Shown: positions 1-44,099, numbered from the stretch's first letter. The stretch is 44,099 bases of DNA from a virus (IMGVR_UViG_3300045996_000300:1-44099); one strand, 5' to 3'. The notes: generated from the sequence alone by a model not told the origin. Program-made: numbers and translations.

Positions 1-127
1 CGAAGGCCGGCGCCGACAAGTGGGCGCAGGACATCATGCCGCTGCTCGACCGATCGAAGTACGTGAACGAGGATGGTTCGTTTTTCACTGACCCGCAGAT
101 GGAGCAGTTCTTGCGCGCGGCCTGGGA
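1..127. repeat. Terminal direct repeat (left copy)
   Basis: These 127 bases are identical to the last 127 bases of the window. The reading frame entering at base 1 continues exactly the frame leaving at the right end, so the two ends are one locus. An exact overlap of 127 is typical of a circular contig from an assembler using k=127. I infer an assembly overlap, not a biological terminal repeat. Confidence 0.95.
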
Positions 128-1895
128 AACGATCGCCACGAACGGGATGAACAAGATCCAGCCCGGCGGCGTCATGGGCTCGGGCATGAAAGCGAACTCG
201 CATTCGCAGCACCGCCAGATCCACCTCGCCGGCCCGGACGCGTTCGTGAAGTATGGGCAGGAGTACGGCGATCAGCCGCTGCTAAAAACGATGGTCGACC
301 ACATCGGCGGCATGGCGCGCGATATCGCGATGGTCGAGGAGTTCGGCCCGAACCCTGACCGAATGTTCGAGTACCTGCGCGATCAGTCGCTGAAGGAAGC
401 CGCGATCGCCGAGCCGCTTCGTTCGGGTTATCACCAAGAGCAGGCCGTCAAGCTGACGAACCTGTGGAAGTTCTCGGCCGGGCACAGTCAGCCGGTGGCG
501 CGTGAATGGCTCGCGCGCACGGGGGACGCGCTGCGGAACTTCCTGGTATCGACGCGCCTGGGTGGCGCCGTTATTTCGTCCATCGCTGACGAGGGAACGA
601 TCGCGATCACCGCGAAGGTGAACGACATGAGTTACATGAAGGTGTTCGCGAACGAGCTGCGCGCGATGAACCTGACGAACGGCGAGGAACTGCGCCAGGC
701 GCGCCGGGCCGGCCTCGCGATGGACACGATGATCGGCGACCTGAACCGCTGGGGCCAGGACAACCTGGGCAGCACGGTCACATCGAAGCTCGCGCACGCC
801 ACGATGCGCGCGTCCGGCATGAACGCCATCACGGATGTCCGCCGCCGTGCGTTCGGCGTCACGATGATGGATTCGATCGGGCACCTGACCCGGAACGTCG
901 ATTCGCTGGCGAAGCTGGACGAGCACGACAACCGCATCCTGCTGTCGAAGGGTGTGACCGATGAGGACTGGCTGGTGTGGCGCGCCGCGCAGCCGGAGAA
1001 GTGGGGCGGGAACGACACTGTCCTGACGCCTGATGCGATCTATGCGGTGTCGGACGCCGACCTGGCGCCGATCCTGCGTAGCGTTGGACTGACGCCGTCC
1101 CCGCAAGCCGCTGCCGCCCTGCGCCGCAATGCTGCACTGCGACTGATCGGTGCTGTGTCGGAGGAAATCGACATGGCCGTTGTGACGCCGAAGAACATCG
1201 AACGCGAGATGTTCGGTGGCGGCCTGCAGCGTGGGACGTGGAAGGGCGAACTCATGCGCTCCGTGTTCCTGTTCAAGACAACCCCGCTCGCTGTCGTTCT
1301 GCGGCATTGGAAGCGCGGCCTGGCCCAGCCGACCCGGGCAGGCAAAGCGGCGTACATCGCGAGCCTGATCGCTACGACCACCGTCGTCGGCGCGTTCACG
1401 CTGCAGCTCAAGGAACTGATCGCCGGCCGCGACCCGAAGAACCTGAACCCGTTCGAGGAAGGCGGCGTGAAGAATTGGGTTCAGGCGTTCCTGAACGGCG
1501 GCTCGTTCGGCATCTATGGTGACTTCCTGTTCTCGGGCACCACGCGCCACGAGTCCAGCCCGCTTGGTGCCGCGCTCGGGCCGGTGGCGTCGCTCGTCGA
1601 GCAGATGTTCAACCTGACTCAAGGCAACATCGTTCAGGCGGCCCAGGGCAAAGACACGAAGTTCGGCGCCGAGTTGATCCGCTTCGGGAAGCAAAATATC
1701 CCGATGGCGAATCTGTGGTATGCAAAGACGGCGCTTGACCAGATGATCTTCAACGATCTCCAAGAGTACGTCTCGCCCGGCTACCTGTCGAAGATGAAGC
1801 GCCGCATGGAGAAGGAATTCGGGTCGTCGTACTATTGGGACCCCAAAACGGGTGATATCCGCGCGCCTGACGTCGGACGTATGTTCGGTCAGTGA
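1..1895 (+). CDS. Large internal virion (ejected) protein, C-terminal part
   Basis: This is the continuation of the gene that starts at 43333. Joined across the circle junction it encodes 844 aa, of which residues from about 215 lie here. An in-frame ATG at 36 (residue 226) is internal, not the start. Most of it is helical and charged. A hydrophobic, alanine/threonine-rich stretch lies near residues 663-683. It is followed by a segment containing GGSFGIYGDFLF (about 714-725), a signature I associate with the C-terminal domain of large polyvalent phage proteins (LPD38-like; recalled, not searched). It is the last of a series of large late genes after the tail tubular proteins, the position of T7 gp15/gp16. 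The likely role is ejection into the host envelope or cytoplasm with the DNA. No catalytic motif was recognised. Confidence 0.8.
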   Translation, partial: KAGADKWAQDIMPLLDRSKYVNEDGSFFTDPQMEQFLRAAWETIATNGMNKIQPGGVMGSGMKANSHSQHRQIHLAGPDAFVKYGQEYGDQPLLKTMVDHIGGMARDIAMVEEFGPNPDRMFEYLRDQSLKEAAIAEPLRSGYHQEQAVKLTNLWKFSAGHSQPVAREWLARTGDALRNFLVSTRLGGAVISSIADEGTIAITAKVNDMSYMKVFANELRAMNLTNGEELRQARRAGLAMDTMIGDLNRWGQDNLGSTVTSKLAHATMRASGMNAITDVRRRAFGVTMMDSIGHLTRNVDSLAKLDEHDNRILLSKGVTDEDWLVWRAAQPEKWGGNDTVLTPDAIYAVSDADLAPILRSVGLTPSPQAAAALRRNAALRLIGAVSEEIDMAVVTPKNIEREMFGGGLQRGTWKGELMRSVFLFKTTPLAVVLRHWKRGLAQPTRAGKAAYIASLIATTTVVGAFTLQLKELIAGRDPKNLNPFEEGGVKNWVQAFLNGGSFGIYGDFLFSGTTRHESSPLGAALGPVASLVEQMFNLTQGNIVQAAQGKDTKFGAELIRFGKQNIPMANLWYAKTALDQMIFNDLQEYVSPGYLSKMKRRMEKEFGSSYYWDPKTGDIRAPDVGRMFGQ

Positions 1896-1926
1896 TAGGA
1901 TCGTGGTGCTGATACGACATCATTGA

Positions 1927-1953
1927 TAGAATCCGGCAACACCAGCCGGGGGA
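1927..1953 (+). promoter_or_regulatory. Possible -10 box and RBS-proximal hairpin before tailspike
   Basis: TAGAAT at 1927-1932 resembles a -10 box, but no good -35 lies 16-18 bases upstream. A small hairpin follows (CCGGC 1933-1937, loop AACACCA, GCCGG 1945-1949), abutting the strong ribosome site GGGGGA that serves the ATG at 1958. The loop side contains GGCAACAC, part of the element seen at other phage promoters, but here it may simply reflect the hairpin. It could set tailspike translation or transcription separately from the upstream virion genes. Confidence 0.3.
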
Positions 1954-1957
1954 AACA

Positions 1958-4324
1958 ATGACTGTCGCATCCACGAACTCGAAAGCCGGCCCCTATGCCG
2001 GCGCTGGGACGACTGGCCCATTCGCTGTTGACTTCCGGTTCCTGGAGGATTCGCACCTTCAGGTGATTCGCACCAGTGCGGCTGGCGTCGCAACGACGCT
2101 CACGCTGACGACCGACTACACGGTTACCGGGGCGGGCGGCACGTCAGGCGAGGTAACCCTGGTTGCGGCGCTCGCTGCCGGCGAAACGCTGGCCGTGCTG
2201 CGCAACGTGCCCGCCACGCAAGAAACCGACTACGTCCAGAACGATGCGTTCCCGGCTGAGTCACACGAGCGGGCGCTGGACAAGCTGACGATGATCGCCC
2301 AGCAGCAGGGCGAGATTCTGAGTCGGGCTATCACTGTGCCGACTGGTGAATCTGGCGTGCCGTCGCTGCCGGCTGCGGCTGATCGGGCGAACACGCTGCT
2401 GGGGTTCGACAGCAACGGCGACCCCACGGTGTCCGTCCCCGTGACCGGCACTGCCGCAGACGTCCTAATCCAACTTGCGGACACCACGCTGGGAACGAAA
2501 AACTCCGGGCTCGTGGGCTATCGGGCGGACCTGTCGTATGCCGTCAACACCGCCGGCCGAGAGCTGCGTCGGTGGCTGACCCTCGACCATTTTGTCAGCG
2601 ATACCACTGGCGTCTCAGACGTGGCAGCAGGCATCAACAACGCAGTCGCGGCCGCTGTCGAAGTTGGGGCCGTTGGCATCTACGGCACGCCGGGTAAGTC
2701 GTACCGGATTCAGTCGAAGGTCGACCTGACCACCGCGCGCAATCTGACCATCGACTTCCGAGGGGCGACGCTGATCGACGACGTGCGCGTAACTCGCCCT
2801 GATATGTCGGGCCGAGGTGATCATGCTTTTCTGTTGTACGGAAACAGCGGAGTTGAGGTCTGCAACCTGAACTATCAGGCTGCTGCCACGCGCGTGGTCG
2901 CGGCGCTCGACATCCCCAGCATTGCGTTCTGGATCGGCGGGCAAAACGAGGGTGGCGATCTGACGCGCTGGGCTCGTGTGCGCAACGTCGTGGCGACCAC
3001 GCCAATCGTCGGGATGATGTTCGCGTCGGTGCTGGGGGAGGCTGCTGGGGTTGAGATCGAGAACATCGAGCTAACCGGCCGGTGGAGCTACGGTACGAAT
3101 TTCGAGTATGGCGACGTGCCGGTGGACCCGGCCACGAACAACACGATCACGAACGGCCAGCACCCGTACAACTGTGTCGTTCGGAACTTGCGCGGCTTCG
3201 ATCTGATTGATTGCCTTGGCTTCCTACGTACCGCGTCGTGCTACTCGGTGAAATTCGAGAACTGCCAGGGGTCAAACGTCCGCAACTTCTTCTATGGCTA
3301 CGTCGGCGACCGCAACATCAGCAGGTTCTCTCAGAACGTCATCATCGAGAACTGCAAGACGAAGGGCGAGAGCGCCGCGTTTCTCGCCGCCAGCAACTAC
3401 GACGTGCAAATCATTTCCGTCAACGAGGACGGCAGCACTGGCGTGCCGCTGCCGGCTTGGACGAACTACCGGCACATGTTCCGGTTCGTGAACTGCGAAT
3501 TCCAGTCCGGCACCGGCCTGGACAGCGCCTCTGTCCGGTTCTTCGGAAACAAGGGGAAGGTGGTATTCGATCAGTGCATCTTCCGTGACTCGTACTTCGG
3601 CCTGAGAGCTGAGCCGTCAGCGAATCCAGACTACACGTCCTCGGACGCGCTGACGTTCCGCGACTGCCTGTTCGTGAACAACTACCAGCACGTTCACTCA
3701 CTGACTTGTGAGGGGGTCGTGTTCAACAACACCCGGTTCGAGGATCAGAACACCGCATCCACGCTGGTCCCGGTTCGTCTGCAGAACTCGAACCGCCCAG
3801 TATTCAACTTTTGCCAGTTCACAGGGAAGGCCACCGGGGCGCCGCAGTACCACGTTGAACTGGTCGGCTGCGCGCGCCCGATGTTCAGTGGCAACCGATT
3901 CACGCTCGCCTCGATCGCCCACTACGCGATCACGTCCGACCTCCCCATGTATGCGGGCGTGCCCAACGACTCAAACGGCCTGCTGACGGCGAACACGCTG
4001 ACCACATACGGGATCGTCGGCGAGAACCGCTCAATGACACGCGACCTGAGCGGGCTGGTGGGCGGTGCGCTGACCTTCGAGCGCGGCAACCACTACGCGA
4101 ACAGCACGACGGAAACGGTTGGCCGATTCCAAGGCGGCCAGATTGGTGACGAGATGGTATTTCGCGCAGATGGTGGTGGATCGAACTGCACCTTCCAGCA
4201 TGTATTCGCGGGCGTCCCGACGCTGGAGCGCCTCATCAACAAGTCGGGCGTCAACGACACAGTGACCGGGGCGAACTGGTCGCGCCGTTACATGAAGTTT
4301 AACGACGGCTGGCGAGAGCTTTGA
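1958..4324 (+). CDS. Tailspike / tail fibre protein
   Basis: This 788 aa protein is the probable receptor-binding or capsule-degrading appendage. Residues 1 to about 125 match the T7-type fibre attachment domain: a short beta-rich unit with DYTVTGAGG, then VLRNVPATQETDYVQNDAFPAESHERALDKL, the usual PxTQxxDYxxNDxFPAExxExALDKL pattern. From about residue 210 to 640 the sequence is rich in short strands and Asn/Cys ladders (repeated FxNCxF and VxFxNCxF), as in right-handed parallel beta-helix (pectate-lyase fold) tailspikes. The last ~100 residues form a separate small domain. Tailspikes of this fold often cleave or deacetylate surface glycans, but I cannot pick out active-site residues. The start at 1958 has GGGGGA upstream. 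It lies between the ejected proteins and the lysis genes. Confidence 0.85.
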   Translation: MTVASTNSKAGPYAGAGTTGPFAVDFRFLEDSHLQVIRTSAAGVATTLTLTTDYTVTGAGGTSGEVTLVAALAAGETLAVLRNVPATQETDYVQNDAFPAESHERALDKLTMIAQQQGEILSRAITVPTGESGVPSLPAAADRANTLLGFDSNGDPTVSVPVTGTAADVLIQLADTTLGTKNSGLVGYRADLSYAVNTAGRELRRWLTLDHFVSDTTGVSDVAAGINNAVAAAVEVGAVGIYGTPGKSYRIQSKVDLTTARNLTIDFRGATLIDDVRVTRPDMSGRGDHAFLLYGNSGVEVCNLNYQAAATRVVAALDIPSIAFWIGGQNEGGDLTRWARVRNVVATTPIVGMMFASVLGEAAGVEIENIELTGRWSYGTNFEYGDVPVDPATNNTITNGQHPYNCVVRNLRGFDLIDCLGFLRTASCYSVKFENCQGSNVRNFFYGYVGDRNISRFSQNVIIENCKTKGESAAFLAASNYDVQIISVNEDGSTGVPLPAWTNYRHMFRFVNCEFQSGTGLDSASVRFFGNKGKVVFDQCIFRDSYFGLRAEPSANPDYTSSDALTFRDCLFVNNYQHVHSLTCEGVVFNNTRFEDQNTASTLVPVRLQNSNRPVFNFCQFTGKATGAPQYHVELVGCARPMFSGNRFTLASIAHYAITSDLPMYAGVPNDSNGLLTANTLTTYGIVGENRSMTRDLSGLVGGALTFERGNHYANSTTETVGRFQGGQIGDEMVFRADGGGSNCTFQHVFAGVPTLERLINKSGVNDTVTGANWSRRYMKFNDGWREL

Positions 4325-4361
4325 TGGACTTCGACCCCGAACACCTCGCCAAGTCGACGCA

Positions 4362-4775
4362 ATGAACCCCCAGCAGTACGCCGACATCGGCATCGTAGCG
4401 CTAGCCGTTGCGCTGTCGTCCCATATGTTCGGGCCGACAGCCGCTGCGCTGATCGGGCCTTACATCGTCATCCTCCTCGCGAGCACGATAGGAGCATCAT
4501 TTGCCCTCGCGCGGCGTAAGAAAGCATCCCGCTTCGGGGGGGTGTTCTTCTTCCTCCGCGTGAACGGACTTGCTGTTCTACTTACGGTTGCACTGTCAGC
4601 GATGCTTGCGGACTATCACGCAAGCCTGACGGTGAAATCGACACTCGCCCCCATTGCATTTGCTGTCGGCATCGTCGGCGACGAATGGCCCAGCGTCTTC
4701 CGCTGGATCGGTTCCAAGATCAACGCGGCTGTCGATCTGTTCATCAAGATCAGAGGCGGTGGAAGCAATGATTAA
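4362..4775 (+). CDS. Membrane protein, candidate holin or antiholin
   Basis: This 137 aa protein has three or four predicted membrane segments: about residues 8-25, 28-48, 64-85 and a weaker one near 95-110. It ends in a short charged tail. It is the first gene of the lysis cassette, followed with an 8-base overlap by a second small membrane protein and then the endolysin. That position fits a holin or a holin antagonist. No family name was recognised, so the role is inferred from topology and neighbours. A 13-codon open frame (4324-4365) overlaps both the tailspike stop and this start and might couple translation. Confidence 0.65.
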   Translation: MNPQQYADIGIVALAVALSSHMFGPTAAALIGPYIVILLASTIGASFALARRKKASRFGGVFFFLRVNGLAVLLTVALSAMLADYHASLTVKSTLAPIAFAVGIVGDEWPSVFRWIGSKINAAVDLFIKIRGGGSND

Positions 4776-5070
4776 CGCGTACCTGTTGTTCGCACTCGCG
4801 AACTTTGTTCTGTGCATGCTTGCGATATTCATGTGCCTCTGTCGCCTGAACTCGATGGACGGACGGGTGATCTACCGCGTTCGGAGCGAATACACGGTAT
4901 ACCTTGCATGCGCGCTCGTCAGCGCGCTTCAGCCGTTGTATGGCGAGTGGCCCAGGTGGGGCTCGATCGCGATGGCTGGCTCACTGGTGTTCGGCCTGTT
5001 CATGAGCGCCAAAGCTTGGCAGCACGGCCCGCCGGACATCACGACAGGACACGGCCAATTGGGGGACTGA
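4768..5070 (+). CDS. Putative three-TM holin
   Basis: This 100 aa protein has three membrane segments, near residues 3-25 (Leu/Phe/Cys-rich), 43-58 and 68-84, with a short hydrophilic C-terminus. Size and topology fit a class of phage holins with three transmembrane helices, which perforate the inner membrane at a set time to release or activate the endolysin. The ATG at 4768 overlaps the end of the preceding gene and has GGTGG upstream. A longer in-frame extension to 4654 would lie inside the neighbour and is unlikely. The endolysin starts one base after the stop. Confidence 0.65.
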   Translation: MINAYLLFALANFVLCMLAIFMCLCRLNSMDGRVIYRVRSEYTVYLACALVSALQPLYGEWPRWGSIAMAGSLVFGLFMSAKAWQHGPPDITTGHGQLGD

Positions 5071-5577
5071 ATGGAACTCAGCGAAGCGAATGACGTAATC
5101 ACCCAGGCGCTTCGCCTGCTCCCCGGCGTGCTCGACAAGCCCGAGGCCCGCGTCATGCTGCTGGCAATAGGCCTGCAGGAATCCCGGTTCAAGCATCGGT
5201 TCCAGATCATCGACGGCGGCGGCTTCGGGCCGGCCCGTGGTTACTGGCAGTTCGAGCGCGGTTCCAAGCTGACGCGCGGCGGCGTGTGGGGGGTGTACCT
5301 ACATCGCGCATCGTCCGAGCCACTGCGGCTGCTGTGTCGCGCGCGCGACTGCCAGTTCGACCCGGCCGTGGTCTGGTCGCAGCTCTCGCAGGACGATGTG
5401 CTTGCGGCTGGCGTTGCCCGGCTGCTGCTGCTGACTGACCCACATCCGCTGCCCGCACTGGGTGACGTCGAAGGCGCCTGGAAGTGCTACGCGCTCCGCA
5501 CCTGGCGCCCAGGCAAGCCGCACCGCAAGACGTGGAACGAGTTCTATGCGCGGGCGCTCGAGGAGGTGACGGGATGA
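5071..5577 (+). CDS. Endolysin (lysozyme-like muralytic enzyme)
   Basis: This 168 aa protein is probably the cell-wall hydrolase of the lysis cassette. The motif GLQESRF (about residues 34-40) has the catalytic Glu context of lysozyme/transglycosylase-like enzymes. It is followed by PARGYWQFE (about 53-61), the G-x-[WY]-Q segment lining the active site in this superfamily. There is no signal peptide or signal-arrest helix, so it needs a holin to cross the membrane. It sits directly behind two membrane proteins and overlaps the Rz start by ATGA. Family-level confidence is good. Whether it acts as a lysozyme or a lytic transglycosylase cannot be told. Confidence 0.8.
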   Translation: MELSEANDVITQALRLLPGVLDKPEARVMLLAIGLQESRFKHRFQIIDGGGFGPARGYWQFERGSKLTRGGVWGVYLHRASSEPLRLLCRARDCQFDPAVVWSQLSQDDVLAAGVARLLLLTDPHPLPALGDVEGAWKCYALRTWRPGKPHRKTWNEFYARALEEVTG

Positions 5578-6104
5578 TCCTCGCAGCCCTGAGCCGCTAT
5601 GCCATGCCGGCGCTCGTCGCTGGTGTCGTGCTGTCCGGCATCGTGGCTGGCGTGCAGACCGTCAGGCTCGGCAATGCCCGGGCGACGCTGGCTGAGACAG
5701 TGGCGGTTCACGCCCGCGCGATTGCAGAACACCAGCGCGTCGCACGCGAAGCCGCTGACAGCCGGGCCGCACTACAGGCCGAGCACGCCGCTGCGCAACA
5801 ACAGAAGGACGAGGACTATGCGAAACGTATCGCTGCGCTCGATGGCGCTCGCCGGGCTGATGCCGCTGCTGCTGGCCGCCTGCGCGACAAACTCGCAGCC
5901 TACACCTCCGGTCGTAGTCGAGCCGGTGAAACTGACGCCACTGCCTGCGAGCGTGCGCGAGATCGACTCCCGGTCGTCGGAGGCTTACTTGCAGAAGGCG
6001 TCGAGCTGGAGGCAGAAAGTCGAGCGGTTATTCTCCGACGAGACGCCGAAGTGACGCGGCTGCTCGAGCAGATCCAGGCAGACAGGAAAGCGTGCGGCGG
6101 ATAA
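5574..6104 (+). CDS. Rz: Rz-like i-spanin
   Basis: This 176 aa protein has an N-terminal membrane anchor (about residues 9-26). A long Ala/Glu/Arg-rich helical region (about 33-120) follows, predicted as periplasmic coiled coil, and the C-terminus carries two cysteines (ATACERA and KACGG). This is the layout of an inner-membrane spanin subunit, which links inner and outer membranes with Rz1 and fuses them in the last step of lysis. The ATG overlaps the endolysin stop, with GAGGAGG upstream. A complete Rz1 frame lies inside it, which is strong support. Confidence 0.88.
   Translation: MILAALSRYAMPALVAGVVLSGIVAGVQTVRLGNARATLAETVAVHARAIAEHQRVAREAADSRAALQAEHAAAQQQKDEDYAKRIAALDGARRADAAAAGRLRDKLAAYTSGRSRAGETDATACERARDRLPVVGGLLAEGVELEAESRAVILRRDAEVTRLLEQIQADRKACGG
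5818..6054 (+). CDS. Rz1: Rz1-like o-spanin lipoprotein, nested in Rz
   Basis: This 78 aa protein is encoded wholly within Rz in another frame. It starts with a lipoprotein signal, MRNVSLRSMALAGLMPLLLA, followed by AC; the lipobox LLAAC puts the modified Cys at residue 22. A short proline-rich segment follows (QPTPPVVVEP), then a C-terminal helical part. The mature protein would be an outer-membrane lipoprotein pairing with Rz across the periplasm. Full nesting of Rz1 inside Rz is known from lambdoid and other phages of Gram-negative hosts and indicates such a host. Confidence 0.88.
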   Translation: MRNVSLRSMALAGLMPLLLAACATNSQPTPPVVVEPVKLTPLPASVREIDSRSSEAYLQKASSWRQKVERLFSDETPK

Positions 6105-6118
6105 CGTACTGCACGTTA
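6102..6118. repeat. Perfect short palindrome after Rz
   Basis: TAACGT (6102-6107) and ACGTTA (6113-6118) form a perfect 6-bp inverted repeat with a 5-base loop. It begins in the Rz stop codon. There is no T-run, so a rho-independent terminator is unlikely. It could be a protein-binding site or chance. Confidence 0.35.
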
Positions 6119-6166
6119 GCGTGAATTCCTACACGGAATCATGCGTCCAAGGTGGAAAATTTCGGC

Positions 6167-6544
6167 ATGGCCGCGTTCTTCACCTTCATCACTGCTGCGG
6201 CGACGATCGTAGTGATGTACTACTTTTGGACGCAAATCATGGCAGCACTCGACAACCTGAAACGCGAAGTTCAAGAACAGGGCACCGTCATCGCTTCGGC
6301 TATGTCCCTGATCGCCCTGCTCAAGCGCAAGATCGACGAAGCCCTGGCCGGCGGCAATGCCGAAGAATCCCTGCAGGCTCTGGCCGATGAGCTCGACGCA
6401 CGCCAGCAGGAACTCGCGCAAGCCGTGGCGGCGAACACGCCGGCCGAAGGCGAAACCCCGGATCAGCCGGGAGCCGGCGACGGCACCACGCCGACCGACC
6501 CGACCCAGCCCGGACAGCCAGAAGATCCGAACCGCCCGATCTGA
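6167..6544 (+). CDS. Membrane-anchored coiled-coil protein with Pro/Thr-rich tail
   Basis: This 125 aa protein is of unknown function. The N-terminus is a single membrane helix (about residues 3-23, FFTFITAAATIVVMYYFW). Residues 24-85 are amphipathic and Glu/Leu/Ala-rich, likely coiled coil. The last 35 residues are disordered and rich in Pro, Thr, Gly and Asp. I chose the ATG at 6167 because AAGGTGG lies 11 bases upstream; the in-frame GTG at 6152 overlaps that ribosome site and has none of its own. It is the last rightward gene, two bases from the convergent gene on the other strand. It may be a further lysis or host-envelope protein. Confidence 0.6.
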   Translation: MAAFFTFITAAATIVVMYYFWTQIMAALDNLKREVQEQGTVIASAMSLIALLKRKIDEALAGGNAEESLQALADELDARQQELAQAVAANTPAEGETPDQPGAGDGTTPTDPTQPGQPEDPNRPI

Positions 6545-6545
6545 A

Positions 6546-7025
6546 TCACAGGCCGCCCAGGTCGAAGATTGACCGGGCGACACCGGCCGGCGGGGTAAAC
6601 CCGCTGGCTTTCGTGATGATCACGCGCCGCTCCTCGCCTCGAGCGATGCGCGGCTTCGGATCTGGTTTCGGCTTGGCGACGCGAGGCGGACGCGGCGGGC
6701 GAGGTTCCTTGCGCGGCTTCGGCTTGACCGGCTTCGTGATGAACCGCGCGACCTTGAGCGGGCGAGGAACATCAGGGATGCCGAACAGCTCGCCCGGTTG
6801 CCACGTCCAGACAGGCATCCTCGGGCCTCGTGCGCCGGTTTCTTTGCAGTCGCTGAACCGCCATTCGGCGATGTAGATCAGGCCGGCCTCGTGCAGGTAC
6901 TGCGTATAAACCCGCGCAGTTTCCTTCGCGCAGCCGACCGACTTGTAAATGTCGACGTTCGTCATTGGCCGCTGGTGCAGCGCGGCGATCGTCTTCATGA
7001 TGTGCTTGATGCTTCCGATTGCCAT
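6546..7025 (-). CDS. Winged-helix DNA-binding protein with basic C-terminus
   Basis: This 159 aa protein is a likely transcription regulator. Residues 1-65 look like a winged helix-turn-helix: an N-terminal helix (IKHIMKTIAAL), a TNVDIYKSVG / KETARVYTQYLHEAGL helix pair, then a beta wing (IYIAEWRF). The C-terminal part is a Pro/Lys/Arg-rich basic linker (about 88-135) that may bind DNA non-specifically. It is the most distal gene of the leftward operon, converging with the lysis arm. No target is evident. The start at 7025 has the repeated leader GGAGAACC upstream. Confidence 0.6.
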   Translation of the reverse strand: MAIGSIKHIMKTIAALHQRPMTNVDIYKSVGCAKETARVYTQYLHEAGLIYIAEWRFSDCKETGARGPRMPVWTWQPGELFGIPDVPRPLKVARFITKPVKPKPRKEPRPPRPPRVAKPKPDPKPRIARGEERRVIITKASGFTPPAGVARSIFDLGGL

Positions 7026-7037
7026 GATGGTTCTCCG

Positions 7038-7232
7038 TTATGGTTTCTCTGCGCGCCACTTGCACCCCTCGCACTTCGGGTCGGCCTGCCCGAGCTTGGT
7101 GTGGGTGTACTGGCAGTCCTTGGTCATCGGGTCGACGGTCAGGACTAGCCGCTGCGTACCCAGGGGGTTCCAGCCTTCTTGAACGTTGCGCCACTTGCGC
7201 AACGGCTTGCGGTTGTGGCATCCGTAGGTCAT
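7038..7232 (-). CDS. Small Cys-containing hypothetical protein
   Basis: This is a 64 aa hypothetical protein. It contains the segment KDCQYTHTKLGQADPKCEGC, with Cys spaced as C-x3-H...C-x2-C, which could bind zinc. I chose the ATG at 7232 because GGAGG lies seven bases upstream and because it overlaps the preceding gene's stop as ATGA. The possible GTG at 7256 would add eight residues inside the neighbour. No function was recognised. Coupled translation with neighbours suggests it is expressed. Confidence 0.55.
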   Translation of the reverse strand: MTYGCHNRKPLRKWRNVQEGWNPLGTQRLVLTVDPMTKDCQYTHTKLGQADPKCEGCKWRAEKP

Positions 7233-7369
7233 GCCAGGGCCTCCAACGCTTGCCACGCGAATTCGACCACAGGACTGATGTACCGGCCGCGCGTGATGCC
7301 GTCCGGGTTCGTCTTGCGCATGGTGCTATAGCCCTTGGATTCGGCCCACTGCTCGAAGCGTTCGCGCAT
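7229..7369 (-). CDS. Short protein with FEQ-SKG domain
   Basis: This is a 46 aa protein. Its N-terminus (RERFEQWAESKGYS) and end (FAWQALEALA) resemble residues 1-45 of the 305 aa protein encoded just upstream (AFEQFARSKGWS ... WLAWQAREV). It thus seems a stand-alone copy of that N-terminal module, which I recall in many small accessory proteins of Burkholderia and enterobacterial phages. It overlaps both flanking genes by four bases. Function is unknown. Confidence 0.6.
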   Translation of the reverse strand: MRERFEQWAESKGYSTMRKTNPDGITRGRYISPVVEFAWQALEALA

Positions 7370-8286
7370 CACTTGCCCTCCTGCTTGCGGGCCGCGTCGA
7401 CAAACTCTTTTAGCGTGTCGTACTTGGAGCCAAGGAACTCCGCGAGGGCCTGCGAACCTTGTTCTTCGATGTACTGCCACCGCTCGGCGTCCTCGTTCGG
7501 CGCAAGGCGGGCGGCGCGCTCCATGAAGTTGTCGCGGTACATCCACCGCGTGACAACTCGCGCAACTTCGGTCCCGACTTCGCCATCACCTTCCGGGTCG
7601 AAATAGTGAAAGTCAGATGCCGGGATGTCATGCACTTGCACGCCTCCGAAGTCATGCCCTTCCGTGCAGGCGATCACTCGAATTGAGTTGTTGTCGGTCC
7701 AGTCAGGCGAGCGGCCAGTGATCCATCCAGGCGCGGCCACTGCCTGCCGAACCACATGCCGCGCGTCGGGTGCTGAAATGCCGGCATGGTCGTAGCTGTC
7801 GCCGCACTGCGTCAGGCACGCGCAGCCGTTGCCGCACTCAGGCTCGCGCTCGCTGGCGTCCTCGGCCGCATAAGCTGCCTGCCGTTGCGCAGCGAGGACA
7901 ACGAAACGGGAGGACACTCCCTTGCGGAACGTGCCGTTGCCGACCTTCGCGTCAGCGTCCAGCAGCGGCCATTCCGGCTCGGGCTTGCTGGCGGGTTGTG
8001 GGGCTGCGACGAGCATGGCGCGGTAGATCGATCCTGCGTTGTCCTGATCTGCGAGCGTGTCGCCGTTGCAGGCCACTCTGGCGGCATCGAAGAAGGCTTC
8101 CCCGCCGCGAATGAGCATGTCATCGGCCGGCTCCAACGGCACGACCACGACCCCGGCCGGCACCTCACGCGCCTGCCAAGCCAGCCAGCCGGCCTGCGTG
8201 TTCAGCGCCCGGTACTCGCCCGTCTCTCCCTTGTGCAGAAGGGACCAGCCCTTGCTGCGGGCGAACTGCTCGAAGGCGGGGGTCAT
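7369..8286 (-). CDS. Mosaic accessory protein with FEQ-SKG N-terminal module
   Basis: This 305 aa protein is of unknown function. Residues 1-45 are the FEQFARSKGWS ... WLAWQAR module shared with the 46 aa neighbour. The middle is variable and the C-terminal half includes a Cys cluster (CGNGCACLTQCGD). The layout recalls modular Ea22-like early proteins of other phages, where an N-terminal module is joined to changing C-termini. I chose the start at 8286, where ATGA overlaps the preceding gene; the upstream extension to 8388 lies inside that gene. No catalytic motif was seen. Confidence 0.6.
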   Translation of the reverse strand: MTPAFEQFARSKGWSLLHKGETGEYRALNTQAGWLAWQAREVPAGVVVVPLEPADDMLIRGGEAFFDAARVACNGDTLADQDNAGSIYRAMLVAAPQPASKPEPEWPLLDADAKVGNGTFRKGVSSRFVVLAAQRQAAYAAEDASEREPECGNGCACLTQCGDSYDHAGISAPDARHVVRQAVAAPGWITGRSPDWTDNNSIRVIACTEGHDFGGVQVHDIPASDFHYFDPEGDGEVGTEVARVVTRWMYRDNFMERAARLAPNEDAERWQYIEEQGSQALAEFLGSKYDTLKEFVDAARKQEGK

Positions 8287-8942
8287 CGCTGCTCCCCGGT
8301 GATGCGGGCGGCAAAGTTCACCAGCGCGTCTTGAAGGTCCGCATTCATCATCTGAGACAGGCGGATAACCCCGTCTTCCACTGCCCACGTCAGCAGCGTC
8401 TCGGCCGAAGGCAGCGGCTCACGATTGCCCGTAGTGGGGGCGGCAACCAGCTTCATAGCGTCGGCGGGCAAGCTCGGGTCCACAACCACCTTGAACCCTG
8501 CGAAGGTCTGCGCCTGGGTGGCCGCTGTGAGCATGGCACCCATGAGTTCGTCAGGGTTGAGTCCGTGTTGGTGGTACGCCTCTACGCAGGCTCGTCGTTG
8601 CTCATCCGTCAGCACCAGACCGGAGCCCGTCGCCTGTTGCGCAGAGGGTGGGGCTGCGTTGAGGGCGGCGCGGGCCATGTCGGCGAACGTCGACCAGTAG
8701 CTCGCCGGGTTTAGCGTCACGCCGTGGTCTGGCTCGGCCTTGGCCCAGGCGGCTTGCAGCACGCGCGCCATGTCATCTACCTTCAGCCCATGCTCCCCGC
8801 TGCCCTGCCGCGCCTCGGCCATCGCTTGCAGTTGGTCGATGGTGGTGTCGAGCAGCTCTAGCTTCGATTGGTATCCAAAGCCGTGGGCGTACTCGCGGGC
8901 CTGCTGCTTCGCCTTGTCCGCCAGTTCTTTCGGTGTGTTCAT
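8283..8942 (-). CDS. Hypothetical early protein
   Basis: This 219 aa protein is mostly alpha-helical by composition. An N-terminal Lys/Ala/Gln-rich stretch (ELADKAKQQAREYAHGFGYQSKLELLDTT) comes first. A middle part follows with DMARVLQAAWAKAEP and YWSTFADMARAAL, a repeated style common in phage accessory proteins. A C-terminal helical region ends ITGEQR. I do not recognise a family. It overlaps both neighbours by four bases, so it is expressed as part of the leftward operon. Confidence 0.55.
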   Translation of the reverse strand: MNTPKELADKAKQQAREYAHGFGYQSKLELLDTTIDQLQAMAEARQGSGEHGLKVDDMARVLQAAWAKAEPDHGVTLNPASYWSTFADMARAALNAAPPSAQQATGSGLVLTDEQRRACVEAYHQHGLNPDELMGAMLTAATQAQTFAGFKVVVDPSLPADAMKLVAAPTTGNREPLPSAETLLTWAVEDGVIRLSQMMNADLQDALVNFAARITGEQR

Positions 8943-9400
8943 TGGGTGTCCTTTTGCATGGCTGCGTCGATGGTTTCGTCACAGTCGGCACTGCCCGCAA
9001 TGCCATTGGGCATGCGAAAGCAAAGCGCGGTGAATCCGTTCTCGTTCCAGTCGAAGTCGATGCCGACCAGTCGCGCTCGCAGCCAGCGATACCGCTGCGC
9101 ATCCGTCAGCTCGTCGGCGGCAGAGGCCACCGGCTCGGTGTAGAGCGCACGGATGGGCCAAGAGCCTTCGGCTACCGTGTTTTCGTAGTGCCGCTCATCC
9201 ATGAACGGATACCACTTCCCTTCCCGATCCTGATACTGGTACGCCACCGGCTCGGCTTGCCGTTGCGTGGCGAGGGCGGTCGGCTTGTACCCAAGGTGTG
9301 CCCGCAGGCGCGCAAGGCCCTCCTGATCCATATGGCCGGCATTCACGATGTCGGAAACGATGTCCAGAAGTTCGTTGTATTCGCTCGCTTCGTTGCTCAT
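8939..9400 (-). CDS. Hypothetical early protein with YRWLRA motif
   Basis: This is a 153 aa protein. Residues 1-40 form a helical start (ASEYNELLDIVSDIVNAG). The middle contains EPVAYQYQDREGKWYPF and WPIRALYTEP. The end contains LTDAQRYRWLRAR and a closing DETIDAAM. The EPVA...LYT and YRWLR...ID.AM segments recur in many phage proteins of unknown function (recalled). It overlaps both neighbours by ATGA. Its role is unknown, and its modular build resembles the other leftward genes. Confidence 0.6.
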   Translation of the reverse strand: MSNEASEYNELLDIVSDIVNAGHMDQEGLARLRAHLGYKPTALATQRQAEPVAYQYQDREGKWYPFMDERHYENTVAEGSWPIRALYTEPVASAADELTDAQRYRWLRARLVGIDFDWNENGFTALCFRMPNGIAGSADCDETIDAAMQKDTQ

Positions 9401-9687
9401 GTCTTCTCCTGATAAGCCGCCAGGGCGGCGACAGATTCACGGTGCAAGTTGCTGCTCTTGAGGTCGCTCGGTGCGACGTTGCTGTTCATGTCATCCATGC
9501 TCACGTCGCAAGCAACGTATCGTTCCAACAGGGCGGCCAACTGCTTCACCAGGGCCTCTCGGGATTCGAGGTGGGCGCGGAGGGACTGCAAAGCACGTCC
9601 ATAAGCACCCGACAAGAATTGCTCTGCTGTTGCTGTTTCGGTGGTGGCAACCACCAGATCCATCGCCTTGTCAACGAACTTGCTCAT
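9397..9687 (-). CDS. Small helical hypothetical protein
   Basis: This 96 aa protein is predicted almost wholly helical, with Leu/Ala heptad-like spacing in residues 20-60 (QFLSGAYGRALQSLRAHLESREALVKQLAALLE), so coiled coil is possible. I chose the ATG at 9687 because GGAGG lies five to nine bases upstream and it overlaps the previous stop. The extension to 9729 is inside the neighbour. No function was recognised. Confidence 0.55.
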   Translation of the reverse strand: MSKFVDKAMDLVVATTETATAEQFLSGAYGRALQSLRAHLESREALVKQLAALLERYVACDVSMDDMNSNVAPSDLKSSNLHRESVAALAAYQEKT

Positions 9688-9959
9688 GCGACCTCCGGGA
9701 AGAGTTGCCGGGAACAGTGGTCGCACCATGCGATATGCACGTCAACCGGGACGTGGTATTGAGTGACATCCCACATGCGCTCCTTCACTACGCTGGTCTC
9801 GACCAAGCCCCGTTCGATGAGCTTCGCAACCGTTCGCTTGCTGGGCTGCACTCGGCCTGCCTTGGCGTCATCGAGGATCCAGCCGCCGAACGTCAACAGT
9901 TCTTCCTGTCGTGGCGTCAACCGGGAGAAGTCGTATCGTTCCCGCTTCTCGTTGCTCAT
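9684..9959 (-). CDS. Small winged-helix-like protein
   Basis: This 91 aa protein has a central segment, RVQPSKRTVAKLIERGLVET, that looks like the recognition helix and turn of a winged HTH, preceded by TPRQEELLTFGGWILDD. The C-terminal segment has HIAWCDHCSRQLF, a possible half zinc site. It may be a DNA-binding early regulator, but it is short and no homologue was recalled. The ATG at 9959 overlaps the preceding stop; the long extension to 10253 is a shadow. Confidence 0.5.
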   Translation of the reverse strand: MSNEKRERYDFSRLTPRQEELLTFGGWILDDAKAGRVQPSKRTVAKLIERGLVETSVVKERMWDVTQYHVPVDVHIAWCDHCSRQLFPEVA

Positions 9960-10288
9960 CAGGTTCTCTCCGTAGTGGTGGCGGTGCGAGCCGGGCCGCT
10001 CCGATACACCGGCGCAATCTGCCGCTCGGCGTACGCAGCAACGTCGTCCATCATTTCGGTCGGGGTTTCGACGCGAGCGAGGCGTGCGGCGCGTGCCTGG
10101 CGCATGGCGGTCGTAAGCCCAGCATTCGCCGGGGTCCACGGCTCCGTGCCTGGCGCTGCATCGCGCATCAGGCCGTCGCGCGTTCCGACTGCCGCGCCGC
10201 ACTCGGTACACAGATGGCGGCGGTACACGATGCCGCTCTTGAGGCGCCGGCACTCCAGCGCCTTTCCGGGGATGTGTGCGCAGGCCAT
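9959..10288 (-). CDS. Small protein with possible zinc ribbon
   Basis: This 109 aa protein contains CAHIPGKALECRRLKSG (residues 3-19) and LCTECGA (26-32), giving Cys3, Cys13, Cys27 and Cys30, a plausible zinc-binding set. The C-terminal half is Ala/Arg-rich and helical. The start follows the previous gene by one base; the stop overlaps the next start. Function is unknown. Confidence 0.5.
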   Translation of the reverse strand: MACAHIPGKALECRRLKSGIVYRRHLCTECGAAVGTRDGLMRDAAPGTEPWTPANAGLTTAMRQARAARLARVETPTEMMDDVAAYAERQIAPVYRSGPARTATTTERT

Positions 10289-10289
10289 G

Positions 10290-10703
10290 TCAGAACTCCT
10301 GTGCGTCGAGCTTCATCTGCTCGATCGCTTCGTCGGCCGCAATCTCGGCCAGATCGTCGGCGTACGTGTCGGCGTAGCACTTCGCTGCAGCCTGCTCGAA
10401 CTTCGCCAGGTAGCGCAGGCGGTTCTCGGGGAACTCGCACTGGCATGACAGAATCAGTTCGCGCATCACGTTTTCGTCAGTCAGGCACCATTCCATGACG
10501 GTGCGGAAGTCCTCGAACGTCTCGACGAACTTGCCCTTGCTGCTCATCGTGGCGCAGGGCAGCTTCACCGCATCGCCCGACAGGCCCAGCTTGAACAGCT
10601 CTTGCAGACCGGAGTGCAGCTTGGCGCGCTTGTCCGCGACGATCTCGTCACGGGACAGCGCCGCTTCCTCTGCGCGCTCGTAATGTTGGGGGATGTAGGC
10701 CAT
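10290..10703 (-). CDS. Hypothetical early protein
   Basis: This 137 aa protein is acidic at its C-terminus (ADDLAEIAADEAIEQMKLD). It has an N-terminal helix (YERAEEAALSRDEIVADKRAKLHSG) and a middle stretch with FEDFRTVMEWCLTDENVMRELI. No family was recognised. I chose the ATG at 10703 because AAGGAA lies seven bases upstream; the extension to 10754 would run through the promoter-operator element. It is the first gene after that element, so it probably starts a sub-operon within the leftward arm. Confidence 0.55.
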   Translation of the reverse strand: MAYIPQHYERAEEAALSRDEIVADKRAKLHSGLQELFKLGLSGDAVKLPCATMSSKGKFVETFEDFRTVMEWCLTDENVMRELILSCQCEFPENRLRYLAKFEQAAAKCYADTYADDLAEIAADEAIEQMKLDAQEF

Positions 10704-10717
10704 GTCCGTTCCTTGGT

Positions 10718-10762
10718 GTGTTGCGATGACTGCATCATACAACGATTCAATCACCGCAACAC
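10718..10762 (-). promoter_or_regulatory. Promoter/operator with paired CGCAACAC half-sites (leftward)
   Basis: Read leftward, GTGTTGCGGTGA (10762-10751) is followed by TATGAT (-10-like, about 10737-10732) and then TCATCGCAACAC (10729-10718), 15 bases before the start codon at 10703. The two 12-base elements are inverted copies with one mismatch. The same arrangement occurs at 14045-14093 and 21101-21148. The spacer between TTGCGG and TATGAT is only 14 bases, so the -35 assignment is uncertain. It is inferred to be the promoter of the 10703 gene under a phage regulator. Confidence 0.6.
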
Positions 10763-10804
10763 ATACCCGATACGAAAGATCGGGAATTACTTCACGGCCC
10801 GGCG

Positions 10805-11632
10805 TCAGATCGGGCTTTCGTCCTCTTGCTCGGGCTCGGCATCAGATGCCGGCATGTCGATTACGCCGTCCTCGTCAGGCGCAGGCGCTGCCTCGGCGAT
10901 CTTCGACAGGCGGCTCGGTCGCTTGCTGCCGGCAGGGGCTGTGGGCGCCTCCTGGGCGGGCGCCGCGGGCTGCTCGGTGGGCGGCATGAACAGCTCGTCG
11001 TCCTCGTGGAGCGCGCCGTCGAGGTCCGTGCTCATTGGGAGGCGCTTCGCGTGCCGGCGGACGACAGTCTTCTTCGCCATTTCGGAGTAGTCCGTTTTCC
11101 ACGGGCCGCCATTGCCGGAGCGGCTGCGCTTGCGGATCGCCTCGATCTCGTCGACGTTCATGAACTCGCGCGACTTCTCGCCATCCTTCAGCGTGACGAT
11201 CGAGTACGCGCCGACCAGCGCGCCGCGATCACGCATCGCCGGTTTGTGCACGATGCGCTCGCTGTCGCCCAGTTCGTAATCGAACGAGTCGTTCTCGAAC
11301 ACGGCTTGAACGGACCAGGTGCTGATCTCGCCCGAGTTGCGAACGAGTTTCATAATCCCGGCCACCATCGGCATGAACTGCGCCTGGTTGCCAAACGACA
11401 CGATCGCCCCCTCGCGCCCGTCCGGCAGCAGCCCGACCTGTGCGGCCCGAGTGCAGGCCATGAACAGCGTGCGCCGATCAGACTTGAGCAGGTCCGGGTT
11501 CGATTGCAGGCTCGTCATCACGACCCGCTGGAACTTCTCCACGCTGACATGCGGCGGAAGGGCTTTCTTGAACTCCGGCGTCATCTTGGTGAGGGCGCCT
11601 CGGACTTCGTCAATTACTGCGATTTGGGACAT
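10805..11632 (-). CDS. recT: RecT-family single-strand annealing protein
   Basis: This 275 aa protein is of the RecT/Redbeta class, which anneals complementary single strands during recombination-dependent replication. Family features include the conserved opening KMTPEFKKALPPHVSVEKFQRV and MTSLQSNPDLL. Then follow ACTRAAQVGLLPDGREGAIV, the MPMVAGIMKLVRNSG segment and EMAKKTVVRRHAKRLPMS near residue 190. The last 60 residues are a Pro/Glu-rich disordered tail, which often binds host factors. The partner exonuclease (YqaJ type) is encoded upstream in the same operon, separated by an HNH gene and a tiny membrane-protein gene. Confidence 0.92.
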   Translation of the reverse strand: MSQIAVIDEVRGALTKMTPEFKKALPPHVSVEKFQRVVMTSLQSNPDLLKSDRRTLFMACTRAAQVGLLPDGREGAIVSFGNQAQFMPMVAGIMKLVRNSGEISTWSVQAVFENDSFDYELGDSERIVHKPAMRDRGALVGAYSIVTLKDGEKSREFMNVDEIEAIRKRSRSGNGGPWKTDYSEMAKKTVVRRHAKRLPMSTDLDGALHEDDELFMPPTEQPAAPAQEAPTAPAGSKRPSRLSKIAEAAPAPDEDGVIDMPASDAEPEQEDESPI

Positions 11633-11642
11633 GTGGGTTCTT

Positions 11643-11780
11643 TCAGAGTTTGCTGATCGTGCAAGCGATCGCGAGGGTGGTGATCACGTAGGTGGCGAAC
11701 ACGGACGTGTTCGGCGCGACGAGCAGCGCAGTCGATGCGAGCCACATGGCGCTGAGAACGATGGATTGAGGGGTGGTCAT
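11643..11780 (-). CDS. Tiny two-TM membrane protein
   Basis: This is a 45 aa hydrophobic protein with two likely membrane helices (about residues 5-21 and 26-42) and almost no loops. It lies between the HNH gene and recT. The ribosome site is weak (GAAAG). The element GGCAACACG, similar to the operator half-site seen at other phage promoters, lies 10-20 bases upstream of the ATG at 11780. Function is unknown. Confidence 0.45.
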   Translation of the reverse strand: MTTPQSIVLSAMWLASTALLVAPNTSVFATYVITTLAIACTISKL

Positions 11781-11803
11781 GTTTGCTTTCGTGTTGCCGG
11801 GGC

Positions 11804-12250
11804 TCACGCGCGCCCGGCTGGCGCTTTTTTGCTTCTGGCGTCTTGCGCCTGCTGCTTCGAGCATGTCCGGCATCGCCGATACCCTGTTCCGAGGTACGTG
11901 TTTTCCTCGTTCAGCTCGTGACCACTCTTGCAATGCGTTCTGCCAGCGAATGGGCCGCGCCGCTTCTTGTGCATGTCGTCCATGTTTTCTTGTTGCGTGC
12001 CAAGGAACAGATGGTGCGGAGCCACACATGCCGGGGTGTCGCATGAGTGAAGCACGTGACGCCCCGCCCTTTCCTCTCGCCGAAACAGATCCCACGAGAC
12101 ATGCGTCGCTCGCGCGATTCCCCGTTGCCTTGTGAGCCGAATTTTCCCGTAGCCGTCTTGATTGACGCAGCCGGTCCATAGCCAACAGCCCGTAAGGGCT
12201 TCCGGCGAAACCTTCTCATTGAATCGCTCGATCAGTGGTCTGCTCTTCAT
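11804..12250 (-). CDS. HNH homing-type endonuclease
   Basis: This is a 148 aa free-standing HNH nuclease. CWLWTG (22-27) and GYGKI are the usual N-terminal signature of this subfamily. The HNH core runs from HVLHSCDTPACVAPHHLFLG to the TQQENMDDM segment, with His68, Cys70/Cys75 and His79/80, then Asn89. A second Cys cluster (CKSGHELNEENTYL ... CRTC) follows. Such genes spread by cutting unoccupied alleles. It is inserted between the exonuclease and recT, which are usually adjacent, and its ATG overlaps the exonuclease stop. No intron or intein is implied because both flanking genes look intact. Confidence 0.85.
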   Translation of the reverse strand: MKSRPLIERFNEKVSPEALTGCWLWTGCVNQDGYGKIRLTRQRGIARATHVSWDLFRREERAGRHVLHSCDTPACVAPHHLFLGTQQENMDDMHKKRRGPFAGRTHCKSGHELNEENTYLGTGYRRCRTCSKQQAQDARSKKAPAGRA

Positions 12251-13200
12251 CTCTTCCCCTTCACCGCTGTGATGCGCATGCTTCTGAAGCCGGCCCTCTT
12301 TCCGACAAGCTGACCAACCATTTCCGGGGTGATGGTGGTCCCGGGGCTCTCAGCGACCATCGACGCCGAGATCTTCCAGCCTTGACCCAGCACCGCCTCG
12401 GCGTCACCGATCTTCTCGAACAGGCGTGCTTTGCAGACCTTCGCGGTTTCATCGGCCTCGTCGGCGGCGAACTTCGCTTGCTTGTACTCGGCCACCAGCG
12501 CAGCGATATCGGCGTCGCTCGACGCGTCGAGGATCTTCCCCGGCTTCGCGTACTGGTTCATGCGAATCACGGCTTCGGCGTCTGCCGGCATCACGGGCGC
12601 CGGCTCGTTGCCTTGGTCGACGTCGCGCCAGAACTGGCGGATGCGTGCGCGCAGGGCGGCGATCACTGCCTCGTCGCGCGGGCGCTCGATCACGACCTCG
12701 CGATTGCCACCGATCAGCGCGCCGATGAACGACCGGCCGAAGCCTGAGACGAGCATCTGATGCTGCACCTGCACCTCGATGTGCGTCGGCGCCTGGACAT
12801 CGTCGTCCTCGACCAGCCAGCCATCGCGGTACGCCAGGTAATCGACGTTCTTGATTTCCAGGTGCGCCGGCCCGTCCGGGTGGTTCAGGATCATGAAGTC
12901 AAACGACGACCCGATGCGCTCGTCCGGCAGGCGCATGTATTCTTTCATCGGGCGGATCTGCCAGCCGCGTTCCTCGGCGATGCCGGCGGCGATCGCGGCC
13001 TCGAGCCGGTTCCCCCACTTCATGCGGTCGTTCGACTGGAATGCCGCCGCCTCGCCCGAGCGCTTGCGGTGGTACAGCTCGAACTGCGTGACGTACGGCG
13101 ACTCGCCGAACAGCGCCGCCGATTCCGTGCTGGTCACGTCGCGCTGGCGCAGCGACAGCCACTGCTCCTGATTCTCGGTGTGGATAACTTCGGTGGTCAT
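12247..13200 (-). CDS. YqaJ-type (lambda exonuclease-like) recombination nuclease
   Basis: This 317 aa protein is of the PD-(D/E)XK superfamily, YqaJ viral recombinase group. It is predicted to resect double-stranded ends 5' to 3' and load RecT. Visible motifs are EQWLSLRQRDVTSTESAALFG (substrate-binding start), WGNRLE (62-67, catalytic Glu67), GSSFDF (97-102, metal-binding Asp101) and LEIKN (114-118, Glu115-x-Lys117). A further QVQHQML helix lies near residue 145. The last third is a helical extension. It is part of the leftward operon with recT. Confidence 0.9.
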   Translation of the reverse strand: MTTEVIHTENQEQWLSLRQRDVTSTESAALFGESPYVTQFELYHRKRSGEAAAFQSNDRMKWGNRLEAAIAAGIAEERGWQIRPMKEYMRLPDERIGSSFDFMILNHPDGPAHLEIKNVDYLAYRDGWLVEDDDVQAPTHIEVQVQHQMLVSGFGRSFIGALIGGNREVVIERPRDEAVIAALRARIRQFWRDVDQGNEPAPVMPADAEAVIRMNQYAKPGKILDASSDADIAALVAEYKQAKFAADEADETAKVCKARLFEKIGDAEAVLGQGWKISASMVAESPGTTITPEMVGQLVGKRAGFRSMRITAVKGKR

Positions 13201-13400
13201 TGTGGATATCTCGGTTTGCAGGCGACGTCGTACAGGCCGGCGGCGAGGTTTGCGTTAAGCGCGGTATCGCGCAGGCGGGTGATTTCGCCGGCCAGCCACA
13301 CGGTGACCGCCAGCAGCTCGTCGTGATCCAGATCCTCGAGATCCTGGCCGAACACGCGAACCCCTGACGGCCCTGTCAGGCGCCACTCGTCGGGGATCAT
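13197..13400 (-). CDS. Small hypothetical protein
   Basis: This is a 67 aa acidic protein. Its centre (GQDLEDLDHDELLAVTVWLAGEITRLRDTALNANLAAGLYD) looks like two helices, similar in style to dimerising adaptor proteins. It overlaps the exonuclease start by four bases and the preceding gene by four bases. No family was recognised. The ATG at 13400 is preferred; the longer frame to 13535 would overlap the neighbour. Confidence 0.5.
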   Translation of the reverse strand: MIPDEWRLTGPSGVRVFGQDLEDLDHDELLAVTVWLAGEITRLRDTALNANLAAGLYDVACKPRYPQ

Positions 13401-13591
13401 CGTGCGGCTCCCAGCAGCGGAATACACAGCGTCGCCAGGAATGCAACCATGACGATTGCTGCGACAGCCCACAGATCCGACCGCGACGGCATGCTGTGAC
13501 AGTGGCACGGCTTGCGGCCCTGGTCGCATGCGCAAAACTGCTGGTCACTCAGCGTGAACGCGGCTTCGCGTTCGTTACGTGGCTCGCGCAT
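13397..13591 (-). CDS. Small C-tail-anchored membrane protein
   Basis: This 64 aa protein has an N-terminal hydrophilic half containing Cys/His residues (FCACDQGRKPCHCH, residues 19-32; a possible metal site). The C-terminal membrane helix (about 41-60) reads DLWAVAAIVMVAFLATLCIPLLG. The topology suggests a tail-anchored early protein of unknown role. Confidence 0.5.
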   Translation of the reverse strand: MREPRNEREAAFTLSDQQFCACDQGRKPCHCHSMPSRSDLWAVAAIVMVAFLATLCIPLLGAAR

Positions 13592-13593
13592 GG

Positions 13594-13782
13594 TCAGCCC
13601 CTCCAGGCGAACAGGACGCCCAGCGTCGCGCCGATGGCGACAGCGAGGGCAATGTCCAGCCAGCGCGGCGCATGCCGGTGCTGGCGCTCGAAGCGCTGGA
13701 CAGCGGCGCCGTATTCGGCCGACGTCTGATACCAGCGCGGGGTGCGGGTGTTGGGGCGGGTGAGGAAGTCGGGGTTAGACAT
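13594..13782 (-). CDS. Small membrane-anchored early protein
   Basis: This 62 aa protein has an N-terminal hydrophilic part (residues 1-41) and a C-terminal membrane helix (LDIALAVAIGATLGVLFAW). The ribosome site GGAGAA precedes the ATG at 13782 within a leader (ATAACGGAGAACC) that also precedes the winged-helix gene at 7025. Function is unknown. The adjacent downstream gene has the same soluble-then-TM layout. Confidence 0.5.
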   Translation of the reverse strand: MSNPDFLTRPNTRTPRWYQTSAEYGAAVQRFERQHRHAPRWLDIALAVAIGATLGVLFAWRG

Positions 13783-13793
13783 GGGGTTCTCCG

Positions 13794-14024
13794 TTATACG
13801 GTTGCCACCGGAATGCACTGCGCCACCTTGATCGCGGCCTTCAGCGACTCGACCAGGACACCAGCCTCTGCCGGCGTCATCGAGAACGAGAGCGACAGCG
13901 AGCCGCTGTGCTGCGACAGCGTGACGAGTTCGCAGCGCTCTGCGGTCTGCAGCTCGATGCGATTCGCCAGCACCTCGAGCCGATTCGACCTGGTGAAGTT
14001 GTATACATAGCCAACGGTTTCCAT
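13794..14024 (-). CDS. First leftward early gene, unknown function
   Basis: This is a 76 aa protein. An N-terminal beta-rich part (METVGYVYNFTRSNRLEVLANRIELQTAE) is followed by SLSLSFSMTPAEAGVLVESLKAAIKVAQ, a strand-helix arrangement. It is the first gene downstream of the leftward control promoter, the position of immediate-early regulators in other phages, but no HTH is visible. The ATG at 14024 has GGAAGGAAAG upstream. No family was recognised. Confidence 0.55.
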   Translation of the reverse strand: METVGYVYNFTRSNRLEVLANRIELQTAERCELVTLSQHSGSLSLSFSMTPAEAGVLVESLKAAIKVAQCIPVATV

Positions 14025-14044
14025 GCTGCTTTCCTTCCGTGTTC

Positions 14045-14093
14045 GTGTTGCGATGATTGCAATTGTGGAGCATTCAGCCGCCGAACGCAACAC
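14045..14093 (-). promoter_or_regulatory. Leftward early promoter with paired operator half-sites
   Basis: Read leftward: GTGTTGCG (14093-14086) overlaps a -35-like TTGCGT. After a 17-base spacer comes CACAAT (-10-like), followed by TCATCGCAACAC (14056-14045) near the expected start of transcription. The half-sites are inverted copies that flank the core promoter. This promoter would drive the whole leftward operon from 14024. Confidence 0.65.
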
Positions 14094-14113
14094 CTATTTT
14101 TCGTCTGCGCTGT

Positions 14114-14142
14114 TTGCAACGTGTTGCGAAGAACCGTACAAT
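14114..14142 (+). promoter_or_regulatory. Rightward early promoter
   Basis: TTGCAA (14114-14119), a 17-base spacer and TACAAT (14137-14142) form a good sigma70-type promoter starting near 14149, upstream of the HTH gene at 14171. A third half-site, GTGTTGCG (14121-14128), lies in the spacer. A regulator bound there would block this promoter. Confidence 0.65.
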
Positions 14143-14170
14143 CGGGCCGACTCAACTACCGGCCATAGGC

Positions 14171-14425
14171 ATGGAAAACCCGAAGACCCCGCCCGGCAGT
14201 ACGCCGGCAGACAAAGCGATTGCCGCCTTCGGTGGCGTTCGCGCAACGGCGCGCGCTGCGAAGCGCAACGGCTCCAGCGTCTCGCGCTGGCGCAAGCCGA
14301 TCGAAGAAGGCGGCACCGGCGGGCGCGTGCCCAGCTCGGTGCAGGAAACTCTGCTGCTCGAGGCCCGCAAGCGCGGGATCGACCTGACGGCCGAGGATCT
14401 GATCGTTCGTACATCAACCGACTAG
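14171..14425 (+). CDS. Small HTH regulator (Cro/YdaS-like)
   Basis: This 84 aa protein is probably the DNA-binding switch protein. Residues 13-42 (ADKAIAAFGGVRATARAAKRNGSSVSRWRK) fit a Cro/YdaS-type helix-turn-helix: GGVRATARA as first helix and turn, SVSRWRK as recognition helix. The C-terminal part resembles the tail of Cro-like proteins (PSSVQETLLLEARKRGIDLTAEDLI). It is the first rightward gene behind a promoter carrying the repeated half-site, so autoregulation and control of the dispersed operators is the simplest proposal. No CI-like partner was found on the opposite strand. Confidence 0.65.
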   Translation: MENPKTPPGSTPADKAIAAFGGVRATARAAKRNGSSVSRWRKPIEEGGTGGRVPSSVQETLLLEARKRGIDLTAEDLIVRTSTD

Positions 14426-14450
14426 CGGCCTCACGGCCCCGGGGAACATC

Positions 14451-14564
14451 ATGGACATTCGAGACGAAGAAGGCGACGGCCTGGGACTTGGCCGAGCGCT
14501 CGTATATTTGGTGCCGATCTCACTCGGCTTCTGGCTCGGCGTCATCTGGTACTTCATGAAATGA
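14451..14564 (+). CDS. Tiny single-TM protein
   Basis: This 37 aa protein has an acidic N-terminus (MDIRDEEGDGLG) and one membrane helix (ALVYLVPISLGFWLGVIWYF). The start has CCGGGGAAC upstream, and the stop overlaps the next gene's ATG. The role is unknown; it may target the host membrane early in infection. Confidence 0.5.
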   Translation: MDIRDEEGDGLGLGRALVYLVPISLGFWLGVIWYFMK

Positions 14565-14755
14565 ACGACGAACGAAACAACCCAGCCGAACCTGGTTGGC
14601 GCCATGTCGGCGCCGGGTCGCTGGTTACGCGCCTGTGCTTCGGGTGCCAAACGCCACGGCTGACGCTGGGCGGCAAAGGAATTGGGGTGCGCTGGCGGTG
14701 CCGGGCGTGTCATGAGAAGAAGGCCGAACGTGCAGCTGCGACCCAGGCAAGTTAA
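14561..14755 (+). CDS. Small zinc-ribbon protein
   Basis: This 64 aa protein has a classic pair of Cys knuckles: CFGC (residues 26-29) and CRAC (47-50), separated by a basic/glycine-rich loop. It is predicted to bind one zinc. It overlaps the preceding gene by four bases and the helicase start by about 40 bases. It may bind DNA or RNA, or recruit the helicase. No closer family was recognised. Confidence 0.6.
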   Translation: MNDERNNPAEPGWRHVGAGSLVTRLCFGCQTPRLTLGGKGIGVRWRCRACHEKKAERAAATQAS

Positions 14756-16160
14756 AGCCATCGCGGACATTGCATCCGCGTATCAATCTGGTTTCACTGC
14801 ACCAGTGCTGGTCAGCCCAACCGGCAGCGGCAAGACATTCACGTCTACGCACATCATCCGCCGCGCTCTAGCCAAAGGCAAACGCGTCTGGTTCATCGCC
14901 CACCTGAAAGAAATCCTCCAGGCCACGTCGCGCGCGCTGCTGCGTGAGCGCATCCCGCACGGGTGGATCGCTGCAGGCCAGCTTGGCGATCGCCGGCAGG
15001 CGGTACAGGTCGCGATGGTGCAAACCCTAGTGCGCCGGCTCGAACGGTTCCAGCCGCCCGACCTGATGATCGTGGATGAGGCGCACCTGGCGGTCGCGAA
15101 CACGTATCAGGAGATTTTCAAGTGGGCGAAGGCTGGTCCGAAATACTACGAGCCAGGGGGCTGCAAGCTGCTGCACCTGACGGCCAGCCCGCAGCGGCTC
15201 GACGGGCGCGGCCTGGGCGAGATCGCGGACACGCTGATTCCGACGTGCTCCACTCAGGATCTGATAGATGAGGGCTTGCTGGCGCCGATCCGCTACTACG
15301 CCCCGACCGGCGTGGATCTGTCGTCCGTCAGCACACGCGGCGGCGAGTACGCGCAAGACGAGCTCGCGGCGCTGATGGACAAGCCGAAGATCACCGGCAG
15401 TGCCGTGAACGAATACCGCAAGGTCGCCCACGGCCGGCCCGCAGTCGCGTTCTGCGTGTCCATCGTCCACGCCCAGCACGTAGCCGAGCAGTTCCGCGCT
15501 GCGGGGTATCGAGCGGTTGCGATCTCCGGCGAGTCGGACCCGGTCGAGCGGGACGCTGCGCTGCAGGGCCTGCAGAACGGGCAGCTTGACGTCGTCTGCA
15601 ACTGCGCGCTGTGGGTTGCTGGCGTGGATGCGCCTGCGGTTGCCTGCATCATCATGCTCGCGCCGACAAAGTCGATTGTCAAATACCTGCAGTCCATCGG
15701 GCGCGGGTTGCGCACGCATCCAGGCAAGGATTGCTGCGTGGTGCTGGATCACGCCGGAAATCTGGCGCAGTTCGGGCCTCCCGCGATCGAGCGCGAGTGG
15801 TCGCTTGACGCCACGGCGAAGAAGAAATCGGCGCAGAAATCCGAGGTGCCTGTGAAGCAGTGCCCGGCGTGTTTCGCAACCGTGTTCTCGGCGGCGACAC
15901 ACTGCTCCTGCGGGCACGAGTTCCAGGTACAGGCGCGCGTGATCGAGGAGGTCGACGGCGACCTGGCAGAAGTCGACATGAAGGCCGTAGCGAAGGCGAA
16001 GCGGCAGGAGCAGGGGCGCGCGCAGACCGAGGAGGATCTGATCACGATCGCTCGAGGTCGAGGCATCCGGCGGCCCGAGCTGTGGGCGCGGCACGTACTG
16101 CGCGGGCGCGTCGAAAAAGAACGTCGCGAGGCGTTGCGCATCGAAGCTTTGCTGCGATAA
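14712..16160 (+). CDS. DEAH-box superfamily 2 helicase
   Basis: This is a 482 aa ATP-dependent helicase. Motif Q-like LRPRQVKAI is followed by Walker A SPTGSGKT (35-42), DEAH (122-125) and motif III LTAS (about 153-156). The second RecA lobe has AFCVSIVHAQHVAEQF, then VVCNCALWVAGVDAPAV and the arginine-finger motif QSIGRGLR. A C-terminal zinc ribbon follows (C384-x2-C387 ... C398-x-C400), then a helical tail. I start at the ATG at 14712; a TTG at 14682 is possible. It probably unwinds DNA or recombination intermediates during phage replication. Confidence 0.9.
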   Translation: MRRRPNVQLRPRQVKAIADIASAYQSGFTAPVLVSPTGSGKTFTSTHIIRRALAKGKRVWFIAHLKEILQATSRALLRERIPHGWIAAGQLGDRRQAVQVAMVQTLVRRLERFQPPDLMIVDEAHLAVANTYQEIFKWAKAGPKYYEPGGCKLLHLTASPQRLDGRGLGEIADTLIPTCSTQDLIDEGLLAPIRYYAPTGVDLSSVSTRGGEYAQDELAALMDKPKITGSAVNEYRKVAHGRPAVAFCVSIVHAQHVAEQFRAAGYRAVAISGESDPVERDAALQGLQNGQLDVVCNCALWVAGVDAPAVACIIMLAPTKSIVKYLQSIGRGLRTHPGKDCCVVLDHAGNLAQFGPPAIEREWSLDATAKKKSAQKSEVPVKQCPACFATVFSAATHCSCGHEFQVQARVIEEVDGDLAEVDMKAVAKAKRQEQGRAQTEEDLITIARGRGIRRPELWARHVLRGRVEKERREALRIEALLR

Positions 16161-16168
16161 TCGCATCA
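16134..16168 (+). promoter_or_regulatory. Possible internal promoter giving a leaderless message
   Basis: TTGCGC (16134-16139), a 16-base spacer and GATAAT (16156-16161) overlap the helicase stop. Transcription would begin about seven bases later, on the A of the next ATG (16168), which has no ribosome site. TCGCATCA follows the -10 box, as it does at other sites in this genome. Confidence 0.4.
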
Positions 16169-16416
16169 TGAGCCAGTGCGAATGCAGGCGGGGTCGATCG
16201 GTCACATTGCTGACGGGCGAATCGGTGTGCACGTACTGCCCTCAGTGGAGGGCCGAGTGCCTGAAGCGTGACCAGTCGGCGCGCGTGGTGCTCGGTATCG
16301 GGTCGGTAGCCAGGCGACGCGCCTGGATCGACGACTACGGGGCGCAGTTCGGGCCTGAAGCCCAGCGCCGTTTAGAAACTGTCGTGCGTTCGCTGTGGGC
16401 GGCGCGCGGGGAATAG
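16168..16416 (+). CDS. Small Cys-rich hypothetical protein
   Basis: This 82 aa protein has Cys4, Cys6, Cys21, Cys24 and Cys31 in its N-terminal third (SQCECRRG ... VCTYCPQWRAEC), probably a zinc site. An Arg/Glu-rich helical C-terminus follows. No Shine-Dalgarno sequence precedes the ATG, so initiation may be coupled to the helicase stop eight bases upstream or be leaderless. Function is unknown. Confidence 0.55.
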   Translation: MSQCECRRGRSVTLLTGESVCTYCPQWRAECLKRDQSARVVLGIGSVARRRAWIDDYGAQFGPEAQRRLETVVRSLWAARGE

Positions 16417-16425
16417 GGGAAGTTT

Positions 16426-16929
16426 ATGTTCGTGAATGGTCGTGCATATCCTGGTGGGCCGCGCTTCGTCGACTCGCTGGCCGGCGCCTGCGGCTCATGC
16501 GAAACCGACTGCGGCGCGTGCAACGTCGAGCGATCGGCGAATCACATGCGGCGGGCGGATGACTGGCCGAAGATTGAGGATCCGGCAGTGGGCCCGGCCG
16601 CCATCGTCGCGGACACCGTCGAGCAGTGGCTGAACGGCGAGCCGCCCACCGTCACGCGCGCCCAGGACATCCTCACCGCTGCTGGCGGCCACATGCAGGC
16701 GCGCGCTGCCACGTACGACAGCCAGGACGGCGAGCGCAGCATGGGCGATACCGTCACCGCGTTCAACGCGATCACCGGCCGCGCGCTCACCGAGTCTGAA
16801 GGCTGGCTGATGATGGCGCTCCTGAAGATGGTGCGCAGCCAGCAGCGAGACGAGCCGCACCGGGATTCGCTCGAGGATCTGGTGGCTTACGGGGCGTTGT
16901 TCGCCGAGGCTCGGATCGCGGGGCGCTGA
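16426..16929 (+). CDS. DUF6378-like protein
   Basis: This is a 167 aa protein. An N-terminal Cys motif (GACGSCETDCGACN, residues 20-33) precedes a helical domain with AQDILTAAGGHMQARAATYDSQDGERSM, TVTAFNAITGR and ESEGWLMMALLKMVRSQQR, ending in HRDSLEDLVAYGALFAEA. The latter half matches what I recall of DUF6378, a common phage domain with an all-alpha core resembling nucleotide pyrophosphohydrolases. Activity is unproven. AGGGGA precedes the ATG. Confidence 0.65.
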   Translation: MFVNGRAYPGGPRFVDSLAGACGSCETDCGACNVERSANHMRRADDWPKIEDPAVGPAAIVADTVEQWLNGEPPTVTRAQDILTAAGGHMQARAATYDSQDGERSMGDTVTAFNAITGRALTESEGWLMMALLKMVRSQQRDEPHRDSLEDLVAYGALFAEARIAGR

Positions 16930-16930
16930 T

Positions 16931-17344
16931 ATGAAAGAAGCCGACCTGATGCGCCTCTTGATGGTCGAGGCGTCCAAGCTGGGCGCCCGACTGTTCCGCA
17001 ACAACGTCGGCACCGGTCTCGTCGTCCGGGGCTCAAGCCCGCAGCACCGGGAGGCGATCCTGAAAGCCTGCCAGGCCACAGCGGAGCGCCTGGGCGGGTC
17101 GGCGGCCCGGATCAACTTCGGGCTCGTCGAGGGCAGCGGGGACTGCATCGGGTGGCGTCCTCGCGTCATCACACAAGCCGACGTCGGGACGACGATCGCT
17201 CAGTTCGCCAGCGCCGAAGTCAAGACGGCTAAGGGCCGCTCGTCGCCGACACAAGTTCGCTGGCGGGATGCCGTGAACTCTGCCGGCGGCGCGGCAACCG
17301 AGGTCCGCTCCGTCGAGGACATGGCGCAATTCCTGCGCTCGTAG
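16931..17344 (+). CDS. VRR-NUC domain nuclease
   Basis: This 137 aa protein is a stand-alone VRR-NUC nuclease of the PD-(D/E)XK superfamily, a group linked with Holliday-junction and flap cleavage. Visible features are FRNNVG near residue 22, GSGDCIGW (about 68-75, metal-binding Asp) and EVKTAKGR (about 96-103, E-x-K catalytic pair). QVRW and the closing GGAATEVRSVEDM are the conserved C-terminal element. It lies in the replication/recombination operon after the helicase, so a role resolving branched phage DNA is likely. Confidence 0.88.
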   Translation: MKEADLMRLLMVEASKLGARLFRNNVGTGLVVRGSSPQHREAILKACQATAERLGGSAARINFGLVEGSGDCIGWRPRVITQADVGTTIAQFASAEVKTAKGRSSPTQVRWRDAVNSAGGAATEVRSVEDMAQFLRS

Positions 17345-17363
17345 GAATTTTCTGTCACCGGTG

Positions 17364-17392
17364 GTGCGCTCATCGCATCACCGCGCTATACT
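17364..17392 (+). promoter_or_regulatory. Candidate promoter before SSB-like gene
   Basis: TATACT (17387-17392) is a good -10 box. The hexamer 17 bases upstream (GTGCGC, 17364-17369) is poor. The spacer contains TCATCGCATCAC (17370-17381), one mismatch from the TCATCGCAACAC operator found at five other places. Binding of the same or a related regulator within the spacer is plausible. Confidence 0.45.
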
Positions 17393-17434
17393 GATCCGAC
17401 GCGCCTATCTCGGGCGCGCAACGAAAGGACAGTG

Positions 17435-17728
17435 ATGGCGTACGACAACACGAACAGCGGGATCATCAAGCGCAACGACAAGAAGCGCGAGGGCAAGAAA
17501 GACCCGGACTACAACGGCTCCATCGACGTGGAGGGCGTCGAATACTGGGTGGCCGCCTGGATCAACGAAGGACGCCCGGGCAGCAAGCTCGAAGGTCAGA
17601 AGTATTTCAGCGTGAAGCTGACCAAGAAGGACGACCAGCCGGCAGCAGCGCCCGCTGCGGCTCCGAAGCCTGCGGCTAAGCCGGCGCCGACCGGGTTCCC
17701 CGACATGGACGACGACATCCCGTTCTGA
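17435..17728 (+). CDS. SSB-like protein with acidic DDDIPF tail
   Basis: This is a 97 aa protein. Residues 1-68 are a short beta-rich domain (NTNSGIIKRNDKK ... DYNGSIDVEGVEYWVAAWINEG ... KYFSVKLTKKD), consistent with a small OB-like fold. A Pro/Ala linker follows, then the acidic end MDDDIPF, which matches the C-terminal tip of bacterial single-stranded DNA-binding protein that recruits replication and repair enzymes. It is likely to bind ssDNA or compete for SSB partners. The ATG at 17435 is preferred over a GTG at 17432 for its spacing from AAAGGA. Confidence 0.7.
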   Translation: MAYDNTNSGIIKRNDKKREGKKDPDYNGSIDVEGVEYWVAAWINEGRPGSKLEGQKYFSVKLTKKDDQPAAAPAAAPKPAAKPAPTGFPDMDDDIPF

Positions 17729-17737
17729 GGCTGAACC

Positions 17738-17944
17738 ATGAACGACGAAAAATTCTGGATCATCTGGAACCCGCGCGGGCACGCGCCAACGCAGCCGCAC
17801 AGCAGCTACGAAAGCGCTGTAGCCGAGGCGCAACGTCTCGCCAAGGGCAATCAGGGGCACGTTTTTTACGTGCTTGAGGCGACCGAGGCATTCGAGTGCG
17901 TCTCCGTGAAGCGCACGGTCCTGCTGCATCCGATGCCGTTCTAG
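17738..17944 (+). CDS. Small hypothetical protein
   Basis: This is a 68 aa protein. A compact alpha/beta layout is suggested: strand FWIIWNP, helix SSYESAVAEAQRLAKGN, strand HVFYVLEATEAFEC, strand VKRTVLLHPMP. Short proteins of this pattern (IIWNP..HSSYESA..EA..LA) are common in phages and have no assigned role that I know. It starts nine bases after the SSB-like gene. Confidence 0.6.
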   Translation: MNDEKFWIIWNPRGHAPTQPHSSYESAVAEAQRLAKGNQGHVFYVLEATEAFECVSVKRTVLLHPMPF

Positions 17945-18001
17945 CCATCTCGTTACCCGGGGCCGCCGCGCCCCCACTTCGCAGCGCGGCAGGAGAAACA
18001 C

Positions 18002-18259
18002 ATGGAAATCACGAACTACGAGGGCGTGTCCTACCGGGACGACCGCCTGCGCAAAGCCGCCCGCATTGCATCCGCAATCCTCGGGCTCTCCCCCAAGCAA
18101 CTCGATCGACTCGTCATGCGCGTGCATGACCACAAGGGCGAACTCACGGTCTACTGGCTCGACGAGCCGACCGACGCCGGCAAGCTCGCGTTCACCGCTG
18201 CCTGGACGGAGTGCGGCGAGCACAGCGTGCGGCACAACGCGCCTGTCGTCGCATCATGA
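18002..18259 (+). CDS. Small hypothetical protein before primase
   Basis: This is an 85 aa protein. A basic N-terminal helix (DDRLRKAARIASAILGLSPKQLDRLVMRVHDHKG) is followed by strands (ELTVYWLDEP, AFTAAWTEC). Its stop overlaps the primase start as ATGA. It may assist primase loading, but that is guesswork from position. AGGAG lies upstream of the ATG. Confidence 0.55.
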   Translation: MEITNYEGVSYRDDRLRKAARIASAILGLSPKQLDRLVMRVHDHKGELTVYWLDEPTDAGKLAFTAAWTECGEHSVRHNAPVVAS

Positions 18260-20793
18260 GCGCCGACTTCAAGGGGCTTGCAGCCGAGCTGCTGCAATCG
18301 TCGGAGCGCCATGTCTCGAGCTGGCTGTCGGCCGGCAAGCGACAGGGCAAGGAATGGGTCGTCGGCAGTCTGTCGAACGAGCCCGGCACCTCGCTCTCGA
18401 TCAACCTGAATAACGGACGCTGGGCCGACTTCGCATCCGGGGAAACCGGTGGCGATCTGATCGACCTGTACGCCGCAATCCACGGGATCTCGATGATCGA
18501 CGCATACAAGGAACTCGGCGGCGAGGTGAACCCGCGCGCGCCGCGCCCGATGAAGCCGCGCACACCGGCGCCGGCCCCCGAGCCAACCCGCCGCGTCGTG
18601 TCGCCGGTCCCTGAGTCTGTAGCCCTGCACGACTGCGCGCACCCGAAGTTCGGCCGCCCCGTGCGTGTGTGGCAGTACATGAACGAGCACGGCGAGCTGC
18701 TGGGCTACGTCGCCCGGTATGAGCCGGCAGGCGAGCGCAAGCAGATCGTCCCTTGGACGTACGACGGCGAGCGCTGGGGCATGGGCCAGTGGCCGGAGCC
18801 GCGCCCGATGTACGGCCTGCAGCGGCTTGCCGAAAAACCCGACGCGCCGGTGCTGCTCGTGGCCGGCGAGAAAGCCGCCGACGCTGCGCACGCACTGGCC
18901 GGCAAGGTGTACGTCGCCATGACCTGGCCGGGCGGCGAGATGGCCTGGCAGAAAACCGACTTCAGCCCGATCTATGGCCGCAAGGTGCTGATCTGGCCTG
19001 ACGCTGACGCGACCGGCGCGAAGTGCTCCGCTGCGCTCGGCGCGCATCTGCTCGAGCACTGTCCCGAGGTGAAAATCCTGGACGTGGCCGACCAGGCGGA
19101 CGGCTGGGACGCCGCAGACTGCACGATGACCTGGCCGGAGTTCCGCGCCTGGGCGAAGCCGCGTGCTGCGGTCCTCGCACCGATTCCGGCCGCCGCTCGT
19201 CAGAAATCGCCTACACTTCAATCACACGTCAATGCGGGTAGTGATGTGGCGCCGCAGTCGGCCACTGCCTCGCCGAACAACTCCGCAAGCGCCGGCCCTG
19301 TGCACTCCTTTCCACGGGAGGCCGGCGCCGATCAAACCCCGGGGCCTGGCGCCTCGGGGGGCGAGGTGATCGCGCTGCCGGCCAAGCGCAGGCGCCCAGC
19401 GCCCGCCGATGACGTCTTCATCTTCTCGTCAACCCCACTCGAGACCGCTGCACTGTTCCAGGCGAACCTGCCTGATGATGGCAAGGTGCTGTTCTGGCGC
19501 GGCGAGTTCTACACCTGGAACGGCCACCGCTACGTGGTTCGGGACCAGGTGTACCTGCACCAGCAGCTTTACTCGTTCATGTCGTCGTGCCTGACGCACA
19601 AGACGGACCCGAAAACCGGCGATAAGGAAGTCGTCGCGTTCAGCCCGAACAAAGCTCACATCGAGAACGTCATGCACGCGCTGCGCGCCGTGTGCTTCAT
19701 CGATCTGCCTGAGCCTCCGAGCTGGATCACCGCTGAGCCCGGCGACGTGCCTGCCGGCGAGATCATCGCGTTCCGTAACGGGTTCCTGCACGCGCCGACG
19801 CGCCGCATGATGCCATCCGACCCGCGCCTGTTCGTCATCTCGGCGCTCGACTTCGATTACGACGCCACGGCGCCCGCGCCGACCGAGTGGCTGCGCTTCC
19901 TGTCCGGGCTCTGGCCGGCAGACCCGGAGAGCATCGAGACGCTGGGCAGCGTGTTCGGCTACATGCTGACGGACGACACCAGCCAGCAGAAAGCGTTCAT
20001 GATGATCGGGCCGCCCCGCTGCGGCAAAGGCACTATCCTGCGCGTGCTCGAGAACATGGTCGGCCAGCACAACCGGGTTAGCCCCTCGCTCGCCAGCCTG
20101 GGCACGCAGTTCGGATTGCAGCCGCTCGTGGGCAAGCGCGTCGCGATGATCTCCGACGCGCGACTGTCGGGCAAGACGGACCAGCAACCGATCGTCGAGA
20201 ACATCCTGCGCATCACCGGCGAGGACAGCCTGACGGTCGACCGCAAGTTCCTGGGCTCGTGGTCCGGCAAGCTTTCCACCCGGTTCATCATGGCATCGAA
20301 CGAGACGCCAGCGTTCAGCGACGCGTCCGGCGCGCTCGCAAACCGATTCGTGATGTTCAAGTTCTCGCACTCGTTCCTGGGCCACGAGGATCACGGCCTG
20401 ACCGTGCGCCTCCTCAAAGAGCTCCCCGGCATCGTGCTGTGGGCACTGGACGGCCTGCAGCGCTTGCAGGCGCGCGGATACCTTGCGACCCCCGAATCAG
20501 GGCGCGAGCTGGCCGACGAGATGCGCGAGCAGGCGAGCCCGATTGCGGCCTTCGTGGCCGAGAAGTGCGTCGTCCATCCCGATGCGGCGGTCGACCGAAA
20601 CGACCTGTTCGCGGTCTGGAAGACGTGGTGCCAGGCTCAGGGGATGGAGCATCCGGGAACGATGATCACGTTCGGGCGTCGCCTTTCGGCCGCGTTCCCG
20701 GGCATCGGGCGCAGCCAGCCGCGCGACGGTGGCACAAGGTTGAACCTGTACTCCGGTGTGAGGCTTCAGCGTGTGACGGAGCAGTTCGATTGA
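18256..20793 (+). CDS. Primase-helicase (Toprim plus D5/P4-type SF3 helicase)
   Basis: This 845 aa replication protein starts at an ATG overlapping the previous stop. Residues 1-100 contain GRWADFASGETGGDLIDLYA, the CHC2-like N-terminal part without its zinc cysteines. The Toprim domain has the catalytic Glu in LLVAGEKAADAA (Glu205) and the DxD in IWPDADATG (Asp249, Asp251). A disordered linker spans about 310-385. The C-terminal half is a D5/P4-family superfamily 3 helicase: Walker A GPPRCGKGT (585-593), followed by ISDARLSGK and the sensor segment IMASNETPAFSDASGALANRFV. It probably primes and unwinds at the phage origin, perhaps the repeat-rich stretch directly downstream. Confidence 0.92.
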   Translation: MSADFKGLAAELLQSSERHVSSWLSAGKRQGKEWVVGSLSNEPGTSLSINLNNGRWADFASGETGGDLIDLYAAIHGISMIDAYKELGGEVNPRAPRPMKPRTPAPAPEPTRRVVSPVPESVALHDCAHPKFGRPVRVWQYMNEHGELLGYVARYEPAGERKQIVPWTYDGERWGMGQWPEPRPMYGLQRLAEKPDAPVLLVAGEKAADAAHALAGKVYVAMTWPGGEMAWQKTDFSPIYGRKVLIWPDADATGAKCSAALGAHLLEHCPEVKILDVADQADGWDAADCTMTWPEFRAWAKPRAAVLAPIPAAARQKSPTLQSHVNAGSDVAPQSATASPNNSASAGPVHSFPREAGADQTPGPGASGGEVIALPAKRRRPAPADDVFIFSSTPLETAALFQANLPDDGKVLFWRGEFYTWNGHRYVVRDQVYLHQQLYSFMSSCLTHKTDPKTGDKEVVAFSPNKAHIENVMHALRAVCFIDLPEPPSWITAEPGDVPAGEIIAFRNGFLHAPTRRMMPSDPRLFVISALDFDYDATAPAPTEWLRFLSGLWPADPESIETLGSVFGYMLTDDTSQQKAFMMIGPPRCGKGTILRVLENMVGQHNRVSPSLASLGTQFGLQPLVGKRVAMISDARLSGKTDQQPIVENILRITGEDSLTVDRKFLGSWSGKLSTRFIMASNETPAFSDASGALANRFVMFKFSHSFLGHEDHGLTVRLLKELPGIVLWALDGLQRLQARGYLATPESGRELADEMREQASPIAAFVAEKCVVHPDAAVDRNDLFAVWKTWCQAQGMEHPGTMITFGRRLSAAFPGIGRSQPRDGGTRLNLYSGVRLQRVTEQFD

Positions 20794-20795
20794 TG

Positions 20796-20815
20796 GCACA
20801 GGCTATTGCCTGTGC
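20796..20815. repeat. Perfect 8-bp hairpin after primase gene
   Basis: GCACAGGC (20796-20803) and GCCTGTGC (20808-20815) form a perfect stem with loop TATT, three bases after the primase-helicase stop. No T-run follows. It contains the GCACA unit repeated through this stretch, so it may be an origin element as easily as a terminator. Confidence 0.6.
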
Positions 20816-20888
20816 TGGTGCAGGATTGGCACAACTTATGTAACAGAAAATTCTTGCGTAAGCTGTTGATTTTATTATCATTTTCTAT

Positions 20889-20992
20889 TGGCACAACCTG
20901 GTGCAAGATAAATAGGTAGAGCTACACACACACACACACACACACATAAAGCTATTGGCCGGTCACAAATTTGCCTGCACCAGGTTGTGCCA
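20889..20992. repeat. 17-bp perfect inverted repeat pair
   Basis: TGGCACAACCTGGTGCA (20889-20905) recurs as its exact reverse complement at 20976-20992, with 70 bases between the arms. The AC microsatellite lies between them. Each arm is itself nearly palindromic (TGGCAC ... GTGCA). The exact match over 17 bases is far above chance in this span. Confidence 0.85.
20924..20946 (+). repeat. AC dinucleotide microsatellite
   Basis: Twenty-three bases of uninterrupted alternating A and C (about 11 units). Such tracts are rare in phage genomes, tend to slip in replication, and can adopt left-handed DNA when supercoiled. It sits between the arms of the 17-bp inverted repeat. Confidence 0.95.
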
Positions 20993-21100
20993 GAGAAAAA
21001 GATGATTGAAATCATGTAGTTGCGTTGAATCATGCCGGTGCCAAGCCTGTGCCAGGCTAAAACCGAGCCAGTGCCAGTCTGATTCCGAGGGTAAACACCA

Positions 21101-21148
21101 GTGTTGCAATCCTCGCAGCGATGGGCTATGATTCAATCATCGCAACAC
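21101..21148 (+). promoter_or_regulatory. Promoter with paired operator half-sites
   Basis: TTGCAA (21104-21109), a 17-base spacer and TATGAT (21127-21132) form a strong promoter. GTGTTGCA (21101-21108) overlaps the -35 box and TCATCGCAACAC (21137-21148) covers the expected start site. The layout equals that of the leftward promoter at 14045-14093; the two share CAATCATCGCAACACG exactly. It drives the small gene at 21162 and probably those behind it. Confidence 0.7.
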
Positions 21149-21161
21149 GGAGCCAGACACC

Positions 21162-21275
21162 ATGCGCTACCACCTCCCCCAACCCGAAGTCACCTACCTC
21201 GACCATGCCTTCGGATGGTTCATGTGGGACCAGGCAGTCGCCGAACTCGACTCCATCATCGCAACACGCGGCTAA
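21162..21275 (+). CDS. Small protein behind operator promoter
   Basis: This is a 37 aa protein, MRYHLPQPEVTYLDHAFGWF and onward, ending AELDSIIATRG. It starts 14 bases after the operator copy at 21137. Its last codons (SIIATR) are themselves formed by a further operator copy, so coding and regulatory sequence coincide. No Shine-Dalgarno stronger than GGAG is present. The leader GCAACACGGAGCCAGACACC resembles those of the 21838 gene. No function was recognised. Confidence 0.5.
   Translation: MRYHLPQPEVTYLDHAFGWFMWDQAVAELDSIIATRG
21256..21267 (+). promoter_or_regulatory. Operator copy inside coding sequence
   Basis: An exact TCATCGCAACAC lies at the 3' end of the 37 aa gene and about 30 bases before the start of the secreted-protein gene. 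No clear -10 or -35 accompanies it. It may be a binding site that adjusts the downstream gene, or a relic of duplication of the leader. Confidence 0.45.
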
Positions 21276-21298
21276 CCCCGCACAACCGGACAACCACC

Positions 21299-21766
21299 AT
21301 GCGCGCTCACCTCATCGCCGCCGCCATCCTCGCAGTCACCGCGCTGCCGGAAATCGCCCAGGCCGACACCTTCGGCGTCCACCTGTTCTCGCGGCACGAA
21401 TCCGCAACGCACGAACTCACCCGCCCTGACGGCACGACCTATCGCGAGAACTACAACAACCGGAACTTCGGCGCGTACTTCATCGCCGACTCAGGCCTGA
21501 CCCTGGGCGCGTACCGCAACAGCTACGGGTTCAACACGGCATACGCAGGCTGGACCTGGCAAGGCCCCACCTTCGGCCCGCTGCAGCCCGCAGTCACGAC
21601 CGTGCTGGCGACCGGATACAGGCGCGTTCATGGCGTCGGGGTACTCCGCCCCATGTTGCTGCCGTCCGTGCGCCTGGAAGGCCCCGCAGGCGTCTCGCTG
21701 CGGTACTTCATCGGGCCGGCGAAGGGAGGGGTGTTTCAGCACATCGCGATTGAGCGGAGTTTCTGA
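21299..21766 (+). CDS. Secreted protein, possible outer-membrane beta-barrel
   Basis: This is a 155 aa protein with a clear Sec signal peptide: basic start, hydrophobic core AAAILAVTALP, cleavage after AQA at residue 22. The mature part alternates short aromatic strands (TFGVHLFSRH, FGAYFIAD, LTLGAYRNSYGFNTAYAGWTW, VSLRYFIGP) and ends in a terminal Phe (IERSF), as expected for an outer-membrane barrel. A phage-coded protein exported to the envelope suggests receptor masking, superinfection exclusion or surface modification. None of these is shown. It is flanked by small genes with operator-bearing leaders. Confidence 0.65.
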   Translation: MRAHLIAAAILAVTALPEIAQADTFGVHLFSRHESATHELTRPDGTTYRENYNNRNFGAYFIADSGLTLGAYRNSYGFNTAYAGWTWQGPTFGPLQPAVTTVLATGYRRVHGVGVLRPMLLPSVRLEGPAGVSLRYFIGPAKGGVFQHIAIERSF

Positions 21767-21811
21767 GCGATCCGACCGCCCGAATCACGCGCACACCACC
21801 CGCACCCCTGC

Positions 21812-21825
21812 TATCATCGCAACAC
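21812..21825 (+). promoter_or_regulatory. Operator copy with -10-like box
   Basis: TATCAT (21812-21817, -10-like) overlaps an exact TCATCGCAACAC (21814-21825). The ATG of the next small gene follows 13 bases later. No -35 box was found 16-18 bases upstream, so promoter status is uncertain; the operator match itself is exact. Confidence 0.5.
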
Positions 21826-21837
21826 GGAACCACAACC

Positions 21838-21948
21838 ATGTCCACCCACGCCTACTTCCTCCTCGTCGACTCGCTCGGCTTCCTGCTGACGATCGTTGCC
21901 CCGGCTGCGTACTTCCTGTGGCAGGATCGCACCCCGCGCCGCCGCTGA
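21838..21948 (+). CDS. Tiny single-TM protein
   Basis: This 36 aa protein has one membrane helix (about residues 5-28, YFLLVDSLGFLLTIVAPAAYFL) and a basic tail (WQDRTPRRR), giving an N-out/C-in orientation by the positive-inside rule. The leader (CGCAACACGGAACCACAACC) is much like that of the 21162 gene. It may act on the host membrane. Function is unknown. Confidence 0.5.
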   Translation: MSTHAYFLLVDSLGFLLTIVAPAAYFLWQDRTPRRR

Positions 21949-21960
21949 TGGGAGTACGCT

Positions 21961-22026
21961 GTGGATATCCTGTGCATCGTCATCGGGTATCTGGCTGGAC
22001 TTGCCGCAGAGTGGCTTGACCTCTGA
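21961..22026 (+). CDS. Candidate 21-residue membrane peptide (GTG start)
   Basis: A GTG at 21961, six bases after GGGAG, opens a 21 aa frame (M/V-DILCIVIGYLAGLAAEWLDL) that is hydrophobic and helical throughout. It could be a membrane micropeptide or a leader for the terminase genes 19 bases downstream. Support is limited to the ribosome site and composition. Confidence 0.35.
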   Translation: MDILCIVIGYLAGLAAEWLDL

Positions 22027-22045
22027 AAATCGAAAATAGGGACAG

Positions 22046-22354
22046 ATGGAAAACGCAACACCACCCCGCAAAAGGGGGCGCCCGCCAGGCCAACCCCGCA
22101 CGGGTGGGCGGCAGAAAGGCACGCCGAACAAACTCTCGACGCAGTTGAAGGAGACGATCCTTCAGGCCCTGCACGAAGAGGGCGGCGTGACCTATCTGCG
22201 TCGCCAGGCGAACGAGAACCCGGCCACGTTCATGTCCCTCATCGGTAAAGTCCTCCCCATGACCGTGCAGCACTCCGGTGACGGCGGCGGGCCTATCGTG
22301 ATCGTGACCGGCATCAGCACGGATACCGACCCCGATGGCGACCAGGCAGATTGA
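22046..22354 (+). CDS. terS: Terminase small subunit-like protein
   Basis: This 102 aa protein likely recognises phage DNA for packaging. The basic start (PPRKRGRPPGQPRTGGRQKGTPNKLS) is followed by a helical region (TQLKETILQALHEEGGVTYLRRQANENPATFMSLIGKVLPM), a pattern common in short phage TerS proteins. The C-terminal tail is acidic and overlaps the large-subunit start by 20 bases. AGGGA precedes the ATG. The assignment rests on this pattern plus the adjacent large subunit. Confidence 0.75.
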   Translation: MENATPPRKRGRPPGQPRTGGRQKGTPNKLSTQLKETILQALHEEGGVTYLRRQANENPATFMSLIGKVLPMTVQHSGDGGGPIVIVTGISTDTDPDGDQAD

Positions 22355-23630
22355 CCTCGGCTATAAGCCGCGCGCCTGGCAACGACAAGTCCACGCAAAG
22401 CGCGAGCGGTTCACGGTAGTCGCTGTGCACCGGCGCGGCGGCAAGTCCGAAGTCGCGATCATGGAGCTGATCAACGCGGCGCTCAACTTCAAACAGGACT
22501 TGGGCCTGTTTTTCTACGTTGCACCGCTGCTGAAACAGGCTAAGGTGATCGCGTGGCAGCGCCTGAAGCAGCGCTGCGATCCGCTGATGGCGGCTAATCT
22601 CGTCGAGGTGAACGAGTCCGAGCTGTACCTGCGCTTCAAGCACAACGGCTCGATGATCAGGATCTATGGCGCAGATAACCCCCAGGCTATGCGGGGCGTG
22701 CGCCTTGATGGCGTGGTCGTCGACGAGGTTGCACAAATCCGCCCCGAAACCTGGGAAGACATCCTGCAGCCGGCCCTGTCTGACCGCAAGGGCTGGGCGC
22801 TGTTCATCGGCACACCGAACGGCCTGAACCTGTTCTCGGACCTGTTCTTCAGGGCGCTCGACGGGCGGGCCGACTGGCACGCGGCACGGTTCACGGTGTA
22901 CGACACGAACGCGCTGGATGCTGGTGAAGTGGCGCGCATCCGCGCTGACTCGTCTGAGCAGTCGTTCGCACGCGAGATGCTGTGCGACTTCAGCGCATCG
23001 GGCGATGACCAGCTCCTGAGCCTGGCCGAGATTGAGGATGCGTGCCGGCGCACGATCGAGGACGGTGATGTGCGCCATGCGCCGCTGGTGCTGGGCGTCG
23101 ACCCGGCCCGCTTCGGCAGCGACCGCAGCACGATCGTCCCCCGCCAGGGGCTCAAGATGCTCAAGCCGCGCATCTACCGTGGCATCGACAACATGGAGCT
23201 CGCCGCGCGTGTAGCCGAGGCCATGGACGAGATGAGCCCGGCTGGCGTGTTCATCGACGCCGGCAACGGCTCGGGCGTGATCGATCGGCTGCGGCAGCTC
23301 GGGCACCGGGTGAGTGAGATCAACTTTGGCGGGCAGTCCGGCAACCAGCACTATGCGAACAAGCGGGCCGAGATGTGGTTCAAGCTGCGCGATTGGGTTC
23401 GGGCGGGCGGATGCCTGTGGAATGACCTGGCGCTGAAGCAAGACCTCGCGGCACCCACGTACAGCTACAATGCCGCCAACAAGCTGATCCTCGAGTCGAA
23501 GGATGACATCAAGAAGCGCGGGCTTCCGTCTCCTGACCTCGGGGATGGGCTTGCGCTCACGTTCGCCATGCCGGTCCGCTCGCGTCCGGTTGACGCGCAC
23601 CAGGCTGTCACCGACTACCAGATTTTCTAG
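22335..23630 (+). CDS. terL: Terminase large subunit
   Basis: This is a 431 aa packaging motor. The ATPase domain has Walker A HRRGGKS (32-38) and Walker B VVVDE (127-131). The C-terminal RNase H-like nuclease shows three acidic clusters: GVDPARFGSD (Asp256), IDAGNG (Asp308) and DLGDGLA (Asp404). It is predicted to cut concatemeric DNA and pump it through the portal. Whether ends are made by headful or cohesive cutting cannot be seen; the circular map with no unique ends does not decide it. Confidence 0.95.
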   Translation: MATRQIDLGYKPRAWQRQVHAKRERFTVVAVHRRGGKSEVAIMELINAALNFKQDLGLFFYVAPLLKQAKVIAWQRLKQRCDPLMAANLVEVNESELYLRFKHNGSMIRIYGADNPQAMRGVRLDGVVVDEVAQIRPETWEDILQPALSDRKGWALFIGTPNGLNLFSDLFFRALDGRADWHAARFTVYDTNALDAGEVARIRADSSEQSFAREMLCDFSASGDDQLLSLAEIEDACRRTIEDGDVRHAPLVLGVDPARFGSDRSTIVPRQGLKMLKPRIYRGIDNMELAARVAEAMDEMSPAGVFIDAGNGSGVIDRLRQLGHRVSEINFGGQSGNQHYANKRAEMWFKLRDWVRAGGCLWNDLALKQDLAAPTYSYNAANKLILESKDDIKKRGLPSPDLGDGLALTFAMPVRSRPVDAHQAVTDYQIF

Positions 23631-23640
23631 GGGAACCCAC

Positions 23641-23841
23641 ATGGGCGCACTGTTCAGCAAACCGAAGGCACCGGCACCTTTGCCCGAGGCCCCGAAGATC
23701 AACCAGGAAATCCTCGACCGCTCGTCGGCCGATGCGATGCGCCGCCGCGCTGGCTCGGCTGCGAACATCCTGACCGGTGGCGTCACCGGTGGCGGCGGCC
23801 TGTCGGGCAGCGTCGCTGTGAAGAAGCTGCTGGGCCAATGA
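23641..23841 (+). CDS. Small conserved head-module protein
   Basis: This 66 aa protein has a Pro/Ala-rich start (GALFSKPKAPAPLPEAPK), then a basic stretch (ADAMRRRAGSAANILTGG) and a Gly/Leu end. Proteins of this pattern often lie between terminase and portal in podoviruses (recalled), possibly as minor head components. AGGGGA precedes the ATG at 23641. The second HNH gene follows at once. Confidence 0.6.
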   Translation: MGALFSKPKAPAPLPEAPKINQEILDRSSADAMRRRAGSAANILTGGVTGGGGLSGSVAVKKLLGQ

Positions 23842-23842
23842 A

Positions 23843-24355
23843 ATGGCGCTCGACCTCATCGGGACGCGAGTAGGACGCTTGACGGTCGTTGATAAGGTCG
23901 AGATGACCAGAAGCGGCGCGCGCTGGCGTTGCAATTGCGACTGCGGAGGGTCTGTCATCAAGCTGACAACGGAACTCCGTCGAGGTGGGTCTGCCATCGC
24001 TGGATGCAAATCCTGCGAGGCTGAGCGCAAGAGCGCGACTTCGTCGCTGCGGACCCATGGGTTGTGCGCTGGCGGCCAATCGCGTTTGTACAAGATCTGG
24101 AAAGGGATGCGCAAACGCTGCTCAAACCAGAACCATATCTCGTTTAAATACTACGGCGGCCGAGGCATCGACGTCTGTTTGGCTTGGCAGGCGTACCCGG
24201 TGTTCCACGATTGGGCGATGGATAGCGGGTATACAGACACCCTATCTATCGACCGCATAGACACCGACAAGGGCTACACGCCCAGTAACTGCCGGTGGGC
24301 CACCGCCGCGCAGCAGGCAAACAACCGCAGGCCCAGGGTGGAAAAACATGGCTAG
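23843..24355 (+). CDS. HNH homing-type endonuclease
   Basis: This is a 170 aa protein of a well-known free-standing phage nuclease type. The N-terminal part has GTRVGRLTVV, WRCNCDCGG and a second CKSC, a zinc-binding module. The central LYKIWKGMRKRC is followed by the YYGGRGIDVC and LSIDRIDTDKGYTPSNCRWAT core with the Asn/Asp/His-like catalytic positions. NNRR lies near the end. It is inserted between the small head protein and the portal, overlapping the portal start by eight bases. Neighbouring genes look uninterrupted, so no intron is implied. Confidence 0.88.
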   Translation: MALDLIGTRVGRLTVVDKVEMTRSGARWRCNCDCGGSVIKLTTELRRGGSAIAGCKSCEAERKSATSSLRTHGLCAGGQSRLYKIWKGMRKRCSNQNHISFKYYGGRGIDVCLAWQAYPVFHDWAMDSGYTDTLSIDRIDTDKGYTPSNCRWATAAQQANNRRPRVEKHG

Positions 24356-26012
24356 CCGCAAAGCAACCGAACTCCTCGAGCTGCACGCTCGCATGAAAAC
24401 CCAGCGGCAGCATTTCGAGCGCGTCTGGCAGGACATCGAGGACCGGATCAACCCGACCGATGTCCAGTTCAACAACGACCGCGAGCAGTTGCAGAAAGGC
24501 CGGCAGCGCACCGAGAAGGTGTTCGATGCGACGCCTGGGCTCGCGCTCGATCGGTTCAAGGCCGCGATTCACTCGCTGGTCACGCCGCGCAATCAGATGT
24601 GGTCGAAGCTCAAGGCTGTCGACAACGACCTGGCCGAAGATCCCGAGGTGAACACGTACCTCGAGGAAGTGAACCGCCGGCTGTTCGCGGCCCGCTATGC
24701 GGCGAACTTCGACAGCGAGGTGCAGGGCTGCTACCATGCGGGCGGCAAGTTCGGCTCATATGGCATGTTCGTCGGCGAGCGCCCAGGTCGGGCGCTGTTC
24801 TACCGCGCCGTGCCCATGAAGCAACTTTTCTTCGCTGAGAACGAGTACGGCGAGATCGACCTGGTTCACCGCGAGTTCAGCTGGACCGCGCGCCAGGCGG
24901 CGCAGAAGTGGGGCGACAAGCTGCCTGAGGTAGTGCGCGACGCGTCCACGCGCCGGCCCGATCAAGAGTTCAAGTTCCTGCACTGCGTGAAGCCGCGCAG
25001 CGATGCGGACGAGTCGCGCCGTGACTATCGCGGCATGGCGTTCGTCTCGTACTACGTGTGCATCGACACGAACGAGATCATCGACGAGGGCGGATTCCGG
25101 GTATTCCCGTACGCCGTTGGCCGGTACGACCTGAACCCGGGCGAGGTGTACGGGCGCTCGCCGTGCATGACGATCCTCCCGGACGTCAAGATGCTGAACG
25201 AGATGAACCGGACGACGATCCAGGCCGCTCAGCTCACCCTGCTGCCGCCGCTGCTGGCTCATCGTGACGGCATCCTCGACGCGCTGCGGCTCACGCCCGG
25301 GGCGATCAACTACGGTGGCGTCGATGACCAGGGCCGGCAGTTGGTGCAGCCGCTGAACGTTGGCGGCGACGTGCGCATCGGGCTCGAGATGATGGATCAG
25401 AAGCGGGCGATCATCAACGACGCGTTGCTGCAGACCCTGTTCCAGATCCTGGTCGACAAGCCGAACATCACGGCGACCGAGGCGATGCTTCGCGCGCAGG
25501 AGAAGGGCCAGCTCATCGGCCCGACCGGCTCGCGCATCGAGTCCGAGTTCCTGACGAAGATGCAGGAACGTGAGCTCGACATCATGTCGGCGGCAGGCCA
25601 GTTCCCCGACATGCCCGAGGTTCTGCGCGAGCGGGGCGGCATCACCGAGATCGAGTACGACAGTCCGCTGTCCCGTGCCCGTGAGGCCGAGGGCGGCGTC
25701 GCGATCCTGCGCACGTTCGAGCAGTTGGCGCCTGTCGCCCAGGTGTCCGGCCCGGGTGTGTTCAAGCGGTTCAACATGGACAAGGTCGCGAAGGAACTCG
25801 CCCGCCTGAACGGCATGCCGTCTAAGGTGCTCTACACCGACGAGGAGATGGAAGAGCTCGACGAGCAGGAAGCGCAGTCGAACCAGATGAGCCAGATGCT
25901 GCAGGCGGCGCCGATTGCGGCCAGTGCCGCGAAGGACATGGCGCAGGCGCAGGCCCTGGCAGGCGCTGCACCTGGGGGCGTGGCGCCTGACATCTTCGCT
26001 ACGGGCGGGTGA
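24348..26012 (+). CDS. Portal (head-to-tail connector), T7-like
   Basis: This 554 aa protein forms the dodecameric channel for DNA entry and the tail platform. Family features include the helical start KATELLELHARMKTQRQHFERVWQDIEDRINP and ATPGLALDRFKAAIHSLVTPRNQMW. YHAGGKFGSYGMFV and GEVYGRSPCMTILPDVKMLNEMNRTTIQAAQ follow, the latter highly conserved in T7-like portals. The C-terminal part has TATEAMLRAQEKGQLIGPTGSRIESEF. The acidic, Gln/Met/Ala-rich tail is normal for the class. The start overlaps the HNH gene; GGGTGG lies upstream. Confidence 0.93.
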   Translation: MASRKATELLELHARMKTQRQHFERVWQDIEDRINPTDVQFNNDREQLQKGRQRTEKVFDATPGLALDRFKAAIHSLVTPRNQMWSKLKAVDNDLAEDPEVNTYLEEVNRRLFAARYAANFDSEVQGCYHAGGKFGSYGMFVGERPGRALFYRAVPMKQLFFAENEYGEIDLVHREFSWTARQAAQKWGDKLPEVVRDASTRRPDQEFKFLHCVKPRSDADESRRDYRGMAFVSYYVCIDTNEIIDEGGFRVFPYAVGRYDLNPGEVYGRSPCMTILPDVKMLNEMNRTTIQAAQLTLLPPLLAHRDGILDALRLTPGAINYGGVDDQGRQLVQPLNVGGDVRIGLEMMDQKRAIINDALLQTLFQILVDKPNITATEAMLRAQEKGQLIGPTGSRIESEFLTKMQERELDIMSAAGQFPDMPEVLRERGGITEIEYDSPLSRAREAEGGVAILRTFEQLAPVAQVSGPGVFKRFNMDKVAKELARLNGMPSKVLYTDEEMEELDEQEAQSNQMSQMLQAAPIAASAAKDMAQAQALAGAAPGGVAPDIFATGG

Positions 26013-26013
26013 C

Positions 26014-26130
26014 ATGGCGCGGATCAGGCTGCGCGAGGCATACGGGCTTGGTCGCGCCAACGGCGAAAGCCGGCTGATATCCGCGTTCTGGGGCCTGGTG
26101 TTCTGGGTCTGCCGGTACGAGCGGCTGTAA
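26014..26130 (+). CDS. Tiny protein after portal
   Basis: This 38 aa protein has a basic N-terminus (MARIRLREAYGLGRANGESR) and a short hydrophobic end (LISAFWGLVFWVCRYERL). Its ATG lies just after the portal stop with GGGCGGGTG upstream. It is a possible membrane-associated peptide. A hairpin terminator follows, so it would be the last gene of this transcript. Confidence 0.4.
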   Translation: MARIRLREAYGLGRANGESRLISAFWGLVFWVCRYERL

Positions 26131-26140
26131 CGCCTCGCCT

Positions 26141-26177
26141 GCACCGCCTGCAGTTCGGCGGTGCTCCTGCAGTTTTT
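26141..26177 (+). terminator. Probable rho-independent terminator
   Basis: GCACCGCC (26141-26148) and GGCGGTGC (26157-26164) form a perfect 8-bp stem with an 8-base loop; TTTTT follows at 26173-26177, eight bases beyond the stem. CCTGCAG occurs three times here, including an 11-base direct repeat TGCTCCTGCAG (26162-26172 and 26181-26191) that may shift the pairing. It separates the portal gene from the next cassette. Confidence 0.6.
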
Positions 26178-26201
26178 CGCTGCTCCTGCAGCCGCGGCCT
26201 G

Positions 26202-26246
26202 TTGCATTCCGCGCGCCGTTCGCGCATGATGTGGTTATCGCATCAT
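26202..26246 (+). promoter_or_regulatory. Promoter of the small-gene cassette
   Basis: TTGCAT (26202-26207), a 17-base spacer and CATGAT (26225-26230) resemble the other phage promoters (TTGCA-N17-YATGAT). ATGATG (26226-26231) and CATCAT (26241-26246) are inverted around the expected start site, and TCGCATCA follows the -10 region as at other sites. It drives the gene at 26264. Confidence 0.55.
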
Positions 26247-26263
26247 TAACGAAGGGAAGCGCG

Positions 26264-26725
26264 ATGCACACCGAGGACAAATACAGCGCGGCGTACCGGC
26301 GAGGTCGCAAGGGTTTCTGTTCCGGCGCTCCGCTCGCCAGTTTCCGTGATCCACTGGAGGTTGCAGGCTGGCAGGACGCGCAAGCGCAGATCGAGCGCGT
26401 CTGGAGCGATCAAGTTCAGACACTCGAGGCGGCAAAAGCCGCGCTTGCTGCCAATGGTCGGCCAAAGGCGCAGTTCGACGACCCGCGGGTGCGCGCCGTC
26501 TATCGCATCTTGTGCAGCGCCGAGGCGCCCCCGGCCGATCAGCATTGGGAAGGGTGGGTCGCGCGCCGCATCGTCGATGCTATGCGCGTTGACGGCGATG
26601 AATTCGTAGAGACTGCGCTGGCTTTGGCTGATGTGTACGCCAGCACGTTCACGAAGGAAGACGGGCGCGCCGCTTATGCTGACCTCCGCTCACATCTTGA
26701 GGCATACGCTGTGGGGCGGCCATGA
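26264..26725 (+). CDS. Hypothetical protein of the inserted cassette
   Basis: This is a 153 aa, largely helical protein: YSAAYRRGRKGFCSGAPLASF, a coiled stretch (WQDAQAQIERVWSDQVQTLEAAKAALAANG), then ARRIVDAMRVDGDEFVETALALADVYASTF. No family was recognised. AAGGGA lies upstream of the ATG at 26264; an in-frame GTG at 26231 would fall within the operator and is rejected. It is the first gene behind a dedicated promoter and terminator. Confidence 0.55.
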   Translation: MHTEDKYSAAYRRGRKGFCSGAPLASFRDPLEVAGWQDAQAQIERVWSDQVQTLEAAKAALAANGRPKAQFDDPRVRAVYRILCSAEAPPADQHWEGWVARRIVDAMRVDGDEFVETALALADVYASTFTKEDGRAAYADLRSHLEAYAVGRP

Positions 26726-26967
26726 CTGAAAATGCCGAATGGCTTATCCGGCAACTGCAGATCAGCCGGCAGTGGGGCGGGCCCAAGCCGCGCATCTCTT
26801 TCGTTCGCACAGCCAACGACATTGGCGTATGGATGTGCCGTAACGGCAACGGCTGGCCTCGCATTCAGCGTTTCGGCGAAAGCCCGGGCAGTGCATACAG
26901 GGCCTGGGCGACGGCATTGGTCCATGTGGTTTACGCGACACCCAGGATTGGAGCCCAGCATGACTAA
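26722..26967 (+). CDS. Small hypothetical protein
   Basis: This 81 aa protein may adopt a small alpha/beta fold: helix NAEWLIRQLQISRQ, strands RISFVRTANDIGVWMCRNG, helix SPGSAYRAWATALVHVV. The ATG overlaps the preceding stop as ATGA, and its end overlaps the next start by eight bases, so the cassette is translated in a coupled way. Function is unknown. Confidence 0.5.
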   Translation: MTENAEWLIRQLQISRQWGGPKPRISFVRTANDIGVWMCRNGNGWPRIQRFGESPGSAYRAWATALVHVVYATPRIGAQHD

Positions 26968-27148
26968 AGACACCCACCGCACCCTGTTGATGATCCTGAA
27001 AGTCATGGCGCTTGCCATCCTGGCCGGCGGCCTAGTCGGCGGCATCCTCGGGTACTTCAATGCCGGCGCCGCATTGGCTGCGATTGCCGGGCTGGTCATC
27101 GGCCAGCTGTCGGCGATTGTTGGTGTGATGATGTGGGAGGATTCATGA
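26960..27148 (+). CDS. Small two-TM membrane protein
   Basis: This 62 aa protein has two Gly/Ala-rich membrane helices (about residues 12-33 and 35-57). A short hydrophilic start (MTKDTHRTL) and an acidic end (WEDS) flank them. Dense small residues suggest close helix packing, as in channel-like or oligomeric peptides. It could be a second holin-like or exclusion protein, but it lies far from the lysis genes. The function is open. Confidence 0.5.
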   Translation: MTKDTHRTLLMILKVMALAILAGGLVGGILGYFNAGAALAAIAGLVIGQLSAIVGVMMWEDS

Positions 27149-27303
27149 AGTTCATCGCCGGCCTGCTGGTTTTCGTGTGCGGGGCCCTGTGGGGCTACCT
27201 GTGCGGCTGGACGTACGCGCATCACACGGTGTCCGTCGAATGCGATCGACTCGGCGGGTTCTATGTGGTCGACCGTGTGTTCGTCTGTGAGCGTAAGCAG
27301 TGA
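27145..27303 (+). CDS. Small Cys-containing membrane protein
   Basis: This 52 aa protein has one membrane helix (FIAGLLVFVCGALWGYLCGW). It is followed by a conserved-looking exported segment, YAHHTVSVECDRLGGFYVVDRVFVCERKQ. Two cysteines in that segment (VECDRLGGFYV ... FVCER) could form a disulfide in the periplasm. I recall very similar short proteins in Burkholderia phages but no function. The stop overlaps the next gene's GTG start. Confidence 0.55.
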   Translation: MKFIAGLLVFVCGALWGYLCGWTYAHHTVSVECDRLGGFYVVDRVFVCERKQ

Positions 27304-27578
27304 GCCTCTTCCTCAAATTCTGGAACCTGCGAGAGCGGTTCCGCGACGTGTTCTGGCGGCACTCGCGTAAACCCGAGGACGTGAAAACGGTGCTTGAGGA
27401 TCTGCGCGAGTTCTGCCGGGCTGATGTGTCCTGCGTTGTCGTGGCGAAGGACGGGCGAATCGACACACATGCGACCGCAGTTGCTGAAGGGCGCCGCGAG
27501 GTGTACTTGCGTATAATGCAACAACTCAACCTGAGCGATGAAGTGCTCAACAAGATGAAGGAACACGAGGATGACTGA
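27300..27578 (+). CDS. Bbp19-like head-module protein (GTG start)
   Basis: This 92 aa protein starts at GTG, overlapping the preceding stop as GTGA. It has a basic amphipathic start (FLKFWNLRERFRDVFW), then VKTVLEDLREFCRADVSCVV and a helical end (YLRIMQQLNLSDEVLNKMKEHEDD). The LxDLxxFCR pattern next to the scaffold gene matches the Bbp19 family of BPP-1-like phages (recalled). The role in the virion is unclear; a head assembly factor is likely. A TATAAT at 27512-27517 inside it might serve the scaffold gene. Confidence 0.65.
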   Translation: MSLFLKFWNLRERFRDVFWRHSRKPEDVKTVLEDLREFCRADVSCVVVAKDGRIDTHATAVAEGRREVYLRIMQQLNLSDEVLNKMKEHEDD

Positions 27579-28287
27579 CGCCGTTTCCGCACCCGCCCCG
27601 GCTGCGCCCGCTGCACCCGGCGGCACCGCTGCCGCACTGCTGACGACCGAGACCGCTGCTCCTGCCGCGCCCGCTGCCGCACAGACCGACCCCGCCGCCG
27701 CCCCTGCGCCTGCTGCCCCGCAGGCTGAAACCCTGGCGATGCCCGCGAAGGACGCGCCGCCCGAGGCATGGGAAGCGTTCTACAACAAGCTCGGCCGCCC
27801 CGAGACGCCGGACGCGTACCAGCTCACGCCGCCCGAAGGCGCTGACGATTCGTTCGTCAAGGCCGTGGCGCCGCTGCTGCACAAGGCTGGCCTCACGCCG
27901 GCCCAGGCAAAGGTGATGAACGAGGGCTGGAACCAGATGCACGCCGAGGCGACCGCCAAGCTTGCAGAGATGGAGTCCGCCCAGGCAGCGCAGGCCACTG
28001 CCGAGAACGAGGCACAGGCCGCCAGGCTGCAGCAGGAGTGGGGCGCGCGCCACACCGAGCAGATGGAGTTCGCCCGTCGCGCCGTCACGCAGTTCCTGCC
28101 GAAAGAGAAGGCCGGCGACATCGTGGCCGCCATCGAGTCGAAGATCGGTTACGCCGAAACGATCAAGCTGATGAACTCGATTGGGCGCGGCCTGGCTGAG
28201 CACGACGCTGCCGGCCTTGGCTCTGCGAACGGCAGCGCGCCGACGAAAGATCCGGCCGCCGTGCTGTACGGCGGGACGATGAAGTAA
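27571..28287 (+). CDS. Scaffolding protein
   Basis: This 238 aa protein guides capsid assembly and leaves the mature head. The first 60 residues are Ala/Pro/Thr-rich and disordered. They are followed by the typical segment LGRPETPDAYQLTPPEGADDSFV and FKxxAxxxGLTxxQA-like HKAGLTPAQAKVMNEGW. A long Ala/Glu/Gln helix, probably coiled coil, spans about 125-170, and a C-terminal helical tip follows. Its place just before the major capsid gene supports the call. A terminator follows. Confidence 0.88.
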   Translation: MTDAVSAPAPAAPAAPGGTAAALLTTETAAPAAPAAAQTDPAAAPAPAAPQAETLAMPAKDAPPEAWEAFYNKLGRPETPDAYQLTPPEGADDSFVKAVAPLLHKAGLTPAQAKVMNEGWNQMHAEATAKLAEMESAQAAQATAENEAQAARLQQEWGARHTEQMEFARRAVTQFLPKEKAGDIVAAIESKIGYAETIKLMNSIGRGLAEHDAAGLGSANGSAPTKDPAAVLYGGTMK

Positions 28288-28307
28288 CCCGACGACGCCC
28301 CGCGCTC

Positions 28308-28342
28308 ACGGCCCGCCCTAACCAGGTGGGCCGTTTCGCTTT
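28308..28342 (+). terminator. Rho-independent terminator after scaffold gene
   Basis: ACGGCCC (28308-28314) pairs with GGGCCGT (28328-28334). Inner GCC/GGT pairs extend the stem to about ten pairs with a 7-base loop. TTTCGCTTT follows. It lies between the scaffold and the major capsid promoter, so capsid protein is made from its own message. Confidence 0.75.
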
Positions 28343-28394
28343 GTGCGCCGAATAAACCACCTCCGGCTGGGTTTTCTCGGTGGATGCCGTTGCA

Positions 28395-28423
28395 TTGTCA
28401 CAACGTGGAGAAACCATTACATT
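28395..28423 (+). promoter_or_regulatory. Probable major capsid promoter
   Basis: TTGTCA (28395-28400), a 17-base spacer and TACATT (28418-28423) give a reasonable sigma70 promoter about 60 bases before the capsid gene. It follows a terminator, which makes a separate capsid transcript likely. Confidence 0.5.
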
Positions 28424-28482
28424 GCGAGCACTGATACCTGTGGTGTCACGAACCGCGCCCAATCTTCATGGAGCTGAACTAA

Positions 28483-29535
28483 ATGGCAACTCTCCCGTCT
28501 AAAGCCGGCGCGGTCACCCTGACCGACTTCGCCAAATCCATCGATCCGGATGGCACCGTCGCCACCGTCATTAACCTGCTGTCGCAGGAGAATGGCGCGC
28601 TGAATGACGTGCTGTGGAAGGAAGGCAACTTGCCGACCGGCCACCAGACCACCGTCCTGACCGGCCTGCCGACCTCGACCTGGCGCAAGATGTACAAGGG
28701 TACCCAGCCCTCGAAGTCGACCCGCTCGCAGATCACCGACACCTGCGGCATCCTCGAGCAGCGCTCGGAGATCGATCGCGACGTCGCTGAGCTGAACGGC
28801 AACACTGCCGCGTTCCGCATGTCCGAGGCTGACTCGCACGTCGAGGCGCTGACGCAGGACTTCCTGGAAGCCCTGTTCTACAACGACACCGACGTGAACC
28901 CCGAGCGGTTCATGGGCCTGACCCCGCGTTACAACACGCTGAATACCGCTGTCGGCACCTCTGCCAACGTCATCGACGCAGGCGGCACCGGCTCGGACAA
29001 CACGTCGCTGTGGCTTGTGGTGTGGGGCGAGAACACGATCACCGGCATTTACCCCAAGGGTTCGCAAGCCGGCCTGTCCCACGAAGACCTGGGCCAGATC
29101 GACGCGTTCGACACCGAGGGCCTGCGCTACCGTGCGTACGCCGACCTGTGGAAGTGGAAGTGCGGCCTGAGCGTGCGCGACTGGCGCTACGCTGTTCGCA
29201 TCGCGAACATCGACGTGTCCGACCTGATCGGCCAAACCGGTACCCAGGCGATCACCGCTGCGACCCACATCCACAAGCTGATGGTCGACGCAATGGCCCG
29301 CATCCCGAACATCGGCAAGGGCCGCCCGGTGTTCTACGGTCACCGCGTGATCACCACGGCACTCGCCAAGGCCGCGCTCGACCGCAGCCAGAACGTCCTG
29401 TCCATCGAGAACGCGCTGCAGCAAAACGGCCAGGTGTCGCCGGGCTTCGCTGGCGCCGGCACCCTGAAGTACCTGGGCGTGCCTGTCCGCACCGTTGATC
29501 GCCTGCTTCGCACCGAAGCTCGCGTGATCGCCTAA
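28483..29535 (+). CDS. Major capsid protein
   Basis: This 350 aa protein should form the icosahedral shell. The sequence shows features of GP7-like phage major capsid proteins as I recall them: an N-terminal arm (LTDFAKSIDPDG), GALNDVLWKEGNLPTGHQTTVLTGLPT, SQITDTCGILEQRSEIDRDVAELNG and FNDTDVNPERFMGLTPRYN-like FYNDTDVNPERFMGLTPRYN. The C-terminal domain has YAVRIANIDVSDL and VLSIENALQQNG, then KYLGVPVRTVDRLL. Scaffold lies upstream, cement downstream. It has its own promoter and lies between two terminators. Confidence 0.92.
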   Translation: MATLPSKAGAVTLTDFAKSIDPDGTVATVINLLSQENGALNDVLWKEGNLPTGHQTTVLTGLPTSTWRKMYKGTQPSKSTRSQITDTCGILEQRSEIDRDVAELNGNTAAFRMSEADSHVEALTQDFLEALFYNDTDVNPERFMGLTPRYNTLNTAVGTSANVIDAGGTGSDNTSLWLVVWGENTITGIYPKGSQAGLSHEDLGQIDAFDTEGLRYRAYADLWKWKCGLSVRDWRYAVRIANIDVSDLIGQTGTQAITAATHIHKLMVDAMARIPNIGKGRPVFYGHRVITTALAKAALDRSQNVLSIENALQQNGQVSPGFAGAGTLKYLGVPVRTVDRLLRTEARVIA

Positions 29536-29550
29536 ACCCAGGAGCACAGC

Positions 29551-29979
29551 ATGTACATCGACTCTCAAGAGACTTTCAGCGAAGCGCAGTCGGTTGCAGC
29601 CGCTGTCGGCGACATCGTTTCGACGAACGTCTACGACACCGGCGCTGCCGCTGACATCGGCAACGGCGAGGAGCTGATCATCTTCGCCAAGATGAACGCA
29701 GCCCTGGCCGGCGTCGGCTCCTCGATCCAGGTCGTCCTGCAGGACTCGGCGGACAACGCCACGTTCGCTGACAAGCAGGCCGGCCCGGTCGTCGCAACCG
29801 CAGCCGCTACGGCGAACTCGGTGCTGGCCCGGTTCTACATCCCGATCGGCACCCGCCGCTATCTGCGCGTGGTGTACCGCATCACGGGCGCCACCACCAC
29901 GGCCGGCACCGCTTCCGCGTACATCGTGCTCGACGCACAGTACAACGTGGCGAACCGTTCGGGCATCTCGGCGGTCTGA
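29551..29979 (+). CDS. Bbp16-like capsid cement protein
   Basis: This 142 aa protein is predicted to be beta-rich, binding the capsid exterior and stabilising it. The start SQETFSEAQSVAAAVGDIVSTNVYDTG and the middle QVVLQDSADNATFADKQ match the Bbp16 family pattern (recalled). FYIPIGTRRYLRVVYRITG and an Ala/Thr-rich end follow. It starts 15 bases after the capsid gene with AGGAG upstream and would be co-transcribed with it. Confidence 0.8.
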   Translation: MYIDSQETFSEAQSVAAAVGDIVSTNVYDTGAAADIGNGEELIIFAKMNAALAGVGSSIQVVLQDSADNATFADKQAGPVVATAAATANSVLARFYIPIGTRRYLRVVYRITGATTTAGTASAYIVLDAQYNVANRSGISAV

Positions 29980-29981
29980 TC

Positions 29982-30179
29982 ATGGAAGTCATCGCCACCG
30001 CCAAAGGGTACTTCGGCGCAGTGCGCGAGGTGGGCCAGAAGTTCGACGTGCCGAAAGGCACCGAGGGCTCCTGGTTCCATCCGACCGGCGCCGAGGAGGC
30101 CGACGAGCCGAAGCAGGGCCACAAGCCTGCCAAGGGTCGCCGGCATCACAGCAACGACGACAACGACGAAGCGATCTGA
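29982..30179 (+). CDS. Small head-associated protein
   Basis: This is a 65 aa protein. The first half is compact and beta-like (MEVIATAKGYFGAVREVGQKFDVPKGTEGSWFHP); the second half is a charged, disordered tail. It follows the cement gene by two bases and ends before a terminator, completing the capsid transcript. It is similar in style to short head-completion proteins. Exact role unknown. Confidence 0.6.
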   Translation: MEVIATAKGYFGAVREVGQKFDVPKGTEGSWFHPTGAEEADEPKQGHKPAKGRRHHSNDDNDEAI

Positions 30180-30205
30180 TTCGCAGCGTAGTGTGTGACA
30201 ACAAA

Positions 30206-30229
30206 ACGGGCGCCTTCGGGTGCCCGTTT
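30206..30229 (+). terminator. Rho-independent terminator after capsid operon
   Basis: ACGGGC-G-CC (30206-30214) and GG-T-GCCCGT (30219-30227) form a stem of nine pairs (one G-T) closed by the stable tetraloop TTCG and followed by TTT. It lies 27 bases after the small head protein and 20 bases before the next gene. Confidence 0.8.
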
Positions 30230-30249
30230 GCATATCAGGGGAACGATGT

Positions 30250-31593
30250 ATGCCGACTTTTGTACAGGGTATGGTCCCGTGGGTGGTTGACGATCAGGGG
30301 CGGATCGTCGGCTACATCGACAAGAACTACCAGGAACGAGGGATCGGCGGCGACCTGCTGCCCACTGGCGGCAATGCGCAACCGCCCGGCCAGCTCGGCG
30401 GCGGTGGCGCGCCGACCGTGACGCCGGCTAGCACCTCAGTCGCGCTCGATGCGGCGTTCAAGGTGCACGACTCGTACACGGTGGCTGGCGCCACGACGAT
30501 CACTGTCACCGGCAGCATGAAGGGCGCGCGCGCGCAGATGGTCGTCGTTGCTGACGGCACGAACGTGCCCACAGTGGTCGGGGCGACCGAGTGGGCGTAC
30601 TCGATGGGGTACGACAACCGGGCCGGCTACCCGAACCTGATGGACATCGAGCACGTCGGCGCGCTGCGGATCTTCGGCTGGTCGCAGGCCATGAGCCCGG
30701 CGGCACTCGCTCCGGCCCCTCCTGCGCCATCGCCGCCAGCGCCTACCCCTCCCGCTCCGGCCCCGGCTACCGCGCCTGGTGCCGTCCAGAGCCTGACCGC
30801 CGGCACGCCGACCTCGACCACGATCCCGCTGGCTTGGGCTGCGCCGATCACTGGCGATGCGGCCACCGACTACGAAGTTCAGTACGCCACAGCCGGCACT
30901 TCGTTCGCCAGTCCCACGACGTTCGCTGACGGCACCAGCACGGCGACCAGCACCACGATCACCGGCCTGATCTCGGCGACTGCGTACGACGTGCGCGTGC
31001 GCGCCACGAACGCGACCGGCTCGAGCTCATACGCCACGCTGACGAACATCAGCACGGCAGCGGCCCCGGTTGGCGGCACGGCCGGCACTCCGGTTACGTT
31101 CGCCAGCACGCAGTTCCTCACGGACCTCGGGAACGAGATCTACGAGGCGACGTCGTCTGGAACGTCCTACGGCGCGCGCGGCGTGGTGTCCGGCTCGGCG
31201 TCTGGCGACTGCTTCATCGAGGCGCAGTACCCGGCATCGGGCACGACAAGCACGATCTTCGGCCTGGACTCCGGCACGGTTGCGCAGCGCCCGCACAACG
31301 AGATCGACTTCTGCTGCCAGCTCGGCAGCGCCGGCACGGTCACTCAAGCATCGAACAGCATGACGTTCAGCGCCACGCTGACCACTCTGTCACCGAGCGC
31401 GACGACGCGCGCGGGCATTCGCCGCGTGGGCACGGTGGTGACACTCGAGACGACGACGGACGACTGGGCGACGAGCACCGTGCGTCACACGTACGCAGCG
31501 GCCAGCACCGGCCCGCTGTCGGCGCACTTCTACACCGTCTACTCGACCACGCCCCGGCGCATCTGCCAGCCGCGCGCAACCGGGTTCGCGTGA
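30250..31593 (+). CDS. FN3-containing virion surface protein
   Basis: This is a 447 aa protein. Residues 1-150 include MPTFVQGMVPWVVDDQGRIVGY and a short beta domain. A Pro/Ala linker follows (APAPPAPSPPAPTPPAPAPATAP). Residues ~178-275 are a fibronectin type III domain (VQSLTAGTPTSTTIPLAWAAP ... YEVQYATAG ... TITGLISATAYDVRVRATNATG), and the C-terminus is a ~160 aa beta-rich domain like a carbohydrate-binding jelly roll. FN3 domains on phage particles are thought to aid weak adhesion to cells. The ATG at 30250 has GGGGAAC upstream. Its stop overlaps the SGNH gene. Confidence 0.75.
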   Translation: MPTFVQGMVPWVVDDQGRIVGYIDKNYQERGIGGDLLPTGGNAQPPGQLGGGGAPTVTPASTSVALDAAFKVHDSYTVAGATTITVTGSMKGARAQMVVVADGTNVPTVVGATEWAYSMGYDNRAGYPNLMDIEHVGALRIFGWSQAMSPAALAPAPPAPSPPAPTPPAPAPATAPGAVQSLTAGTPTSTTIPLAWAAPITGDAATDYEVQYATAGTSFASPTTFADGTSTATSTTITGLISATAYDVRVRATNATGSSSYATLTNISTAAAPVGGTAGTPVTFASTQFLTDLGNEIYEATSSGTSYGARGVVSGSASGDCFIEAQYPASGTTSTIFGLDSGTVAQRPHNEIDFCCQLGSAGTVTQASNSMTFSATLTTLSPSATTRAGIRRVGTVVTLETTTDDWATSTVRHTYAAASTGPLSAHFYTVYSTTPRRICQPRATGFA

Positions 31594-32315
31594 TGCTGCG
31601 GCGCTATCCTCGGGCGCCGATCGCATCGGCCGGCATGAAGATCATCGTTCATGCGAACAGCATCGGGTTCGGCGCGGGAACGACCAGCACCTCGAAACGC
31701 TGGTCGGCCGTGATGAACACCCTGCAGCCGCTGGCGGGCAAGGGGCTGACGATCAGCAATGTGTCGGTCGCCGGCATGGGCATCGCCACGAACAGCGGCG
31801 CCGGCACGATGATGGCGACCGCGCCGACATCTGTCGACCCGCTGCTGGATCCGACCCGGCTGAACGTGCTGATGATCCACGAGTTCATCAACGAGCTGAA
31901 GGGGAACAACTTCAACGCCACGGCGGCCATGAGCTCCTGGGCCACGTACTGCGCGGCGCGGCGCACGGCTGCGGCCACGGCCGGCGCGAAGCTGTTCATC
32001 ATCACGATGACCACGACGCCGGCCGGTGAAGCGCCATCAGGGCAGGGTCAGGCGTGGGTGAACTCGCGCATGGCCTCGATCGCTGACTGCAATGAGCGCA
32101 TGCGCAAGGGTTACCGCGCGTACGCCGACATGCTGATCGACATCGCCGCAGCCGAGCCGTTCCGCTCGATGTACGTGGCGAACGACTGGACCCCGGCAGC
32201 GTTCGTCGCGTCCGGGTTGTGGGGTGCGGAGGATTTAACGCACTTCGGGGATTCGGGGCACGCCATCAAAGCGGCGGTCATCGCGCGCGCGATCTCTCGG
32301 ATTCGCAGGATCTAA
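31593..32315 (+). CDS. SGNH/GDSL-like hydrolase
   Basis: This is a 240 aa protein. The first conserved block reads IIVHANSIGFGAG (Ser23 as candidate nucleophile; the usual GDS/GNS is ANS). A middle block INELKGNN (about 96-103) stands where GxND lies. The final block DLTHFGDSGH supplies Asp214 and His217 of the catalytic DxxH. The family includes esterases that deacetylate glycans. Between an FN3 protein and a propeller-like protein, it is probably a virion enzyme acting on host surface polysaccharide. No signal peptide. The ATG overlaps the previous stop (TGATG). Confidence 0.75.
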   Translation: MLRRYPRAPIASAGMKIIVHANSIGFGAGTTSTSKRWSAVMNTLQPLAGKGLTISNVSVAGMGIATNSGAGTMMATAPTSVDPLLDPTRLNVLMIHEFINELKGNNFNATAAMSSWATYCAARRTAAATAGAKLFIITMTTTPAGEAPSGQGQAWVNSRMASIADCNERMRKGYRAYADMLIDIAAAEPFRSMYVANDWTPAAFVASGLWGAEDLTHFGDSGHAIKAAVIARAISRIRRI

Positions 32316-32337
32316 ATCGAACCCTGGAGAAACCCAC

Positions 32338-33930
32338 ATGCCGACAACGACGATCACGAAGTTTTACACGCTGCTGCGCAATGGCGAATTCGTGAAGGAA
32401 TACACGACGCTGCTGTTCGCAGAAGCCGGCGCGAAGGCGGACGCAGAAGCCCGAGGCGGCACGCACCAGTACACGGTGCACACGTCGTACCGGGTCGTCG
32501 CGGACGAGATCGTCGTCCCGCCGCCCCCGCCGCCGCCTGCCCCGCCTCCTCCACCTCCTGCGCCGCCGCCACCCCCGCCGCCGCCACCTGATCCGGTCGA
32601 GGGCCTGTACGCGCCAGGGTTCGCGCTCGACAGCTCGACGACGTTCTACCAGCGCCCGACCCAGGTGAAGCCGCTGACGAAGTCCACCGGGCTCACGGAC
32701 CCGAAGTACACCGACCAGGTGTTCGGCACGAAGGTGTTCATGGTCACCAGCACGAACGACGTGACGGACCCTGACGGCGCGCTCGGGCACATGCGGAACG
32801 ACTACTCGAAGCGCCAGATGTGGAACGCCAACGAGACGCGGTTCATTGCGCTTGCATCGAACAGCTACTGGCATCTGTACGACGCGGTCACGTTCGCGCA
32901 TATCAATGTGCCTGGGCACGTCGCCGGCCGCATGCCTGGCATCGTGGGTTCCGACTGCGATCCGACCTGGCACCCGACCGACCCGAACAAGCTCTGGTAT
33001 ACGGCCGACTTCGGCGGCCTGACGTACTACGAACTCGACATCACGACGGGCCAGAGCTCGCCGCTGTTCACGTTCGCGGGGCGTCTGCCGGCAGGGTTCA
33101 GCAGCGCAACGAAGTTCAGCATGGGCGGCGAGGGCCGGCCATCGAATGACGGGCGGTACTGGTGCTTCATGGCGACGACGTCTGCCGGCGCTATGGTCGG
33201 CCTGATGACGTACGACCGCGTCGCGGACACGATCACGTCCTCGCTCGTGACCACGAACAAACCGAACTGGGTGGGCATGAGCCAGCTCGGACAGTACGCT
33301 GTCGTCGCCTGGAACAACTACTCGTCAGGGCTGACGCTCTCGGCTGCAGCGGCGCGTTCGATCGGCACGGCGGACGGCACGCGCGCGTATCACGGTGGCA
33401 CGCTGGGCGGCCCGTTCACGCAGCTCGACACGACGAACCAGCACGGCGACCTCGGGATCGACAAGGCGGGCAATGAGGTGTGGGTGAGCTCGACGTACTC
33501 GCCGTACATGGACGTGCCCGAGGGATCGACGTACATGCGCCGACTGAGTAACGGCGTCGCGCACGTGTTCACGTCGCCGAACCTGAACGCATACGCCGGC
33601 TCGACGAACGCGATGCACTTTAGCTGCACGAACTACGCGCGGCCAGGCTGGGCGGTTGTCACGTTCGAGTCAGGTCCGGGCACGACGGTATGGCGCGACG
33701 GCGCGATCCTGGCGGTCGAGCTGACGTCGACGTCACCGGTGGTCAAGCGGCTTGCACACCATCAGTCGATCGCCGACGCTGGAAGTGGCGGGGGCGGGTA
33801 TTTCAGCAGCCCGCTCGCATCGCCTAACCGGACGCTGTCGCGCATCATGTTCGGGTCGGACTTCCGCTCGGCTAACGGGCCGTTCAATCAGTTCATGATT
33901 GCACTGCCTGCGGGGCTGTTCCCAGCGTAA
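32338..33930 (+). CDS. Polyproline-linked beta-propeller-like virion protein
   Basis: This is a 530 aa protein. Residues 1-55 (FYTLLRNGEFVKEYTTLLFAEAGAKADAEA ... YTVHTSYRVV) are a small alpha/beta module, perhaps the particle anchor. Residues 61-84 are 22 prolines and two alanines. The rest is beta-rich with repeated W/Y-containing blades (YWHLYDAVTFAHINV, DPTWHPTDPNKLWYTADFGGLTYYELD, NDGRYWCFMATTS, KPNWVGMSQLGQYAVVAWNN), resembling TolB/WD-type propellers. It is probably a receptor- or glycan-binding appendage made with the two preceding proteins. Propeller assignment is from pattern only. Confidence 0.65.
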   Translation: MPTTTITKFYTLLRNGEFVKEYTTLLFAEAGAKADAEARGGTHQYTVHTSYRVVADEIVVPPPPPPPAPPPPPPAPPPPPPPPPDPVEGLYAPGFALDSSTTFYQRPTQVKPLTKSTGLTDPKYTDQVFGTKVFMVTSTNDVTDPDGALGHMRNDYSKRQMWNANETRFIALASNSYWHLYDAVTFAHINVPGHVAGRMPGIVGSDCDPTWHPTDPNKLWYTADFGGLTYYELDITTGQSSPLFTFAGRLPAGFSSATKFSMGGEGRPSNDGRYWCFMATTSAGAMVGLMTYDRVADTITSSLVTTNKPNWVGMSQLGQYAVVAWNNYSSGLTLSAAAARSIGTADGTRAYHGGTLGGPFTQLDTTNQHGDLGIDKAGNEVWVSSTYSPYMDVPEGSTYMRRLSNGVAHVFTSPNLNAYAGSTNAMHFSCTNYARPGWAVVTFESGPGTTVWRDGAILAVELTSTSPVVKRLAHHQSIADAGSGGGGYFSSPLASPNRTLSRIMFGSDFRSANGPFNQFMIALPAGLFPA

Positions 33931-33938
33931 ACGCCATC

Positions 33939-33966
33939 AGGGGCCGGGCAGTATACGCCGGCCCCT
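33939..33966. terminator. Strong hairpin, possible terminator
   Basis: AGGGGCCGG (33939-33947) and CCGGCCCCT (33958-33966) form a perfect 9-bp stem with a 10-base loop. It is nine bases after the propeller-like gene. No T-run follows on the plus strand, so it may be an inefficient terminator or protect a transcript end. Confidence 0.55.
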
Positions 33967-34003
33967 ATGCCTTAGAATCGGGCATCTCCGGGGAGGGCCT
34001 GAA

Positions 34004-34618
34004 ATGGCGTCAAACGTTTCTATCGCAAACCGCGCGCTAACGAAGCTGGGCGCCAGTCGTATCCTGTCGCTCGCGGACGCCAGCGCGCAGGCCCGCACAA
34101 TCAACTCGATGTTCGAGGACGTGCGCGACTCCGAGCTCCGGCGCTACCGTTGGAAATTCGCGATGAAGCGCGCATCGCTGTCGGCCCTGGTGCAGGCCCC
34201 GCCGTGGGGCTATGAACTCCAGTACCCGCTGCCGTCCGACTGTCTGCACCTGGTGCAGGTGAACGACTATTACGTGCGCGGTTCGGTCGGCCAGCCAACG
34301 TGGGCCGTCGAGGGCGGTCGAATCCTGTGCAACTTCGCGGCCCCGCTGCGCATCCGCTATGTCTCGCGCGTGACAGACCCGACGCTGTTCGACCCGCTGT
34401 TCGCCGAGATGTTCGCGTGCAAGCTTGCCTGGGAAGCGTGCGAGCCGATCACGCAATCGAATCAGAAGAAAGCCGACATGCGCGACGAGTACAAGTTCGC
34501 GCGCGACGAGGCCATGCGCCAGGACGCAATCGAGAACCCGCCGGACGCGCTGCCGGATGGGTCGTGGCTCGCCGCCCGTGAAGGGGATAGCTCGTACGGC
34601 TACGTCGGGGGTGCGTAA
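34004..34618 (+). CDS. Tail tubular protein A (T7 gp11-like)
   Basis: This is a 204 aa protein of the podovirus tail tube adaptor between portal and nozzle. Typical features are ANRALTKLGASRILSLADASAQARTINSMFEDVRDSELRRYRWKFAMKRASL at the start and WGYELQYPLPSDCLHLVQV. The C-terminal helices (EMFACKLAWEACEPITQSNQKKADMRDEYKFARDEAMRQDA) are also characteristic. GGGAGG precedes the ATG at 34004. The stop overlaps the tube B start (TAATG). Confidence 0.9.
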   Translation: MASNVSIANRALTKLGASRILSLADASAQARTINSMFEDVRDSELRRYRWKFAMKRASLSALVQAPPWGYELQYPLPSDCLHLVQVNDYYVRGSVGQPTWAVEGGRILCNFAAPLRIRYVSRVTDPTLFDPLFAEMFACKLAWEACEPITQSNQKKADMRDEYKFARDEAMRQDAIENPPDALPDGSWLAAREGDSSYGYVGGA

Positions 34619-36921
34619 TGGCTAAGGCATCGCCGATCACGACCAGCCTCAATGCCGGCGAACTCTCGCCGATGATCGATGGCCGAGTCGATTTCAACAA
34701 ATACGCTAGCGGCGCGTCGCTGATGGAGAACTTCATCCCGACCGTGCAGGGGCCTATCGTCCGGCGCGGCGGCACTCGGTTTGTGGCCGAGGCGAAGGAT
34801 GGCACGGACCGCGTGTTCCTCCACCGGTTCGAGTTTTCCGTCACGCAAACGTACATGCTCGAGTTCGGCCCAGGCTACATCCGGTTTTTCGCGAACGTGC
34901 CAAGCACGGGTGTATTCCCCGAGCGCGGCTTGGTCGAAGTGGCTGGCGTGCCGGTCGAGGTGGTGACGCCGTACACGTCCGACGACATTTACAACGACGA
35001 TGACACCTGTGGGCTGCGGTTCGCCCAGTCTGCGGACGTGCTCTACATCACGTCGCCGAACCACCCGCCGTATGAGCTGCGGCGAACATCGCCGACGTCG
35101 TTCTCGTTCGTGCCGTTCGTGAACCGTGGCGGCCCCTGGGAATCGTTGAACGACACCGCGACGACGGTCTACGCATCCGCCGAGACTGGCGCCGTTACGC
35201 TGACCGCTTCGGCCGGAATCTTCTCCGCGAACGACGTCGGCACGCAGATCTACCTGGAGTCCCAGCTTGTCGACAGCGTCGCAGCCTGGGAAGTCGCCAA
35301 GACGGTCGCGATCGGCGATCGCCGCCGGTCTGACGGGAAGAACTACGTCGCCACTACGGCGGGCGTCACCGGCACGAACAGGCCGGTTCACACCGAGGGC
35401 ACCCTGTACGACGGCGATGCCGTGGCCTGGCAGTACACGGACCCCGGCTACGGATACGTGCAGATTACCGGCTACACGAGCCCGACAGTGGTTACGGGAA
35501 CGGTCGTCGACCGCCTGCCGGCTCAGGTCGTATCCGCCGGCAACGCTTCCACTCGCTGGGCGTTCAGCGCATGGCGCACCACCGCTGCGGGCACGAAAAC
35601 CTACCCGTCGTGCGTGGCGTTCCACCGCGAGCGCATCTGGTTCGCGCGAGGCCAGAATGTGTGGTCGTCCGTGTCGGCTGAGTTCAACAACTTCTCGCCA
35701 AAGAACTTCGGCCAGGTCACCGACGACATGGCGATCAACCTGACGATCCAGTCGGGAACGATCAACGATGTGCAGTGGCTGATGCCAGGCAAGGAGCTGC
35801 TGATCGGCACGGCCGGCGGCGAGTTCACGCTGGGCGAGCTGCAGAACGGCGACCCGCTTGGTCCGGGTAATGTGCGCGTTCGCCTGCAGTCTCAGTACGG
35901 CTCGAGGGCAATCACGCCGATCACGCTCGGGGATAGCACGCTGTTCATCCAGCGGGCAGGCCTGAAAGCGCGTGAGATTTTTTATGACTTCGGGTCGGAC
36001 GGGTACAAGTCGACCGATACGACGGTGCTGGCAGAGCACGTCACGAAAACCGGGATCATCGACATCGACCTCGCGCAAGAGCCGGATCCGATCGTGTGGT
36101 GCTTGCGCGCGGACGGACGGATTGTCGGGTTCACCTGGAATAACGAGCAGGAAGTGCGCGCGTGGCATCGACACCCAATCGGCGGCGACTATTTCAGCGG
36201 CGGGGCTTCCGCTCCTGCGCGCGTAAAGTCGATTGCCACGATGCCGTCGATTGACGGGGCGCGCAATGAACTGTGGCTGTGCGTTCGTCGAAACGTCAGC
36301 GGCACGTTCAAGCAGTTCATCGAGGTCATGGAGCAGCCGCATCCGAATGGCGCCTGGGATTCCTTCACAGACCCGATCGGCCGCCGGCCCGAGTACAGCC
36401 AATTTTATGTCGACGGCGGCTCGTCTGTTTCTTCAGCGCTCGGCTTCACGACCGTCTCCGGGCTCGATCACCTGAACGGCGCTACGGTTCAGATCCTGGC
36501 CGATGGCGCGCCGCACCCTGACCGCGTTGTGTCCGGTGGCTCGATCACGCTGCAGGCTGAACACTACGTCGCGCACATCGGGTTCGCGGCCCCGTGCAAG
36601 TGGCGCTCGATGCGAATCGAGGCTGGTGCCCAGGACGGAACCGCGCAGGGCAAGACGAAGCGCCTGCATAAGGTCGTCCTTCGGTTCATCGAGACAGGAG
36701 GCGGGAAGTTCGGGGCGGATGAGCAGAACCTGGACTATGTGCAGTTCCGAGACAGCAGCGCGCCGATGGGTCAGGCAACGCCGCTCTACAGTGGGGACAT
36801 GCCGCTGCAGTGGCCGAACGGCTACGACACGGACGGTTACGTCATGTATGTCAACGATCAGCCGACAAAATCGGTTATCGCCGCTGTTATGCCGCAAGTT
36901 ATGACGCAGGATTCGCGCTGA
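34618..36921 (+). CDS. Tail tubular protein B (T7 gp12-like nozzle)
   Basis: This is a 767 aa nozzle protein of short tails. The start SPITTSLNAGELSPMIDGRVDFNKYASGASLMENFIPTVQGPIVRRGGTRFV is the well-known family signature. Later segments include HRFEFSVTQTYMLEFGPGYIRFF, CVAFHRERIWFARGQNVWSS and TIQSGTINDVQWLMPGKELLIGTAGGEFTLG. It forms the distal channel and binds fibres or spikes. The gene is coupled to tube A upstream and to the GNAT-like gene downstream by overlapping stop/start codons. Confidence 0.93.
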   Translation: MAKASPITTSLNAGELSPMIDGRVDFNKYASGASLMENFIPTVQGPIVRRGGTRFVAEAKDGTDRVFLHRFEFSVTQTYMLEFGPGYIRFFANVPSTGVFPERGLVEVAGVPVEVVTPYTSDDIYNDDDTCGLRFAQSADVLYITSPNHPPYELRRTSPTSFSFVPFVNRGGPWESLNDTATTVYASAETGAVTLTASAGIFSANDVGTQIYLESQLVDSVAAWEVAKTVAIGDRRRSDGKNYVATTAGVTGTNRPVHTEGTLYDGDAVAWQYTDPGYGYVQITGYTSPTVVTGTVVDRLPAQVVSAGNASTRWAFSAWRTTAAGTKTYPSCVAFHRERIWFARGQNVWSSVSAEFNNFSPKNFGQVTDDMAINLTIQSGTINDVQWLMPGKELLIGTAGGEFTLGELQNGDPLGPGNVRVRLQSQYGSRAITPITLGDSTLFIQRAGLKAREIFYDFGSDGYKSTDTTVLAEHVTKTGIIDIDLAQEPDPIVWCLRADGRIVGFTWNNEQEVRAWHRHPIGGDYFSGGASAPARVKSIATMPSIDGARNELWLCVRRNVSGTFKQFIEVMEQPHPNGAWDSFTDPIGRRPEYSQFYVDGGSSVSSALGFTTVSGLDHLNGATVQILADGAPHPDRVVSGGSITLQAEHYVAHIGFAAPCKWRSMRIEAGAQDGTAQGKTKRLHKVVLRFIETGGGKFGADEQNLDYVQFRDSSAPMGQATPLYSGDMPLQWPNGYDTDGYVMYVNDQPTKSVIAAVMPQVMTQDSR

Positions 36922-37343
36922 TGCGGTTCGCCCCGCTCCGTGCTGAGCACCTGGCTGCGCTTGAGTTGCAGGCCGGGCAGGCGTACATGGGCGGCGACAT
37001 CCGCACGCCTGGTTACGCCGAGCAGCTTTTGCAGGGCCAGGCGTTCACGGCACTCGTCGATGGGCGCGTCGTCGGTTGCGCTGGCTGCATCGAACCGTGG
37101 GACAATCGCGGCATTCTGTGGGCGCTTGTATCGGCTGACGCCGGACGGCACATGACGGCTATCCATCGGGCGGCTGTCGGGTTCCTGGCTCAGTCCAGGC
37201 TCAGGCGAATCGAGACGTTCGTAGACGCCGGGTTCGCTGCCGGCCACCGATGGGTGCAGATGCTCGGGTTCGAGCGCGAGGGCCGCATGCGGGCGTTCTC
37301 GCCTGATGGCCGGGACTTCGATTTGTATGCGAGGGTGAAATGA
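36921..37343 (+). CDS. GNAT-like protein (T7 gp13-like position)
   Basis: This is a 140 aa protein. The sequence has the layout of GCN5-related acetyltransferases: RFAPLRAEHL at the start, AFTALVDGRVVGCAGC (beta-hairpin), a central LWALVSADAG, then LAQSRLRRIETFVDAGFAAGHRWVQMLGFEREGRMR, which matches the usual C-terminal GF-x-x-EG element. The acetyl-CoA loop is weak, so it may not be an enzyme. In many T7-like phages a GNAT-like protein sits here and acts in virion assembly or as a minor internal protein. It is coupled to both neighbours. Confidence 0.75.
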   Translation: MRFAPLRAEHLAALELQAGQAYMGGDIRTPGYAEQLLQGQAFTALVDGRVVGCAGCIEPWDNRGILWALVSADAGRHMTAIHRAAVGFLAQSRLRRIETFVDAGFAAGHRWVQMLGFEREGRMRAFSPDGRDFDLYARVK

Positions 37344-37825
37344 GCGAGATTGTGCAGGCCGACCAGGGCGGCATCGTACACACGGGGAGTTTCGTCCCCA
37401 CGCGCGAGCAGATCCAGCGGCTCGAGCGCGAGCTTGCGCAGATGCCACAAGTGACAGATTCGCTTCCGCTGCGGCATCACTTCGCGCCAGGCGTCTACAT
37501 GCGCGAGCTGACGATCCCTGCCGGCGTGATGCTGACAGGCAAGACGCACAAGACGGCGCACATGAACATCATCTCGGCCGGCGACATCACGGTATGGACC
37601 GAAGAAGGCATGAAGCGGATTCGCGCGCCATACACGTTCATGTCCCTACCTGGCACCAAGCGCGTCGGATACGCGCACGCAGATACCGTCTGGACGACAG
37701 TGCATGTGAACGCCGACGACAAGACGGACCCGGCAGAGATCGAGGCCGATGTGATTGACCACGCGAGCGAGCAGGTTCTGGATCTGCCGGGCGGACAGCC
37801 GGCGCTGACTGGGGGTGACGCATGA
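37340..37825 (+). CDS. Cupin-like phage protein
   Basis: This is a 161 aa protein. Residues 40-130 have a small beta-barrel pattern with GVYMRELTIPAGVMLTGKTHKTAHMNIISAGDITVWTEEG and APYTFMSLPGTKRVGYAHADTVWTTVH. This recalls cupins: a His-containing first motif and a final strand with HADT...TVHVN. The role is not known. Proteins like this are common between tail and internal virion genes in BPP-1-like phages (recalled). Overlaps with neighbours by ATGA show coupled translation. Confidence 0.65.
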   Translation: MSEIVQADQGGIVHTGSFVPTREQIQRLERELAQMPQVTDSLPLRHHFAPGVYMRELTIPAGVMLTGKTHKTAHMNIISAGDITVWTEEGMKRIRAPYTFMSLPGTKRVGYAHADTVWTTVHVNADDKTDPAEIEADVIDHASEQVLDLPGGQPALTGGDA

Positions 37826-38283
37826 GTTACGCATTCGTGGCCGCTGCCGTTGTGGCAGTGGTGGGGGCGGTTGCGGCCGGCAAGGCGCAGAAGAACGCCC
37901 AGGAGTACCAGGCCCAGGTCGACGAGCAGAACGGACTGCTGGCGCGCCGTAACGCGGGCTCGAATGAGGAGCAGCAGCGCAAGCGCGCTCGCGCGTTCCA
38001 GGGCCGGCAGCTCGCGGCGATCGGCGAATCTGGCGTCGGCATGACGGGCTCGGCTGCGGACATCTTCAAAGAATCCCTGTACTCGGCCGAGATGGATGCG
38101 CTGAACATCCGGTATGAGGGCGAGCTCGGGAACGTCAGCGCACAGAACTCGGCGCAGGGTGCGCGGTACAGCGGGAAACTCGCCCAGCAGGCCGGCTATT
38201 TCGGGGCCGCAGCCTCGATCGCTGGCGGGGCCGGCAAGGGGTATGCCAACTACAATAAGCCAAAAGCTGGCAGTCTGAACTGA
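37822..38283 (+). CDS. Internal virion protein (T7 gp14-like)
   Basis: This 153 aa protein has an N-terminal hydrophobic helix (FVAAAVVAVVGAVAAG) and a long Gln/Asn/Ala/Arg coiled region. The conserved-looking GVGMTGSAADIFKESLYSAEMDALNIRYEGELG follows, then a Gly/Ala-rich hydrophobic end (YFGAAASIAGGAGKGYA). This is typical of T7 gp14-like internal proteins, which enter the outer membrane during ejection and start the conduit for DNA. It lies directly before the larger ejected proteins. Confidence 0.8.
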   Translation: MSYAFVAAAVVAVVGAVAAGKAQKNAQEYQAQVDEQNGLLARRNAGSNEEQQRKRARAFQGRQLAAIGESGVGMTGSAADIFKESLYSAEMDALNIRYEGELGNVSAQNSAQGARYSGKLAQQAGYFGAAASIAGGAGKGYANYNKPKAGSLN

Positions 38284-38293
38284 TCGGAATACT

Positions 38294-40990
38294 ATGGCGC
38301 GAATCCCCGTATACGAACAACGCACCCAGCTTTCGGGCCAGGTGCAGGGCGGGCGCATTTCCGGCCAGTCTCCGATTGCCGGCGCCGCCGCGCAGTTGTC
38401 TCAGGACATCCAGCAGGTTGGCGGTCAGCTCGCTGCGAATGAGGAGATGCGCAACCGCATCGAGGAACAGAAAACCGAGGACCGCGCCGCCGTGACAGTG
38501 GCGAACGTGTTGTCTCAGGGGGATGTCCACTGGCAGCAGCAGTACGACGAGCGCACGAAGAACTGGAAGCCGGGCGACCCTGATCTGCGCGAAGGCATCT
38601 CGAAAGACTTCGACGCCTGGAAGGCCAAGACGATCAAGGATCTGCCCACCGAGCGGTCGCGCCAGTTCTTTGAACGCAGCACGGCGTCGATGGGCGCGCG
38701 CCTGCAGATGAGCGCCTATGAGTTCCAGGACAAGGCGACGCTCGGCGCGATGGTGTCCGAAACCACTGTCGGCATGAAGGCGGACGAGGACATCGTCTAC
38801 CGCGACCCGTCACGACTCGACGAGGTGAAGGCCCGCCGCCTGGCAACGCTCGGCGCGATGAAGGGTATTCCCGAGGGGAAAAAGCTCGAGATCGGCCAGA
38901 AGTACACGCAGGACATGGCGTATGCCGTGGAGCGCGGCGAGCTCGAGCGCGACCCCGTGGCGTTCCTTGCGAAGCGGCGCGTTCCAACCGGCGGTGATCC
39001 TACCGTCGTGACGCGCGAGGCCGTCCCGTTCGATCGCCTGTTCACCGCAGTCGTCGGCCAGGAGTCGGGCGGGGTGCATACCACGGCGGATGGCAAGTTG
39101 TTGACGTCGACGGCCGGCGCGCAGGGCGTGACGCAGGTGATGCCGCGTACCGGGGAAGACCCAGGATACGGCGTAGCTCCGCTCCGCGACCAGTCGAAAG
39201 CCGAGTACATGCGGTTCGGGCGCGACTACCTGACGGCCATGCTGACTGAGTACGGCGGCGACCAGGCTAAAGCGTTGGCGGCGTACAACGCTGGCCCGGG
39301 GCGGGTGAACGATGCCGTCAGGAAGCACGGCGCCGACTGGCTGTCGCACATGCCGGACGAGACGAAGAACTACGTCACGAAGATCAGCGCGAAGGCCGGC
39401 GGCGCGGTTGTCGAGATGGCGCCAGCGCGCGAGGACAGCGCGTCTACCGGCACGACGCCCGCGCGCATGGGGCCGGCCACGTTCGAGACTCTGCCGTTCG
39501 AGCAGCGCGAGGCCCTGCTGGCCGCCGCTGATTCGCGCATGAAACAGCGCCAGGCACAGAACGAGTCGGACATGAACCGCCGGCTGGCTGATGCCACGGC
39601 GATGCACGCTGACGGGAAGATGGACCCGTTCAACATGGGGCCGCAGGATTTCGACCGCGCGTACGGGGCTGACGGGCAACGTCGGTTCCAGGAGTACCGC
39701 AGCTCGCGCGACATGGCGTCCGACGTCGCTCGGTTCCAGACCCTGCCGCCGGAGCAGATCCAGGGCATCCTGCAGAAGGCTCAAGCCGAGACGGCTGCGA
39801 TTGCCGCTGTCAGCGGTGAGGGCTATGCCGCCGCCGACCGTCGAAACCAGGTGCGCATCGCGGCGGCGAAGGCCGTCATCGAGCAGCAGCAGAAAGACCC
39901 GCAGGCGTACGCGATGCGCGCCGGCCTGAGCAATGCGCAACCGTTGGATTTCAACAACACGGAAGCATTCGGCGCTGAACTCGCGAACCGCGTAGCCACT
40001 GCGAAGATGATGAATCAGCAGTACAGCACGCCGTTCCGACTGATGACCGACCAGGAAACCCGGCAGATGACCGAGGTGATGTCGAAGTTCCCGGCAGCGG
40101 CGAAGGTCGACTACCTGAACACGATCCGCCGCAGCGTGTCGGACCCGGCTGCGTACCGCTCGATGATGGCGCAGATTGCGCCGGACAGCCCGGTGACTGC
40201 GGTTGCTGGCTCGATCCTCGGGAAGGACACGGGGGTCACGGTTGGCGCTGGCTGGTTCAAGGATGGCTCTACGCTCACCCCGCGTGGCGTGGCAACAACG
40301 ATCATCCAGGGCGAGCAGATCCTGAACCCGAACGCAGCCGCGAAGAAGCAGGACGGCCGGGGCGGGAATTTCCCGATGCCGAAGGACAGCGACATGGAGC
40401 GCGAGTTCGCCGATTTCGTCGGCGAGTCGTTCCGTGGGGACGCTGCCGGCTACGGCGCTGCGTTCCAGGCGTTCCGCGCGTACTACGCCGGCAAGGCCAG
40501 CGAGCGCGGCATCCTGTCGCCAGACCTGGACACGAAGATTTCGCGCGAAGCACTTGAGGCCGTGACCGGTGGCGTGTCGGATTTCAACGGAAACGGGCGC
40601 GTCCTGAAGCCGTGGGGCATGCCTGATGACGAATTCGAGAACCGCGCTCGGTTCCAGTTCGACCAGGCGATGACCGCGAACGGGCTCAAGGGTACGCGCA
40701 TGGACGATTTCGATTCGTACGGCCTGCAGGCGCTGCGGGATAACCAGTACCTGGTGACCAGTGGCGGGGCGTACCTGCTGGGCAAGGACGGCCAGCCGGT
40801 GGTGATCGACACGTCGATTGCTCCGCCGCCCGTTGTCGCGCCGGCACAACGCCAGCAGTCGATGACGCAGGGGGATAACCCGCTGGCGTTCGGGCCTGAG
40901 AACAAGTTCCAGCCGAGCGATGACGCGCCGAGCGTGTACGCATCCGCCGCAGAATGGGCCGAGTACCGCAAGAAGAAGGGCGCCCAATGA
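38294..40990 (+). CDS. Large internal virion protein with lytic transglycosylase domain
   Basis: This is an 898 aa ejected protein. Residues 1-230 are helical, including a region that may pack against gp14-like protein. Residues ~246-370 are an SLT-type lytic transglycosylase: VVGQESGG with catalytic Glu257, GAQGVTQVMP (about 276-285) and AYNAGPGRV (330-338), all canonical. The remaining 500 residues are mainly helical with no clear motif. By analogy with T7 gp16 it would nick the peptidoglycan so the ejection conduit can cross the cell wall. The stop overlaps the next start (ATGA). Confidence 0.88.
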   Translation: MARIPVYEQRTQLSGQVQGGRISGQSPIAGAAAQLSQDIQQVGGQLAANEEMRNRIEEQKTEDRAAVTVANVLSQGDVHWQQQYDERTKNWKPGDPDLREGISKDFDAWKAKTIKDLPTERSRQFFERSTASMGARLQMSAYEFQDKATLGAMVSETTVGMKADEDIVYRDPSRLDEVKARRLATLGAMKGIPEGKKLEIGQKYTQDMAYAVERGELERDPVAFLAKRRVPTGGDPTVVTREAVPFDRLFTAVVGQESGGVHTTADGKLLTSTAGAQGVTQVMPRTGEDPGYGVAPLRDQSKAEYMRFGRDYLTAMLTEYGGDQAKALAAYNAGPGRVNDAVRKHGADWLSHMPDETKNYVTKISAKAGGAVVEMAPAREDSASTGTTPARMGPATFETLPFEQREALLAAADSRMKQRQAQNESDMNRRLADATAMHADGKMDPFNMGPQDFDRAYGADGQRRFQEYRSSRDMASDVARFQTLPPEQIQGILQKAQAETAAIAAVSGEGYAAADRRNQVRIAAAKAVIEQQQKDPQAYAMRAGLSNAQPLDFNNTEAFGAELANRVATAKMMNQQYSTPFRLMTDQETRQMTEVMSKFPAAAKVDYLNTIRRSVSDPAAYRSMMAQIAPDSPVTAVAGSILGKDTGVTVGAGWFKDGSTLTPRGVATTIIQGEQILNPNAAAKKQDGRGGNFPMPKDSDMEREFADFVGESFRGDAAGYGAAFQAFRAYYAGKASERGILSPDLDTKISREALEAVTGGVSDFNGNGRVLKPWGMPDDEFENRARFQFDQAMTANGLKGTRMDDFDSYGLQALRDNQYLVTSGGAYLLGKDGQPVVIDTSIAPPPVVAPAQRQQSMTQGDNPLAFGPENKFQPSDDAPSVYASAAEWAEYRKKKGAQ

Positions 40991-43329
40991 GCTATTTCGA
41001 CACCGACCCGCGCGCTCAGGCCGACCTGCTGGAGCGCGCTCGGCAGAGCCCGGTGCTGATGCCTGGCGCAGGCGTGTTCGAGGGCGCCGGCACTGCCACG
41101 TACAAGGGTCTGCTGCAAGGCGTGATCGCTCAGCCGGCGCTGCTGCTGGGGGATGCGGTGACGCCTACGCTGCGCCCGGTGGCGAGCGCAATCGACAACC
41201 TGTTCGGCGGCACGACCGCGAATGACTGGCTGACTGGCGAGCAGCGCAAGACGGTTACAGCCGTGCGCGACTTGATGCCGGGTGACGACGTCGGCCTGGC
41301 CGGGCAGCTTGGCTACGGGCTAACGAGCACGCTCCCCGGGGCGATTGCCGGCACGATCGCGGCGGGCCCGGGCGGCGGCGCTGCTGTTGCCGGCTCGCTG
41401 ACCGGGTATTCGTCGTTCCGTGTGGCTCAGGAAAAGGGCGTCGACACGGCTACTGCGTTCGGCCAGGGCACGATTGAAGGCGCCGCGATGGCGGCCGGCG
41501 TGCTGCTGCCTGGGTCTGTGGGCACGAGCATTCTGAAAAGCATTGGCGTTGGCGTCGGCGGCAACGTCGGCCTAGGCGTCGTGCAGCGCGGCGCTGTCGG
41601 GTCGTTGCTCGAGGCCAACGGTTACCCGGAGATGGCGAAGCAGTACCAGGCGTTCGACCTGGAGTCGATCGCTGTAGACGCTGTCCTGGGCGGCGCGTTC
41701 GGCGTGCTCGGCGCATCCACGAACGCGGGCGCCCGTACGCCGGCAGGGGTGCCAGTGACTGACGCGGCGCTGGCTGCGAAGGCGAAGCAGCACCTCGAGA
41801 TCGAGACGGCGCCAGGCGTTCCGGTCGACCCGGCATCGCGCTCGGCTCACTCGAAGGCGATCACGAAGGCAATCGAGGACATCGCTAACGACAGGCCGGT
41901 TGACGTGTCGCGCACTGGTGTCGCCGAGGCGGAGTTCCTGGGCACGCGCACCGAGGTGCAGGCCGCCGTCCGTACAGTCGTCGAGGATCTGGCCCCGCTC
42001 GGCCGCGTGCTAGACGAGGTGGAAACGCTGCGGGCGCAGGTCCGCGCGCTGGGGCTCGAGGCCCCGGACGAGCCGATGTTCACTGGCGCGCCTGTTCGCG
42101 CGGCTGAGATGCCGGCCACACCGCAGCCGGCGACGGTCTGGTACAGCGGGGCGCCCGTTGGCCTGACCGAACTCGACCCCGCGCTGGCCCGCGCCGGCAA
42201 TCGCTACGGGCGTGGCGTATACCTGGGCACTGATGCCGGGTTCACCGAGACGTACTCGCGCGGCCAGTTGGATTCGACCGGCGCGCGCGGGCAGGGCGGC
42301 GCGACGTACGAAGCGACGTTCGCTCCCGTGAAGCCGTTCAACGCCGACGCAGTGATGCCGCGCGCAGATGCCGAGCGCGTGCTGACGGATGCCGGCGCGA
42401 CTGTGGCGCAGATCCGCGAGTTGCTTGGCGCGAAACCGAAGGTCGGCGGCAGCACGGTGTTCGACGCACTGACGAAGCTGAAGGGAGACCGAGACGGCGC
42501 GTCCGAAGCACTGGTCGCGCAGGGCTATGACGCCGTGTTGTTCAAGGACAACAGGGGCGCGCAGTTGGCGGTGTCGTACGGGAAGGTGCCAGTCCGCGAA
42601 AGCACGGCTGCGCCGAAGCCGGCAGAGGCGAAGGCAGTCGTCAGCGAAGTGTTCGGCGAAAAGGCGCTGGCGCTGGTTGACGACCATATCGAATCGCTGG
42701 CCCTGGTGGCGAAGGAAGTCGACGGCGCGCGCGCCGAGATGGAGCGTGGCACGTTGCCTGAGCGCGACATCACGCCGCACCTGGACGCCGCTCTGGAACT
42801 CGTACCGCTGGTGCGCGATGGCCGCTCGGTGGATTCGATCGTGGATGGTACGGACCTGTTCTCGCAGCCTGCCGGCCCTGAGTCGCTGGCGCTGCTGCGC
42901 GCAGTCGAGTCGGGGAAGGATCTCGGCGATGTGATGGCGCGGTACACGGACAACGTTCGCAAGCAGGGAAACCCGCAGCTCGCCGATACGTTCGATGCTC
43001 CGTCGCCCAGCCGGGCCGCGCTGCTGGCAGCGGCGATTGATGAGAAGCCGGTGAAGGTGGATCGTGAGGCGAAGGCTGTCGCTGAACGCGACTCCGGGGC
43101 CGAGTTGGAACTGGTGCCGATCGAGAAGCCCGCCGATCCGATCAGCGAGGCCGACACCGCAGCCGTCGCCCAGGTCATGGAGTCCACCCCGAATGCACAC
43201 GTCATGGACGACGACGGACAGATGCGCGTCGCCGCCGTTGCGCTGGCCGAAGCTGATGCGACAATCAAACAGGCAGAGTCCGACGCTGCGGCATTCCCTG
43301 CCGCTGTCTCCTGCTTCCTCCGAGGGTAA
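40987..43329 (+). CDS. Large ejected protein with ADP-ribosyltransferase-like domain
   Basis: This is a 780 aa protein. Residues ~95-245 are Gly/Ala-rich and hydrophobic (GAIAGTIAAGPGGGAAVAGSLTG, AAMAAGVLLPGSVGTSILKSIGVGVGGNVG), suggesting membrane insertion. Residues ~383-538 resemble the ART domain found in polyvalent phage proteins: VWYSGAP at the usual H/R-G position, YGRGVYLGTDAGFTETYSRG, and GYDAVLFKDNRGAQLAVSYGKV near the end. The expected first His is Ser387 and the final acidic residue is not obvious, so it may be inactive or divergent. If active it would modify host targets upon entry. The C-terminus is helical. The next large gene is in the same frame after one stop codon. Confidence 0.7.
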   Translation: MSYFDTDPRAQADLLERARQSPVLMPGAGVFEGAGTATYKGLLQGVIAQPALLLGDAVTPTLRPVASAIDNLFGGTTANDWLTGEQRKTVTAVRDLMPGDDVGLAGQLGYGLTSTLPGAIAGTIAAGPGGGAAVAGSLTGYSSFRVAQEKGVDTATAFGQGTIEGAAMAAGVLLPGSVGTSILKSIGVGVGGNVGLGVVQRGAVGSLLEANGYPEMAKQYQAFDLESIAVDAVLGGAFGVLGASTNAGARTPAGVPVTDAALAAKAKQHLEIETAPGVPVDPASRSAHSKAITKAIEDIANDRPVDVSRTGVAEAEFLGTRTEVQAAVRTVVEDLAPLGRVLDEVETLRAQVRALGLEAPDEPMFTGAPVRAAEMPATPQPATVWYSGAPVGLTELDPALARAGNRYGRGVYLGTDAGFTETYSRGQLDSTGARGQGGATYEATFAPVKPFNADAVMPRADAERVLTDAGATVAQIRELLGAKPKVGGSTVFDALTKLKGDRDGASEALVAQGYDAVLFKDNRGAQLAVSYGKVPVRESTAAPKPAEAKAVVSEVFGEKALALVDDHIESLALVAKEVDGARAEMERGTLPERDITPHLDAALELVPLVRDGRSVDSIVDGTDLFSQPAGPESLALLRAVESGKDLGDVMARYTDNVRKQGNPQLADTFDAPSPSRAALLAAAIDEKPVKVDREAKAVAERDSGAELELVPIEKPADPISEADTAAVAQVMESTPNAHVMDDDGQMRVAAVALAEADATIKQAESDAAAFPAAVSCFLRG

Positions 43330-43332
43330 GTA

Positions 43333-44099
43333 ATGCGCGCACGTTGCATCCAAGCGGTACAGCAGGCCGCCGGCCGAACCATGACTCAGGCCGAGATCAA
43401 AGGCATTGAGGACCGTATCTCGCGCCACATGCGCCAGCTTGCGCGCAAAGACCCGGCTGCATGGTCGCAGATGTCTCAGGCCCAGCAGATGGACGCGGCG
43501 GCGAAGGAAGCCGTCACCGAGCTGACGTTCGAGGCGCAGCAGCAGAAGTTCCGTCTCGAGCGCACAATTCTGACGAAGGACCGGCTCGACCGCGAGACGA
43601 GCGGATGGGCCGGCGGGCGCATGGATGCGATCAAGCGCAAGGTCGCATCCGTCACTGACGGCAAGGGCTCGTTTCGATCCATCGAAACACTGGCGACCGC
43701 GATCCGCGCCGACGCACTGCGCCGTATCCAGGACGTGTTTGACCAGCTCGACCCGCGCATGTTCGGCCTGTTCGAGAACAATGACGGCGTCATCGCGTTC
43801 ACCCGGGCGCTGTACGGCCAGCGGAATGGCATCGACCCGAAGATCGTGAAAGCGGCTGAAGGCTGGCTGGAAGTGGCCGACAGCATGCGCGAGCAGTTCA
43901 ACAACGTCGGCGGCAAGATCGGCAAGCTCGAGGATTGGGTGATGCCGCAACATCACTCGCAGATCAAGGTGGCGAAGGCCGGCGCCGACAAGTGGGCGCA
44001 GGACATCATGCCGCTGCTCGACCGATCGAAGTACGTGAACGAGGATGGTTCGTTTTTCACTGACCCGCAGATGGAGCAGTTCTTGCGCGCGGCCTGGGA
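43333..44099 (+). CDS. Large internal virion (ejected) protein, N-terminal part
   Basis: This holds the first 255 codons of the 844 aa protein that continues from base 1 (residues from about 215 are also present at the left end). It begins MRARCIQAVQQAAGRTMTQA, followed by EIKGIEDRISRHMRQLARKDPAAWSQMS, a start I recall in large phage polyvalent proteins. It is helical throughout here (EAQQQKFRLERTILTKDRL, IRADALRRIQDVFDQLDP). The ATG has GAGGG six bases upstream. It stands in the same frame as the 780 aa gene, separated by TAA and one codon. Confidence 0.85.
   Translation, partial: MRARCIQAVQQAAGRTMTQAEIKGIEDRISRHMRQLARKDPAAWSQMSQAQQMDAAAKEAVTELTFEAQQQKFRLERTILTKDRLDRETSGWAGGRMDAIKRKVASVTDGKGSFRSIETLATAIRADALRRIQDVFDQLDPRMFGLFENNDGVIAFTRALYGQRNGIDPKIVKAAEGWLEVADSMREQFNNVGGKIGKLEDWVMPQHHSQIKVAKAGADKWAQDIMPLLDRSKYVNEDGSFFTDPQMEQFLRAAW
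43973..44099. repeat. Terminal direct repeat (right copy)
   Basis: Exact copy of bases 1-127. Removing one copy gives a circle of 43,972 bp. Confidence 0.95.

Follow-up and report, generated by a model that had tools for sequence, protein, structure and literature searches.

In phages phiC31, with its conserved inverted repeats, and P1, with its C1 operators, one phage repressor acts at many operators around the genome. The stoperators of mycobacteriophage L5 are asymmetric sites, present in 20-30 copies per genome and mostly located away from promoters, whose repressor has been described as monomeric (PMC6550527, PMC9283540). Here, we describe a dispersed set of predicted operators in a stretch of viral DNA of 44,099 bases, which we refer to as the window and which encodes RecT, a RecE-like exonuclease, a helicase, a primase, a terminase, and major head and tail proteins. 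We consider it quite probable that a 12-base repeat noticed in this DNA comprises the stronger arm and the greater part of the spacer of a 21-bp dyad, and that this dyad is bound by the Cro-family protein encoded at 14171-14425. The window carries an identical 127-bp repeat at its two ends (1-127 and 43973-44099), which probably reflects closure of a circular genome by the assembler.

A preliminary description of this DNA had reported five exact copies of the 12-mer TCATCGCAACAC, at 10718-10729 and 14045-14056 on the minus strand and at 21137-21148, 21256-21267, and 21814-21825 on the plus strand, together with a one-mismatch partner, TCACCGCAACAC, at 10751-10762. We recovered all of these, as well as an extra one-mismatch copy that had been overlooked, TCTTCGCAACAC at 14121-14132 on the minus strand, within the cro promoter. 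The view that five copies exceed chance also held, as any 12-mer attained five copies in only one of 200 dinucleotide shuffles and, CA microsatellite aside, no other 12-mer in the window does so. The GTGTTGC half-sites proposed to accompany the repeat are present at 10756-10762 (-), 14087-14093 (-), and 21101-21107 (+). At 10.7, 14, and 21 kb, the start of the half-site is separated from the arm of the 12-mer by 38, 42, and 41 bp, close to the 37-41 bp originally given. Two of them show the proposed overlap with a -35 box well, that at 14 kb (TTGCGT-17-CACAAT) and that at 21 kb (TTGCAA-17-TATGAT); at 10.7 kb the overlap is poor, the TTGC being only ~14 bp from TATGAT. Similarly, most copies stand at promoters, as suggested, with the exception of those at 21256, located where a 37-aa ORF ends and for which we found neither a partner half-site nor a promoter, and at 21814, for which no recognizable -35/-10 pair was found; the standing of these two copies as operators is uncertain. 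Several other searches were of little help: megablast against named phages gave no match, an exact 15-mer scan of viral contigs returned 53 matches, approximately the chance level by a rough estimate, and was uninformative, and nearly all of the small leader genes through whose homologues we tried to trace the leaders are without relatives. The exact 12-mer is missing from recT relatives, which contain one-mismatch copies only, because the spacer part drifts.

Judged by its sequence, the 12-mer is not the unit; it combines one arm with five bases of the spacer and represents the best-conserved half of a mirror-symmetric dyad with the consensus RTGWTGC-N7-GCAWCAY, and there are therefore more predicted sites than the 12-mer reveals. 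With the arms GTGTTGC/GCAACAC and spacers of 0-15 tried in the cro upstream regions of 37 relatives, 50 matches (at least 10 of 14 arm bases) were found at spacer 7 and 23 or fewer at any other; the core TGC-N7-GCA occurs 19 times in cro upstream regions, window included, against 5.9 expected. The clearest case is GTGTTGC-tttttac-GCTACAC, which agrees at 13 of 14 arm bases, is carried by eight representative relatives in their cro promoters, and is the counterpart of the window's site at 14121..14141. We built a weight matrix from 42 instances in the relatives' cro upstream regions, selecting this training set with a seed palindrome, excluding the window, and testing on independent sequence. 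At a threshold of 14, the matrix identified ten sites in the window, eight of them outside genes, though only 4.6% of the window is intergenic by our own gene list. The top rank was 10718-10738, the other sites being those that start at 16149, 26226, 21128, 14045, 17361, 21101, 10742, 1903, and 27504. The matrix recovers the promoters of the preliminary description and adds predicted operators at 1.9, 16.2, 17.4, and 26.2 kb (listed below), while the 12-mers at 21256 and 21814 fall below threshold. In 500 column permutations that preserved the dyad, the mean was 0.36 matches (maximum 3), 0.07 of them intergenic, and none equaled the real matrix; altering the spacer left 1-3 matches, with most of the signal gone. 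We did not count the site at 27504 as an operator, as it lies inside a coding region. Operator-like matches with a TATAAT-like center occur at equivalent positions within a small conserved gene in the window (27504-27524) and in two relatives, G015 (36856-36876) and G018 (17250-17270), and may reflect a coding constraint or an internal promoter.

Predicted operators, 12-mer copies, and the candidate binder in the window, with weight-matrix scores.
Feature	Coordinates	Strand	Arms and spacer	Position and context	Matrix score
Predicted operator	1903..1923	+		Upstream of tail-fiber/spike gene 1958-4324; TAGAAT -10 just downstream	17.1
Operator	10718..10738	-	ATGATGC-agtcatc-GCAACAC	On -10/+1 (TATGAT) of leftward promoter, -10 at operator position -1; holds 12-mer 10718-10729; 15 bp from start codon of 137-aa gene 10290-10703, downstream of recT	23.6
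Second operator	10742..10762	-		Same 10.7-kb promoter, near -35, register imperfect; center 24 bp off; contains one-mismatch 12-mer partner	17.5
Operator	14045..14065	-	CAATTGC-aatcatc-GCAACAC	On -10/+1 of main promoter toward exonuclease-recT (leftward); -10 CACAAT at operator position -2; relatives have an equivalent in the leader	19.5
Operator	14073..14093	-	One strong arm, GTGTTGC 14087-14093	On -35 (TTGCGT) of leftward promoter; -35 at operator +3, -10 at +26; center 28 bp from that of 14045..14065	Below threshold
Operator	14121..14141	+	GTGTTGC-gaagaac-CGTACAA	Inside rightward cro promoter TTGCAA-17-TACAAT	11.1
cro	14171..14425	+		84-aa Cro-family HTH protein; candidate binder	
Predicted operator, lower confidence	16149..16169	+		Helicase stop/next start, 57% within helicase ORF; internal GATAAT	23.5
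Predicted operator	17361..17381	+		On -35 of GTGCGC-17-TATACT; directly after nuclease gene 16931-17344	18.3
Operator	21101..21121	+	GTGTTGC-aatcctc-GCAGCGA	On -35 (TTGCAA) of 21-kb promoter TTGCAA-17-TATGAT	18.0
Operator	21128..21148	+	ATGATTC-aatcatc-GCAACAC	On -10/+1 of 21-kb promoter; holds 12-mer; center 27 bp downstream of that of 21101..21121	21.8
One-armed 12-mer copy	21247..21267	+		3' end of ORF 21162-21275, upstream of gene 21299-21766	9.5
12-mer copy	21805..21825	+	TGC-N7-GCA core	Upstream of ORF 21839-21949	9.6
Operator	26226..26246	+	ATGATGT-ggttatc-GCATCAT	On -10/+1 of TTGCAT-17-CATGAT, register as at 21.1 kb; upstream of gene 26264-26725	22.7

Set against promoters called solely by consensus match, the dyads occupy two registers. 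In the first, an arm supplies the -35 (at operator +3, with the -10 at +26), as at centers 14083, 17371, and 21111 and, less exactly, at 10752 and 1913. In the second, the left arm completes the -10 (at position -1/-2), as at centers 10728, 14055, 21138, and 26236. Both registers are found at four promoters (10.7, 14.0, 21.1, and 26.2 kb), with centers 24, 28, 27, and 27 bp apart; the partner half-site on the -35 at 26.2 kb, CTGTTGC at 26199-26205, was picked out by eye. In total, the predicted operator occupies six or more of the promoters of this phage. The regulator had been proposed to bridge across each promoter, a feature that now seems unneeded: each pair consists of two adjacent predicted operators, one on the -35 and one on the -10/+1, and the 37-41 bp reported between half-sites corresponds to the full outer extent of the pair. 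Moreover, centers are 26 bp apart at the left promoter of phage L115 (G015) and 34-35 bp apart in Paracoccus phage Pben1 and Sinorhizobium phage phiLM21, and this variation, together with the 24-28 bp in the window, argues against one fixed bridge. By analogy, the tandem pairs appear lambda-like.

The neighborhood of the 21-kb promoter has two further features. Following the primase gene, the segment 20793-21060 is AT-rich and contains a (CA)n run flanked by inverted copies of GGCACAACCTGGTGCA; it is possibly an origin or a regulatory region. Just after the 21256 copy, 21299-21766 encodes a 155-aa protein, a possible moron, that begins with a signal-peptide-like sequence and weakly matches a PagP-type lipid A acylation protein in PHROG (E=4e-5).

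RecT/Cro relatives share the locus, with a small HTH gene divergent from the exonuclease-recT side, and the presence of the motif in the homologous leaders of related phages, which the preliminary description had set as its test, was borne out. Pben1 (ATGGTGC-gataatc-GCATCAT, matrix 24.4) and phiLM21 (GTGGTGC-gataatc-GCTACAA, matrix 23.0), both outside the training set of the matrix, carry an operator between CI and Cro, and both have operator pairs upstream of leftward genes too. Among 11 records scanned whole, five (G001, G006, G008, G010, and G011; 39-54 kb) have strong sites confined to the surroundings of cro, which shows that dispersal is not a general rule; dispersed sites are also present in the collinear G012, G013, G015, G018, and G020 and in the more distant G019. 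A stricter search, in which GTGTTGCRRTRA occurred once each in 18 of 22 records, had suggested that dispersal is unique to the window, an idea refuted by the dispersed sites that the two-armed matrix finds in collinear relatives. After the nuclease gene, a predicted operator is present in all six genomes compared (the window and, with matrix scores of 17.3-24.1, G018, G013, G020, G012, and G019), while G006 has none there. Before the tail-fiber gene, sites with TAGAAT/TAAGAT are found in G018 (14.3), G013 (14.3), and, weakly, G015 (11.1), with no site in G020, G012, or G019. After recT, the window, G013, and G015 have an operator, and G018, G020, and G012 do not. Beyond the cro region, then, one position is strongly conserved and two are partially conserved. 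At the 16149 junction, no site in G015 or G018 attains the matrix threshold, hence the lower confidence we assign to it; this site and those at 21256 and 21814 have no support from conservation or clear promoters.

The predicted operators are most likely bound by the phage's own Cro-type protein, whose gene is part of the divergent immunity locus and has dyad operators beside it. Its AlphaFold model (pLDDT 86) has a helical Cro-like fold, and its best Foldseek matches are Xfaso-1 Cro (3bd1), the N15 Cro-operator complex (6on0), and P22 Cro (1rzs), with the XPH1 hybrid also near; Foldseek probabilities are 0.91-1.00 but E-values are weak (best 0.024; none at or below 0.001). A profile match to XPH1 Cro has E=0.0043, and the Pfam P22_Cro cut-off is not attained by the protein (15.5 bits vs 30.2) or by its homologues, which are annotated as Cro-like or cro and adjoin CI in Pben1 and phiLM21. 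Operators occur in records with and without an HTH_3 match, in each case beside the Cro-like gene, which makes Cro the common factor of a sample that is biased, having been gathered via Cro or RecT. The HTH proteins at 6546 and 9684, previously put forward as further candidates, are unlikely binders, as we found no homologue of either in the RecT/Cro relatives, several of which have operators. As for the proposal that one regulator controls both arms and the 21-kb cluster, the dispersed operator set does link them, and we infer that the 14171 protein is the likely regulator.

From the co-occurrence of operators with Cro and the known biology of CI/Cro switches, we propose that a Cro dimer would bind each operator and block RNA polymerase. 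Its targets would include the leftward (recombination) promoter, cro's own promoter, which would amount to autoregulation, and satellite promoters near 1.9, 10.7, 17.4, 21.1, and 26.2 kb, and these promoters would be turned down as Cro rises. In temperate relatives, the CI repressor probably shares the sites. No HTH_3 repressor was detected in the window with the Pfam model, which a diverged or unrelated repressor could escape, and no tyrosine integrase was detected there either; HTH_3 repressors are present in G013, G015, and G018, and tyrosine integrases in G013 and G015. The window therefore has no detectable CI-type (HTH_3) repressor or tyrosine integrase, as a complete CI/Cro lysogeny switch would, and Cro is the sole known candidate ligand here. 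In L115, at 6968-8225, a CI-like repressor (202 aa, HTH_3) lies between cro and a homologue of the window's 13794 gene; the window has the same neighbors around cro, without the CI gene. It is possible, and we suggest it tentatively, that in phages that lack CI and integration or have lost them Cro alone serves as a genome-wide timing repressor, acting through dispersed dyads and reaching promoters of the structural region.

Alternatively, the dyads could be mainly CI operators, relics of a lost lysogeny module that keep the phage sensitive to the CI of a resident related prophage and have little function of their own. The location of operators between CI and cro in L115, Pben1, and phiLM21, the HTH_3 repressors of G013 and G018, and the absence of an HTH_3 repressor or tyrosine integrase match in the window would all fit such a history. 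However, relics should decay, and records without an HTH_3 match over cut-off (G001, G006, G008, G010-G012, G019, and G020) retain cro operators, so CI is not needed to explain them; G012, G020, and G019 retain the nuclease-gene site as well. The five exact 12-mers in turn suggest recent spread or selection, and we regard this explanation as unlikely.

A role as roadblocks to elongating polymerase, as in L5, might apply to some copies, above all those at 21256 and 21814. All five 12-mers share one orientation relative to transcription and lie 13-31 nt upstream of start codons, the two just named have no recognizable promoter, and Cluster A stoperators are likewise dispersed, oriented, and mostly off promoters (PMC6550527). 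Since the unit is a dyad rather than an asymmetric site and most matrix-supported sites overlap promoter elements, we consider such a role improbable. Still less probable is a conserved 5' leader that would work at the RNA level (AUCGCAACAC...GGA ahead of the start codon), serving translation or RNA binding. In its favor, most copies of the 12-mer lie close upstream of the ribosome site, and 21136-21155 and 21813-21832 are 95% identical (19/20) beyond the operator, into the ribosome-site region; against it, the dyad reaches upstream of the predicted start site and occurs on -35 boxes and inside the cro promoter, and its spacer-7 symmetry is what would be expected of a DNA-bound dimer. The identity between these two segments also suggests a duplicated promoter-leader cassette. 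Finally, the window has no significant excess of GTGTTGC by itself (13 vs 8.5 expected), but every control, whether of repeats, matrix, position, or permutation, argues against chance or compositional repeats, making this a scarcely credible explanation for the whole set, while single weak sites such as 27504 may be due to chance.

Our searches of an open-access library turned up no account of this operator; the paper on Pben1 names the CI and Cro genes, and its main text does not contain the terms "operator" or "binding site" (PMC6536676). For a group of podovirus-like phages known mostly from metagenomes, our findings provide a concrete operator that can be predicted from sequence, and relatives with and without CI offer a natural comparison in which the role of Cro without a lysogeny repressor becomes testable, as do sensitivity to the immunity of related prophages and the spread of operators from the switch to distant promoters.

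Among known systems, the locus most resembles the CI/Cro switches of lambda, P22, and N15, with a gene for a Cro-fold protein that diverges from the early left operon, tandem operators, dyads at the cro and left promoters, and, in relatives, CI beside cro. The lambda sites differ from the arms and 7-bp spacer described here. The closest solved structures to the 14171 model are the Cro proteins of Xfaso-1, XPH1, and N15, at ~15-33% identity and weak E-values. Dispersal and orientation across the genome recall the L5 stoperators, the closest published example of dispersed sites that we encountered, from which these sites differ in being dyads with a 7-bp spacer, most of them on promoter elements; the repressors and site sequences of phiC31 and P1 also differ from those of this phage. 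In contrast to the classical switches, operators here also extend to satellite promoters at distances of several kb, one of them ahead of the tail-fiber gene, in a phage with no detected CI or tyrosine integrase. The switch itself is therefore of a known kind, and what is unusual is the spread of its operators to satellite promoters and their persistence without a detected CI.
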